Source: Branchiostoma floridae (Eukaryota > Chordata > Leptocardii > Amphioxiformes > Branchiostomatidae). From it: a DNA stretch of 64,000 nt. Below the pieces are notes generated by a model. It was not told the DNA's origin, searched no databases, and saw only the letters and a program-made list of their open reading frames with translations. Shown piece by piece: positions 1 to 64,000 of this stretch. How positions within the stretch are numbered: the first letter of the stretch is position 1; every line of letters begins with the position of its first letter. The position numbers and the translations under genes were made by a program. The DNA lies in assembly GCF_000003815.2 (NCBI RefSeq), contig NC_049980.1:9880360-9944359 (forward strand), given 5' to 3'.

Positions 1-176
1 TCAGCCTGGTCAGGGAAGGTGGGTGTTTAGAATAAAGACAGTCCTTTGAAATGACCAAAAGTTGCTGTGTGCACAGATGTCATTCATATAATCAAATCAA
101 AATGGCCCAATGGATACCCTAACAAGACAAAGAAACATGGGTTCCTTGTTTTAACTGCTTTCCTTCTTCCACCCAG
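1..176 (+). other. 3' end of a polycystin-gene intron
   Basis: This stretch ends in a pyrimidine-rich tract and an AG at 175-176, immediately before an open polycystin coding exon. Bases about 39-110 resemble 39272-39340, so part of it is an interspersed repeat. I see no coding sequence in it. Confidence 0.7.
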
Positions 177-1042
177 TCCTGAGGTTCAACACATACATGA
201 TTGCCTACCTGACAGACCCCTGGAGCTGGCTTGAGATCCTCACCATTACCACAGGCATGGCCACCATGGGGCTGTACTTCCGCGCCCAAAGCACGACAGA
301 CGAGGTCTCCGGACAGGAGGGCCGAGTCGTGTTTCAACTGTACCGAGGCGCCGCCATGTGGTACCAGGTGTACACGTACCTGCTGGGCACGCTCACCTGC
401 TGTACCCTGGTCAAGTTCATCCACATTCTCAAGTTCAACAAGCACGTCAGCGCACTGCTGTACACCATGAAGAAGACAGCCAGGCCTCTCATCAGCTTCT
501 TTGTCATGTCAGGCATCGTCTTCACGGCATTCGCACTAGCAGCTAACCTCATCTTCGGCATCACCGTACCGGGGTACAGCAGCATGCTGGGCACGTACAT
601 GAGCCTTTTCAACATGATGCTGGGATCGTTTTCGTTTGCCGTTTTGAAAGAGAGCTCCCCAATCTTGGGCCCTGCAATTTTCCTGTCCTTCCAGTGCACC
701 ATGCAGTTCATCCTCCTGACTATGTTCATGACCATCATCATGGATGTGTACATGGAAGGCGACAACCCTGAGGATGTAGGAATGTCTGGGTTCCTAGATG
801 AGGTGCATGGGGTCATACACAAGATCAAGGCAGCCACAAACAGGTGCAAAGCACAGCCGTCAGCAGCTAGGGAATTTCAGTTCACTCAGCTGGACCAGAA
901 GCATGAGCTGTTAATGGAGCTTAACAGAAGAGAGAAAAGTAGAGAAAAGGAACTTAGAGAAGAGAAACGTAGAGAAGAGAAACGTAGAGAAGAGAGGAAC
1001 AGAATGCTCCAGTACTCTGAGAGCCCAAGCTTGTGGTTCTAA
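177..1042 (+). CDS. Polycystin-family (PKD channel domain) protein, C-terminal exon, partial
   Basis: The exon opens at 177 after a consensus 3' splice site (two bases complete a split codon) and runs 287 codons to TAA at 1040-1042. It encodes the C-terminal half of a PKD/polycystin cation-channel domain. Visible parts are the segment after the S3 region (DPWSWLEI), hydrophobic helices around WLEILTITTGMATMGLYF, YQVYTYLLGTLTCCTLVKFI and LISFFVMSGIVFTAFALA, a pore-like element LFNMMLGSFSF, and a last helix ending in MTIIMDVY. Polycystins are Ca2+-permeable TRP-type channels of cilia and other membranes. The pore motif suggests the PKD1-like/PKD2-like group, but the N-terminal part that would decide this lies outside the window. 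The cytoplasmic tail ends in a run of Arg/Glu/Lys repeats (about 930-1005) made by short tandem DNA repeats. No EF-hand is seen. Confidence 0.9.
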
Positions 1043-1264
1043 GCAAGTCAGAAATGCTTCAGGTTTCAGCTGACAATGCTTTGGATAATTGGATATGAAC
1101 AAAACACGATATACTGTCAAACTCGTCCTGAGAAACCACTCAAGGGACTAAGCAAAAATGGTTGCAACAAAGGCTTATCTTATAATGGTGATGATATATC
1201 TTAATACAATTATGTATACCACTGATTCACGTTGTTTGCAATTAGCCTTCGGGCATGAACTTGC

Positions 1265-1270
1265 AATAAA
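1265..1270 (+). terminator. Polyadenylation signal AATAAA for the polycystin gene
   Basis: This is a canonical hexamer about 220 bp after the polycystin stop codon, on the coding strand. It was assigned by position only. Confidence 0.55.
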
Positions 1271-1769
1271 GATATTGAATATAATACAGTTTTTCTGTCT
1301 AGGTCTTTTTTTAACTTGGTCGCTTGTATACCCCAAAAAACAAGGCCAAGATCTAGAGAGCTTGATGTGGAGGCAAGAAACTGGCAACGTCACGAGAGGA
1401 ATTGACTCCCATGGCCTACGTCACATTTCCTACCCGGGGCTGGCTGGGCTGTTTGTGGAAACGAAAACTTCAAGTCTATGCCAATACATATATAAACAAG
1501 GCATGCTGTTGAATTATTTTTGCTCTGTTTTGTGTTTCTTTTTGTCTTTTATATTGTACTGGCTGGGCCCGTTTGTGGAAATGTGACTTTAGCTTTACCA
1601 TGTACGAATATTTAATATGTGCTACATTTCTAATTTTCAACAATCAGTGGTTTCTGGCAAGATGAATTAAGTGTCCAGTCAAGGAAGACAAAATGTGGAC
1701 TAGACATACTAATGAAACAGACATCCCCCCATCACTCTGGACTAGAATATGTCCATATAAGAGAAAGAA

Positions 1770-2042
1770 TTAGCTGTACATAATGTATAATCAAAGTGTT
1801 GACCCTTTATTCAGCATCATCACCTGAAGTCTTTTATTCATATTTTTATTTTTATTTTTGCAAGACGTGTTGCAAATTTCAATTTTCCTTACACGCGCAC
1901 ATATAAGTACATTTATCTCTTAAATTTCTTAAGTTTCGCTTTTTTCCACAGTTTTAACGTTTCTTCTCGCCTTTAGCTGTACACAATGTAGAATCTTACA
2001 AAGTGTTGAAAGTTACTCAGCATCATCACCTGAAGCGTTTTA
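1770..2042 (+). repeat. Spaced direct repeat (two units of about 65 bp)
   Basis: The unit at about 1770-1835 is repeated at about 1975-2042. Both start AGCTGTACA, contain AAAGTGTTGA, and end with AGCATCATCACCTGAAG followed by a T-rich end. The copies differ by several substitutions. Confidence 0.6.
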
Positions 2043-2853
2043 GTCAAAGACTCGTCCTACATTCTTTGCCGTTATTCTTTCAATTTTCGTGACTTTTTCA
2101 GTAACTGGTACACATAACAATTACAAATGATAAAAACTCATTTTGCATATCTCTATATGCTATCAATTTTGTCTTGCCCTATCTCTCTGTGTGTCCCTCA
2201 GGATCTCCTGTTGATCGGAGGTAGACGCGCTCTGCCGTCCAACCTCTTCTTCTGCTTTGCATCGACAGGTGGGAGCAACACTAAACGTGGAAAAGAGAAG
2301 AAAAAAACTTTCTTTACTTCAGGATACGGCGGATGATGTATTTTGAATGGGTAGTGAATAATGATTTGAAGTACACAACATGAAATTGTTCAACTTACGT
2401 GAAAAAAATAAATAGTACTGGGTAAATACATATTTCCTTACACATGGTTGTGACGCCATAAAATAATCAATGATACTTTGAATTCCAAGCTACCATGGCT
2501 ATCTATCTCATTATTTTAGATTTACTGTTTTGGCAAAAAAACGTGATAACTACATTGATATGCGATAGCGAAAGGTTTTTTATTTATTTCACGAATCTCC
2601 CTTTGGTGAATTAATGTGCTAAGGGGGTGTAAACACAATATTTCGACGAAGAAGAGGAAGAATTCATAGTACATGTATCATTCTTTTCATCGGGGAAAAA
2701 AATTAAACAATCATCATAATACATTTATATACAATTACTCCGTTTTATTTTATGTGGTTTTAGCATTATATGTTTCTAGCCTTTTATCTGTTCGTTATTC
2801 ATTCCTTCATTCATTGATCCTTCCATTCATTTATTCATTCATGCTCTCATTCC

Positions 2854-5800
2854 TCATTTACCTCGTCCACTTGTCTTCCGAAGGGCGTGTCCTCCAGCTA
2901 CGTCAGCCTCAGCTCCGTCCTGGTTGTGTTTCTGTGACCTTGATTTCCCGCGCTTTCTGGTGCTGCTTTCGTCCTTTCTCTGCCCCACGTTGGCTTCCGT
3001 TCTCTTCATGGCACTCCGGACGTCCCCTTCGCTCTTTCTCGACGTTCGCTTCATGTCCCGGTCACTTCTTGACTTGGTGCCGCGGATGTTAGATCTGCGC
3101 TCCGACCCATCCTCACCGTCACCTCTCTCCTCCTCCCGAGGGCCAACATCGGGGTGCCGCTGACTTCTCATCGGTGTGGACCGCTTCAAGCCGGGTCCAT
3201 TATCGCCTAGAACGCCAACTGCTGGCTCCTCTTGCACCAGGCACTCTGGTGGCGGGGTAAGGCACGGGGAGAGTGTTTCAGAGCGCCACCTGAATGCTGC
3301 AACGTGTGCCAATCGAAAGCCGTCCTTGAACTTCACAGTCTCCGTGCGTCCAACAGGGGAGATTACCCGTCTGTGTTTGAGCGTGATCTGTACTCGTGAA
3401 GCTCGTGAGGACTGGTGCTGGCCGGACGGACGCGCCACCATACCAGCCGCCGTGCTCTTCTTCCTGGGCGGCGGCTTGGGAGTAAACGTCGTAGCATCGA
3501 TCAGGCTATCGATACTTTTTTGTGTCATCGGAGCAGTTTTCCTTTCGTCCTCTTTTGGGTCTAGATCAAGGCACTCCGGCGGTGGGGTAAGACACGGTGA
3601 GGGAGACCGCGCTTTGAAGCGCCAGACTGTTTTGGCTGTCAACTTTCCATCTTCTTCACTTTTTGACACTGATTCCTGTGGAACTCTACTCTCTCTCTTC
3701 CTGATCTGTGCTCGTGAAGACTGGAGCTGACCGGACTGTGGTGCCGCCACACCGGCGGACTTCTTCCCATGCGGCGGTTTGGGGACGGGACCTATACCTC
3801 CAACATCTTTCTTTGTCATCGGGATACGTTTTCTTCCGTTTGAGAGCAGCTTCACGCTGAGTCCGCTACCTTCCAGGTATGAAGGCTCGACGTCCTCTTC
3901 TGGCTCCACTTGATCAAGGCACTCCGGCGGCGGGGTAAGGCCCGGTGAGGGCACCCGTGCTCTGAAACACGAGGTTTTGTTGGCAGTCAGCTCTCCTTCC
4001 TTTTCACGTTTTGACACGGATTCCATCCGTTCCCTCTTCCTGATGTGTGCTCGTGAAGACGGGCGCTGACCTGGCGGTGGTGCCGCCACACCGGCAAGCT
4101 TTTTTCCGTCTGGAGACTGCTTCATGCTGGGTCCGCCACCACCTAGGTAGGTCAAATGGCTGTCTTCAGGCTCCACAAGGCACTCCGGCGGTGGGGTGAG
4201 GCACGGTGATGGAATCCGTGCTCTGAAACGCGAGGTTTTGTTGGCTGGCAACTCTCCTCCCTTTTCACGCTTTGCCCCGGATTCCATCTGTGGAACTCTT
4301 CTCTCCCTCTTCCTGATCTGTGCTCGTGAAGACTGGAGCTGACCGGACGGTGGTGCCACCACACCGACGGACTTCTTCCCAGGCGGCGGTTTGGGGACGG
4401 GACCTGTACCAAGGTTTCCGACATCTTTCTGTGTCATCGGGATCAGTTTTCTTCCGTCTGGCGACAGCTTCATGGTGGGTCCGCCACCTCCCAAATATGT
4501 CAACTCGCCGTCCTCTTCTGGCTCCACTTGAGTAAGGCACTCCGGCGGCGGGGTGAGGCAGGGCGAGGGAATACGTGCTTTGAAGCGCGAGGTTCTGTTG
4601 GCTGGTACCTTTTGAACACTTATTGTGGACCGCTTCAATCTGGGTCCGCCATCTGCCAGCTTCAGTACACCTTCCTCTGGCTCCTCTTGAGTAAGGCACT
4701 CAGGCGGTGGGGTGAGGCACGGGGAGGGTACTCGGGCTCTGAAGCGCGAGGTTTTGTTGGCAGACGTCAGATCTCCATCATTTTCACGTTTTGACACGGA
4801 TTCCATCCGTTCCCTCTTCCTGATCTGTGCTCCTGAAGACGGGCGCTGACCGGACGGTGGTGCCACCACACCGGCGGACTTCTTCCCAGGCGGCGGTTTT
4901 GGCACGAAACCTGCACCTAGGTCTCCAACATCTTTCTGTGTCTTGGTCATCTGTGAGGAAGGATGATGATCTGACGGGGGCGCTACCTCATCAGCTTCCA
5001 CACACTTTCTCTCGGATGGTGGTTTTGGTGCAAAAGTATTTCTTTCCATGAGGTTCTCGACATCTTTTTGCGTCATAGGAATGAATCTTCTGCCGCGACG
5101 CTTACGGGCACTCAAGTCAGCATCCAAATTTCCTGACCGATCGGCATGGCTAGCGTCTCTGTCGCGACGCTTACGGTCACTCAAGTCAGCATCCACGTTT
5201 CCTGACTGATCGCCATGGCTAGCGTCTCTGCCGCGACGCTTACGGACACTCAAGCCAGCATCCACATTTCCTGACCGATCGGCATGGCTAGCGTCTCTGT
5301 CGCGACGCTTACGGTCACTCAAGTCAGCATCCACGTTTCCTGACTGATCGGTATGGCTAGCGTCTCTGCCGCGACGCTTACGGGCACTCAAGTCAGCATC
5401 CACATTTCCTGACCGATCGGCATGGCTAGCGTCTCTACCGCGACGCTTACGGGCACTCAAGTCAGCATCCACATTTCCTGACCGATCGCTCTCGGCATGG
5501 CTAGCGTCTCTGCCGCGACGCTTACGGGCACTCAAGTCAGCATCCACATTTCCTGACCGATCGCTCTCGGCATGGCTAGCGTCTCTGCCGCGACGCTTAC
5601 GGGCACTCAAGTCAGTATCCACATTTCCTGACCGATCGGCATGGCTAGCGTCTCTACCACGACGCTTACGGGTACTCAAGTCAGCATCCACATTTCCTGA
5701 CCGATCGCTATCGGCATGGCTAGCGTCGTCTTGAACCTTTCTAGTCGATGTGTTTACGTTAGCTTCGGCATCTCGGGGTTTCGTTCTGTGATTTATTATT

Positions 5801-8800
5801 AGCGCCTCACATTTGTCACTGTACTTCCTGTGGACAAGTTCAGGAGTTGATCGCAGTGGGGCGGGTGTCTCCTCCATGAAGTCGTAGGTTCTGTGTATGA
5901 ACAGTGGCTCTGGGTCGGTCTCGCCCTGGTCACCCGCCACGGTCTCGCCCTTCCCGGCTCTCCTCAGCTTCTCGTACTTACGCTTGTGAGCCAGCGCAAT
6001 ATATACAACTTGGTTCGGATCCAAAACAAAGTATGTCCAACTGAACACACCGCAACCGACCTGCCTTAGAGTTGGTCGTTTAGCTGGATCTAACTCCAGT
6101 AACTCGCCGGCGAGCCTCTTTGCCTCTGAAATCGAAAAGGTAGCGGGTAGACTAGGATTAATCAGTGAATGGTATGTCCCGTGTCGAAAATATCACATTG
6201 TCTTCTATATGATTGATTTCGGAATGAAATGGAAAGGCACAAGATCAACTCGGGTTCCACAATCAAGGCTTATTATATATGGAGAGTGCCTTTATTGAAG
6301 ACTTTAAGGTCTCATTCATGTATTACTAAAAGTCGACAGTGCCTACCCTAAAAATAAACGGCTGCATGAATATGTGTTTGTCTGTAGCGGTTGGAAATTC
6401 CTCTTTATTTATCCCAACTAGCTTTAAAGCGTCAGATTTATTTAATAACAAACGCTTGTTTGTAAGTGAAGAAATCATCAGATGAAATTTGGCAGACAAA
6501 CGGGTTACTAGTAAGTTGTCCTCAAACGCGTATACATACATACATATCCTCCTGCATGCGCAGTATCGACGGAAAACACCAGGCAAAATATTTTTGAAGT
6601 CGAACTTCCTTTCCACAACCGCTGCTTGCCTACCAAATAGCATGAAGATCCATTCTTAGCTTCTCTAGTTACTAGTATATGCTGTTGACCTACATACAGA
6701 CCCAGAACACAACGGGGCAACTAAAAACATAACCTACTTGGGGAAGGTAACAAACGATGGTAGGGACCCAACTTTCGAAAACAAGGTTTTCTTCACCATA
6801 CATACCTTTTGATATCATGCAGTTAAATTTCGGCCGTCTTTCACTGAGCTCTTTGGCGTAGAGGTCAACCCTGACGAGCGGGAACCTGTGTTGCGGAGCA
6901 ATGAAAGGCTTCTCTCCCGAGACCATCATGTAGAACATCACTCCCCTATACAGGAGCAACAACACAGTATGACCGAATGAAAGCTCATCTATGTTGGTAG
7001 AATCTATAAATAGTTGTAAAGTTTTAACTTTGTTCCAACACACAAGAAAGGAAGAAGAACGGTGGCAGGTTCCGCCTTCCCGCCATCTACGATTCGCTGC
7101 AGACGTCATCCTCCGACTTCCGGAACATCAGTGAAGCAAATCGTACATCTGAAGAAGGTCGACAAGCTTGACCGAAATTTATGGTGAGTTCTTCTTCTTT
7201 TTGTGTTGGAACAAGATTTAAACTTAACAACTATAACACAATGTGACTACTGACTTTTGCACTAATCTCTGACTTTTGTACGTTTTCTATTTAACATATA
7301 TACCCAACATCAATTCTTGGAGATTCTTCTGCACTACAGATTGACAACAGTGTGAGAAAATACCGTTTCTTCTTTCATGCGTACATTTCGTGCTGCTAGA
7401 ATAGTTTAATTAGGAACTGCTGTCCCCATACCTAAAGTTTTGCTACTGGAGGTTGATTGGGTGTCAAATGACAATGAGGAGATGTGGGGTTGTGTGGCGT
7501 AGCTGCATAGTATTTGGCCCTGAACATAGATTGAATTGGTTCTGAATTCCAATCCTGCCTTAAGCTTGTCACCGATCTTGTCCCCCCCCCCCCCCCCCCC
7601 TCGGAAAGGCACTTAACACGACTTTCCTCACTTCACCCATGGGTTTGTCGTGCCTCAAAAGGGCTATGGACTACATTTACGTTGTCAAGCCTTTTATTCT
7701 AGCCACATTTTCCCTGTCTGCACAAAAGTAAAATCATGATAAAAAGATGGAAATATGTAAGAGGCAGTTCTTACATGCCCCAAACGTCGGCCGGTTTCCC
7801 CAGGTACTCCTCCTGACAGAGTATCTCCGGAGGTGTGTACTCCAGTCCGCTTTTCGTCCTGTCCTCCAGGAAATTCGGTTCATTACGGGACACCAGTTCA
7901 CAGCCGTTCTCTAACTTTGTAGCGTAGTAGAATCCTATGTAAGGAGTGTGAGCATTGATCTAACTTTAGACAACAGCTGGTGGAACTTTGATGATGATTC
8001 GAATGGGTCTTCTACTACTAAAAGTATGTAAAATTTAGAAGAACTTTATTGCACGGCAATTGTACATGGTACAATGTATGGCATTAGCTATTGCACAAAG
8101 TGCAAAATAGATGTATAGAATAAAACTTAACATCCTAATTACAATACCAATATGGGCTAATAAAAGTCTTTGATATAGTGTTACAATCGACTTGGGCTAT
8201 CACGGTATACGAGAAGCGTACCCTTGACCTTAAGTCTAAGGTATATACGAGAAGCGTATCTATCGTACTGGCGCGATATGTTACATGCTGCAGCTGTCCA
8301 TTTTTATTTGTGGCTTAGACACAACATAGCCTGGAATCAACAGGCAGGAAGCGTACCTTAGGGAAGCGACCAAAGCACAACACGGCTGGATTCCAGGCTA
8401 GACACAACATGCCATGAATGAAACATTTGCTCCAAAAGTACGTGTTATGTGTTCGTGAAGCTGACATATTGTGTCCACACGAAGCTACTCCAGTTGAGTA
8501 TATACTTGATACAAAACCTACTTATCATGTTTGTTGGCCATGACGTTGTTGCTGGTCTATGAACAGCCGTTCATATCGTTCGTAGGGCAATCACACAACT
8601 CAGAATTGGCTGTCACAAATTGAGTATAGAAACCGCGAGATTAAACAAAAATCCCTATCGACCAGAGGGTTTGTCCATTCTGTCCAGAGCTAATTGAAGA
8701 CGAATTTCACTTAATGGTTGTATGTCCCAAATATTCTGATATACGCTATTCTCTATACAGAAGGCTGTCATTTTATACACAAGGATTTATCTCAATGGAC

Positions 8801-11626
8801 CTGAAGTGCAAATTCAAATACATCATGACATGTGACAATCCCTGCATGGCAGATGTAGGAAAATATATCAAAGAAGGTTTAGACATTACGAATTCCTCAA
8901 ATGATTGTAAAAGCCTTCAATGATTGTGAGAAACTTATCCCATACTAAAACTCCTGTATTAGTTAGACAAGCCTTAAGTTAAGTTGTAGAACTGTAGAAC
9001 TGTAGATATGTAGATGCCATACTTTGTACCCCTTACAATTGATGTGCAATAAAGTTATATCTTAGCTGAACTACGGGTAAGACGTGTTAGCAAGACGTCG
9101 AATATGCTGTAATATGTACTAAGTAAAAGACAAGAATGGCTGTTTGTGCTCACCGGTAATTCTCAGTCTGCCCCGGTTACCCACTAGCACATTGTCGACC
9201 GTAAGGTCCCTGAGGTGCGTAGATGAGAAAGCGAAGAAAAGTAAAAATACGTACTGTTTGTTTACAAGCCTGATCTTTTTAAATGTAACGTTATAATACG
9301 TCAAATATGCGTCTACCGCACACAAGTGGTGACACCTTCAAAGTACTTTCATCATGTCCTGATTCCATATCCATTTACATAGGTCAATACATTAATAACG
9401 CCATGCAAAAAGAAACTGTACCATTCCTAGATCCCATTTGACAAACTATTGTTGACAGACTATTTGTTTATAAGGTTGTGATGAAAACCGTTTCGGGACT
9501 AACAACAGAGGAAAGCTGTAAACTAACAACGCTATGACAGAATGGAAACGCATACTAACCTGTGCACGATGCCACACTTGTGAACGTACTTCATTCCGTC
9601 CACCAACTGATGAGTGAAGTGCCGCACGACTTTCTCGGCTAGACCCACGCCTCTACCCGCCCGGTACTGCTGGATGAACTCCCCCAGCCTCCCGTTCATT
9701 CCACAATACTCCATCACCAGATAGGTGCGGTCGATTGTGTTAAAGAAATCGTATACGCTCATCTATGATAGGAAAGGAAAGGAATTACATACTAGTACTA
9801 CTAGTACTGGACGTAGCCTCTGAAAAAATCGCACGGACAAAAACCACATACGGCGGGTTGTGCCCTTAGCTTTACACTTTCTGGAACGTGAAAGGAGAAG
9901 AATAGAGTAGAGTTCCAGGTAGGAACGGCTGGTGTCATTTTAGGCCGCTCTTCGATCAGGTTCACGCCACAGCCATTTCCAGTTCGTGTTTTTTTTCAAC
10001 GCTCGGTAATCAAAGTGGACCAAATGTTACCATATGAGATTGCCCAGCCTCTGCTTGAAACGGTTAACACTGGGAGAAACAACCACTGCCTCCGGTAGGC
10101 TATTCCACTAAGGAATTACTCCGACGCCGAAGAAATGGGCTACTAGTATTCTGTTGTCCTTGGCGTTCTCTTAAAACGCAGGCTATGACCTCTGGTTCTT
10201 GTGTCCATATTCATATCAAGTCCCCCTGAGACGTCTATACAGAGATAGGGTCACAAACGAGGAAGTGTATCGTAGGAGCGAGGCAAAACCTCTTAGTGCC
10301 ACCATCACAGAAAAAAAACATCAAGTACACAGGACATGTGAATGCCTGTGGATAGACATGCTAAAACAGTCATCCACATAAGGTTTGCAATTTGGTTGGC
10401 TTTCTTTGTCATAGCCGATAACGTTACATGGCTACTTAAGTTCAGATCCTGGTCCCTACAATAACTCTCAGGTCTTTCTCCTGCTATGTAAAGTCTAGAG
10501 TAGAGGGGTACTGATTTCATTATCTATCATTGTATAGGTGAACTCAGGATGTCATTACCCAGTCTGATGACAGTAAATTCCATTGGATGGAAACAAAACT
10601 GCCAGTCTGCTGCCCAATTTTGTAACTGCTGAAGGTTTTCTGAAAGCCAGTGTAGCCATCCACCCGTACTACTGGACAATATACATGTATCTTATTATCA
10701 TCCACAAAAGGCTTTTAGCTCACTCTCCACGATTTCTGGCAGATCATTTAAAAGTAGTGTGAAAAGAACAGGACCATTGAATACTCCCACTGTTTATGTT
10801 TGCTCAAATTTCTCCGAGCCGCCCGGCCATCGGCGCTGGACATGGTAAAAACATTTCACTGATAGAGATTTCAGTGTCAACCATAGCTTAGTTTCAGGCA
10901 AATGTACTCCATGAATGCAGAAAAGATTTCCCCGGACCTCCATTGCGACGGCTTGCGCTTTTGGCACTGACGACGACATGGCGAAAATATGTTGGGGGCG
11001 TGGGTCGTCGCCCACTAAAACTTCTTTCTCTAATGGTATGTCCGAACCCTTTGCTTCCTCTCATGCAGGAAGCGAGTGATACCCCTGTCACATTATCCAC
11101 GATCTTCGGGCGTTTTAATAGAAGGTCGGCCATATTTAAGGCGGGTTTCGCGTATTTTTCACCTAAAAACCGTCCCTGTCACATATAAGCCATGCTTTCT
11201 ACCTTGTACATTTGTTGTGCAATAATGTTATTATTATAAGCGAGGCTCGGGCGATTGCCGCAGACTCATCGTCCGATCGATTTTCGCGCAATGTGACAGG
11301 GGTATAAAAGAGCACAGAGTCGTGATGATTCTTTCTGTCCCTTTTCTTTTGAAACAGATGCATGTCGTATCGAAACAAGAATATTCTGACACATGAACGT
11401 TGACTATTGACTGAACATTGACATCGTTACGATGACCCATTTTCACAATATGTGCTGCAATACATCCTCAGTGTGTCCTACGCCTACGGATAGTTAACCT
11501 GGGTACCATCCGGAAAGTAGTTTCGCTCTGGCGTTCCAGAACACGATTAAGCATCATTCGCTTTGACAGACACAGTGTTGGCGCAATAACGTTATCTACT
11601 CATATTCACTCCACCACTATACATAC

Positions 11627-11658
<32 letters not shown>

Positions 11659-12297
11659 TATATATATGCGTGCGTGTCCGATCCCTTATCCCACTGACAA
11701 AAGGTCAATTTTACAGACAACTAAAAAGCTATTGAGCATCTCAACCGTGAGACTCAATACATTATCTTCGTAGCCCGATAAAGTACCATCACTTGACAGT
11801 CGGAATAAGCTCATTTCTAAGGAAAAACACAAGGCTACTGACCACATTACAGTGGTTGAGCTCCCGCAGCATGTCCGCCTCCCTCTTGAAGAGTTCGTAA
11901 TTTGGCTTTCCCTTGTTGTAGATTTTCACTGCAACCTGTCAGAAATTACACATACTTCTAAGCTTGTAGGCTATGTATCGCGGCAGAAGTTGATGCCTTC
12001 TAGATACTTCTTTCAGTAGTTTTACATGAGTCATCATACAAGTGTTGAAACGTGAACGATGAACAGACAAAATCATTAAATCTTTTCTCAACAAGAGTGA
12101 AACGGTCTGACAAGAAAGGTGTAACTTATTACCTGCATGTGTTTGGGAGTTCCGTAAAAGCCTAGTACCAATAGCCTCATTTTGAACGACAATCTCAAGG
12201 AGTCCTCGGCGGTAGCCAGCTTGATGTCACCAAACTTCCCGGTTGCGATTGTCTTCACCAGGAAGTACCCACGGTCTCGACATTCTTTATCCTCCAT
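2854..12297 (-). CDS. Kinase-like protein (predicted pseudokinase) with long repetitive tail, 7 exons
   Basis: Coding exons on the minus strand are 12297-12133, 11935-11843, 9762-9560, 9209-9154, 7934-7775, 6945-6806 and 6125-2854. All have GT-AG ends and consistent phases, giving 1362 aa. Residues about 10-300 form a Ser/Thr kinase fold nearest the CAMK/TSSK type: glycine loop ATGKFGDI, VAVK lysine (K59), KREADML helix, EYC hinge, HRDLTVDN catalytic loop, PPE in place of APE, ADVWGMG, and LDPAKRPTL near the C-lobe end. The metal-binding DFG is GFY across the 9154/7934 junction (G+GA makes Gly), and the usual HRDLK Lys is Thr. Catalysis is therefore doubtful and a scaffold role is possible. 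Exon 7 adds about 1090 residues: nine basic/acidic 23-25-aa repeats (about 405-620), then six modules carrying SPCLTPPPECL (about 740-1235) and a Lys/Arg/Ser-rich end. The tail looks disordered. An in-frame alternative donor in exon 1 (after MRLL) would give more usual spacing before VAVK. I do not recognise a named orthologue. Confidence 0.85.
3225..4960 (-). repeat. Six long coding modules carrying SPCLTPPPECL
   Basis: The core SPCLTPPPECL (one copy has PSPGLTPPPECL) is encoded near 4693, 4537, 4179, 3919, 3570 and 3235. In most copies it follows TSRFRAR or a close variant. It is separated by spacers with recurring blocks such as IPMTQKDV, PKPPPGKKS, APPSGQ and RAQIRKRER. The modules are divergent, so they are older than the 23-aa array upstream in the same exon. 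Confidence 0.85.
5083..5735 (-). repeat. In-frame coding minisatellite, nine 69/75-bp units
   Basis: This lies within the large last exon of the kinase-like gene. Each unit encodes a variant of DASHADRSGNVDADLSARKR plus RGR. Most units are 69 bp; three carry two extra residues and are 75 bp. Adjacent units of the DQSG/RKRRDR type and the DRSG/RKRRGR type recur as a 138-bp dimer, so a two-unit block was duplicated. All length changes preserve frame. The KRRGR segments resemble basic nuclear-localisation or nucleic-acid-binding patches, which is an inference. Confidence 0.9.
7582..7600 (+). repeat. Poly-C tract (19 C)
   Basis: This is an uninterrupted run of 19 cytosines in an intron of the kinase-like gene. 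Comparable runs occur at 13915-13927 and 42640-42658. Confidence 0.9.
8040..8092 (-). mobile_element. LINE 3'-tail fragment
   Basis: Read on the minus strand it has TGCCATACATTGTAC, then ACAATTG, then TGCAATAAAGTT. The same end follows a LINE coding remnant at 8590-9056 and recurs at 35555-35612. It is therefore a truncated insertion of the same family. Confidence 0.6.
8327..8400. mobile_element. MITE family A, copy 1 (74 bp, 9-bp TSD)
   Basis: The termini are TAGCCTGGAATC and GATTCCAGGCTA. Both flanks carry GACACAACA (8318-8326 and 8401-8409), a perfect 9-bp target-site duplication. It lies in an intron of the kinase-like gene. Confidence 0.8.
8590..9056 (+). mobile_element. Non-LTR retrotransposon (LINE) 3' remnant
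   Basis: Plus-strand frames give a degenerate LINE C-terminus: SIETARLNKNP in one frame, then CPFCPELIEDEFHLMVVCPK and a following helical segment in another. This is the Cys/His-containing end found after reverse transcriptase in several LINE clades. It ends at TGCAATAAAGTT, a tail shared with 8040-8092 and 35555-35612. Frame changes show it is dead. Confidence 0.7.
10020..10795 (-). mobile_element. Non-LTR retrotransposon reverse-transcriptase remnant (CR1/L2-like)
   Basis: Minus-strand translation with frame shifts gives GPVLFTLLLNDLPEIVES and AFVDDNK (the RT FADD box, here FVDD), then LQNWAADWQFCFHP, then TRGHSLRFKR and WNSLPEAVVVSPSVNRFKQR. These are ordered pieces of the RT and C-terminal part of CR1/L2/Jockey-type LINEs. 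It is heavily degraded and sits in an intron of the kinase-like gene. Confidence 0.75.
11083..11301. mobile_element. MITE with CCCCTGTCACATT termini, TA target duplication
   Basis: CCCCTGTCACATT at 11083 is mirrored by AATGTGACAGGGG ending at 11301. Both ends are flanked by TA, which fits a Tc1/mariner-type TA insertion. The interior has no recognisable coding capacity. Confidence 0.65.
11628..11680. repeat. TA-rich microsatellite
   Basis: (TA)n followed by mixed GCG/TA/TGCG repeats, in an intron of the kinase-like gene. Confidence 0.85.
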
Positions 12298-12984
12298 TCT
12301 ACAACATGGCGACACACAGCACCGGTATAGCGACATGTTCTTCATTTGTCCTTTCTGTTGCAGGTATGTGGCCGTGGAATACTTAGAAAGTCTGTGTTAA
12401 CTCCAAGAATTGAATAAAGTAAATAGCTTACATGGATAACGTTGGATGTGATACACATCAAAGTTAGACACAGGGTCGTAAGAACTTAAGACAGCAATAA
12501 TCTATCTGTTGCTGCTTACGTTAACTTGTGTGCTTATGGTAAAAATCATAAAAACATTGACGGACATACCTCAATTTGAATGTCGACAGTCCAAGGTAAT
12601 CAATCTCTCGTAAATACTCGAAAGGTAAGTTTTTCACAATGATTCGCTTGTTAATCGCACGCGAAATACGGCGGCGTCCAACAAACCTGTTGTCTTTACA
12701 GCGGTAAACAACAACAGTGGCAGGGGTATTCGAGGACACCGCATTGTTGAGCATTAGAACGTCACAATTTCGAACGTCGAACGTCACAACGGTGTGCGCC
12801 CTACTGCGAGCGCCACCATGCGGCGGGCGTAGGTAGAACATCAACGGTTAGAATCATACGGATTTACTAAAAGAAGCTTACGAATTTCACGCAATATAAA
12901 TTTTACGGAATTAATACAATCCACTTCTAAAAAAAAGTTTTAAAGAATTCGTTTCTAATTGTAAGGACTTAGGACAGTTCTGTG

Positions 12985-13885
12985 TGCGTCTGTAAGGTAT
13001 TCAGTACCAGGGACAGGCCTGTTTACCTTGTGTGGACGGTGTTCAACACCAGGTACAGGTGTGTTAGCCATTGTGGTTGGTGTTCAGCACCAAGGATTGG
13101 TATGTTAACCAGTGTGGTTGGTGTTCAGCACCAAGGATTGGTATGTTAACCAGTGTGGTTGGTGTTCAGCACCAAGGATTGGTCTGTTAGCCATTTTTAG
13201 TTGGTGTTCAGCACCAGGGTCTGTTTACCTTGTGTGGACGTTGTTCAGCAACAGGTACAGGTGTGTTAGAGTGTGTATATAAATTTTAGTTTTCAGCACC
13301 AGGGACAGGTCTGTTAGTCAGTGTGTGGTTGGAGTTCAGTACCAGGGACAGGTATGATCCAATTGTGGATGGTGTTCAACACAAGGGATTAGTCTGTTAA
13401 AGCAATTTGCAGTTGGTATTCAGCATCAGGGACAGGTGTGTTAGCCATTGTGGTTGGTCTTCAGCACCAAGGATTGGTATGTTAACCAGTGTGGTTGGTG
13501 TTCAGCACCAGGGATTGGTCTGTTAACCTTTATGCAGTTGGTGTAGAGCACCAGGGACAGGTCTGTTAGCCATTTTTAGTTGGTGTTCAGCACCAATGAT
13601 TGGTATGTTAACCAGTGTGGTTGGTGTTCAGCACCAGGGATTGATATTTAGCCATTTTGTGGTTGGTGTAAAGCACCAGGGACGGGGTTGTTAGCCATTT
13701 TTAGTTGGTGTTTAGCACCAGGGACAGATCTGTTAGACATTGTGGTCGGTGTTTAGCACCAGGGATTGATTTGTTAGCCTGTATGTGGTTAGTGTTCAGC
13801 ACCGGGGACCGGTCTCATAGCCAGTGTGGTTGGTGTTCAGCACCAGGGACAGGTCTGTTAGCCTGCATGTGATTGTGATTGTGGT
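12985..13885 (+). repeat. Minisatellite, about 20 units of roughly 38-47 bp
   Basis: The recurring unit is approximately GTGGTTGGTGTTCAGCACCA, then GGGACAGG or AGGATTGG, then TCTGTTAGCCATT. About 21 occurrences of the TTCAGCACCA core or close variants can be counted. The best-conserved part of most units is an imperfect hairpin, TTGGTG-TTCAG-CACCAA. Confidence 0.9.
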
Positions 13886-15365
13886 ACAGTATCGGAGTCA
13901 TTTGAATGACACTGCCCCCCCCCCCCCACCCCATCTGTAATACAGTCATGTCCTGCTCACTATTCAAAGACTAGCCATATACAAAAGGTACTGACGCTGA
14001 TAAAATGGCACACACGGACTAATGGTGTATGCATAGATTTCCTTTTAATCCTTCCCCAGGCCTTGGGTCTTACACAATTTCACAGAAAGGATGGCAAAAT
14101 AAAGATACATCTCAGGGGTATCCGAACATATTAAGCTGCATACAGAAGCAATCAGCATGGTCCAGATTCCTGGCCAATATCACATTAGGAACAGACACAC
14201 TGACTTGCTACCTCATGTCTTATCGAGTCAACTCAAGTGCAATTACACATTAATTTTTTTCCTGTTGTCATAATCAGATATAAACACCTTTTCCTATAAT
14301 CACACACCACCACTAGCATTGCTTGGCTGATTTCCTACAACCATAAAAGAATTTTATAATATATATCCAGCCATTGTTGTAACATTATGGATGATGTAAC
14401 GCATATTTTCTAGAATAAATACTTTGTTTAGCAGTTTTATGCAACAACAATCTTTACAAACAGGAAGACAGAAAACAGAATAAAAACAAAGACTAGCACA
14501 ACACATCTTCAAATAATAAAAATGATGATCTAAAAAGAAGGATGAAAATGCAAAATACAGGAGCTGCAGCTGAAACAGCTTTATGAAATCTGAAACTATT
14601 CCAATTTTTTGTCTGTGGAGTCCATTCCAGTCACTACGTGTTTGTTGCCATTGTTTAGAATTGCTTCCAAAGATTTGTAACTGTAATCAAATAAGAACAG
14701 CTCATAGAATTGTTGCTCTTTTGCCCTAATATGAAAAGATATGTTGCCAATTTCTTCTGTTTGTCCAAGACTCAGGTATATGGTTGTCTGAATTCTGTGT
14801 CTTTAATATTCTTCATTCCCCAAAAAAACATCATTTACTCAACAACCTCCTTTTTGCTAGAATTGACATTTACATTTAAACAATACAACTATTTACAGCT
14901 AAGAACATATAAAAATGTGAAAAATGCAAACTTTTACCCTCATGAAGTTTCCATCTCTTGATAATTAACCATGTACATGTACAAGTATGTATCTTCACTT
15001 GATTACAGTAGGAGAATACTCACAATATAGAGGGAAACATGAAGAAATGATGTTGAGGTTGTTCTACAATATACACCATGTACATTACATACAGTACTGT
15101 ACTGCTGTCAAACATTATTTTCCATAATTTGCAACAAAGATATTTTTCACTCAATGCATTGCTTGAAAAGTACAAAATTGCACTGAAGAATATAAATAAC
15201 TTATTGTATAGAAGCAAGAAAACTTTTGAGAAAGTTTGAATTCATAGAAAAAGGTGAAAGTTCTTGTTTCTGTCTGTAAATTCCTCTCAGAATGCAGTAC
15301 AGCAAGCTGAACCTAATGCATGGTCAAGAAGCTCTGCAGAAATATGTCACTTCACAGGCCATTCC

Positions 15366-15464
15366 TAGCCTTGTTTCCAGCCTATTACAGCTCCCGAGTT
15401 TCTTGTCCTCTGCGCAAAGGACAGAAGAGAAACAGGAGCTATAGTATGGCTGGAAACCAGGCTA
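15366..15464. mobile_element. MITE family A, copy 2 (99 bp, 9-bp TSD)
   Basis: The termini are TAGCCTTGTTTCCAGCC and GGCTGGAAACCAGGCTA. Flanks GGCCATTCC (15357-15365) and GGCTATTCC (15465-15473) match at 8 of 9 positions. Inner sequence continues as an imperfect hairpin (AGCTCC...GGAGCT). Confidence 0.8.
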
Positions 15465-16458
15465 GGCTATTCCTACTTAGCAGTGTCAAGCTTGAATTGC
15501 CTGGGTTGGCAGATGTTCTCTATATATTGTAACATCCTGTTCAGAAGCACCCTTTGATAAAGATTTGCTATTCAAAAGACTAACATAAGTTACAAAGAAT
15601 ATGTTACATATCTTTTAAAAGTATTGATAAGCAATAAACTGTGTTACAGAAGCACACTCACAGAAGCTTAGGGCAGAAATCAAAAGGCAGCTACCAATAA
15701 ATTACAAATGTCTTGAATTTGACTTTGTTCAATGTTGAGAATTGTTGCCATTGAAAATGATAGTTTTGACAAATGATTGCTGTTCTTTTTACAAAAAACT
15801 AAGTGATTGTTTGCCACATACCTTGGATTGTATAAAACTCTTTTTATATCCCTTCTGATAGTATCATTTGTGCACTTAATCCACTTAATCATACATGTAA
15901 AGACCTTTCTGGTTGTCCACCCCAGATACTAAGTAATGTCTTCTCGATGAGATTGATTTCAAACCTGCCTTAAACAGCCATCACAATCATCATCACCAAG
16001 CCATCTCATGGCAACTGTCAATGTAATTATCAGAGGTAGTCTGGGCACCCAAAATTTTCAGGACAAAATCATTAACACAATAGAAACTCTCAAAATATAT
16101 AAGATACAATCAGCAAAAATCAAGGTGCCATACAGTTGCTATTTGATTGGTTAGCAGCAACAAGCCAATCAGATGGCATCTTTGCTATTAATCACCATAT
16201 CATTAGCATAAATCACAGGATGGAAAACACTTCAAATCATTAAAAATATCAACAAAACAAACCAAGTCTTTGCATGTAAGTATGATCATAAAATCTCTTG
16301 ATAGTAAAATTAATCTCCTGATAGCCACTATGATATATATGGTTTTGTATCAATAAGTAATATGTCATAAAAATAGTAATAACTGAGTGCAAACAGGACT
16401 ATACAAAGCTTGTAGAGAAGCAAAATTAGAGCTGGTTCCATGGGGTTTTTCTGAGACT

Positions 16459-19400
16459 CTACATAAGCTGACATATTATGGGATATCTTAGTTTCATGTG
16501 TTCGGCCCCCTTGATGTTGAGGGTGTGTATGGAGTAGTGGTAGATCACGTCCGGTACGGTGTCAAACGGTTTGCTGCACTCCCCAAGGATGTATTTCAGG
16601 TCCACATTGTGTGCTATCTTCATGTGCATAAACCCCTTGGCACTCCTGCAGAAAATGAATACACGAGAGGCGATGGGTTTAATACACTTACTACATCATA
16701 TACTTCATTGCCACATCCTGTAGAATCAAGTCATGTTTCGGGTCCAACGACATTTTCAAAACAGTATGCAATGAAAAGTACACAGCAAGTAATAGAATGA
16801 TAAGGCTGTAATTACAGTACAGCACAATGTACAAGTACATCAGGCAATAAAAATTGTGTTCTCACATGAGCTAATCTATTGCTACATCAAAGCCTAACCT
16901 CAAATGCTGCCATACAAAACAAGACCGTCTGGGAATGTCTGTGCAGCTTAAACATTAACATAACCCCACCTAGCTCTTCACGTGGCTAATTGTTGTGTAT
17001 ATGTATGGATATTGTCAGATATTCTGGTCAGTTGGTTTCAATTTGCCCCATAATCTAAAAAAAAAGAGCCAATATGTTCTTACTTGATGGATAAGGAAAA
17101 GTTTGTCCGGGAGCTCTCGCTGTTCCTGACCAGGAAACTGCACTCCCTACAGGAGCGCAGCACGTTCTCCGCATCTACTCTGCTAATGGACCCATGGTAC
17201 CACCTGTATGGAATACACATTAAGCACTGTCATTCAAATACACAAATTCAATCACACATTCAGCCCATGGGGATGAGAAGTAATCATTTTACAGATAAAT
17301 GATATAGCTGAACTGAATACACGTGCTAGAATGTCAATCAACCCTCTCCCTAGATCTGTACAATGTAACTTTTCACTCCTTTTCTCTTTGCATCATTACA
17401 TAACAACATATGCCACATCCTTACAGATAGCCCATTGAAGATTACTGTAAATGCAATTAAGTTTGCGGGGATTTAATTTTGGGGTAGCGGGAAAAAGGAC
17501 TGTTGGCAGTGGTTTAAATTAGCAGAAGTCTCTTACTGCCATGGAAAAATGTTCCCGTGGTTTCAAGTTTGCGATGAATTGGCAACCACGAAAACCGCAA
17601 ACATAAAACTACTGCGAAAATTTCTGCATTTACAGTAATGCGGGGGCAAAATGGTAAAAATCAACTTCACTTGGCTTACCTTTGACCTTCCAGAGGAATA
17701 GATGGATCGATGGGCTCTGACCCCTCATGTGAGTGTTTCCTGAATACCCTGGTTTTGCTGAGAGGACTAGCAGAGCTCTCCGGTACTGCAGCAAGCCGCT
17801 TGTCTGCTGAAGGTGGGGTGTGGGTGGACGGTGGTGGGGAGGGCTGCTGCTGGTCCAACTGGGCTGGAAATACAAATGGATATCATATTACACTCAGATA
17901 GCCATGTCTATCACAATCGTCTATAACCAAACTTTGGTCCAAAGGTTTACAACATCACTTATAACCATAGCTGAGTATAGAAAGCACAAGCTGCATTCCA
18001 TAGCCTGGGTATGTTTTAGGGTAGCAAGTATAAGGAGTCCCGGTAGAAATCGGATGGTACCTAGGCTGGGCATTCTAGGGTGCTTACCACTAAAAGCTAC
18101 AGATAAGAAAAGTGACTTGTAGATAAAAATGAGTCATTCTTTGTTCCAAATTATATCTTGCAATGCCTATTAATAAAAGATCTGTAAATTCTTGTCAAAC
18201 CATGCTGGTTAGTATGACTTGAAATGACTGATAGATGTCAGTTGAGTATGTATGTGAGACAGTTACCTCCATGAGCAAGAAAGTATACGACAGGAGGTTT
18301 CAGTCTCATCACATTGACTGCACAGGGGGATGATGGGAAAACAGAGATGGGAAGGAGAATAGATAGAAGAGAAGGGCATAGCTGCTTGTACTATCAAAAA
18401 CAGAGGTTAAATCTGATAAAGAAATCAAAGGCACATTGGGAATAAAGCCCTGCTGTATGGCAAGTACATGTAGTTTTATTACATGTCATTAGAATAGCGT
18501 AAGAGCCAAGAGTCAAAACTAAAATGTCAGAATCAAAATGTAAAGAAATGTCCTCACAGCAACCTTTGCTCTACAGTGTCCTTGGAGGGTGATAATCAGT
18601 TTAGTTATCATGCAACTTTGCACTACTTTTATAAACGTGTCATCCCAAACAAGATTCATTAGACAATATTTCTGGCAGGGCATTTTCTCTTCAATCCAAT
18701 TTATGCTGGGTAAACTTGTTACTGCAGCAAAGTCAATACCTTTTAGATGTTACTAAATAAGTCTGGTACGGGGCACACGGTGCCATCTATTATCAATTAC
18801 ATGCTAGAGTCACACTGGGCTGTCAGGGGTTGGTCGTTTGGTTTCCAGGGAGAAATATGTACTCTCCAAGCAGAGGTTGGTGGGGAAGACTGTGGCCTTT
18901 GGGGTGGGGAGTTCAGACAGAAAATGCCAGATATGAGAAAAGGGTCACAATTTACCCCACCAACCTCTGCTTAGAGAGAAGAGATATACTGAATATTTTC
19001 CTGCCCAGATCTTATTATTTTGAAAAATACAGCTCAGTTTTTCCTTTTCCACCTTAGATATTCATGTTGAGACTCTGTGGATGGGGAAAGTTTTCTACAA
19101 GTAAAATAATTTCAGTCTGGTTGAAAAATGTTTACATATCAAAGACAACCATATTTTATATACTCAGCTCTTTTGACCTGTGACATTTTGATGTCCCTGG
19201 TTTCCAAGGCACCAAAAATATGTCAAAAATGGAATGTATGAGCTTTTCCAGTGGAGCAAAATGTTATTTCTTATCATTTCATGTATCATATTTCTTTCTC
19301 ACTTTCCACTTTGCAGCTAAACTTTTCCATTTAGTGTCCTTTATTTCTGTTGGTGGATAGGATTATAATGATATTTGACTTCAATACATGAGAGATTCAT

Positions 19401-22400
19401 TAGCATTGATAGTAATTGTTCAGTGCCCCAAACCTCTTTTTTTCCTAGCAACAGCTCTTAACATAAACACGCAAACGTTCATGTATGCAATCAAAGGCAA
19501 AACCTAATGACGTTTTCTAGGAAGAGCCAGCCATATGTACATGTAATTTGGTGGAAAATTTGAAAGCGCTGTGTGGGTGTTTAGACATATTAATCTGAGT
19601 ACGTCAGTAAAGCTAGACATTCCACACGTGAGCTGGTTATGCATGTATGTGCTCAACAGAGCCATACTGGTAAACACCTTCAGCATTTAGAAAGGAACAC
19701 CTCCAGCAATACATACATGTACATGAAATAAAAAGATTAAAGGACAGATCTTTTTGATTTATTGCAGTAGAATAACTTATTCCCATTGGTATGATCACAT
19801 CATTAAGGTGCTAAAGGTCATTGAAAGAAACTCAAAATAAACTCCAATCTTTAAAGAACAAAACAAAAAAAAAACACAACCTTGTGTCCACATTTGCCCA
19901 CGCTTTTCCCACCCGCACCTTGAAAGCCTTTGCGATTTATGTATTGTTTTGCAAGTATACCAGATTTTGTTGTTCTAACTTCTATTTCAAAACTACATGT
20001 GGCATTTTTTAAAGATTTGCCTTCTACCATGAGCATTTGAAAAATGAATAGCTTTTATTAAAGAGAAAGCTTTCAGATGTCAAGAATATTAATAAAGAGA
20101 GATAGAGAAAGAGAGACACAGAGTACCTGGTCTATGGCGGCACCTTTTTCTGTATACTTTAGTGGAAAGGAGGAGAGATGGCAGTCACACACACACACAA
20201 AACACACAGAGAAAGAAGAAAGAAAGTGAGAAGAGGATGTAGGAAGAAGATGCTAGAACAGAGTATTGAAGACAGTGTGGCTACAACAGATTTCTGAATG
20301 CTTTGTTCATCCTACTATCACAGATGTCCATGTAGCCTTTGTTGAACTTGATCAAGACTGTGGAAAGATGCTCATGAGATTATAACAGAATACATGGATT
20401 CCTTCTTTGACTCTCAGGGTTTGAGAAAAAGACAAGGAGAGAATCACTTTGAGAAAGGAGTATAAAAGGACACGTATACATACAGAAAGACGAAGTATGC
20501 CATGTATACTCGTATTGGTATTGCTGACTTTAGACTTTAAGCAGATAGCACAACTCACAAGACATATTTCTACCTACTGACCAGTTAACATACATTTTGT
20601 AGCTTACATATTTAAAACATAAAAATGTTTCTGATATATTTCTTTATTTTCTTGGTCTAAAGACTCCAAACTTATCTTTTCAAAGTTTTCTTTATTCATA
20701 CATGTCTGCCTGTTATGTTCTAGAGCAACAGTACATGAAAATGTGCTACATCTTGTGACTGAGGAAAAGATGGTATATTCATTGACAAGGATACCTGCAA
20801 ATGCTTGAGACAGCCTCTCTTTGGAGGACCACTCCCATGGTTGGTCATAATCCTCCGCTGGTCTGGTGTCCTCATCTGGCTGCTGCTGTTGTTGTTGTTG
20901 TTGTTTCAACTGTGTTTCCTTTGCCTTTTCTAGTTCCCTGGCTAACCTGGCCTGGTGTGTGTCTGCGTCTATGTCCTCCGGAGCACTGGGTTCATAGGGG
21001 TCCTCGTACAACGCTGAGTCACTGCTGCTGCCCTCACTGTCGGGTGTGCTGGAGCGAGGTGTCTCTTCCTTGGCCTCCTTACTCTGTTGTATCCTGAGTT
21101 CTAAGGTTAGAAATGGATAAACAAACTCATCAATAGGAACAAGCCCTGAATCTGTCTTGCTACCTTATGTATGATATATATGACTGTTGCCGTCCAACTT
21201 TCCTATCTCCTTTTCATTTGCTTAAGCTTGTACCATAATTTAAGCTCCAGGGAAAGGTACTACTAGGGAAATGAACATTGAACTCATGAATGTAACGTTA
21301 TACAAATATTATACGTGTACCAAGGTCATCAAAAGACCCATATCAAACCACGCAGACCAATTTGTTTACTACAGCAGTGCTTTGTGGTTGCACAACATCT
21401 CTAGCATTTTTCATTGCAGTGATATTACGAAAATAACCCATGCCTACAAGTTTAACACTGATTACTACCAGTGAAATAACTGACAATTTCCAATCTACAT
21501 GGCTCTACCTGATTAAAGTGTCAATCTAGCAAATGTATGTGTAAGTAGCAAAAATGGCAAGTAATAAGTGGTAAGTGCCAAAACTTGATTATGTTACAGT
21601 GTTTTGATTAGAATATTGTTGCTCTGGCGCTGGAGTAAAAACAGTCAATCCATTTGATGCTAGAAATTTGGTAAGGGTGTTACTGGGAAATGTCTGGGAT
21701 GCTATGACACTACAATGTACGTACGGCCTGCTTCCTAGATGTACAGTAGACAAGCCAAACATGGGTAAATGCATGACTCAGAGCTTCAGCACTGACATGA
21801 CCAACTGAGCCAAACATGCACCATGAAAATTGGCCAATTTCATGGGTAAATGTAAAGCAGTGGGAGGTTGAGATTTGTTGCTGACAATGCTTGACATGGA
21901 GGTAATACCAGTAGAAAACATCCTATTACCATTTCCATGAACTTCCTTAAAGACTGTTAGCTCATACATGTACTATAACCACAGTGACACAGCTACACCC
22001 ATAGAAAACAGTGGAACCATTTGTTTGTATGATATTGGAAAGAATGCTAGTAAAAAGAAATATGAGAAAGGATAAACAGAAGCAGGCAAGGAAAATGGAA
22101 ATGTAGATTCTGAATATGAGGGGATGTGAAGAGAAACCAACCTTGTATAATCTTCTGTGCATCATACGGATCTGAGTAGTTGTTGAAGTCATCCTCTTTG
22201 GGTGGCCGACAGTCTGGAGGCACGTCGTAATCCCTGCTCTCAAGAACTGCTTTTCTGATGTCATAAGGGTCACTGTAGTCATCAAGCACAATGGGCTGGA
22301 GAACAGAAAAATTAACGGATTGATTTAAAAGTGTCAAATGTGAGAGAGGGCCATGAACATGAGCAACCACAGCTACTCTCTCTTTGGTCACAAAGGTATG

Positions 22401-25400
22401 CTATTTCAGCAGGGTTGTAAGGGTTGTCAAGGTGCTTATCCATCAGAAATTTTATGTCTCAGTTCAGTCAGAAAATCATTAAGGCTATAATCTCAAAGCA
22501 ACATACTAATACTATAGGAAAAGTATCCATAACAATATTTCATTAAAGTCCCTTTGCTCATTCTTAAGATATATGTCAAATTATGCGATGAAAGAGTTGA
22601 CAAGTTCTCCTATAGCACAATTTGCAGGATGGCTTGTGTTCGTAAGTCCTGTTTATACTGATTATAGACATGATTATAGACATGAGTGATTCTTCATTTT
22701 ATTGATTGGACTTGTACATTATTCATGGCAAAAAAGTTGTTATCAAGGATATAGAGATGGAAATAAAGTAAGGATGATTTGATATATCAGGTTTCTTGAC
22801 AAAGATCGATATGTGCAACAAGTGCTTGTGCAGACAGAGATCATGGTCTTACAAATTCAATAAGAATCTTGATTCACAATATAGATTTCCTTGGAAGTAC
22901 ATGTACATGTATATCTATCCTTTAATAGTATAAAGGAATTCAAAATAACATATCCAAAGTATAGGATTTGGAACATTTTGTAGTTCTTTCAAAAGTTAGA
23001 AATGAAACTAAAGTAATAAATTAAAGTTACAACAAATCTACACAAAATCAGAACATTACTATGTGAAGCAAACATATACAACTGTAAGTACCTCATTCCC
23101 GATATATGACCACAACAGCTGTTCATGATAAATGCATTACTCCTGTATCTGAATACCACACCTTGAATGGGTCCATTATAAATCAGAGGATGGGATATTG
23201 AGTGGACAATTGACCTGATTTTCTGTCATAAATAATCAGCCAGGCTATTAACGGTTAGGACCAGGAAGCCCTGGGGAAATGACATGGGCTGATGTAGGAA
23301 GTGTCCGGGTATATTTTGATTAAGGAAATAAGATTTAGAAATAAATTATCATTAGATACTTTTACATAACTTTTTGATAAAATCCATACATACATCCATA
23401 AAATATATAGAAAAAGCTATTAAGAAGGTAAGACTAACATTTATGTTTTTATTGAATGAATGAATGAACGAAGACCTTTATTGTGCATTTTTTTGCCACA
23501 CTGGGCTAAGTACAGGTCACAACAAGACATGTTGAAGAGAAATATACAGTAAACAGATACAAAATAAAAATAATATTGGATAAATTCAACTTCTTTTTTC
23601 AAGAGATGACCAGCAATTTTGTTTTGAACAGGATTCTTTAATCAAAGGTGTACTGTACAACCCTTTCCCCCCTTGTACAAGGCATTACTGTGAAAAATAC
23701 CAAAGCAAGAATAATACATACCAAATACACCTCACCAGACTAATCAGCTGCATACAGTAACTTGTTTATCAACCTTTATTTCTCCACATGCTACGATGTA
23801 TTGAGGTGCGAGTACTCCGTACGTTGATAAGGACATTAAGTATACTTTGTCTTTTTAAAACAAAACAATGTGTTATCTAAATATGCTCATTCAGTTGACC
23901 CATTCTGTGAAGAGCGGATACCAAAAATGATACACACTAACAATTGTGACAAATAGAATAGAAGCATGGCCCCAAATTTCCCTCCTTTGGCTAAGATCCA
24001 AGTACATCAAAATCCCTCCATCACTTTTAGGGTTACTAACAGAACTAAGAAAATATAATCTCTGGTAATTTAAAGCTGTGTACGAAAGCTCAAGCTGTAA
24101 TACAGCAATATACCTCTCTCTATAAATCTCCTTTATTTTCAGTTTGCCAGTAATTGAAGAGGTCACAGATGTTATGGCCTCCAGCAAGATATGTGGTTTA
24201 ATTTCATACCTGGGTAAACAGTACTGAGGCACACCATAAAATCTTGGGTGAGGAGAAAACAATGATGGCTTCTGGCAGTCTATTGTTCAATCGTACTCAA
24301 ACCAATATACAGGGGGAGGGGGGTGGGATACAATGTATCATTGTATGTGATCATTTGAGGATAAGAGAGTGAAAAAATGCCACAACCATGTAGAACAATA
24401 CAGTAAAAACCAAACTGTTAATAGATCAACGTATGCCAATAAACACTACCTATTGTTCAACTGAAAGAAGATTGAGAGAATTGAGAATAGAGAACTGTGA
24501 CCCACTAAGAGAATAAACATAAAGCTAATATGATAGATGACCTTAAAATTATAATGTGTCATCAAATAATTCACACCATCATAAATCAAGGCTATGATGC
24601 ATAATTTTTTATGGAATATTTTGACTAAAGCCTTTTTATGTAAATTTTACTGAGCATATTTGGGCAGAAAGAAATACATTTTACATACTACAACAACCCA
24701 TTCTATTAGAAATGCAGTACATTTGCACTGCGTACATTTGGTTGTGAGTTTATGTGTAGAGAGACGCACACAACACAACCCCCTGAGCTTCAAGATAATA
24801 CATGTACATGAACAATTGGTTGTTCTATACAATGCAGAAAGGCACTCAGACCAGACAATAGTCTTTTGACCAATGATGTGTTCGAAGCATGTTTCAGATC
24901 AGCAGGGGTTTGCCAGCTACAAGATTGAATTTTGAAAGGACGCTTTTGGTCGGGACTGAATCCTGACTAAATCGAGGTTACACAAAATGTACCGTGACGA
25001 AACACACAGCAAGCCTAGACCATTAAGTACAAGTCACTCAGTTTTATGGCTTCCAAAGCATCTGTTATCATAGAGCTTGTCCAATTGAAAGAACAAAATA
25101 TAGACGAGTGCATTCTTTCTAGCCTTCACTGCCTTTATATTGTAAAACAGAGTTAGACTATCTCGCTGTATGAATGTAGCAAGATAAAAAACAGTGGCTT
25201 TTCAAGGTTGTGAATTTTTCCTAAATGTGTTTATACTACTATCTATAGAAAGCAAAATTTTAGTGAAAGAGATTAACACTGCAACAATGTCTACAAAAGG
25301 AATTTGTCTTGGCAACAGAGGTGTGAACATGTTATTTATGTTCTATACAATTCCTAAAGATACAAAACATTCATAAGCTATCTATATGACATATATAAAG

Positions 25401-28400
25401 GAAGGACAATTTTCCCTAAGGAGCAACATTCCTACTATTTTACGATGGGACAATGTATTGCAATGCTTATTTTATCAACTAATGTCCTTGTATATTTTAT
25501 TTTAGTAGGTGTATTATTTAGATAAGGGTGAAAAAAGGGCAATACATAACTTGATAGCAGCCAACCTGATACTAGCGGGTTCATTCCTGTTGAAAGTGTG
25601 AAATTCTAAGGCCCACTTTACATTACGTTTTTCGCGTTAGCGGGACTGGCGTTAGCGGGGCTGCGTTAGCGGGAGCCCCGTGTAAAGAGAGTTCCCGTTA
25701 ACGTAGTCCCGCTAACGCCAAATTTTCTCCCGTCCACTCCGAAGCGTACGGCCGTAGGCTCAGCGGGAGTCCCCGTCAACGCCAAACTGCGTATAAAGAG
25801 AACACGTCGGGCTCGCGTTAGCGGGAGTCAGGGTTTAGACGTTTAGCATAAAGCGCGCGCTTATTAGCATATGGCGCCAAAATGGTGAGTACAGATTTGC
25901 AAAACATTGGAGGAAAATTGCCAGCAGCGATCATGTTCATAACGCTGGGTAAGAATACAGCGATAAGAAAACAGTCTCCCGATACTGATAGTTACTTTTT
26001 TATATACTAGAAGAATGAATGTCAACCCAAAAATCAACCCGAACTACGCAGAAAAAATAGTTTTCACGGCCTGCCTTTTCCGTAATGGCCACCTACGCAG
26101 GCTCTTACGTCAATCGGGTCTGCAGTCAACCTTCAAAGCAGGCGGTATGTCAGCGAAAAATAGTCTCATTCTCACATTTTTGGACGACCTACTTTTGCAC
26201 AATTTTCGTGGAAGACCTGTAAAAAAATATACAAGTTCGATTCCGAATATTTTCTCCTGCAATACATCGTTACGTTGTACCGAAACCAGAAGCCGCTATC
26301 TCTGCAAATTTTGTATAAAGTAATCCCATTACGCGTCTCCGATTGGCCGTTGCTATGACAGTGGTGGCCGTTGCTATGACATTGGTGGGGAAATTCCCGC
26401 CACATGAACTGCTGGCAGCTTGAGTTTTTACGTACGAGGTAGTTATTATACCTGCAGGAATTGTGCGTATATTCACGGTTATTTCAGTACGTAGCCATAA
26501 TTTAGCAGGTCATCACTGAAAGAAAGGGATCTTCTATCAAACAGTTCGCTTTGAAAGGGTTTTTAAGTGCTTTTTTATCGAAAATTTTGTGGTCGAAGTT
26601 ACCGGAAGTGTCAGCGAAACAACAACGTAGTCGGGGACTTGTATTTCTCATGCAAGTCACGTATTTGAATTTTCAATCACTTGGTAGCGGTACGCAAACA
26701 AAAAATTAACGTTTGTTCAATATAACAACGTGCAGCTAAAAAGAACTGCGATCTTTACGGGTAGATTTTCACCAAGATTTTACATTCCACCGCGCGCCGC
26801 GGGTGTCCTGTCAGATTTCCGGGCGGTGTGTCTAAAGAGGTGCCGATAGCGGCGTCCCGATAACGGGAAATTTACCGCTAACGCGAAAAGCGTAATGTAA
26901 AGTGTCAATCTTCAATCACTGCCCCTCCCCTCCCCCACCCTTTCTATCAGCCCCAGCTGTCCCTAGAGTCATCTTATCCAATCTTCAGTAGTTAAGACAT
27001 GCTCCCAACCAGAACCATCCAACAGATGGGAGGCAGACAGGCTGGGGTGTAATGAGGAAAACAGCCTTTGGCACAAAACAACCTTATCCTGATTATCAAT
27101 GTTAATAGCTTTACAACTTTGTGTACTGAAATTCCTTTGTTGGAGTTGAAAAAAAAAAAGTAATGTTTTTTTGGAAAAACTGTGACGCAGGAATGTTACT
27201 GTACATACTGTACTATACGTGGTATTGTAAAGTTTTTAAAGAGATTGAGTGTGCAGATGATAAAATGTGTGTTATGTGTTATGTTACCGATTACCAGAGA
27301 CAATGGAGAAAACAGCCTTTGGAACAAAAACAAATTTATCCTGATTATCAACATTTATAGCTTTACAACTTTGTGTATGGAGGTACCTTCAACTTTCCCT
27401 TGTTGGAGTTGTAAGAAATAAAGAAGAAATGTGGTAAAACATGATTGACAGCTGTTCAGGGATACCTATGCTGTAGTGGAGTGATAAGGCTTTCTTGACA
27501 GCTACATGTAGGATAAAACCCCCAGGATGGAAACAGAACCTGATAAGATTACGCCTGTGAAAGTCAGCTTGTGAAACCACCCAAGCATTCAGGGGGGTAT
27601 TGGTCGTATTCCTGGAAAACATTGCGTCAGCTTACAAGAATATATAAATGAAGGAATAACCAGGGAACTTAATTGTCTACAAGCAGACCTTTTGACTAAT
27701 AATGTACTTGGAGTTGAAAGGACAAAACAACAGAAATTTTACAATGCCTTCATGAAAACGACAATAAAACAAATAATAAAGCCATGAAAGCTGACTGACT
27801 AGAATTTTCAACTTGTATGACCTTGATAATGAAAATATATCATCAAAATCACACAATTCTATTAATTCCATTATCAAAAATACTAGTGACAGTTTTGTAG
27901 CTCTATCTAGATTTAATACCTTGGAAAAAAGATTTCCATTGGACGCAGTTGGCCATGGCAAATAAACTCTACAACAGTACAAGTCAGTGCAGCCAAATCA
28001 TTTCGGGCTTTCTGCATAGACCATGATGGTTCCCTCAATATAATCTGGACTGATTGCAATAAAATTCTCTTCTCTTCAGTCTCATTACTTTGTGCCATGG
28101 ATTTCCCTCATTATTCCTGACCATAATCCATCCAGTCCCTCTTGGCTCTCATTTTACAGCCAAGAGCAGGGAGGGTCCCCCTTGTGCACATGGATTGTGG
28201 CTTTTATGTGAAGCTCAATGGCATATTCAGTTATTCATCCTGATCAAATGCAATCAATGGGGGGACCTAGACACCCAGTCTCTCCACGTATTTGTTCAAT
28301 AAATCCTTGAGACGTGGATGCTGGATGATTTGTCTATACCAACAGATTGTGGATGAAAGACGCACTCATAAGTGGGAACATCTATGGCCGTACACTGTAC

Positions 28401-31234
28401 ACACTGCAGGGAGTACCACTCAAATGTACATGTATGGCTGCTCTAAAATGGCTAATTCAGAGATAAAAGTTGCAACATTTCCCTACATTTATCCTTCCAT
28501 GAATTTTATAGGCTAGCCCAATCAAAATAGCTGGGCTGCCACGAGAAGGTCATGCTGGGAGGTCTCCGTATAAATGTATGACATGCAATTTGTGTTTGAT
28601 AGCAGCACAGTGCCACCCGACTGAGATTCAGGCATACATCACCAATGTTCCGTATGCTGAATGAAGATTCTATTTTGGGACCATCTGTCTAGTTGACCTT
28701 CCAGTGCTCTCAAGTTACCCCCTTTCCCAATTACAAATATGAATCGGTCTCTCTCAACTGCTTTCATTCAATACAATTTGCAGGGGGCAGTAATTACAAC
28801 AGAAGCACTTTGTATGGGTGAGTTAATTATTTAGTAGTAGATCACGATATATTGGTCAGGTCATCAAATCAGGGGTAAAAGACAATCCATACAGACTGGT
28901 GCTCTCCACCACCCAAATCACAGCACTGAGTGAGCAATACATTTAATTTTGTAAATCTTAAAGGGGCAGAAATTCTTCGCCCCCATTTTCCATCATTTAC
29001 AAGATGGTAAGAATCTTTGCTGAGTTAGATATGAAATGTACATATTGACTGAAATTTTGAATCTAAAGAAATTCTGTCAATTTTCCAAGGGTGGTGATGC
29101 TCCCTTGAAAGAATGAACCTAGCTTGGAGTCCAGTCTTGCTCACTTTAGTCAGCTCCCGAAGGGTAGCGACATTCAGAAGCAGAGCTAAAGCGAACAAGT
29201 TGTGACCTTAAGGCTGGACTCCAGGCTAGAATGAACCTACTGCGCCAAGAGAACTTCCTCCCAGCCTTATCAATACAAGCACACACTGCTGGTACATGTA
29301 GTGCTATCTTGAAACCTTGAATTAAACCTTGAATTGTACACTTATTCTTTCTCAGCAAAATCAGCAAAGGTTTGATGTGAAACTTGTAACATCTATGACA
29401 TTTCAATACATACATTGCATGATTCACATTAATGATTAAGGGATGATGTGGTCTTTACCAATTACATAGACTAGGTCTATAGGTCTGACTAATGAGCTTA
29501 CTACTGGGGATAAGCGGATTATGTTGCCAATACAACTTAAGTGATAGAATATCTCTACTGTTAGACCCAGGAGATGGAAGATCAAAAGGAAACGTTTTGT
29601 GGACAGACCTGCTTCAAGAAATTTCTACTGTTTGACCAAGTTGGTTTGACAGAGGGAAACATGTATTTGTTCAACTCCAAGGAATCAAATAATTGCGCCT
29701 GGTAGGAATTAACATATCTTAACATAGATGGTCAGCAAAGGTAGCATCACACAACAAGCAAATATGTGCTATAATCAACACTTCGGTATTCTTGTGTTCA
29801 CATTACAGATACGTCTCCAAGCTTAAGTTATGCCTCTTATTTTTTACATCTTTTGAGAATTTGACATCACAAACTACAGACAAGTGAAGACATCAAAGTC
29901 TGACATGTGTTGACAGGGACGATATTTAGGGGAGGAGGTCCTACTAGAGGAAAACATCCCCATTAATGATTGACATCTTGCTGTGAGAAGAGGGAAACAT
30001 GAGAGGAGGGGAGGAACAGACAGGATTAAGCCTGCTGCCTGACTACACAATTGCAGATACTGCCCTCTTTTTGAAGATAATCCACCATAACTTTTATGGG
30101 ATTAGCCAGACAAGCAAAAATTTAACATTTTCACCTTTAGGCAATTTTTCACAATAAAGATTTATTCGAAAGCTGTGTGTCCTGTTTTCCTAGACAAATT
30201 GCATTAATGTTTATTCTTTTGTCATGTATTACAATGAAATAGATTCTTAAACTTTTAAAAGGAATGCTCATTAGCTTAAAAGCTCGGACACAAACTGCAT
30301 CAGACACCCAGGCTCTGACTTAATTCCTTTTGAGGGTGGCTGTCAACAGCACAGTTGTGTTTGCTATCTAACAAAGACTTTGGCTGCTGTTGGCTTTGAT
30401 TAGCCAGCTACTGCAGCAGATGCCTGTCTCCAACCCAAAGCCGTCTGTTGTGACACAAATGAATGCAGACAAATCCCAAATCCTTGTCATCATAGACACA
30501 CTTCGGGCACAGAGCAACAGAAGGGGTTGCCATTCCTTCTATATTTCTACTATCACACAACATATGGGATTCAATTTAAAGGCAAAGCGCTGTAGCTTTC
30601 TGTTTATTGGAAGGGAAGGGGAGCGGCGCGTTGTGCATATTTACACTGCATACTAAATACTGACAAACCAAAGAGAAAGTGAATATAGGGGTAGGGCCAT
30701 ATTTTTTTCAGGTTGCTCTGACAGCTATTTGCTTTATAAACAATAGGGGAAGCAATGTTTTACAACTTTATTATCGCCATGTTTACAAACATCACAGTGT
30801 ACGTTGTAAACATCGGGAAATTTGAAAGCTTTGTTTACCTTCATGGGTTTGGACACGTGCGTGTTTTCCGGGGTGCTGTGGATGTTTTCTGCCGACCTTT
30901 TGATGACGCCGTCACTGCCACTCCCCGTGCTGGACACGGAGTAACTACTGTCACTCTTACTGCTGCCCGTTCTTGTCGGAGTGGAGTGGTGACCAACACC
31001 GCCGTCTCCTCCAGACGACTTCCTGCGCGCATCCCCTCCTTCGCACACGGCGCTATAATTCCCCGGCAGTGCATCCGCCGGGTCGGCGTAGTTATCGTCT
31101 TCTGAGTCTCCCCCCGATAACCTGGGTCCAACTCTAGGCTTCGTCGAGTTTTGGTCGTAATAGTCGGGACGTGGAGGCTGTGGCGGCGGCTTTTTCCCGA
31201 CCCCCAGCCCTAGATGTTTCAGCAACTTAGCCAT
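16459..31234 (-). CDS. SHB/SHF-family SH2 adaptor protein, 6 coding exons
   Basis: Coding exons on the minus strand are 31234-30839, 22295-22142, 21100-20795, 17863-17680, 17203-17084 and 16645-16459. Splice sites are consensus and phases match, giving 448 aa. The start MAKLLKHLGLG followed by PPPQPPRPDY matches the conserved N-terminus of SHB/SHF adaptors. YSDPYD motifs (two), YADP, YEDPYEP and RPAEDYDQPWEW are the family's tyrosine-phosphorylation and docking sites. A C-terminal SH2 domain (about residues 347-445) has WYHGSISR, the phosphotyrosine-binding Arg in FLVRNSES, and GAEHMKLRYP at the end. These proteins link activated receptor tyrosine kinases to downstream effectors in the cytoplasm. 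A Gln tract (Q8) lies before PDEDTRPAEDY. Which vertebrate paralogue (SHB, SHD, SHE, SHF) is closest cannot be decided here; a pre-duplication orthologue is likely. Introns 1 (8.5 kb) and 3 (2.9 kb) are large and contain transposons. Confidence 0.93.
17442..17639. mobile_element. MITE with TTACTGTAAATGCA termini
   Basis: TTACTGTAAATGCA at the left is matched by TGCATTTACAGTAA at the right. The following left arm (AAGTTTGCGG) and the right arm (CGCAAACATAAAACTACTGCG) are also partly complementary. It lies in an intron of the SHB-like gene, just upstream in gene sense of the first SH2 exon. Confidence 0.65.
18001..18068. mobile_element. MITE family A, copy 5 (degenerate, 68 bp)
   Basis: The left end is TAGCCTGGGTA and the right end is TACCTAGGCTG. 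Flanks TGCATTCCA (17992-18000) and GGCATTCTA (18069-18077) match at 7 of 9 positions. This is the most diverged of the five copies in the window. Confidence 0.6.
23462..23530 (-). mobile_element. Possible LINE 3' end, minus strand
   Basis: Read on the minus strand it ends CACAATAAAGGTCTTCGTTC followed by a CATT-type repeat. This resembles the ends of non-LTR elements with simple-repeat tails. No coding part is visible. Confidence 0.35.
25614..26903. mobile_element. 1.3-kb inverted-terminal-repeat DNA element
   Basis: The left end CACTTTACATTACG continues TTTTTCGCGTTAGCGG; the right end is its near-perfect inverted copy (CCGCTAACGCGAAAAGCG continuing TAATGTAAAGTG). Subterminal regions repeat GTTAGCGGG and its complement many times within about 190 bp on the left. 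The element is far more GC-rich at its ends than the surrounding intron and lies inside intron 1 of the SHB-like gene. No clear target-site duplication is seen. An internal open frame at 26015-26323 (+) resembles no family I know, so autonomy is unproven. Confidence 0.75.
27052..27411 (+). repeat. Two-copy direct repeat of about 100 bp
   Basis: About 27052-27149 and 27300-27411 share GAAAACAGCCTTTGG, CTTATCCTGATTATCAA-type and TAGCTTTACAACTTTGTGTA segments, and both end near TTGTTGGAGTTG. The copies are diverged. It is intronic in the SHB-like gene. Confidence 0.65.
29120..29228. mobile_element. MITE family A, copy 3 (109 bp, perfect 9-bp TSD)
   Basis: The termini are TAGCTTGGAGTCCAG and CTGGACTCCAGGCTA. 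GAATGAACC flanks both ends exactly (29111-29119 and 29229-29237). Confidence 0.85.
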
Positions 31235-32383
31235 GATTCTTGTGACTTGCTTCCTGTTCGGCACAGTGCACACTGGGAAGGTTCTCTCGTGCCCGGGGCT
31301 TTCAGTAGTGATCCTGGGCACGAGATCTATTCTCCTCACGTTATCCTCGCGAGATTTGACGGGGGAGTGTACAGAAATGCTACAAAGGAGGGCATAGACA
31401 TATTCTGGCAAGTCAAAAGGCCACAAATAAAAACATCTGTAGGACAAAAATTGTATGCTGTTTATCTCAATCTATAAAGTATTCTTACTATGCCATAAAA
31501 TAGGTTTTGAAGATGGTTATACCATTTACTATGATCCCTCTCCTGTCGAATAACGGGTTGTCCCGCAAAAGTCTGGCGTGGAATCTCGGTTGTTGAAAGA
31601 GAACGCTCGATACCTGACGCCAGCCCAGGTGAGTTGCTGTTGAGCTGCTGTGTGAAAGACCGCAAGACATTAATTTAGACGTTTGTGCGAAGGGAAAGTT
31701 GATGTTCACGTCATAAGACGGACTCTGATGCTCCAAAAGTAAATGACCCATGCTTGACCCGGAAACAGACTGGAATTTCATAGAAATGTAAATTTTCAAA
31801 CTTTGAGTTTGACTTCGGTGAGCGAAAGTTGTCCATGTTGGTCCTCCCAAGGAGCTTTTGTATCTCCTACTTAACGTTAGATTTTCAGCTGCCTAGCACT
31901 GCAGATATTGATGACGTTGACGGTTGTTTTATAGAACTAAAGTTGAACTTCTAGGAGACACGGTCATTGTTTTACCCAAGGTCTCCGAGGTCCTTCCTGG
32001 CCAAACAAAATTATGGCCAAACCAAGGACCCAATTGACAACTTCATAAAGTTGTCAAAGCATATCATTATCTTTGTCCAACCAAGTAGGTTGAAATTTTA
32101 ACCTCATTCGTTATAGTGTCAGGTAAATTTAGTCTAGTGTTTAAACCTCATTTATATTGACGCCTGTCACTTCTTGAGCTTATATAAAATACATGTATTG
32201 CATTATCATTTTATGTTCTCTTTAACTCTTTGATATGGACAAGAAAGTGTCAATATTATGTCAATATTTAAAACAAAGTCAGAAAATAGCTGGAGCTGAA
32301 CCGCTGCATGGAGAGCATACTCTCACTCAGTCACAGAAGATTTTATTAATCTGTTGTTGCTTTAATTTGTCCCAGGTTTCAGG
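31235..32383. promoter_or_regulatory. Shared upstream region of the SHB-like and LOTUS-Tudor genes
   Basis: The two start codons are divergent and 1149 bp apart, so this interval must hold both 5' UTRs and probably both promoters. An AG at the end of TTTGTCCCAG near 32375 suggests that a non-coding first exon of the LOTUS-Tudor gene is spliced just before its ATG. Open frames here (for example 31488-31850 minus) have no recognisable product. Confidence 0.45.
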
Positions 32384-35300
32384 ATGGAGAAAAGTTTGGT
32401 TCCTGATGAGGTGAAGAAATTCATACGTGCAGTACTGCTATCTGAGCAAGGGGGCGTCCCTGTCAGGCGACTTTGTATGGACTACCGGAACCTGATCGGA
32501 CATGTGCTGGACTGGAGAGGCCTGGGATTTACCAGGCTTGAAGACTTTGTCAAGGCTATGCCGGATGTCTGCAGGTAAAAAATGAAACTGAACAAAACGG
32601 ATGTTTAAAAAATGTACTTCTTCAATTGCCAGCATATTTTGTGCAATTTTCTGGGCGGTGCAACAATACAAAGTTATCCAGTTGGACCGCACTAGTTTGG
32701 GATTTGTAGATTCCGTGTAATTAACATCAGTGTGCAATAATCTGTTTTGCAATTAGCTGGCTTCTACTGTAGTTGTTTACACCACTTTGGTAGCAGAAAA
32801 AGAAAAGAAATAGGCCTAACTTGAAATGAAGTTTTATGGCTTCTACTGTATTTGTTTAGCTGGCTTCTACTGTATTTGTTTACACCACTTTGCAAGCAGA
32901 AAAAGAAAAGAAATAGACCTAACTTGAAATGAAGTTTTGGTACTCCACAGAATCATAGTTGAACTGTTTCATGAGAATTTTGTCCATATGGAGTTTGTTT
33001 GATTGCATGTTACCAGACTGGAAGCCTTTGGACCCGAGAAGGAACTGAGAGTTTACGGGATAGGTGACCCTGACTCTTTCATGTCCAGTTTTGCTATTAA
33101 GGCCCAGACTGTCACAGGACCACCTAAAAAAAGTGAGTGAAATATAAAACAGCCTTTCTTTGAAAGAACATTTTTGTCCCCTGTAATCTTGTGATCCCTA
33201 CAGTTTTCTATGTCATTTCTGTAAATTGTGTGTAATTATTTGCCTGTGTGTGTGTGAGATATGTGCTTCTTGTGACATGTACTTGTTGCAAGGTATTTTC
33301 TATGTTTTCTTCTTCAACATTTTCCACTTGCTATTAGCTGTCTTTGATAATACATGTACTATGATGTACTAGTAGATAAAAAGGGATGATTCAATAGCTT
33401 TCCTGACCAATTAATATCTTGTTATTCTTTTAAATGCTTCAGCCTTTACACTTTCAAGGCACATAGTCATAGTTTAGTCACATTAAAAGTACAAACATTT
33501 ATGTATGCCGCATTCTGCTATATTGGACATCAACTTTACATATAAAACCATCTGGTGAACATGATTGATAGTGACCAAGTTATATATAATTGGCATAATT
33601 TGTAAACAAGTTTATCTTGACAAATGTGTGACTTATATATAGTTATATTCAATAACTTACTAAGTTAACTATCTTGATGCTGCGTACTGTGTAGCTAGAA
33701 ACAGGGACAAGAGGAAAGGCCAGAAGTCGTCATCAGCTGAGAAAGGATCTGCCATGGGTAGCACATGTAATGGTAATATTATTCATGTTTCTAAACTGAA
33801 ACCATCCGTTGTATCTTTATAGGAAGATGTGCAGGGAAAGGCTGATCAATGCTTTAGAGCAGTAAACCAACACAGTTTGCACAGTAAAAAATACTCCTGC
33901 TTTTCCTTGATGAAATTTATTAACACCTGGATTTTTCATTATGCTGCAATATTAATGGAGATGTGGAATGTGCTATTATCATTTAAGTTATTTTAACATG
34001 TTTTCTACTTTGTTTGGCTTAAGCCTGCTCCCATAACTACATTGTATCATCACATTGACATGTTAGCAGCATAGTGTCCAATAGAACTACGGTACTCTAA
34101 ATTCTAATACATGTACTGAACAAGGCAGTAGCCAAGCCAATTTGCATGTTTGGCAACAAGTGGTAAACTGTGTACCTGTGCAGTGTACCTTTAAAATCTC
34201 AAGCACGGACTACTAGTACTTCACCATCTGCTACAGAATTGAACCGTATTGTCAGCTATCATATTCTATACTTTGATACCAAGTCGGAGAATCAGCTATG
34301 GTACAACTGGAAAGTGAGATACCTGTAGTTTCAAATTCAAAAACAAAGATTAATGATCATTGAGGTAAAAAAGAGTGGCAAAATACTATCTATAATTTGG
34401 ACCTACACAACTGGTACTATTTCAGTACCATCAGTAAATATTCTAATACATGTACTGAACAAGGCAGTAGCCAAGCCAATTTGCATGTTTGGCAACAAGT
34501 GGTAAACTGTGTACCTGTGCAGTGTACCTTTAAAATCTCAAGCACGGACTACTAGTACTTCACCATCTGCTACAGAATTGAACCGTATTGTCAGCTATCA
34601 TATTCTATACTTTGATACCAAGTCGGAGAATCAGCTATGGTACAACTGGAAAGTGAGATACCTGTAGTTTCAAATTCAAAAACAAAGATTAATGATCATT
34701 GAGGTAAAAAAGAGTGGCAAAATACTATCTATAATTTGGACCTACACAACTGGTACTATTTCAGTACCATCAGTAAATATCAACCAGTCTTTGGTAATGT
34801 TAAATGATTTTGTGATGTTGCAGGTAATGGGGAGAATCCCTATGGCCTCCAGCCGGACCACCTTGGACGGTACAGTGTCTGTATAACCAGGAGGTTTGAC
34901 CTCTCAGATCAGGTGCTGAACCCATTGTAATCAGCTTGTTGTTCTGTTGTTAATTTCTTAAGGATATTCTGAAGATTGAACTGTGTTGAACAGGAAGTGA
35001 ATCATGTACCACTCCTACTTATTAATGTTTTTAAAAAGTTGTTTGTAGAAAGTTGGAAGGACACTAGTCCATTGGGCTGCATAGCCAGCTTGAGTTGCAT
35101 ATGCAACAAGAACTTTGCTCCACACAGCATTTTATGAACACGACAGTTGATCTGAATGAGTCAACTTAGTGTGGTTTACAGCTAACATATATCCATATAT
35201 AAATCAAGTCTCCCATTGGTACATGTATGTACAGATCTGTCTGAATTTAGCAGTTCATGGTAGTAGTTGTACCTGAGGAAAATGGTCTTGTGATATAGTG

Positions 35301-38300
35301 AGTGTACACCCTTGTCTTGTTCTTGGAGTAATATTTATTGTTTTATTTTCCATGTAGGATATCAAAGGTTTCTTCTCTGCAGCAGGAAAGGTGCAGGATG
35401 TCCACCACTCAGAGAAGTATGCATCTGTTATCAATTTATTAGCAGTCCTTACAACTAAAAAGTTACACATTTGATAATTATCATATTTGTTTATGCTGTT
35501 ACATTACATTAGATTAGTTTAGTTGTAGTAGTGCATAGTTCAACGTCACTGTATACAATGATTGCCATACATTGTACATGTTACAATTGTCGCGCAATAA
35601 AGTTTGACTGAAATACATTGTATTCATAATGTTTTTACTTCTTCGTTCTTCTTCTCCTGAAGCCATCTTTAAATGGATTCATCTCAAATTGCAGATACAT
35701 GTATTGGCCTTTCTAGTTTGATATGCTATAGTATGTATTCCTGATGCATAAGAATGAATCAATTGCTCTTTTGATTGACTTATAAAATGTCTAGTCTATC
35801 TGCTAAAAAGTTAGATTGTTAGTTACCAAGTCAATTAGATTTTCCTCTGGTTATTTACAAACAGAATTTTTCCGTGTTACATCCATCTGTCTTTGTATAG
35901 CCTGAAACACACTTACCCGGGATTCATACATAGAACACTCCAGCAAGACCTGATCTGATGACTTATCATGAACTACATTAATTTTGTACTTATCTCCATG
36001 AGTTCCATCTGTCTGAAGTGTTTTGCCTAGTAGTACCTATTACTACATACTGTAATAACTTAAGAAGCTATAGTTGGGTTGTTCTTATATTTGGTGTACC
36101 TCTTAATGGCTTTCTTTAGTACTGCAGCAGAACCTTTCTTTTTTGCATCTTCGGTTATCTGCTAGGGTCTTCATATTATGGTGAAAGCTGATAGACTTTG
36201 ACAGTGGGCAAAAAGGTTGTACAAGTTTTGGCTCCCTGGCTGTCATTTTTGTCATTTCTACAATGTGTGCTCCTTTCATTTCACAGGATGACCTTTGTTC
36301 GGTATAACACTGTGAGAGAAGCTACAGCAGCAGTGGACGGATTACCACCAGTTTTGAAGGGAAGGGACATCAGTGTTCAACCTGCCAAGAACATGATCAG
36401 ACATGACCATGTCAGAGGTGCTTCAAAGGAAACTGCTGGGAAATTGTTGACACAGAGACCTGCCATTGTCTCAGGTCTTGATTTGTTCTGTTCTGTTGTA
36501 CATCTTTAGTTTTATTTAGAACATGTTATCACTTTCATGTAAGATACAACAACATTGATAATAGATTTCATCATTTTCTAACAGGACTTTCGCTGGCATT
36601 TTTAATCTGCAATTTCAATTTTCAGTTTATCAGCTTAAATGGTTGCAGGTGTTATTACAAACATAATTATTATATACATATTTTGACCATGAATAAAAAA
36701 TCATAAATTATCATATAGACTTGGACTATGGATAGGAAATGAAAAGATTACATAAGTCACTAGGCGTAAAATCATTTTTTAGGTAAAAGATCTCCAGAGT
36801 GTAAAGCGGAAAGCCCCACACAACAATATCCAGTCCACGAGCTTGTAGTGACTCAGCTCACCAGGGATACGACGGAGGTATTATACATTTCTACTTTGTT
36901 TGATTGTTATCACTTGTACAATGTGTTTTGTTTGTGCTGATATAACCTTGCTATTGAATACTTTCAGGCATCAATGAATGCTTCATACATGACAAATTGC
37001 ACACAATGTCTTGCCTTAGATTTAGCAAGAAAAATCAAAGCCCCTACCCCTAAGCTATGTTTAATGATTGTCCAGGATTTTGTTATTGTTATGATCATGT
37101 TATAAGTACTATCACAGCATACTAATCTTTGCAGACTGCTTGAAGAATGTGTTCAGACTAACAGTGTTTTATTACCTCACCCCAATAGAGTGAAATAATG
37201 TTTTTGTTTATGTAAGTATGTGTGTGTGCGTTTGTGTGTCTGTGCTTCTGACTGTTTGACTGATTTCTTTGTTCTCATTGCAGGAAGAAATCTGGACTTT
37301 GTTCGCTCCCTTTGACGTGGCTAATGTCAGAGTTAAGAAACAAGGAGGAGAGGAGTATGGGTAGGTTCAAAACATTCCATTGGTTCCAAGTGCTTACAAT
37401 TGTTGTAGCAGAATTAAAATGTCAAGCTTACAATTTACAATCGAAAATATTGATGTTTTGCATATTGTGTAAGCTGTGTGAAAACATATAACAAGACTTA
37501 AGATGACATTGACAGTTTTCTGTTGTATCATAGACATCTTTCTTTATCACTCAACACTTAACTGCCCCCTTTAGCCATGCCTTCGTTCACTTCACATCAG
37601 CCAAGGATGTAGACAAAGCCATACAGACCCTTGACAACTCTGTCCTCAATGGACAACACATAAAGATGAAGCTGTCAAGGAGAGCTCTGGAAGCTCGGGG
37701 ACTCAGGCTTGGAACTGAACAGCGCACAGGTGTGATTGTATATGAAAACAGTGGAGTAGCTGTAGCACCATGTACAAAAGACAACTCAGGTAACTGTCAT
37801 TATTCAAGATTTATTTGTGTGATAGCAATGGTTTTCATTGTTATTGTGTGTTTTCTAATAAACATTTTGGAATGTTTTATATCAACATTTGGCATCTTCC
37901 CCTTATCTTTAAATCGTTGCAGGTACATTGTACCAATACATGTTTTCAATTCCTTGTTTGATTACTTTGCATAGTTAGACAAGATAGCATGTCAGATCAT
38001 TTTGCAGATGCTGGTTTGAGGCTGCCAACTCCAGTCCATCCCAAAGGTTCTTCATCTACAGAGCAGTGTAACAAGCAGGGACCCACACCAAAGTTCATGA
38101 GGTATGTTCAGGCAACATAATAACAGCTAAAGCTAAACAGATATGGGGAGTGACCGATCACAATTCATGGGTGTGCCCAGCAAAATCACTTCAACATATT
38201 GCACTAGGAGACCAACAATAGAATATGTCCCAATGATATGAAAATCATTGAGAAAGAGGGATAAAGTTAAACTGTTATCATTACAGAACCAAGCTACCAG

Positions 38301-41300
38301 GCTCTGTACAAAAATTTACAATAGACATGCTAGTGTCGTCAAAATGAAAACAGATCTACAGTTGATGTCATCATCAGAAGACAGACAGCAACTGTCCAGG
38401 CTATGCAAGATGTACTAGACTATGTATGACTAGCATACTGTTGGGACATAACAACTACATGTACTATGTATCTAATACTAGCTTACATATGTACACATTT
38501 CCTAATACCATTTGTTGTATCACAGTTCCAGTACCATGGAACAGATGATGCATGAGTGCAGTGGTGACCAGGGAGTGAACACAGCTCCTACCCCAGCAGC
38601 CAGCTACCCAGAGGAACTCAGTGTGATAGTCACAGAGGTGGTGGATGGCTGCCACTTCTGGGGCCAGGTTAATCAGGAGGTTTGTGCAGTGCTTTTAATA
38701 GTTGTTGAGAATTAACTAGATACTGCATTACTTCATTTGCATACCGGTAGTTTATATATAGCAGATATTTCAGTGGAAAGTTCTCTCAGACACTGCAGTA
38801 TTGAAATCACTGTTGTCAAGCTTAGTTGGGCAACCAGAAACTCGGTGATAATTGAAAATAGATCGTGTAAAATCCAATGCAGACCACAATTAACATGTAG
38901 CTGTGCATATTAACCGTCCCACCCATGGTGTATAGAGCCTACTATTCTAAGCTGTGCCCTAACTTTGTGCTACCGTACTTATCCCAGGGGAAGAACAACC
39001 TGTTAGAACTGCAAGAGCTCCAGAAGGGTCTGAACCAGCTGTGTCCTGCCCCGCCCCTCCCCCCTGGAGACAGGATTGGGGCAGCACCTTTTGAAGGGGA
39101 TTGGTACAGGTATGGTGCCTCTATACATATAAGCATCCCAGTTCAGGGCATTGTTAGACTTCCTTAGAGTCAGAATATTAGTCTTACTCTTAGGGCTTTG
39201 TGCTTTTGACTATCTTGTATTCTGATTACAAACTGCTTTGTACAGTATAGTCTAAAACTTTTTTTCGGAAATGGCCAAAAGTTGATGCACACGCAGATCT
39301 CATCCAATTATAATCAGATCAACATGACCTTATGTGCTCATAACACTCAAGTCTTTGTTGTTAAGGACAAACTTCTTTGCCATTGTGTAGAGTGTGGATA
39401 CAGGAAGAACTCCCAGAAGACCAGCTGCAGATGGTGTTTGTGGACTATGGCAACTCTGCAGTATTACCACGCACAGAGGTTTCACCCCTGCTCATTCCAC
39501 AGTTTTGGGACCTTCCACCTCAAGCAGTACCCTTTAAACTAGCAGGTTGGTATCTCTGAAGGCATTCAACAATCATAAAGCTTAGTACAATGCTAAACTT
39601 TCTTCCAAGTTCACACAAAAGTGCACATAAATCAAATTTTCAACAACCACTGTCGCCTTCTTCACGATCAATACTAATGACCAATCACTTTAGAATGTAA
39701 ACTTGTCAAACATGCCAGGAAGTACTAGGATTACTACCAACACAGATGAGCTTCCATGATAATCATAAAGCATGTCTTGTGTGCATTTGTATTATATATT
39801 GTTTCAAACCTCAGAGTGTTCATTTCTTGGTTCATTTGTTGTCCTGGATTTTAAATCCTTGAATTTTCATCTACAGGACTGAGCTCTGCCACAAGCAATG
39901 GACATGACAAGCTGAAGGAGATACTGAGCTGGCAAGTGGTCTCAGTGAAGCAAAGTCAGTCCAGAACATGCGAGGTGGGTTCATCGGGATACAACGGTGT
40001 ATCTTGGTATAAATTCACGAAACTAAAGGCATTGTAGTAATAGTCTTGAAATAATTGTAGCCATTTTTTTTTCAGTTTTGGTAGTAACGCTAGTTCACCT
40101 TTAACCATTGTGTAACCTATATCCGTTGCTTTTAAAAACGTGGTATTTGGGGATATCATGTCAACGGACGTTGGTTTAAAATTGCAATATTTTCACTACA
40201 TTGCAGCTTAAAACTACCACCTGTCGACTTGATGTGCCTAAGTGCACTGTTCTGAAAAACAACGGATATAGGTTACCCTGCGGATAAAAGGGAACCAGTG
40301 TTACCTCTTTACTTTGATGTCATGACAATGTGTGTGTGTGTTAACTTTTTGTTTCCTCTGAGAAAACCTCCATTTCACTCTTTAATCCCTGCCAAAATAA
40401 ATAGATTTACAGCACCTTATAATTTGGCTTCATTGCAAACAGGAAAAATGACATATTGCGATGAAATTAACTCTCGATTCTTTAATACATATGTATATAT
40501 AACAGTATATTGTTACTTCAACAGCCCCATATTCTAGAAGTGGAGGTTTACATTCCAGATGCCACAGACTCTACATCAGTCAACTCCATGATGAAAAGGG
40601 AGACATGTGAAGAGGGTCATTCATTCCCAGAGAAGACTAATAAAGGTGTCACACAAGAAGAACCAAATTGCCACCCCAACATCAGCACGTCTGTGCCAAC
40701 AGTAGAAGACAGAACAAGGGAGCACAGTATTTCTAGACAAAGAGCTGAGAAAGCCACTACAGGTAAAACAGGAGGTATAGGAGATATTTTCTCTAACAGC
40801 ACAACTCTAAATCAAGAAAGAAAGCATTCCTCAGAACAGAAAGAAGCTGGCAGAAAGTTTGACAACGAGACATTCCAGCAGAGAAGTGGTGAAAGGAGTC
40901 ACCAGAAGTTTCAGTCACCTTTCCTGAGTGAAAAGGAAGAAGCAGTGTTGAGGAGGATAAGTGAAGGTAACCAGAGAGTGTACCACACAGAGATGGGAAG
41001 AAGACACCAGGAGACACCAGTAGGGCAGCAGCAAAGGTTGATTGGAGGACAGCATAGTACAGTTCAACATCAGCAAGGACTGCTGGGTACACCGATCAAC
41101 AAATATGCCCCTCAGCTTCTGTTTAAAGGGAAAAGGTTTGCCCTCCTGGCAAAGGTTTCTGAGGTACGCTTCTTCCAACTTACAAGAATGATGGACACAA
41201 GCATTAGTGTTTCTTACTATATTGTAACAAGACTTAGAGTGGCCTTTGAAGTACATGTACTTAGAATCTACTAGGTTCATGCACTAAAGAAAGCTCTGAA

Positions 41301-44136
41301 CTTAGCCTACATCAAATTTTCATATCATTGTAATAATATACACGTAGTCTTTCTTTAGGGCTTCACATCTCCTACTCTTCAAAACACAGTAATTTTTTTT
41401 TTTTTACTCAATGGTCACCACGTAACAAGGCCTGAAGGCCACTCAAGGTTACGGGTTACATGATTGGAACTGTAACAGCAACTCTTCGCCCTAGGTCAGA
41501 AACATCATGATTGAGACCAGCCCAATTGCTCACTATGAGTGAGGACTAACTGACCCAATAGGCAAAGCAGGGGTTACGAGGGCTGTGAGTAATGTTCCCA
41601 ATGTGTGTATTGCTGTTCATGACAGTTGTGTGTGTTTTCTAGGTGGTGACACCAGACCGGTTCTACATCCAGTCTGCAGACAGCCCCCTGCTGAACAAGG
41701 TGTCTCAGAGTCTCCAGGAGGCAGCTAATAAAAGGACAGCACAGGTAGGGAGGAATGTCAGATTGGTTTATACTGGCATCAGTTTGTAGTTGTTCCTGTC
41801 TAGAAGTCTGGACCTTGGGATCTATTGAAATGGCCCATTGGATTTGATACTGTTCAAATTGACAGAATTTATATGAGAGATCTTTCAAATTGATCTCGTC
41901 AGTGTCTTTTGGTCATCTTTATTAAAGAAGTTCTTATAGTATGCTACCTTCAGGCATTTTTCCAGTATACTTGTCTTTATGTTGAGCTTTTATATTTTTG
42001 TTATATCTTTTTACAATTAGGAGTTGTCAGATTTGAGGACCCTGTGTTACGAGACTGGTCAGGTGATGTGCACTTACAGTGAGAAACACCACATGTGGAG
42101 GAGGGTGCGCATCGACGGTATTCTGCCAGATATGGTGAGTCTTAACTATACTGTAAAGGAATAGTAACAGTAACAGTATAGTCTTAACTATACTGTGTGA
42201 TTTTGCATAGTCAGAATTCATTTGTGAAAAAGAGATTATTTTTGAAAGTAGTGAGAAAATTCAATTGTAATGTAAGATTGACGAAAACGTTTAATATTCA
42301 GATATGCTTTTAGAAACCTTGATGTCTCTCCTCAGATTAATGTGCAGCATGTGGACTATGGAACCATGGAGCTGACTCAGCTGCACAACCTGTTCCCCCT
42401 CCCACCTGACATACTGTCCGTCCCCATACTGGCCAGACCAGCGTGCCTTGCCAATACTGCCCCCCTCCCCAAGGATGGCCACTGGACAGAGGGAGCCAAC
42501 GCCTTCCTCAAGGGGCTCACAGCCAACAAGGTCAGGAAAGATGTCTCAAACTTACATCTGGAAAAGAGTTCGTCTTAAATCTATATGCATTCATTTATTA
42601 GACTTAAGGGAAATGTAACAGTTTCATTCAGTTCTGCTTCCCCCCCCCCCCCCCCCCCAACTTCTCTAGGTCCTGTTTGCAGAGGTAACTGGAGAACAGG
42701 CAGGGGACAAGCTGGTGGTCACACTGTGGAGCTCCATGGACAAAAAAAACAACCTCTCCCAACAGCTCATGGATCAAAACTATGCGATCTACAGTCAGCC
42801 ACTTCCTGTCACACAGATGCCTTCACAGAACCCAAGCTTTACCCAGGGGAAACCACTACCAGTACTTCTGCCTACTCCCCAGCCTCCGCAAATCAGCAAC
42901 CAGCCCTTCTTTGATCAACAACCACACTTACCCATCCCACAATATCCACTGTTTACCCCTCATGTCCCTTACCAACATCCTAGGCCAAAACACAGGATGA
43001 AGGTGGGGGAAAGGTTCTCACTACTGGGCAATCAGAAGACACCGGCCCCATCGTTGGGAGGAGAAGGTGCCTTTAAGATAATTGTGAGAGCAGAAGAAGG
43101 GAAGGAAAGAACCACAAGTAGAGGAGAGAAGATTGAGCCTCCTACAGGTCAGTCCTCAGACAGTGCTCAGGGAAGATATGTCAAGGACCACAATTACGGA
43201 GCAACAGACATGAATGGAAACAAGGGCCCCAGTTTTGCAACAGTGCAGCCCAGTAAGCTTGTTTCACACAATGTCAGAAGCACTGGAAAACAATACCATC
43301 CTGGCAACAGCAATAGAGCAAGCAGGAACAGTGGGAACAAGTTTGGAAAAGGTGGCAGTCCCCTATCTCTTGGTGCACAGAGAAACATCCTGCACCAAAT
43401 AGTCGGTGATGTACAGGAGACAAGCAACAAGTCTCAGCCAAACTGTGAGTCTGGACAAGCAAACAAAGTGGAAAAGGAAAGGAGAGACTCTGGTGCCAGC
43501 AATATATCAACTGAGCTGGAAAACAGGTTGGTGTTCAAATGAAAAAAAAGTATTTCTTCCTTGATAGGGGTGGGTACCTGACTACCGGTACAGAAAATTC
43601 AGGTCCAGGTCCAGGCTGTTTTAGACCAAGTTTGACTGTGGAGACTTGGTAAAAATGACTATAAACTCTTGGACCTTGTTAGCCCCCAAACACTAGAACG
43701 CCTGTCGGTTTAATCTGTCCATTATCTAATCAGTCCAAAGTCTGATGCACTGATTTTTTTCAGGTTGGGTTTTTCTGGACCGGTCCAAGAAGAAAAAAAA
43801 AACATTTTGTACCGGTACCCAACCCTATTCCTAAATTAGACTCTATTTAGAGTCAACATGTGTAGCATGTTCATTTGGTAACATCAATGTGGCACCATCA
43901 CAATAAGATTGCTGAATGTTTGTTTGCACAGATTGCAGCAGCTTGTTCAGGTAGACACAGGCGAGGGGAGAGAAAATGCAGAAAACTGCACACCAACTAG
44001 TGAGGGTCTACCTACAAACCAGCACCAGAAGGGTCTGCTCGAGAGCGAGTTCAAGGGATGTTTGCCGACCACCAGTGGAATGTCAGCAGTTGACATCCTA
44101 ACCTCCCAGCTTATTGAACTGCACACAGAGGAGTAG
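32384..44136 (+). CDS. LOTUS-RRM-RRM-Tudor-Tudor protein, 20 coding exons
   Basis: Exons: 32384-32574, 33017-33132, 33695-33772, 34824-34912, 35358-35416, 36287-36474, 36783-36877, 37284-37360, 37575-37789, 37975-38101, 38526-38679, 38988-39109, 39391-39545, 39877-39974, 40525-41163, 41643-41744, 42021-42134, 42336-42530, 42670-43526 and 43932-44136. Phases agree throughout and give 1291 aa. Domains: LOTUS/OST-HTH at about 6-90 (GVPVRRLCMDYRNLIG, LGFTRLEDFVKAMPDV); RRM1 at about 143-212 (YSVCITRRF, MTFVRYNTVREA); RRM2 at about 258-333 (ELVVTQLTRD, HAFVHFTSAKDVDKA); extended Tudor 1 at about 442-600 (VFVDYGNSAVLP); a low-complexity linker; extended Tudor 2 at about 793-990 (VQHVDYGTMEL); then a disordered tail. 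LOTUS domains bind RNA or DEAD-box Vasa, and Tudor domains bind methylated-Arg Piwi tails, so a germ-granule/piRNA role is inferred. TDRD5/7 have LOTUS+Tudor and TDRD10 has RRM+Tudor; this protein combines them. Exon 10 has a second in-frame acceptor (38008). Exon 4's donor (GTGCTG) is weak. Confidence 0.9.
32754..32942 (+). repeat. Intronic tandem duplication of about 105 bp
   Basis: AGCTGGCTTCTACTGTA through AACTTGAAATGAAGTTTT occurs at 32754-32837 and again at 32859-32940 with few differences. A partial third start lies between them. It is in intron 1 of the LOTUS-Tudor gene. Confidence 0.8.
34101..34778 (+). repeat. 339-bp tandem duplication, apparently identical
   Basis: 34101-34439 and 34440-34778 match base for base as far as I can read, both starting ATTCTAATACATGTACTG and ending CCATCAGTAAAT. 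It lies in intron 3 of the LOTUS-Tudor gene, 45 bp before exon 4. The identity implies a very recent event or an assembly artefact from two haplotypes. Confidence 0.9.
35555..35612 (+). mobile_element. LINE 3'-tail fragment
   Basis: ATTGCCATACATTGTACATG followed by TTACAATTGTCGCGCAATAAAGTTT. It matches the end of the LINE remnant at 8590-9056. It is intronic in the LOTUS-Tudor gene, and its AATAAA should not be read as a gene terminator. Confidence 0.6.
39272..39340 (+). repeat. Interspersed repeat shared with window start
   Basis: GAAATGGCCAAAAGTTG, then CACACGCAGATCTCATCCA and ATAATCAGATCAACATG, parallel bases about 39-110. The copies are diverged. The element class is unknown. Confidence 0.5.
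40084..40304. mobile_element. MITE family B, copy 1 (about 220 bp)
   Basis: The left arm is GTAACGCTAGTTCACC with TAACCTATATCCGTTG. The right arm is CAACGGATATAGGTTACCC followed by AAAGGGAACCAGTGTTAC. The two arms form long imperfect inverted repeats. The same design is at 60168-60402. It is in an intron of the LOTUS-Tudor gene. Confidence 0.75.
42640..42658 (+). repeat. Poly-C tract used as the polypyrimidine tract of exon 19
   Basis: A run of 19 C lies just before CTTCTCTAG and the start of exon 19 at 42670. A homopolymer this long is slippage-prone, so splice-site strength could vary between alleles. Confidence 0.8.
43565..43827. mobile_element. hAT-like MITE (263 bp)
   Basis: The left end TAGGGGTGGGTACC and the right end GGTACCCAACCCTA are inverted, with ACCGGTAC and GGTCC elements mirrored inside. 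Flanks TTCCTTGA (43557-43564) and TTCCTAAA (43828-43835) match at 6 of 8 positions, as expected for an old hAT target duplication. It lies in the last intron of the LOTUS-Tudor gene. Confidence 0.65.
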
Positions 44137-45426
44137 TAACATGTTTTTTTTTGTAGTTAAATTTGTACTTGCAGTCTAACTAGAATTGATTGTAATAGAA
44201 ATTTGACCAAGGGTATCTAGAGATGTGTACTATGCAAGCTAACCATCTAACAGTGCTTAGAGATCTAGAGCACCCCAGGTTCAGTTTAAAGATTGTCCAA
44301 GAGATAGACCTTTGATTTTTTGTGCTGAAATTTTTGTGAAGCTATTTGATTGACGCACACTCAATCTGTAATCATCCTGCTTGATAACAAAGGTAATTGT
44401 TAAATTGGTAGCTGTCAATTGAAGATAAATTGTGTGAAACTTTGTCAGGAAAAGGATGGTGCTGAAATGCAAGTTACTGCCTGATCATTGTTCTGTTCGA
44501 ATTTATGTCAGCAATATGTTGGAAGATGTTTTGTAGCAGTTCTTGTACGAATGAGACTTCTCTTTCTATGCCATTGTTTTATGATATTACATGTACTAGC
44601 CTTTGCACTTCAGCAGATTTCTAGTGGTGACCTTGAAGTGAAGCTCCAAATATGTTTGTACATCTTACATGTACGATGATCCCTTGTTTATGTTTATTAT
44701 TTATTCAAGAATAGCCCATTGTTATAGAACTAGCACCCTTAGCTTACAGACAGTATGCTTTGACAGTTGCCACCAAATGGTATCAAAACCAGTGAAAAAA
44801 TTAGCTGTTTGTATTTTTTTCTTTGTCAAGGAACCCACTTAGTTTGGTTTATAATGGTGGTTGTGGCACAAGATTCTATATCTATTATACTAACAGTTGT
44901 TAAATTTGTTATTTTGTCCTGTACATTCCATGAACAGAAAGAAAACCAGTAGTTATAGATGTATTATTTATTCACACAGACATTAGTTTAGTAGTTGTTC
45001 TATGATGCTGAGTACTTAACTTTGCAAATATAACCAAGCTGTTACAAAATACATCAGATATTTGTCTTTTTTAGCCTCTTATTATTTGGACAAAATACTA
45101 AATGATATCGAGTCTCTAGACTAGTGTATAATCACAATTATGTTCATCACCAACTGCAATTACAACTTAAAGATTTCATTTCCCAGATTGAAGTCTACTG
45201 TGACTAATTAGAATTGCTTTTCATGAATAATGATTTCAATTGAAAAATACATTTGTATAAAATAAAGTTTTCTTTAAATCCCTTCAAGATTTTTCCATAG
45301 CCATTTACAAATCTAAATTGAAACATGACTTGCAGAAATCATTGAATTAAAACAGATAATTACACATGCTGCAAACATGATAACTCTATCCCTGAGTATG
45401 AGAGTATCCCAGTGTGCTGTGTTGGA
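44137..45426. other. Convergent 3' UTR region of LOTUS-Tudor gene and DOLK
   Basis: A plus-strand AATAAA at 45261-45266 may end the LOTUS-Tudor transcript. Minus-strand AATAAA (TTTATT in plus) near 44967 could end DOLK. If both are used, the 3' UTRs overlap. The interval is AT-rich and I see no gene in it. Confidence 0.5.
45261..45266 (+). terminator. Candidate polyadenylation signal, LOTUS-Tudor gene
   Basis: AATAAA on the coding strand about 1.1 kb after the stop codon. It was assigned by position only. Confidence 0.4.
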
Positions 45427-48400
45427 TCATGATGAAAGCCCACTGCTGAAGAGTGCATACATGTAGAGAGGGGTCACAATGTTGTCCACCTGGGAGGTGA
45501 AGGCTTCCAGTAATGACGTCAGACACACGGCTGTCACTATGGGGATCAAGTTGGCTGTGAACCCTGGCTGGATCCCTACAAACAAATAAAGCATAATTTG
45601 AAAAAGATGCCTGAATACATGTACAATGTACATGTAGGTCAAATTGTATAGTTACTGTTCTACCATGATATAAGAATCTTTTAGCCTGAAAACGTAAGAT
45701 CCCAAAGTTTAACACAGGCATATTTTCTGCATAAAAAGTTTTTATATGTCACTTTGACACAATCATGTTGGCATTGGCCATGAGATACACAGTAATCACA
45801 TACAAACTTCTCCACTCACCAAGTAAACTCAGTGTGCAACAGGCTGCCAATTGTGCTACCACAGCAGCCAGGGTGCCCTCTACTGTTTTCTTTGTACCTG
45901 TAAGAAAAAAAAGAGCTTCAATATTACAGTTACAGCAGTCTCTACATCAGGTATACAACCTTTTCTCTAAATGTATGCATAGGAAAAAAATGTATTTCTA
46001 AAAATCACTAGATGATTACACAGTGATTTAGAAATTCTGATATGGTGAAGGATGTAGATATCCAGCATACATTTTATACTGAATAACAAAGCATGACTAT
46101 ACATGTATGCAAGTTTTGACCCTTTAAATCACAATACCAGCTATATCCTTGTTGAAATCTTGGCAAATCATCAGAAATTACTCTAAATGCAGAAAAAAAA
46201 TTGTAGTGTGATGCCAAACCTTGAAGTTACTCATATGCACACTTGTAAACATTACAGTAAAGTATATCTAATGATCACAATACCTGGCCATCTGTGTCTG
46301 CCCAGCTTTGATCCAATGACAGAGGCAGCAGTGTCCCCAACTCCCAAGGAGATGACACCACTGTACATCGCCAGCTCTGTACCTAGAACAATAACTTTGC
46401 TTTACAATATCGGGGTACGGATACTACTGGCATTACGGACAAACGGTACTAACGCTACTGGGGGTACAGACACTACTGCTGGTACAGACACTACTGCGGG
46501 TAGGAACACTACTGGTGGTATGGACACTACTGGGGCTACGGACACTACTGGGGCTACGGACACTACTGGGGCTACGGATCTAACGAAGGTAAGTCTCAAC
46601 CTAACGCATGCCACAATGCTGATGTTGGGGGTGGCTAAATAATCACGTTTCCTAGCTGCCCTTTTCCGTTCAAGGGCAGTTTGATAGTCTGGTATCAAGA
46701 CCTACTATTAGATAGCTGTCAAATCTCTGCAAATTTATCATAGCTGCAGAATCATGTCTTCCTGCAAAAATATTTCCATTAGAGGATGTGGAGATTTGGC
46801 AGCTATAAAGTTTAATACATGTGTAGTGTGTAGGTTTGGATAACTGGGTAGCAGTTTGATACAGGAAAGGGCAACTGCAACAAGGTGAACCATCTATCTT
46901 CTCCAAACATCTAGCCTTGTACATTGAGAAAGTGTGATGAGGTAAATCTGAACCATACTAAGAGAATGTCTTGTTATGTTTTTTATGCAAACATCTTACT
47001 TAAGCAACAGCTCAACCTACTCTATCTATTAGATTACCTATTGTGTATGCAGAAGGGTACAGCCATAGAGGCAGGGAACAGCCCAGCAGAAGGTAGATGT
47101 GGGTGAGGATGGCCACTCCTCTGTCCTTCTCATCAACAAACACACGCAGGGATGTGTGTAAGGATTCACCAAAGGGTTGGATTCTGTACATCCGCACATA
47201 CTGTGGAACACAAACAACAGGCATTGATCACACCCATAACAAGATTGAAGTAATTCAAAGAGCAGAGCCACAAAAACAAGTTTTCCACTCTCAAAATAGA
47301 AGACTATAGTATACATGTAGGTTATTCTGAACTCAAAGATATGACTACTACTTAAGGTAAATATATGCATGTTCAACTTGTGACAACTAGTTTTCAGGGC
47401 ACATGGTAAGTCACTGATTGTCAGTTGTTATTCCATAAAGTCAGCTGTTTACCAGTTGTTTATACATGTACCTGGAGGCAGGATAAGCTGATCTGCTACA
47501 AAGCATCTTGTTCACACTTAATGATGACACATACACATGTATATGAGTCTTCTTTGCTTTTGGCTATGGAAATAAGATCTTTCAAACATAGCCTGGGTGC
47601 CATCCTCCAAAGTAACCATTGTCTCAATATTTTCCCTTGCTATCTGTGGTTAGCAAGTGAAGATTGAGCCAGCAGTTATTACAGAGAATGGCACCCAGGC
47701 TATCTAAAACATGCTTACTTCCAGCAGAATAAAGGCTCCCAAAGCTGCTACAGATCCTATGTACAGCAGCTGGGGATTCCGCATCAGTCCAGGTAAGAAA
47801 ACTGCTATGGCGATCAGATGGAAATACTTCCTCACAATGGTGGAACCTGCACCTGCAGGGTTGGTCCTGTTCTGCCTGGCAACTGTTGCTATGGCAACCA
47901 ATGTCATCACACTCCAGTAGCCAATCAGAGAGATCTAGAAAAGAGATGACCAGAAGAGCTGGAACTTTGAAGTACACCTTTTTTTATCAAAAGGGAACAT
48001 TGATTTTAGAAAAAGCACATTGTACATTGACCGATTGCATTCAGTAGGTCGTGAGTTTGATCCTCGGCCGAGTCATACCAAAGACTTTAAAAATGGTACA
48101 TGCTGCTCTCTCTGCTTAGCACTAAGCATTCAGGAAAGAATATGGAAGTTAAACACACACCACTACCAGTGGACTTAAGACTCCTACTGTAGTGATTGCA
48201 CAAAGTTGTGTGGCTCAGGGCTACTGATATGGAGATGGGTGCCGCCCTATGTGCCATCAAGCACAGGAAGGACTTTGACATTGTTCATGTACAAGTAACT
48301 GATAGAGAACAGGCAGAGATGGTCTTGGGTTAAGCTTCTTGAAACAGCCTTCAGCTATACTTACACTGCTGTCACAAGCCAGTATGAAGCCCATGAGCCA

Positions 48401-51400
48401 CAGGATCGGGATCCTTCCCAGAAGCCACCACAGGTGGGGGACACAGATGAGCACCACCACACTAAGTACCAGGATGTAGAATCTCAAGGAGTCTTTCCAG
48501 GATGCTGTGCTGGGATGGAAAGTAACAGTCAGTATTTTGTTTAAATCATTCCATGGCAGAGTAAACTACTAGATTTTCAAGTGATCCATCATCTTTAAGA
48601 ATGAAGATAAGGTAAATGATACGTGTATGCATGTATGCAATTTTTCTACCTCTGTTTTCCTGTCTTGTCGTTTGTCACAAACATAAGCGCCGACGCTACT
48701 CCAATGATTGCCAGGCCAAGCGCAACTGACTGAAATGAAAAATTGCATTTTCATAATGATAAAGCACTGAACAAACTTTACATTTGAAATTTATTTGGTT
48801 TGATATTGTAAAGGTTAAAACTGCATAGGTTTTGTGAACAATTCATCTACTATACACAAATCAAAATACACAACCTTGGCTTCACTATTCAGTAGTATAT
48901 GAGGGTTGAATTTGTTAGGAGGCAACCTGAACAGTGAACACTGGTCATTTGCATTGCAATATCGATCTATAGACATCCTCAAAAAGAAAGTCCTTCTACC
49001 TGTAAAAGCTCATACTCCAAACTTCTGTTCCTATAGAAAACATTCTGACAGCTGTCAATCATCAGCAAGGCCACCCCCTCGGAGGCAATCATAGCCTCTC
49101 CCAAGGAGAGGCTGCTGGGAAGGCTGGTCAGCAGGCCATGGAGGACACAGAGACAGAAGACCACACCCAGAATCCCTATGGTAAAATTCCCTATACCTAT
49201 GGTGGCAGAGGGGTTTTGTAGTTAGTACACATTCATGGTGAAATGGAGCTCACAATTTATCTTTTTTTTCATCCGAATTATTCTTTTTCCAGTAGCTAGC
49301 AGTGCAATGTGACAATTGCCCATGCTTTAGGCCATTACATTGGGTCCCCCTGTTCTTCAAGCAGAGGTTCTGGTCAGGTGGATTAAGTAGTGGCCAGGAT
49401 TTCTTACTGCCACATTGCTTACAAAGCTGCAAGAATTCCAGCCACTACTACAAGTATTCCCACAAATGAAACTTCTGCTTGTACAATAGGTCACCCCTAA
49501 TCTTCTCGAGAAGGGCGTTGGGTTATTTTATTTTCAGAAGTTCTGATGTCTGAGGCTGGAGCTCCCACATACAGGGGCTGCCAGCTTTATGTCACATGTA
49601 CACAAACCAGCTCAGCAATAACATTAACATCATCTAAAAGTACTGAAAGCTCAGTTTAAGTCCAGTACTGTACCTAGTGGTAGATCCTGTAAAAGCAGGA
49701 TGAGGAAGACAGAGATAGTGGTGGCTATGGTGCCCATGGTCCTGATGCTGGGTCTGTCTGGATGCAGGTCTGACTTACTGAGCCATACCAAACACACGGC
49801 AGCATGGCTCATACACAGGCTGTAGGCACAGAACATCCCACTCACTCCTGTAACAACATGGGGAGAGACTTAGTCTGTATCACTACACACACCATACTAA
49901 ACACACGGCAGCATGGCTCATACACGGGCTGTAGGCACAGAATATCACACTCACTCCTGTAACAACACGGGGAGAGACTTAGTCTGTATCACTGCACACA
50001 CCATACTAAACACACGGCAGCATGGCTCATACACGGGCTGTAGGCACAGAATATCACACTCACTCCTGTAACAACACGGGGAGAGACTTAGTCTGTATCA
50101 CTGCACACACCATACTAAACACACCGCAGCATGGCTCATACACGGGCTGTAGGCACAGAATATCACACTCACTCCTGTAACAACACGGGGAGAGACTTAG
50201 TCTGTATCACTGCACACACCATACTAAACACACCGCAGCATGGCTCATACACATGTAGCTGTAGGCACAGAATATCACACTCACTCCTGTAACAACATGG
50301 GGAGAGAGTTTGTCTAAGTCACTGCAAGAAGTTAATGTTTGATAAGAAAAGGCAGAGACAATTTCTTGGCTCCAGAAGCTTCTTGATGATCTTCTTATTA
50401 TAAAACCAAAGGTTGCACAAATCCAACTCATGTTGTTACAGTCACAAATGTAAAGGAGTCCTTACAAAGGGCCACTATCTAATGTTAATCTGGCAGCACT
50501 CAGTACCAGATGTGCTTACCATATTCTTTGGCATTTCCATGGAGATTATTGGCCACGAGGACCATGGGGATGAGAATGCTTCCTGTAACCAGCCCACTAC
50601 CAGCTCCAGGTCTTACAAAAAGGGAAGGAGAAAATATTTCAACATGTGTTATTGAGCTCTAAACTAAAATTGCATATCAGTAATGTTTAGGCTAGATTAC
50701 TAAATATGTGAATTGCACAACAGAAAATTGAAACTATGAGTATGAGTTTTGCCGGGACTATCTCACTCAGTTATTTTCATCATCATACCTATAGTCAACT
50801 TTTAATGAAATAAAATGCTTCCCATCAGCCCCTCCCTATTACCATCCTTACCTGAGGTTCCAGCCAAGTGTTTGATCAACAGAACATTTGGGCCATGTTG
50901 ACTGCAATGAAAATGCTCCAATAAACACTGCAATGAAAAGGAAATAATTATTCTCATTACTAGTGCAGAACATACTGCCTCAATGTTTTCTGTGAAATAT
51001 CCCTGAAAACGACAGCATAGGTGACATTCTAGCTCCCTTACTCTTCTCTTGGCATGGAAGCCATGGAAAACTTGACGGTCTGCCTAAACACCACAAACAA
51101 CCACAAACGACTCTAATATGCAGTGTATATGGTGTAACAACCTTGTGTGACGCACTGGAGACCATGTTTAATATGCATTTATGAATTTAAAAAACGCAGC
51201 AACTCCTACTTATTCACCAGTTATTTCGAGTTAGTCCGCTGGTTTCAAGATCGAAGCAATTCTTGGCCTCCATGTTGGATCGCCCATGCTAGGAGTCTGC
51301 ATGGGGAAGTTCTCGCTACCTTCCTCTGCGCCATAGACGACAGAGCAATAAAAATATGGAAGCTGTTGGTTCATAGATTATAGCATACTGCAATTCTATC

Positions 51401-52424
51401 AAAGTTGAACTTATAAAACTTGTATACTAAGTGTTTTTCAGCCTCAAATTCAAGCAAGCTCAATCCAAAAATATGGTAGCCAAGAATTGCTTTAATCTCC
51501 AATTTGGACTAACTCGAAATAACTGGTGAACACGTAGGACTTGCTGCATTTTTTAAATTCATAATTGTATAAACAATGTCTCCAGAGCGTCACACAAGGT
51601 CCACAAGACCCATATATACTGCATATTAGAGTTGTTTGTGGTCGTTTGTGGTGTTCAGGCAGACCCAAACTTAAACTAAAGTAAATTCAATACCACCCTG
51701 GCTGTAAAAAAAGTTAGGTACAGATGTATATGTAAATACTGTTATTAGAAATCTCAGTGCAACACAACTTAAAGGAGGGTTAGGACCACCCTTATACTGT
51801 AATGCTGTCATGTTTTCTATGATACCATTCAGACACAGTAATGGACGGGTTTCAATTTGATACCAGTGTGCAGGGTTGTAGCCAGCCTGAAATCCTTTTC
51901 AGTCCCCTTGATTTTGAATGGGAATCCTATCGAGCACCGAGGGCATGGCGTGACGTTGCTCGTCATTTCTAGGGGGTCTGGGTCCCAGAAAATTTTTGAA
52001 TCAAGACCTTCTGAAACACTATTTCCTGCATTTTGAGGTGCAAATTTTGCTTGTAGACTAAGGCATCTGTTTTGGTGAAGAAGAACACATGGGTTTCAGT
52101 TTTTTTATACCTTTACATATCAATTTTTGTCTGTCCCAGGGGACGGAATGGGGAAAACTTTTTTCAGTCCCCAGCTGCAAAATTCCTTCAAAGGACTGAA
52201 GGACAGGTGCTGGCTACAACCCTGCCAGTGTGTAATGTCAGTGAGCAAAGTAATTACCACAGCATAACATATCAGATGAGTCTTAATTTACCTATGATAG
52301 TAGGCAGGATGAGGTTGGGAGCCATGTTGTAAGCTGTCCACATCACACCTGTGAAGATGACCACACCCTCCCAAACCTCTGCTCCAGGTGTGGCACCTGC
52401 TGGGGTGGGCATCTCAGCTGCCAT
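45427..52424 (-). CDS. DOLK: Dolichol kinase, 12 coding exons
   Basis: Coding exons on the minus strand are 52424-52292, 50927-50852, 50611-50520, 49847-49674, 49196-49000, 48729-48650, 48509-48365, 47934-47719, 47200-47038, 46382-46284, 45897-45820 and 45575-45427. Phases agree and give 533 aa, close to the 538 aa of human DOLK. The enzyme phosphorylates dolichol with CTP in the ER membrane, the last step of dolichyl-phosphate synthesis for N-glycosylation, O-mannosylation and GPI anchors. The protein is a run of hydrophobic helices. The conserved C-terminal half is clear: [69 protein letters not shown] and [20 protein letters not shown], the region implicated in CTP binding. The start ATG follows an upstream acceptor at 52452-52453, so a non-coding first exon is likely. 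Human DOLK is intronless, unlike this gene. Confidence 0.94.
46426..46580 (+). repeat. 18-bp minisatellite in a DOLK intron
   Basis: Units of the form GGACACTACTGGGGCTAC or GGTACAGACACTACTGCT recur about eight times. They create a spurious plus-strand frame reading TDTTGA repeats. The array begins about 45 bp upstream, in gene sense, of the acceptor of the GTELAMYSG exon. Confidence 0.85.
47589..47702. mobile_element. MITE family A, copy 4 (114 bp)
   Basis: The termini are TAGCCTGGGTGCCAT and ATGGCACCCAGGCTA, and complementarity continues a few bases further. Flanks TTTCAAACA (47580-47588) and TCTAAAACA (47703-47711) match at 7 of 9 positions. It lies in a DOLK intron, ending 16 bp from an exon boundary. 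Confidence 0.75.
48028..48270 (+). mobile_element. tRNA-derived SINE, copy 1
   Basis: It begins with a tRNA-like head (TCAGTAGGTCGTGAGTTTGA resembles an A/B-box promoter tail). It then shares AGCACTAAGCATT, CTACCAGTGGA, GATTGCACAAAG and GAGATGGGTGC in order with 59548-59812. The two copies are diverged from each other, as expected for an old SINE family. Confidence 0.7.
49796..50300 (-). repeat. 109-bp tandem array of a partial DOLK exon with its 3' splice site
   Basis: CTCACTCCTGTAACAACA (minus strand: the acceptor and first exon bases) recurs at 49841, 49950, 50059, 50168 and 50280. The first is the genuine exon boundary. The four others, upstream in gene sense, each carry the acceptor plus about 62 bp of exon-like sequence still reading [15 protein letters not shown] or close variants, then fall straight into intron sequence. 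The period is 109 bp (112 for the last). Confidence 0.9.
51077..51665. mobile_element. Foldback DNA element (about 589 bp, arms about 190 bp)
   Basis: The left arm starts GTCTGCCTAAACACCAC and the right arm ends GTGGTGTTCAGGCAGAC. Complementarity continues through CTCTAATATGCAG, CTTGTGTGACGC, ACCAGTTATTTCGAGTTAG and AGCAATTCTTGGC. It lies in intron 1 of DOLK. Target duplication is not clear. Confidence 0.8.
51871..52224. mobile_element. hAT-type MITE (354 bp) with perfect 8-bp TSD
   Basis: The left end is CAGGGTTGTAGCCAGC and the right end is GCTGGCTACAACCCTG. CCAGTGTG flanks both sides exactly (51863-51870 and 52225-52232). CAGGG termini with an 8-bp duplication are typical of hAT elements. 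It is in intron 1 of DOLK. Confidence 0.88.
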
Positions 52425-53258
52425 CTGACATGGCTGGTAAGAACAATCAGGCTGAAATAAAAGTTGACGACAAACTTGACTGTAAGGCTACGGTATTTCA
52501 AGATCTGTCCTGGAAATGAGACTTATAAACATTGGATTATCTTGAGTAGAATTTCGTAGGTAAAAGTTGGCATGCATAGGTTGATAGGATGTTCCTGTCA
52601 ATAATTAAAGAATTTTGGCACTCTCAAGTTAAAGCCATCCAATAAAAATCGTTCCTGTCAATAGATGTTTGGGGCACTGTTGACAAGAAATCTTTGCATC
52701 ATTGACCAAATGTTCTTGTTAATAAGATGTCTTTGTACTATTGATGTTCCTGTCATTAAGAACTCTGTAATGGCATTATTGACAAGATATTATCGTCAAA
52801 TTAACGTTAACGTTATAAATAGTCACACCGAACAAAGTTTGTCGTCTGCTAAACATTATGTGAGGTCTAGTCGAATCGAGCTCTAACGCTAAATACCTTT
52901 GAACACAACGTAGACTTGGGATAAGGAACAGACTCTGCACCAAAAGACTCCACAGTACAGGACTGATACTTCGTGCAAGCAACGATGGTGAAGAAAACTT
53001 CCTTTATGGTGACAAATTTCGTAATGTTGCGATCACGCCAGCGATCAGCTGATATGGACCGGCCCAGTTTACAGCTGTCGTAAATCAGAGGTATGAAGGG
53101 AATGCTGTTAAAGATATGAAACTATATGCATCTATAGTCTTGCAAAATGCATATATTGGGGATATTTTCTCACAAAGGCAAAGTTAGATGCGTCAAAATA
53201 ATAGAAAATACTATGTCGTAAAATAGGGGCGTATCGCGTTGGTGGCACTTTTTCCAAA
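52425..53258. promoter_or_regulatory. Bidirectional upstream region of DOLK and the SLC35A4-like gene
   Basis: The start codons are 834 bp apart and divergent. A DOLK-strand 3' splice site at 52452-52453 implies a non-coding DOLK exon further up, so the transcription starts must lie close together, perhaps 52.9-53.2 kb. TATAAATAG is present near 52814 on the plus strand, but I cannot show that it is used. Confidence 0.5.
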
Positions 53259-56200
53259 ATGGCGGCGATTTCAAGAGAGGTAATTCCGAAATCAATGAAA
53301 ATATCATTTTTAAGTCGTTCTGTGTTTGTTTTTCTCGTATCGAATGGCTCCCTTGTGATGTTTGTATTTTCCAGAAGCTTCCACTGTACTTAAATGAGAG
53401 ACATGGGGACAGACAACCCAGCAGTCTTCAGTGGACCGTTATGTTGATATCTGGGTGAGGCACATACTAGTACTAGTATTGATCGATCTTTGAAATTTGA
53501 TAAATCTCTTATGTTTGTAATATGAACATGATGAGACTATAATAACTATGACAGATAATTGATGTATATTATTATTAAATACTTATTCAAATGAATTCCT
53601 GTCAATAAGACTTTTTATTGCACCACTGGCAGGATGTTCCTGTCAATAACCATGGTGTTGACAGATTTCGCTTTTGTTTCACCAGTGTCTTGATCTACGG
53701 GTCTCACTCTGTACTACTGAACCTGTGTAAGGTGGACGGCAAGATTCCTTTTAACTCAGCATCAGTCGTTCTCATGATAGAGCTGACAAAGGTAAACTAT
53801 ATGTAATGTTAACGATGTTACTATAGCTAGTGATCTAGAAAACAATAAGTCATGTCCCTCATTTATCTTAATTATACAATCTGTTCTGTTTTGCTTTAAG
53901 TGTAAAAACCTCTATCATTGTGATCTGAACAGTGACAAACTAAGTGCATAATGTTGCTGATTCAATGTAAGAAACATTGATAACCTTTGAAGTTTGAGTA
54001 TATATCATACAACGATATGTTATGGATTTCTCGCTTGCACTACTAGTGCTATTCATTCTGAAACTTTGAATGAATGAAGTCTGAGTTCATTCTTAAAAAT
54101 TTCTCCTCTAATGTGGATCAAGGCAAGCATCATTCGTTCATCATTAAGATTTTAAAGAAACTGTATCAGTATATGTTAAATTGTTTTGAGAGGTGAATAT
54201 CACATTAATAACATTCTATATTTGCAGCTGTTGTTTTCATTAACAATGCGGCGCCTGGAGCTGGGTATCAGAGTTGGTAGCGGCAGGCTGGGGTTACCCA
54301 AGGTGAAGTACTGGGTCCCCTTCAGTGTCCCCGCCCTGCTGTACTGTATCAACAATAACATTGTGGTGCACATACAACTGTATATGGACCCTGCCAGCTT
54401 TCAGGTATGGTATCTCCCTATAACTGACCAGTACCTTCCCCAACAACATGATAATCATCATCATTCTTGCCACACTTTGCCGCCAAAATATAACCAGAAA
54501 AAATTATGATGGGAAGGATGCCTTCCCATTACTGCTGTATTGGCATGACTTGTAAGACATGTTTTCTAAACATTGTTTGGAAGTGTGTTTTTCCCTGTTT
54601 TACGTTAGGAAAATATTTGTTAATTAGGTCCTAAGCAGTGTTACTGTTTTTCAGGTATTGAGTAACTTGAAGATAGCAGCAACAGCTGTATTATACAGAA
54701 TGGTCATGCAAAGGTAATTGCCTTTTCACATTGTTTACTGAATATAAATACTATACCGTAAACATCACAGATATAGAAATGTATGCTTGTGAAGTTCAAA
54801 TAGTATTTTTTTGTTTTGCTAATGGTGGTACCTGCCACCTATGTAGTATTTCTCATACAATGATTCTCTGTACAGACCACTTAATTTGCAAACGTGCTCC
54901 CTACCAGAAGCTCTTGATGTAGTTCCCCCATGTTCCAACAGGAGGCTCTCCTGGATACAGTGGTCAGCTCTAGCACTGCTCACCATAGCAGGGATCAGTA
55001 ACAGGTTCGTAACTTTTTAACAAATTCCTGCATGCTCAGCACTAAGGCAAACAGTTTCTAGTTATGGGCACCTATTGGCAACATACACAGTCATCTGTTT
55101 CTTCTTACATGCCAAGGATGTACTCTTTTGTTCATGCTCTTGTATGTGCTTTAAAAAGCTTGTAAGTTGTAGTCAAAGCTTCATAAGCTTTTGCCTGCAA
55201 TGTACACATACTAAAAGCATTCATGCTGTTGTTTTGACATTTGTCCCACAGCTATGGGGGCCTGATGAATGCTGGCACTGTTGATGAATATGACACATCA
55301 AGTAAAGTCCATGTCACCATGTGGGGTCTTGTGCTTGTCCTTACCTACTGTGCAATATCTGGTACATCAGGTGTTTATACAGGTAACTCCTTCAAGTGTA
55401 TGATGGGTTGTAACTGGGGGTAGTTTGCCGACAGCAAACAATTGTTGAAATGACTCATATTAGAAGTATTGAGACTATCAATGTGCAACTTGCATTGCTT
55501 ATCTCACTTTGGCGTGCAGCATTGCATTTTGATTCATTTTCTTTGAAAACATTGTCAGTTCTTAGTATCAGTTCTATTGGGTAATGTATTTGTTAAAATG
55601 GTTGTATCTATTCCTTTACAGAGTTTATTTTGAAGAGACAACCACAGCTGTCTCTGCATGTTCAGAACATCTTGCTGTACATCTTTGGAGCTGTCCTCAA
55701 CTTGTTCGTCTTCCTGGGTAGTAGTTGGTCAAGCACTGATGGTGAGGCAATAATCTCTTGCATTTGCCAACCACTGACATGAAAACTTAATGCTTTTTTT
55801 TCTTTTATTGAAAAGAGAATGATGATATGACGATTGATACGTTTCTTCAGGAACAGCAGATTTCTTTGCCGGGTATACTGTGATAACATGGGTGATCATC
55901 CTGACACAGGTCAGTGGTTCATACATTCATGGAGGAGTGAATACTGTAGACCGATCTTGACTGTCCATCACAATTAGCACTTCAACCAATTATAGAATTA
56001 CAATTAGCTGTTTGACCAATCAGAGAATGGCTGTATGTCTACATTTGAACAGATGTTGGCAGGGCTATGGCCCAAAATAGGGATCAGTCTATTCAAGGTG
56101 GATAAAACCTCCAAGGTTTGTTGGGTGTGTAGTTTGCTTGCGGAAGTTTGATGAACATGTGTTTTCTACACAGCTTATTTTCTATGAGAAATTCTATCAC

Positions 56201-56594
56201 TGTGTAGTGATGTTGATGATTGTCAGTGCTATATTCACACATAAATAGCATCAATGGCAATCATACTTTCAAGTTTCACTTCATCATTAGAATGAATGAA
56301 GAATTACACATGATGCAACTAGAAAGCCATGTTGTGTTCCACTTTGTTGTTGGGGATGGGTGTGATGCTAATATAAATATGCATGCTTTTTTTATTTTGT
56401 AGGCAGGAAATGGCTTAATCATCTCAGCAGTGATGAAACATGCCAGTAACATCACCAGACTCTTCATCATCTCCTGTGCCATGCTGGTCACCACTGTAGC
56501 CTCCATGGTGCTGTTTTCTCTGGAGCTCAACCTCTACTTCTGCTTCTCCTTTGTGTTAGTTATAGTAGCCATGGTACTGTACCATAGGAAATGA
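53259..56594 (+). CDS. SLC35A4: SLC35A4-like nucleotide-sugar transporter, 10 exons
   Basis: Coding exons are 53259-53279, 53375-53454, 53686-53791, 54228-54404, 54655-54713, 54942-55004, 55252-55382, 55622-55741, 55851-55909 and 56403-56594. Phases agree and give 335 aa; human SLC35A4 is 324 aa. It is a multi-pass Golgi transporter of the SLC35A (CMP-sialic acid/UDP-sugar) family. Human SLC35A4 is reported to carry CDP-ribitol for alpha-dystroglycan glycosylation. Family marks: LTKLLFSLTMRR, ALLYCINNNIVVHIQLYMDP, FQVLSNLKIAATAVLYR, SGTSGVYTEFILKRQ, LHVQNILLYIFGAVLNLFVF, and GNGLIISAVMKHASNITRLF near the C-terminus. The last exon closes YHRK. The match to the SLC35A4 branch rests on ISxxSxVYTE, VMKHxSxITRLF and the short C-terminus. 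The first coding exon is only 7 codons. Human SLC35A4 carries a conserved upstream ORF; I did not find one here. Confidence 0.9.
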
Positions 56595-57849
56595 GCATGA
56601 CGTAAATACATGTGCTTGGATATACAATGCTGGGGCAACCCCAAAAGTAAGGGTGTAGAAGTACATGTAGACACATTTGGTATTTTCTTTGGTGCTGAAT
56701 TTTTTTATTCATTTGTTTATTGTATGGCAGGAAACTACAGATGTACATACGTTTAAAACAAAACTGGGGAACATTTACATATTGCTTGCAGGTACATGAA
56801 CATTTTAGAATGTGTGGATGAATGTACAAATGTTAGAACATGTAAACCATTTATTGTAACTCTTATTGAAACTTAAGCAACTCTTACAGGTACAAGTCAT
56901 GCTGTAATATTTCATCATTGCAAATATTTGATAACCAATATTTGAGAGAGTCATGTTTGTTCCTACATTTAAAATCAAATGACATGCCCTACTCTCTTCA
57001 TTAAGGACTGCAATATTAATTGGATTTACAGTATTAAGTCACATCAAGTGTTATAACAAGTGCAATAATGCAGTATCTGTCTGTAATATGACAATCAAAT
57101 GTCCAAAAAAAATGGAAGTTAGGACATGAAATATTTATTCAGTCAAACAGGAATAACTGTGTACATGTATTAATATTAAATCTAATACATTCTGTTTTTT
57201 AGTATATAGGTTTGAGTTGTTGGTTTTGTTGTTGTTGTTGTTGTTTCATCATGTCCAGGAAGCGACTTGTTGCCAGACCGTTTCCCCAGCGGGAAGTCTC
57301 AGAATTCCTGTGTCATTAGCTGTAATGGTAGAGAAGACGTATTATAGGGTGCTACACAAAGTATGGTATTCAAGTTGCTCAAAAGATGTTATATGTATTC
57401 ACAGTGCCAAAATCTATAAATGATTGGTAGTAAAGAAATTTGTGGACCAACAGGAAATGGTGTGATGAGCTCAAAAGTTTAGAACAGCCGTTCAGCACCA
57501 TGGAGAAATCCAATGGAATACAGTACAGGAATTCATAGGATTTGGAATTTTTTCTGAAAGATGCAATACTGTGAGGTTGGAAGGTCTGTGTTGTAGGAAA
57601 AAAAAACTTTGGAACTGTAGGTATTAACGGAAAGTATTGGATTTGTATTATAGCAATGCCAAGAATGGAAATACATTTCTGTTATTTTAACCCGAAAATG
57701 AATATCCAGAAGGTCTGGATTCAATGTGAAAACATAATTGTAGGCAATGCATTGAATATGAATGCAAATTCTCATTCTCATTGACAAGGTAACTTGTAAG
57801 GTGCATCCTGACGAAAATGGTATGTTGTGGTTTAAGTAAAAGTTGCACA
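56595..57849. other. Convergent intergenic region after the SLC35A4-like gene
   Basis: AT-rich sequence with a GTT microsatellite at about 57225-57245. A minus-strand stretch at 57323-57244 after an acceptor-like TTACAG reads well only in a phase that does not match the upstream exon, so it is not annotated. Otherwise I see nothing supportable. Confidence 0.5.
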
Positions 57850-60800
57850 CTAACCTCTCCATGTAGTCCCGTATGCTGTAGAGCCGTCTGCGTTTTCCCC
57901 TTCTCTTACCTCCATGGCGGGTACATAGTCCGCCCCCCTGGCCCTGGTCCAGTCGTCCCGCGGGACGGAGTACCAGTTCCTCCCGTCATCCTCGCTCACC
58001 ATGTAGGCCCTGCCGCAGTGACTCACCCCGTACAGCTGGGACTCCGCCTGGGACACACCAAGCAGGCTGCCCAGCATAGGGCTCAGAACTACAACAGGGA
58101 CAAAATGTTTTAGTAGACTTCGTCAAAATATTTGGTACTACTTATTTTACTTGCTAATACTAATAACACTGACAATTTTTGAAATTATGACTCCACATAA
58201 GTTAACACTATCCTGTATTTGTTAAGTTAAGATGGTTTGAATTTTTGGGACCATTTCCATATCGTTTTTTTCTCGAATTCTTGTTACATGCACACGCTTA
58301 ATGGTTTCTCAATTCTATGATGAGAGCGCAAACGTGTCGAATAACTACAGTTTCCCCACCTCTCCAGTTCTCATGTTGGGACGGGTTGTTCTCATCGTGG
58401 GTAAAACAGGCATTTAAACCTCGACGGCGTCTGAAATGAAGTTCATGATAACTCCTTATAGTTGACCTTCGCAGGATGTGCGCATGTACATCAACAATTA
58501 AATTCCAGAGTTGGTCACTTTTGGGCGTGATAGGCCTAGTCGTATCATTAAAAGTAGGTATGAGCTTGCTGAGTCGAAGAGGGCTGTTTAGGTAGCATAT
58601 AGTTACGCTCTGTGATTGGTATTGTTAACATTACTTACCTAGCGTAGTTACAAAAGTACACCTTGCTGTGTTGAGAATCAACCAGAAAGCTCTTCTCATA
58701 AAATTCTGAAATAAGAGAGGAAATTGCTAAAGTTTAGTTACCATTCAAGCACATGGATATTAATTATAACCGACGGCGGGCAAGACATTACAAATGAAAT
58801 AACGTACAAGATCCAACATTAGGATTTCTTAACTACAGTTTTGTATGGTCTTTTGTTTTACTTACCTGGGACGGTCCGTCGGTCAGCCTCAGCTGTAAGA
58901 ATGCCAAACAATAAATTACTTTCAACAGGCATCAGCTAAATTAATGCATGCAACTTCCTGATATTCCGAGAACAGTAATGCACATAGCACTGAGGTATCG
59001 CATACAACATCTAGGTGCTTGACGAGTGTATGACAAGAAAACATAATCATCAGGAGGACAAAAAATCATCAAATCAACGTGGCGTGCGTTACATACGAAG
59101 TATTTTGTAGAAGAATTGCAGCAGCTTTGCCTCGGTACGCAGCCGTTTCCCCGGGAGGGCTGTCCCGCGGTACAGGGTCTCCACAGGCCCCACAAAGCGG
59201 TGGTCTCCCGCCCGCTCCTTTTGGTCAGGGTCGATCCGCATCTTAAATGTGAACCTGAGTCGATCGGTTAGGCCCAGCTGAGGCCACTGAGAAAAGATTT
59301 GGAGTGGTAGAAGCAAACATTGTTGATGTAGGTCTAACTCTTTTGAATGAAGAAAAGAACAGTCCACAGGAAATCTCGAGCAAGCTTATCTCATTGCAAA
59401 CTTGCTTGCAAACAAGTTTGAAAACTTAGCAATTAGGAAAGCATTATTGCTTCCATCGACAAAATGCTACAAAGAAATGGCAATCTTATCAATTCAATAT
59501 AGGCACCACATCAATAGATGACGCTTTCTCTCCCTGTATCACGGGCGCAATGGTCAAAGGGATAGACTGTTAACCTTGCAGTCGGTAGGTCGTGAGTTCC
59601 ATACACGACCGAATCATACATATCAAAGAGTGATAAAGAATGATACATGGTAATTTCTCTGCTGAGCACTAAGCATTTGAGCAAGTGTATGGTAGTTGAA
59701 CACGTACAGTACTACCAGTGGAATATCCTCCTGCATACAGAGATTGCACAAAGCTGTGTGGCCAAAGGCTACAGGAACGGAGATGGGTGCTGCCCAGTGT
59801 ACTATTTGGTTAAAAAAGGATTCCTTTTTTCTCTCACTCCGCGTCTTACCTTGAACAGAATGGTATTCGCCTTAAGGACCACAGTTGGCTTTGACCCATC
59901 ATCGAGTTTTCCGAAGCTGACGAACTTGACGAACGGTGTTGAGATGAGTTTGACCGTGACGTTATACGCCGTCGCCGTGGAGTTGGGGTCGTGACGTAGG
60001 TCAACGTTAAACGTCACCATTTCCCTACAAATGATTGCTAACGGTTAACGATTTCATTTTAAATTTATACAAGTAAGAAGGGGATAAGCTTCTATACATG
60101 AAGCAGTGATTGTTGGTTAAGTTAAGAGTTAAACGTGATTCGAGAGAAGACCAGCGAATGTATTGACGTAGCGCTAGCCCTTTATCCGCGGGTCGCGAGG
60201 TACTAGTAACCTATATCCGTTGTTTATAAAAACAGGATATTTAGGGATATCTAGTCGACGGATGCGTTCGGCGGTTTTGATTTGAAATATTTCGATTATA
60301 GTGCAATCTAAAACCGCTGATGTGATACCCCTAAATGCCCTGTACATGTGTTTAAAGCGACGGATACAGGTTACCCGGCGTATAAAAGTGTAGTAGCGTT
60401 ACGCTTTTGCTCGGGGATATGACAAGACAACACTTTCAGTGTCTGTATTGTAGTAATCTTCACGATAAGCTCCTACCCCCTGCCGAGGTTACCAGGGTCG
60501 GTGACAGAGGCGTCCAGCTCCAGTAGCGGTTTGCCCCGTGGTACGACTGTGACGGGGATGGCACCAGTCCATATCACGGTGTCTAACGCAACGCAACCGG
60601 CACTGACCTTCAAAATCAGAAGAAGAAAAGAGCTGTAAGGACTGAACAGTTGATTTAAAATCTGGTGAAACGTTCTCAGTAAATAAAGAGGTTGCATCGA
60701 TATGCCAATAGCATATAACGTTGCACCTTTATAATCTGTTAGTTAATTTTAGATTATAAATGTTATAAAATACTTTGAAGCAAATTGATATAAGTTCCGA

Positions 60801-63656
60801 TATCGAATTAGTCAACCAATTATGAAGTGCAAGCATTACACAAGCTGCGTCTAGCCCGCTTGTGTTATAAAAAAACGGTTTGTTGTTGTTTATACCTACC
60901 CTTGCCCAGACTTCTTCTGGAGTCGAGAAGGCCTCGTCCCTCGTAAACTCGAATATAGCAACGAGCTTCAAGAAGTTGTTCTCTACCCCGAGTGTAGAGA
61001 TATCGTCTAGTTCCAACACCCAGCGATCGTCCTGTGAAAAGTATCAAAGTTGACAAAATATTACGACATCTACGATCTCATACCTTCGCCAAATAACGTT
61101 GGACATTTCAGTCATCCTCCTGGAAAGGTTTTATTAACAAAAACACCCCTGCAGTCCCGATAGATCAAACTACCAGTGGGCCCAAACAGCATGCCCAGGA
61201 TGTCCAGGATAGAACAAAAGATATCAAAAAGTTTTGCTGCAGTGCGAAGGGCATAGGCCTCATGTATCCAAAATCATAAATCACATTTGATGCGTATATT
61301 CTCAAATAGTCGACGTCTGTCAGTTACAACTGTTTTTGCAGGGCAGACCCTCCCTTTCAATACTGCATAGTCAACTTTACCTTCTTGATGATCGGTAACG
61401 AACTTTGCTGAGAGGTGCTGTTCCGTCCAAACAGCCGTACGTTCTCCTCGACCTCGGCAGGGCTGAAGTGTGTGATGGAGAGTGGTAGAATAGAACCCAG
61501 CGTGGGGAAATGCACTTCAACAACCAGCCTGTCCCATTTCAGCCGGGGGAGCAACACGATGATGGACATCTAGAGTTCAAGAAAAATTTGTTTATCTCTA
61601 TGTTGAATGTTGTATAGGTTGTGTATATGAGATTCATTTATACGTTTTCTGACATGTAGACAATGTTCAAATTCTATCTAAAATTTAAAACTGTTGTAAA
61701 ACCGAGTAATGATGACGTCAAGTACGACTATGAATAAGGGAAATAGATTAAGTCGTTTTAAAGACCTCAAAAATACTCCAATTTTGGAATAAAATTCTAT
61801 AAATATTTCGCATAGCACAAAACAAACATGTAAGACATGATTTCCAACTCACGTTAAATTTCTCACCAAAGGTTATATTTCCCTCACTCAGCCAGGATAT
61901 GTTGAACGTAGGAAGGGAGCCGGCTATGGCAAATGACGCGTTGTTGGGGTAAACCGGTCCCAAAAACTGTTCGTATCCGAAATTCCATACAGCGTAGGTC
62001 ACATTTATGTATACTGAAAGTTTCTGTCTGTAGTACACCGTATCTGAAAAAGGAACACAATGGATTCAGTTAGCAGTCAAGGATTGAATGAAATGATCGA
62101 TTAAAGATTGTTCCCATTTCCACCTCTACAATACATTCAGCAGACTTCCATTCTTTTAGAGTAAGAAAATCATATAGACTTCTAAATGTCACACTTACCA
62201 GAAGTAAAATAACTACATGTACTTACAGTTTTATATGAATTGGAAACAGATGTAGCCTGAGTACCTCCAATAGTGCCAGCGGTCACTACGGGGGATGGCT
62301 AAACAGAGAGGTTAAACATATACTTTTTAACCTCCTTGGGCTAAATAAGAGGAGCAACGCATCACATACCTTTGACGTTTCCAGTGATATTGCCGTTTAG
62401 TTCTAGTAGACTGGAACTGTTGGAGATGGTAATGGTGTTCAGGTCCTAAAGATCAACAAGTCAGTTGTACAATTGAATCCACAACTAGAATCATCATAGC
62501 ATCATTCGTCACCGATGTTACCGACGTTTGTTATGGCCTGAGCCGGGGCCCAAACCTACACAAGTTCTTGTTTACATCGAAAAGCTATTTGCCACCAAAA
62601 CTCAAACCAATAGCATGTCGAAGACAAAAATTACAACAAAAAAAACGAAAGTTCTTCTGCAGTACCACGGTAACAGACCAGGGGCCCAAAACTTGACCTT
62701 TGTCTACTCAACCCACACACAAAAATCATTACCGGTTCTAAAGTTATGCTGACCACAAATATCCGGAAGCACAATACACACACACAGACACACAGACACA
62801 CCAAAACCTCCATTTTTCATTGAGGTAATAAAGAGACTGTGGTACCTCCAGCGAGTCGGAATGGAACTGCAGTGTGATGTTAACCAGGGCCCTGTCTGAC
62901 GCCATGGTGAGGTTGTACTCCATCGTGACCAGATTCCCTCCCTGGAACCTGTCTGCCGGTTCACCTGGCGTTCTGAGATCCCACCTTAGCTGCACGTCTG
63001 TAGAAGCTGAAAGTTGAAAGGAATAATCTTGGAGGCATCAAAATAGAGCAATACATGTACTATCGCGCGCAATACATTCACTTACTTTTGGAGCTACGGT
63101 GTGCTCTATTGGAGACAACGTTGAACATACTTGAATGCAATAGTTCATCTGTAACCGTAATCAACATTATGTTACAATTTAAAACTTTATATCCGTACAC
63201 AAAACATCAATAAAGCGCTTACCAACAAGATTTCGATCATTCCTCTGATACTTATCAAGTGGAAATGACCCAAAGCCTTGCTGGTTAGCGCTTTACTTTG
63301 TGTACGGATATAAAGCTTAAAATTGTAACATAACTTTAGACATGTTTATTTACATGACGAAAGTGGGAACCTTTGAAGAAAAAGTACAAGAAAGTCAATC
63401 ACTAGTCAACCCTGTATGATTTGATTGTTTCATTTCTCTAACATCTTCCATGCTCAAATCAGACCTTTTTCACATTTGTAAGATTTGACTCACCGCAGTT
63501 GTGTTGAGAGAAGGCGACATCCATGTGTGGCGTCACCGCTACAGTGGCCCAGTCGATGACGTTGCCTCCGTTGTTGCAGTTGTAGAAGTCCATCATCTCC
63601 CGCGGCGAGAGGACATGGTCCCACACGTTGAAGCGTGCCAGGTCCCCTCTGTGTGC
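57850..63656 (-). CDS. Extracellular LamG/pentraxin-like, N-glycosylation-rich protein, 3' part
   Basis: Exons on the minus strand are 63656-63494, 62997-62846, 62445-62370, 62043-61853, 61569-61381, 61031-60900, 60607-60477, 60024-59850, 59286-59097, 58892-58866, 58705-58639, 58430-58360 and 58088-57910. All phases agree over 581 aa. The 5' part is outside the window. The first exon reads GDLARFNVWDHVLSPREMMD, the end of a LamG/pentraxin domain. Next come beta-sandwich-like segments with about ten N-X-S/T sites (for example NLT, NIT, NVT, NST); EMVTFNVDLRHDPNSTATAY resembles DUF11-type surface repeats, with low confidence. RRRRGLN at 58430 could be a proprotein-convertase site. The end contains YMVSEDDGRNWYSVP. 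No membrane segment is seen. At 57910 either the donor GTAAGA is used, leading to an exon I cannot identify, or translation reads through to TAG at 57850. I do not recognise a named orthologue. Confidence 0.75.
59548..59812 (+). mobile_element. tRNA-derived SINE, copy 2
   Basis: It begins GGGCGCAATGGTCAAAGGGA and has a box-B-like GGTCGTGAGTTCCATAC. It then matches the copy at 48028-48270 in order (AGCACTAAGCATT, CTACCAGTGGA, GATTGCACAAAG, GAGATGGGTGC). It lies between exons of the LamG-like gene. It is not a functional tRNA. Confidence 0.7.
60168..60402. mobile_element. MITE family B, copy 2 (about 235 bp)
   Basis: The left arm GTAGCGCTAG with TAACCTATATCCGTTG and the right arm CGACGGATACAGGTTACCC ending GTAGCGTTAC are inverted. 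The design and sequence match 40084-40304. It is intronic in the LamG-like gene. Confidence 0.7.
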
Positions 63657-64000
63657 CTGAATCATGTAAACATTCACACAGACAGTTGCATGAAGTCATG
63701 CCTGTGGTATATAACACACATCCACCCACACTCCTTTGTACACATTTAGTCTTTAGTGTGAGAGAGATAACATCTGCTATCTTTTATTAGTAACGCTGAA
63801 GAGATTTGGTTGGATAGCGGGTTTTACATCCTAACTAAGAATTGATATGCAATTAAAGAGTTGACGACAATTTCGCAGTCCAATAGGAAACAAGAGTAAG
63901 ATAATTTTCTGCTCTGATGACAAGAAACGTAATCACCCTGGCGTTCATGACAACTGCTACTCAACGAAAGGGTCTCCTTTCTGCGTTCATGGCAACCTTC
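63657..64000 (-). other. Intron upstream of the first visible LamG exon
   Basis: The acceptor TGATTCAG ends at 63657 on the minus strand. The rest of the window shows no further exon I can support. Confidence 0.5.

Follow-up and report, generated by a model that had tools for sequence, protein, structure and literature searches.

The window analysed here, 64,000 nucleotides of Branchiostoma floridae DNA (C2:9880360-9944359; the genome searched alongside it comprises 431 contigs with 513,431,437 bases in total), carries on its forward strand a gene for a single protein with a LOTUS domain, two RRMs and two extended Tudor domains. The model, spliced by hand from the genomic sequence, consists of 20 exons, which run from an ATG at position 32384 to a TAG at 44136 and encode 1280 residues. 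All 19 introns have GT..AG borders, and the terminal TAG is the sole stop of the spliced frame; the alternative frames carry 56 and 65 stops. The unbroken phase of 20 exons described in a first-pass annotation is thus borne out, but the protein length given there, 1291 residues, is not. Intron 3 contains a tandem duplication (34101–34780) with a period of 339 bases and 341 consecutive identical positions at that offset.

Exons 1–2 (32384–33132) encode the LOTUS (OST-HTH) core (Pfam residues 8–68) and a possible C-terminal extension (residues ~81–94), and exon 3 (33695–33772) encodes a linker. RRM1 is made up of exons 4–6 (34824–36474; Pfam residues 154–197, motif borders ~143–212) and RRM2 of exons 7–9 (36783–37789; Pfam residues 261–328). 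Exon 10 (38008–38101) is a linker, which joins the RRM half of the protein to the Tudor half. Extended Tudor 1 occupies exons 11–14 (38526–39974; Pfam core residues 428–545) and Tudor 2 occupies exons 16–18 (41643–42530; Pfam core residues 788–902), both placed by Pfam and by alignment to SND1. Exon 15 (40525–41163) contains the end of the first extended Tudor domain, a linker rich in Glu, Gln and Arg, and the start of the second one. Exon 19 (42670–43526) completes the latter and continues into a Pro-, Ser-, Gly- and Gln-rich tail without a Pfam domain, and exon 20 (43932–44136) supplies the C-terminus and the stop codon.

Scanned at full length, the protein matches Pfam profiles for all five domains, with two stretches each for TUDOR (1.2e-32) and RRM_1 (1.1e-18) and one for OST-HTH/LOTUS (8.3e-11). 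Their order is LOTUS, RRM1, RRM2, Tudor 1, Tudor 2, and their borders are close to those first proposed. When scanned as separate pieces, the LOTUS domain (1.9e-12), RRM2 (RRM_1, 6.1e-14), Tudor 1 (1.3e-18) and Tudor 2 (2e-14) are recovered as well. RRM1 is real but weak (RRM_1, 2.9e-05, 24.3 bits versus a cut-off of 20.7), and its best match among solved structures is at 0.096. Pfam names no family in the 161-residue linker piece or in the C-terminal 316 residues, and its scan of the whole protein contains no MYND domain. Both Pfam and a genome-wide LOTUS search find one LOTUS domain in the protein. Its most similar solved structures are LOTUS domains of TDRD7 (PDB ids: 3rco, 3.1e-09, and 2lh9, 4.8e-09).

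We take an aromatic cage together with an Asn, at the positions defined by the SND1 alignment, to mark an extended Tudor domain that binds symmetrically dimethylated arginine. Tudor 1 has both (F487, Y492, F509, Y512 and N514), with the first cage aromatic, F487, displaced by one residue. In Tudor 2, the cage positions are occupied by R851, H867 and T872, and no such cage is formed in the alignment. Judged from these residues, the methyl-arginine cage appears to be kept in Tudor 1 and degenerate in Tudor 2; because of this degeneracy, the initial idea of two Piwi-tail-binding Tudors is weakened, with Tudor 1 still fitting it and Tudor 2 not. A canonical RNA-binding RRM has three RNP aromatics. 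RRM1 and RRM2 keep one of the three each (F181 and F301, respectively) and are not canonical in this sense. The direct RNA recognition that had been proposed for the protein is weakened because a single canonical aromatic is left per RRM.

Residue A162 of Oskar contacts Vasa, and the available part of PMC5458760 gives Ala at this position for Oskar and various TDRD7 proteins and Ser for TDRD5. In our own column mapping, Ala16 of the LOTUS domain aligns with A162. The same source describes, for Vasa-binding extended LOTUS domains, a C-terminal α5 extension with Leu or Ile at the Oskar 228 position (PMC5458760). Residues 81–94 can be aligned by eye with an extension of the TDRD5 type, but Ser87 or, if a gap is placed, Met86 then occupies the Oskar 228 position. 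From its sequence, Vasa binding by this LOTUS domain is plausible.

The neighbour of this gene is an SH2 adaptor gene on the minus strand (16462–31234), which is apparently arranged head to head with it. Its putative ATG (31234) is located ~1.15 kb from the ATG of the LOTUS-RRM-Tudor gene. Its other parts are ORFs at 22050–22400 and 20607–21164 and SH2 exons at 17077–17205 and 16462–16656, and the ATG exon probably belongs with these SH2 exons 14 kb away. When joined, the last two exons match the Pfam SH2 family (1.6e-17), the only family that Pfam names in this gene; its ORFs taken singly yield no Pfam family. The other ORFs display motifs of the SHB family by eye, and the gene looks to be of the SHB/SHE type. 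Among solved SH2 structures, PTPN11 is the closest to it (2.2e-18), and the best 60 of 198 matches include no SHB-family chain, so that its filing under SHB is a recognition and not a test. With the SH2 query, this gene yields matches of 135.6 and 79.8 bits, and no match elsewhere in the genome exceeds 36.5 bits among 33 scored candidates; two further matches of exon size (48% over 46 residues and 55% over 40 residues) score 28–29 bits.

Among ten neighbour ORFs of the window, Pfam names a protein kinase alone. The kinase exon (9535–9762, minus strand; 1.3e-10) is accompanied by a 1112-residue frame rich in short repeats (2857–6192, minus strand). Exon-like ORFs at 45389–49221 (minus strand) resemble dolichol kinase by eye, with no Pfam family in the three that were scanned, and an open frame at 155–1039 (plus strand) resembles a polycystin-type channel by eye.

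The gene and its architecture have been in print since 2013. PMC3735472 (EvoDevo) describes 15 Tudor gene models in B. floridae; one of these, Bf-Tdrd7, is backed by a cDNA of complete frame (bfga025n02, KC516712, 5,120 bp, 1,279 residues), which encodes a LOTUS domain near the N-terminus, an RRM and two Tudors. Judged from this domain set and the length (1280 versus 1279 residues), the window gene is almost certainly Bf-Tdrd7, although one RRM is mentioned in that part of the paper and our model has a second, weak RRM. Bf-Tdrd7 rules out an undescribed architecture, and the initial view that no protein with all three kinds of domain was known does not hold. According to the same source, the transcript is detected maternally only and is colocalised with Vasa mRNA in the germ plasm, in agreement with the germ-granule role first suggested for the protein, and B. 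belcheri Tdrd7 behaves like Bf-Tdrd7. The name was based on a neighbour-joining tree that comprised 16 sequences and grouped the protein with TDRD7 (PMC3735472). The primers are stated by the authors to have been designed from B. floridae. Their Nanos primer has a single site in the genome, identical in 30 of 30 positions, so that the genome is that of an amphioxus, most likely B. floridae. The Bb-Tdrd7 forward primer agrees with exon 14 in 20 of 24 positions (15 shuffles reach 15–17); the reverse primer reaches 18 of 26 at best (15 shuffles reach 15–18) and has no clear site, and neither matches the genome with three or fewer mismatches.

The genome contains nine LOTUS matches at E ≤ 1, which form four clusters: five on C13, two on C8, one in the window and one on C17. 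The C13 gene reads as MARF1-like by eye. The C8 LOTUS is identical to that of TDRD5 (PDB id: 3s93) in 26 of 60 positions and has Ser at the Vasa-contact position; with a further LOTUS and Tudor exons, the C8 gene reads as TDRD5-like. These Tudor exons were picked out visually and by a home-made profile, and are absent from the genome-wide Tudor search. The C17 LOTUS is weak (exon pieces of 23.5 and 22.6 bits versus a Pfam cut-off of 23.8), but its identity to TDRD7 3rco is 34/63. With its LOTUS exons, three Tudor matches and more sequence that looks LOTUS-like by eye, the C17 gene reads as TDRD7-like. Caution is due here, as the LOTUS pieces fall just under the Pfam cut-off and tropomodulin, which we take to be a neighbour of TDRD7, is found on C3 and not on C17 in amphioxus. 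The first LOTUS exon on C17 is tandemly repeated at a spacing of 123 bases (C17:14260001-14270000, local 8431–8790, minus strand), with three copies, two of which run into stops, and exon-like ORFs of the same gene (local ~950–2050, minus strand) resemble a double-stranded-RNA-binding domain by eye.

The window LOTUS has identities of 26/64 to TDRD7 3rco, 19/61 to TDRD5, 23/61 to C17 and 25/61 to C8, so the best LOTUS match to TDRD7 in the genome is at C17 and not in the window. When TDRD7 and TDRD5 are each assigned the best-matching amphioxus LOTUS, the former goes with C17 and the latter with C8, which leaves the window gene without a partner. Scores of the home-made LOTUS profile for the window, C17 and C8 sequences are circular, since it was built with them, and are given no weight. 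RRMs are found at one of the four LOTUS clusters, that of the window, with a home-made profile that is a weak control: RRM1 of the window scores 0.097, and no RRM is found at the MARF1-like C13 gene. The absence of RRMs elsewhere proves little because the profile misses RRMs expected at C13. This RRM scan covered eight of 12 genomic Tudor places (omitting C1:7.18, C11:3.49, C2:20.69 and C2:24.85 Mb) and includes a gene on C3 at 25.80 Mb (C3:25797001-25807000, local 1339–5004, plus strand). In the C3 gene, an exon that resembles an RRM (Pfam 0.0011, 19.2 bits versus a cut-off of 20.7) is followed by one Tudor and then coiled coils, and the gene is STK31-like by eye.

In human, TDRD10, SHE (an SHB-family gene) and UBE2Q1 share one chromatin loop at IL6R, as described in the available part of PMC6302745, and a chromosome-1 list names TDRD10 and SHE together with the five families examined here (PMC4849743, seen in part). 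Four of these five families (C1orf43, UBAP2L, JTB and CRTC) are on C2, the contig of the window, and INTS3 is on C4. C2 makes up 6.84% of the genome, and the probability that four or more of the five families would fall there by chance is ~1e-4; these are family-level matches because there are further human members of the UBAP2L and CRTC families.

Taken as a whole, we consider it probable that the window holds a single germline gene, almost certainly Bf-Tdrd7, that is most likely a LOTUS-retaining pro-orthologue of TDRD10. The SH2 neighbour, which looks SHB/SHE-like by eye, the four families on C2 and the better TDRD7 candidate on C17 make this relationship probable. Orthology itself, as it follows from the position and the shared RRM and Tudor make-up, stands at somewhat better than an even chance. 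We call the gene a probable pro-orthologue and do not file it as TDRD10 because it has two Tudors and a LOTUS domain. The relation to TDRD10 with a later loss of LOTUS, one of two origins first considered, agrees with our own reading, though it is not proven. Several observations speak against it: the published TDRD7 tree, INTS3 on C4, tropomodulin on C3, the second gene with an RRM and a Tudor on C3, and TDRD7 as the best solved LOTUS match. No such reading of the gene and no paper on TDRD10 together with a LOTUS domain, an RRM and a Tudor were found in the open-licence literature. The papers found there on TDRD10 with LOTUS, to the extent of their available text, have no link to amphioxus, and one of them equates TDRD10 with SMNDC1; TDRD10 is likewise absent from the best 5 of 1,212 papers ranked for amphioxus and Branchiostoma. 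What may be new here is the probable TDRD10 orthology.

The gene could instead have been derived within cephalochordates, by addition of LOTUS exons to an RRM-Tudor gene, and would then be uninformative about the ancestor of TDRD10. We regard this as unlikely, though it fits several observations and none made here speaks directly against it. The combination of LOTUS, RRM and Tudor is documented here for amphioxus only, and the Tudor of the C3 gene starts like Tudor 1 (35% over 57 residues). The existence of the C3 gene means that an RRM-Tudor module occurs without LOTUS, and the linkage of SHB and TDRD10 is compatible with such a fusion. Still less likely, and in our view improbable, is that the gene is amphioxus TDRD7, as named, with RRMs gained. 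The tree and the name (PMC3735472, in its available part), the best solved LOTUS matches and the Ala at the Oskar A162 position, shared with Oskar and various TDRD7 proteins (PMC5458760, seen in part), argue for it, as does the presence of two Tudors, as many as zebrafish Tdrd7 is listed with. Against it stands the C17 gene, with its closer LOTUS, its LOTUS-like sequence and its three Tudor matches, and the single LOTUS of the window protein, compared with the three listed for zebrafish Tdrd7. That a LOTUS-RRM gene and an adjacent Tudor gene were misjoined in the model is very improbable. Beyond the usual uncertainty of hand-spliced models, nothing favours it, and a single open frame extends over 20 exons with GT..AG borders. 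In the published full-length Bf-Tdrd7 cDNA, a single frame of 1279 residues spans LOTUS, RRM and both Tudors, and if this cDNA derives from the window gene, the two-gene objection falls; a pair of misjoined genes is largely refuted by these two observations.

Under the preferred TDRD10 relationship, the protein would serve as a maternal germ-plasm scaffold, all binding partners of which are inferred. Its LOTUS domain may dock and stimulate Vasa, and extended Tudor 1, with the cage intact, would bind a Piwi protein through its symmetrically dimethylated arginines. The cage-less Tudor 2 might bind another partner or unmethylated Piwi, as proposed for Bombyx Vreteno, and the RRMs might bind RNA with low affinity or serve in protein contacts. 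On this view, LOTUS, an RRM and a Tudor would have been lost on the way to vertebrate TDRD10. We lean moderately towards the corresponding history, in which TDRD10 began as a LOTUS-RRM-Tudor germ-plasm scaffold, only RRM and Tudor were retained in vertebrates, and Bf-Tdrd7 is misnamed. If so, TDRD10 would have started as a LOTUS-Tudor gene, the third of its kind after TDRD5 and TDRD7, the germ-plasm role of amphioxus 'Tdrd7' would belong to TDRD10, and comparisons that use Bf-Tdrd7 as TDRD7 would need correcting. TDRD10, the function of which is listed as unknown in the available part of PMC12147562, would gain a testable ancestral function through its maternal, Vasa-colocalised amphioxus counterpart.

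Similar to the window protein, vertebrate TDRD10 has an RRM and an extended Tudor (a table row of PMC12147562), but it is listed there with a single Tudor and without LOTUS, a comparison made by description. In human, TDRD10 shares its locus with SHE (PMC6302745, seen in part); the SH2 gene that adjoins the window gene looks to be of SHB type by eye, with PTPN11 as its best solved match. TDRD7/Tapas resembles the window protein in its combination of LOTUS and Tudors, its germ granules and its LOTUS structure, the nearest solved one, and the window protein has the N-terminal LOTUS that is a feature of TDRD7. Unlike the window protein, TDRD7/Tapas has no RRM listed in the sources as available, and zebrafish Tdrd7 has three LOTUS domains versus one. 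TDRD5/Tejas also combines an N-terminal LOTUS with Tudor, but in zebrafish, as far as described, it has one Tudor and three LOTUS domains versus two and one here. It carries Ser at the Vasa-contact position (PMC5458760, in the part available) where the window LOTUS has Ala, and the C8 gene fits TDRD5 better. MARF1 shares RRM and LOTUS with the window protein but has several LOTUS domains and no Tudor; membership in this family is ruled out by the lack of a LOTUS array and the presence of two Tudors. Membership in the Vreteno family is ruled out too, as Vreteno has a MYND domain and the Pfam scan finds none here; no LOTUS is mentioned for Vreteno in the available text. Yet Bombyx Vreteno, similar to the window protein, is described there as having an RRM and several extended Tudors, only one of them with an intact aromatic cage. 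Its caged Tudor binds methylated Ago3, its RRM crosslinks RNA, and the suggested ligand of its cage-less Tudors is empty, unmethylated Siwi. By analogy, Bombyx Vreteno would be the nearest working model for the window protein.
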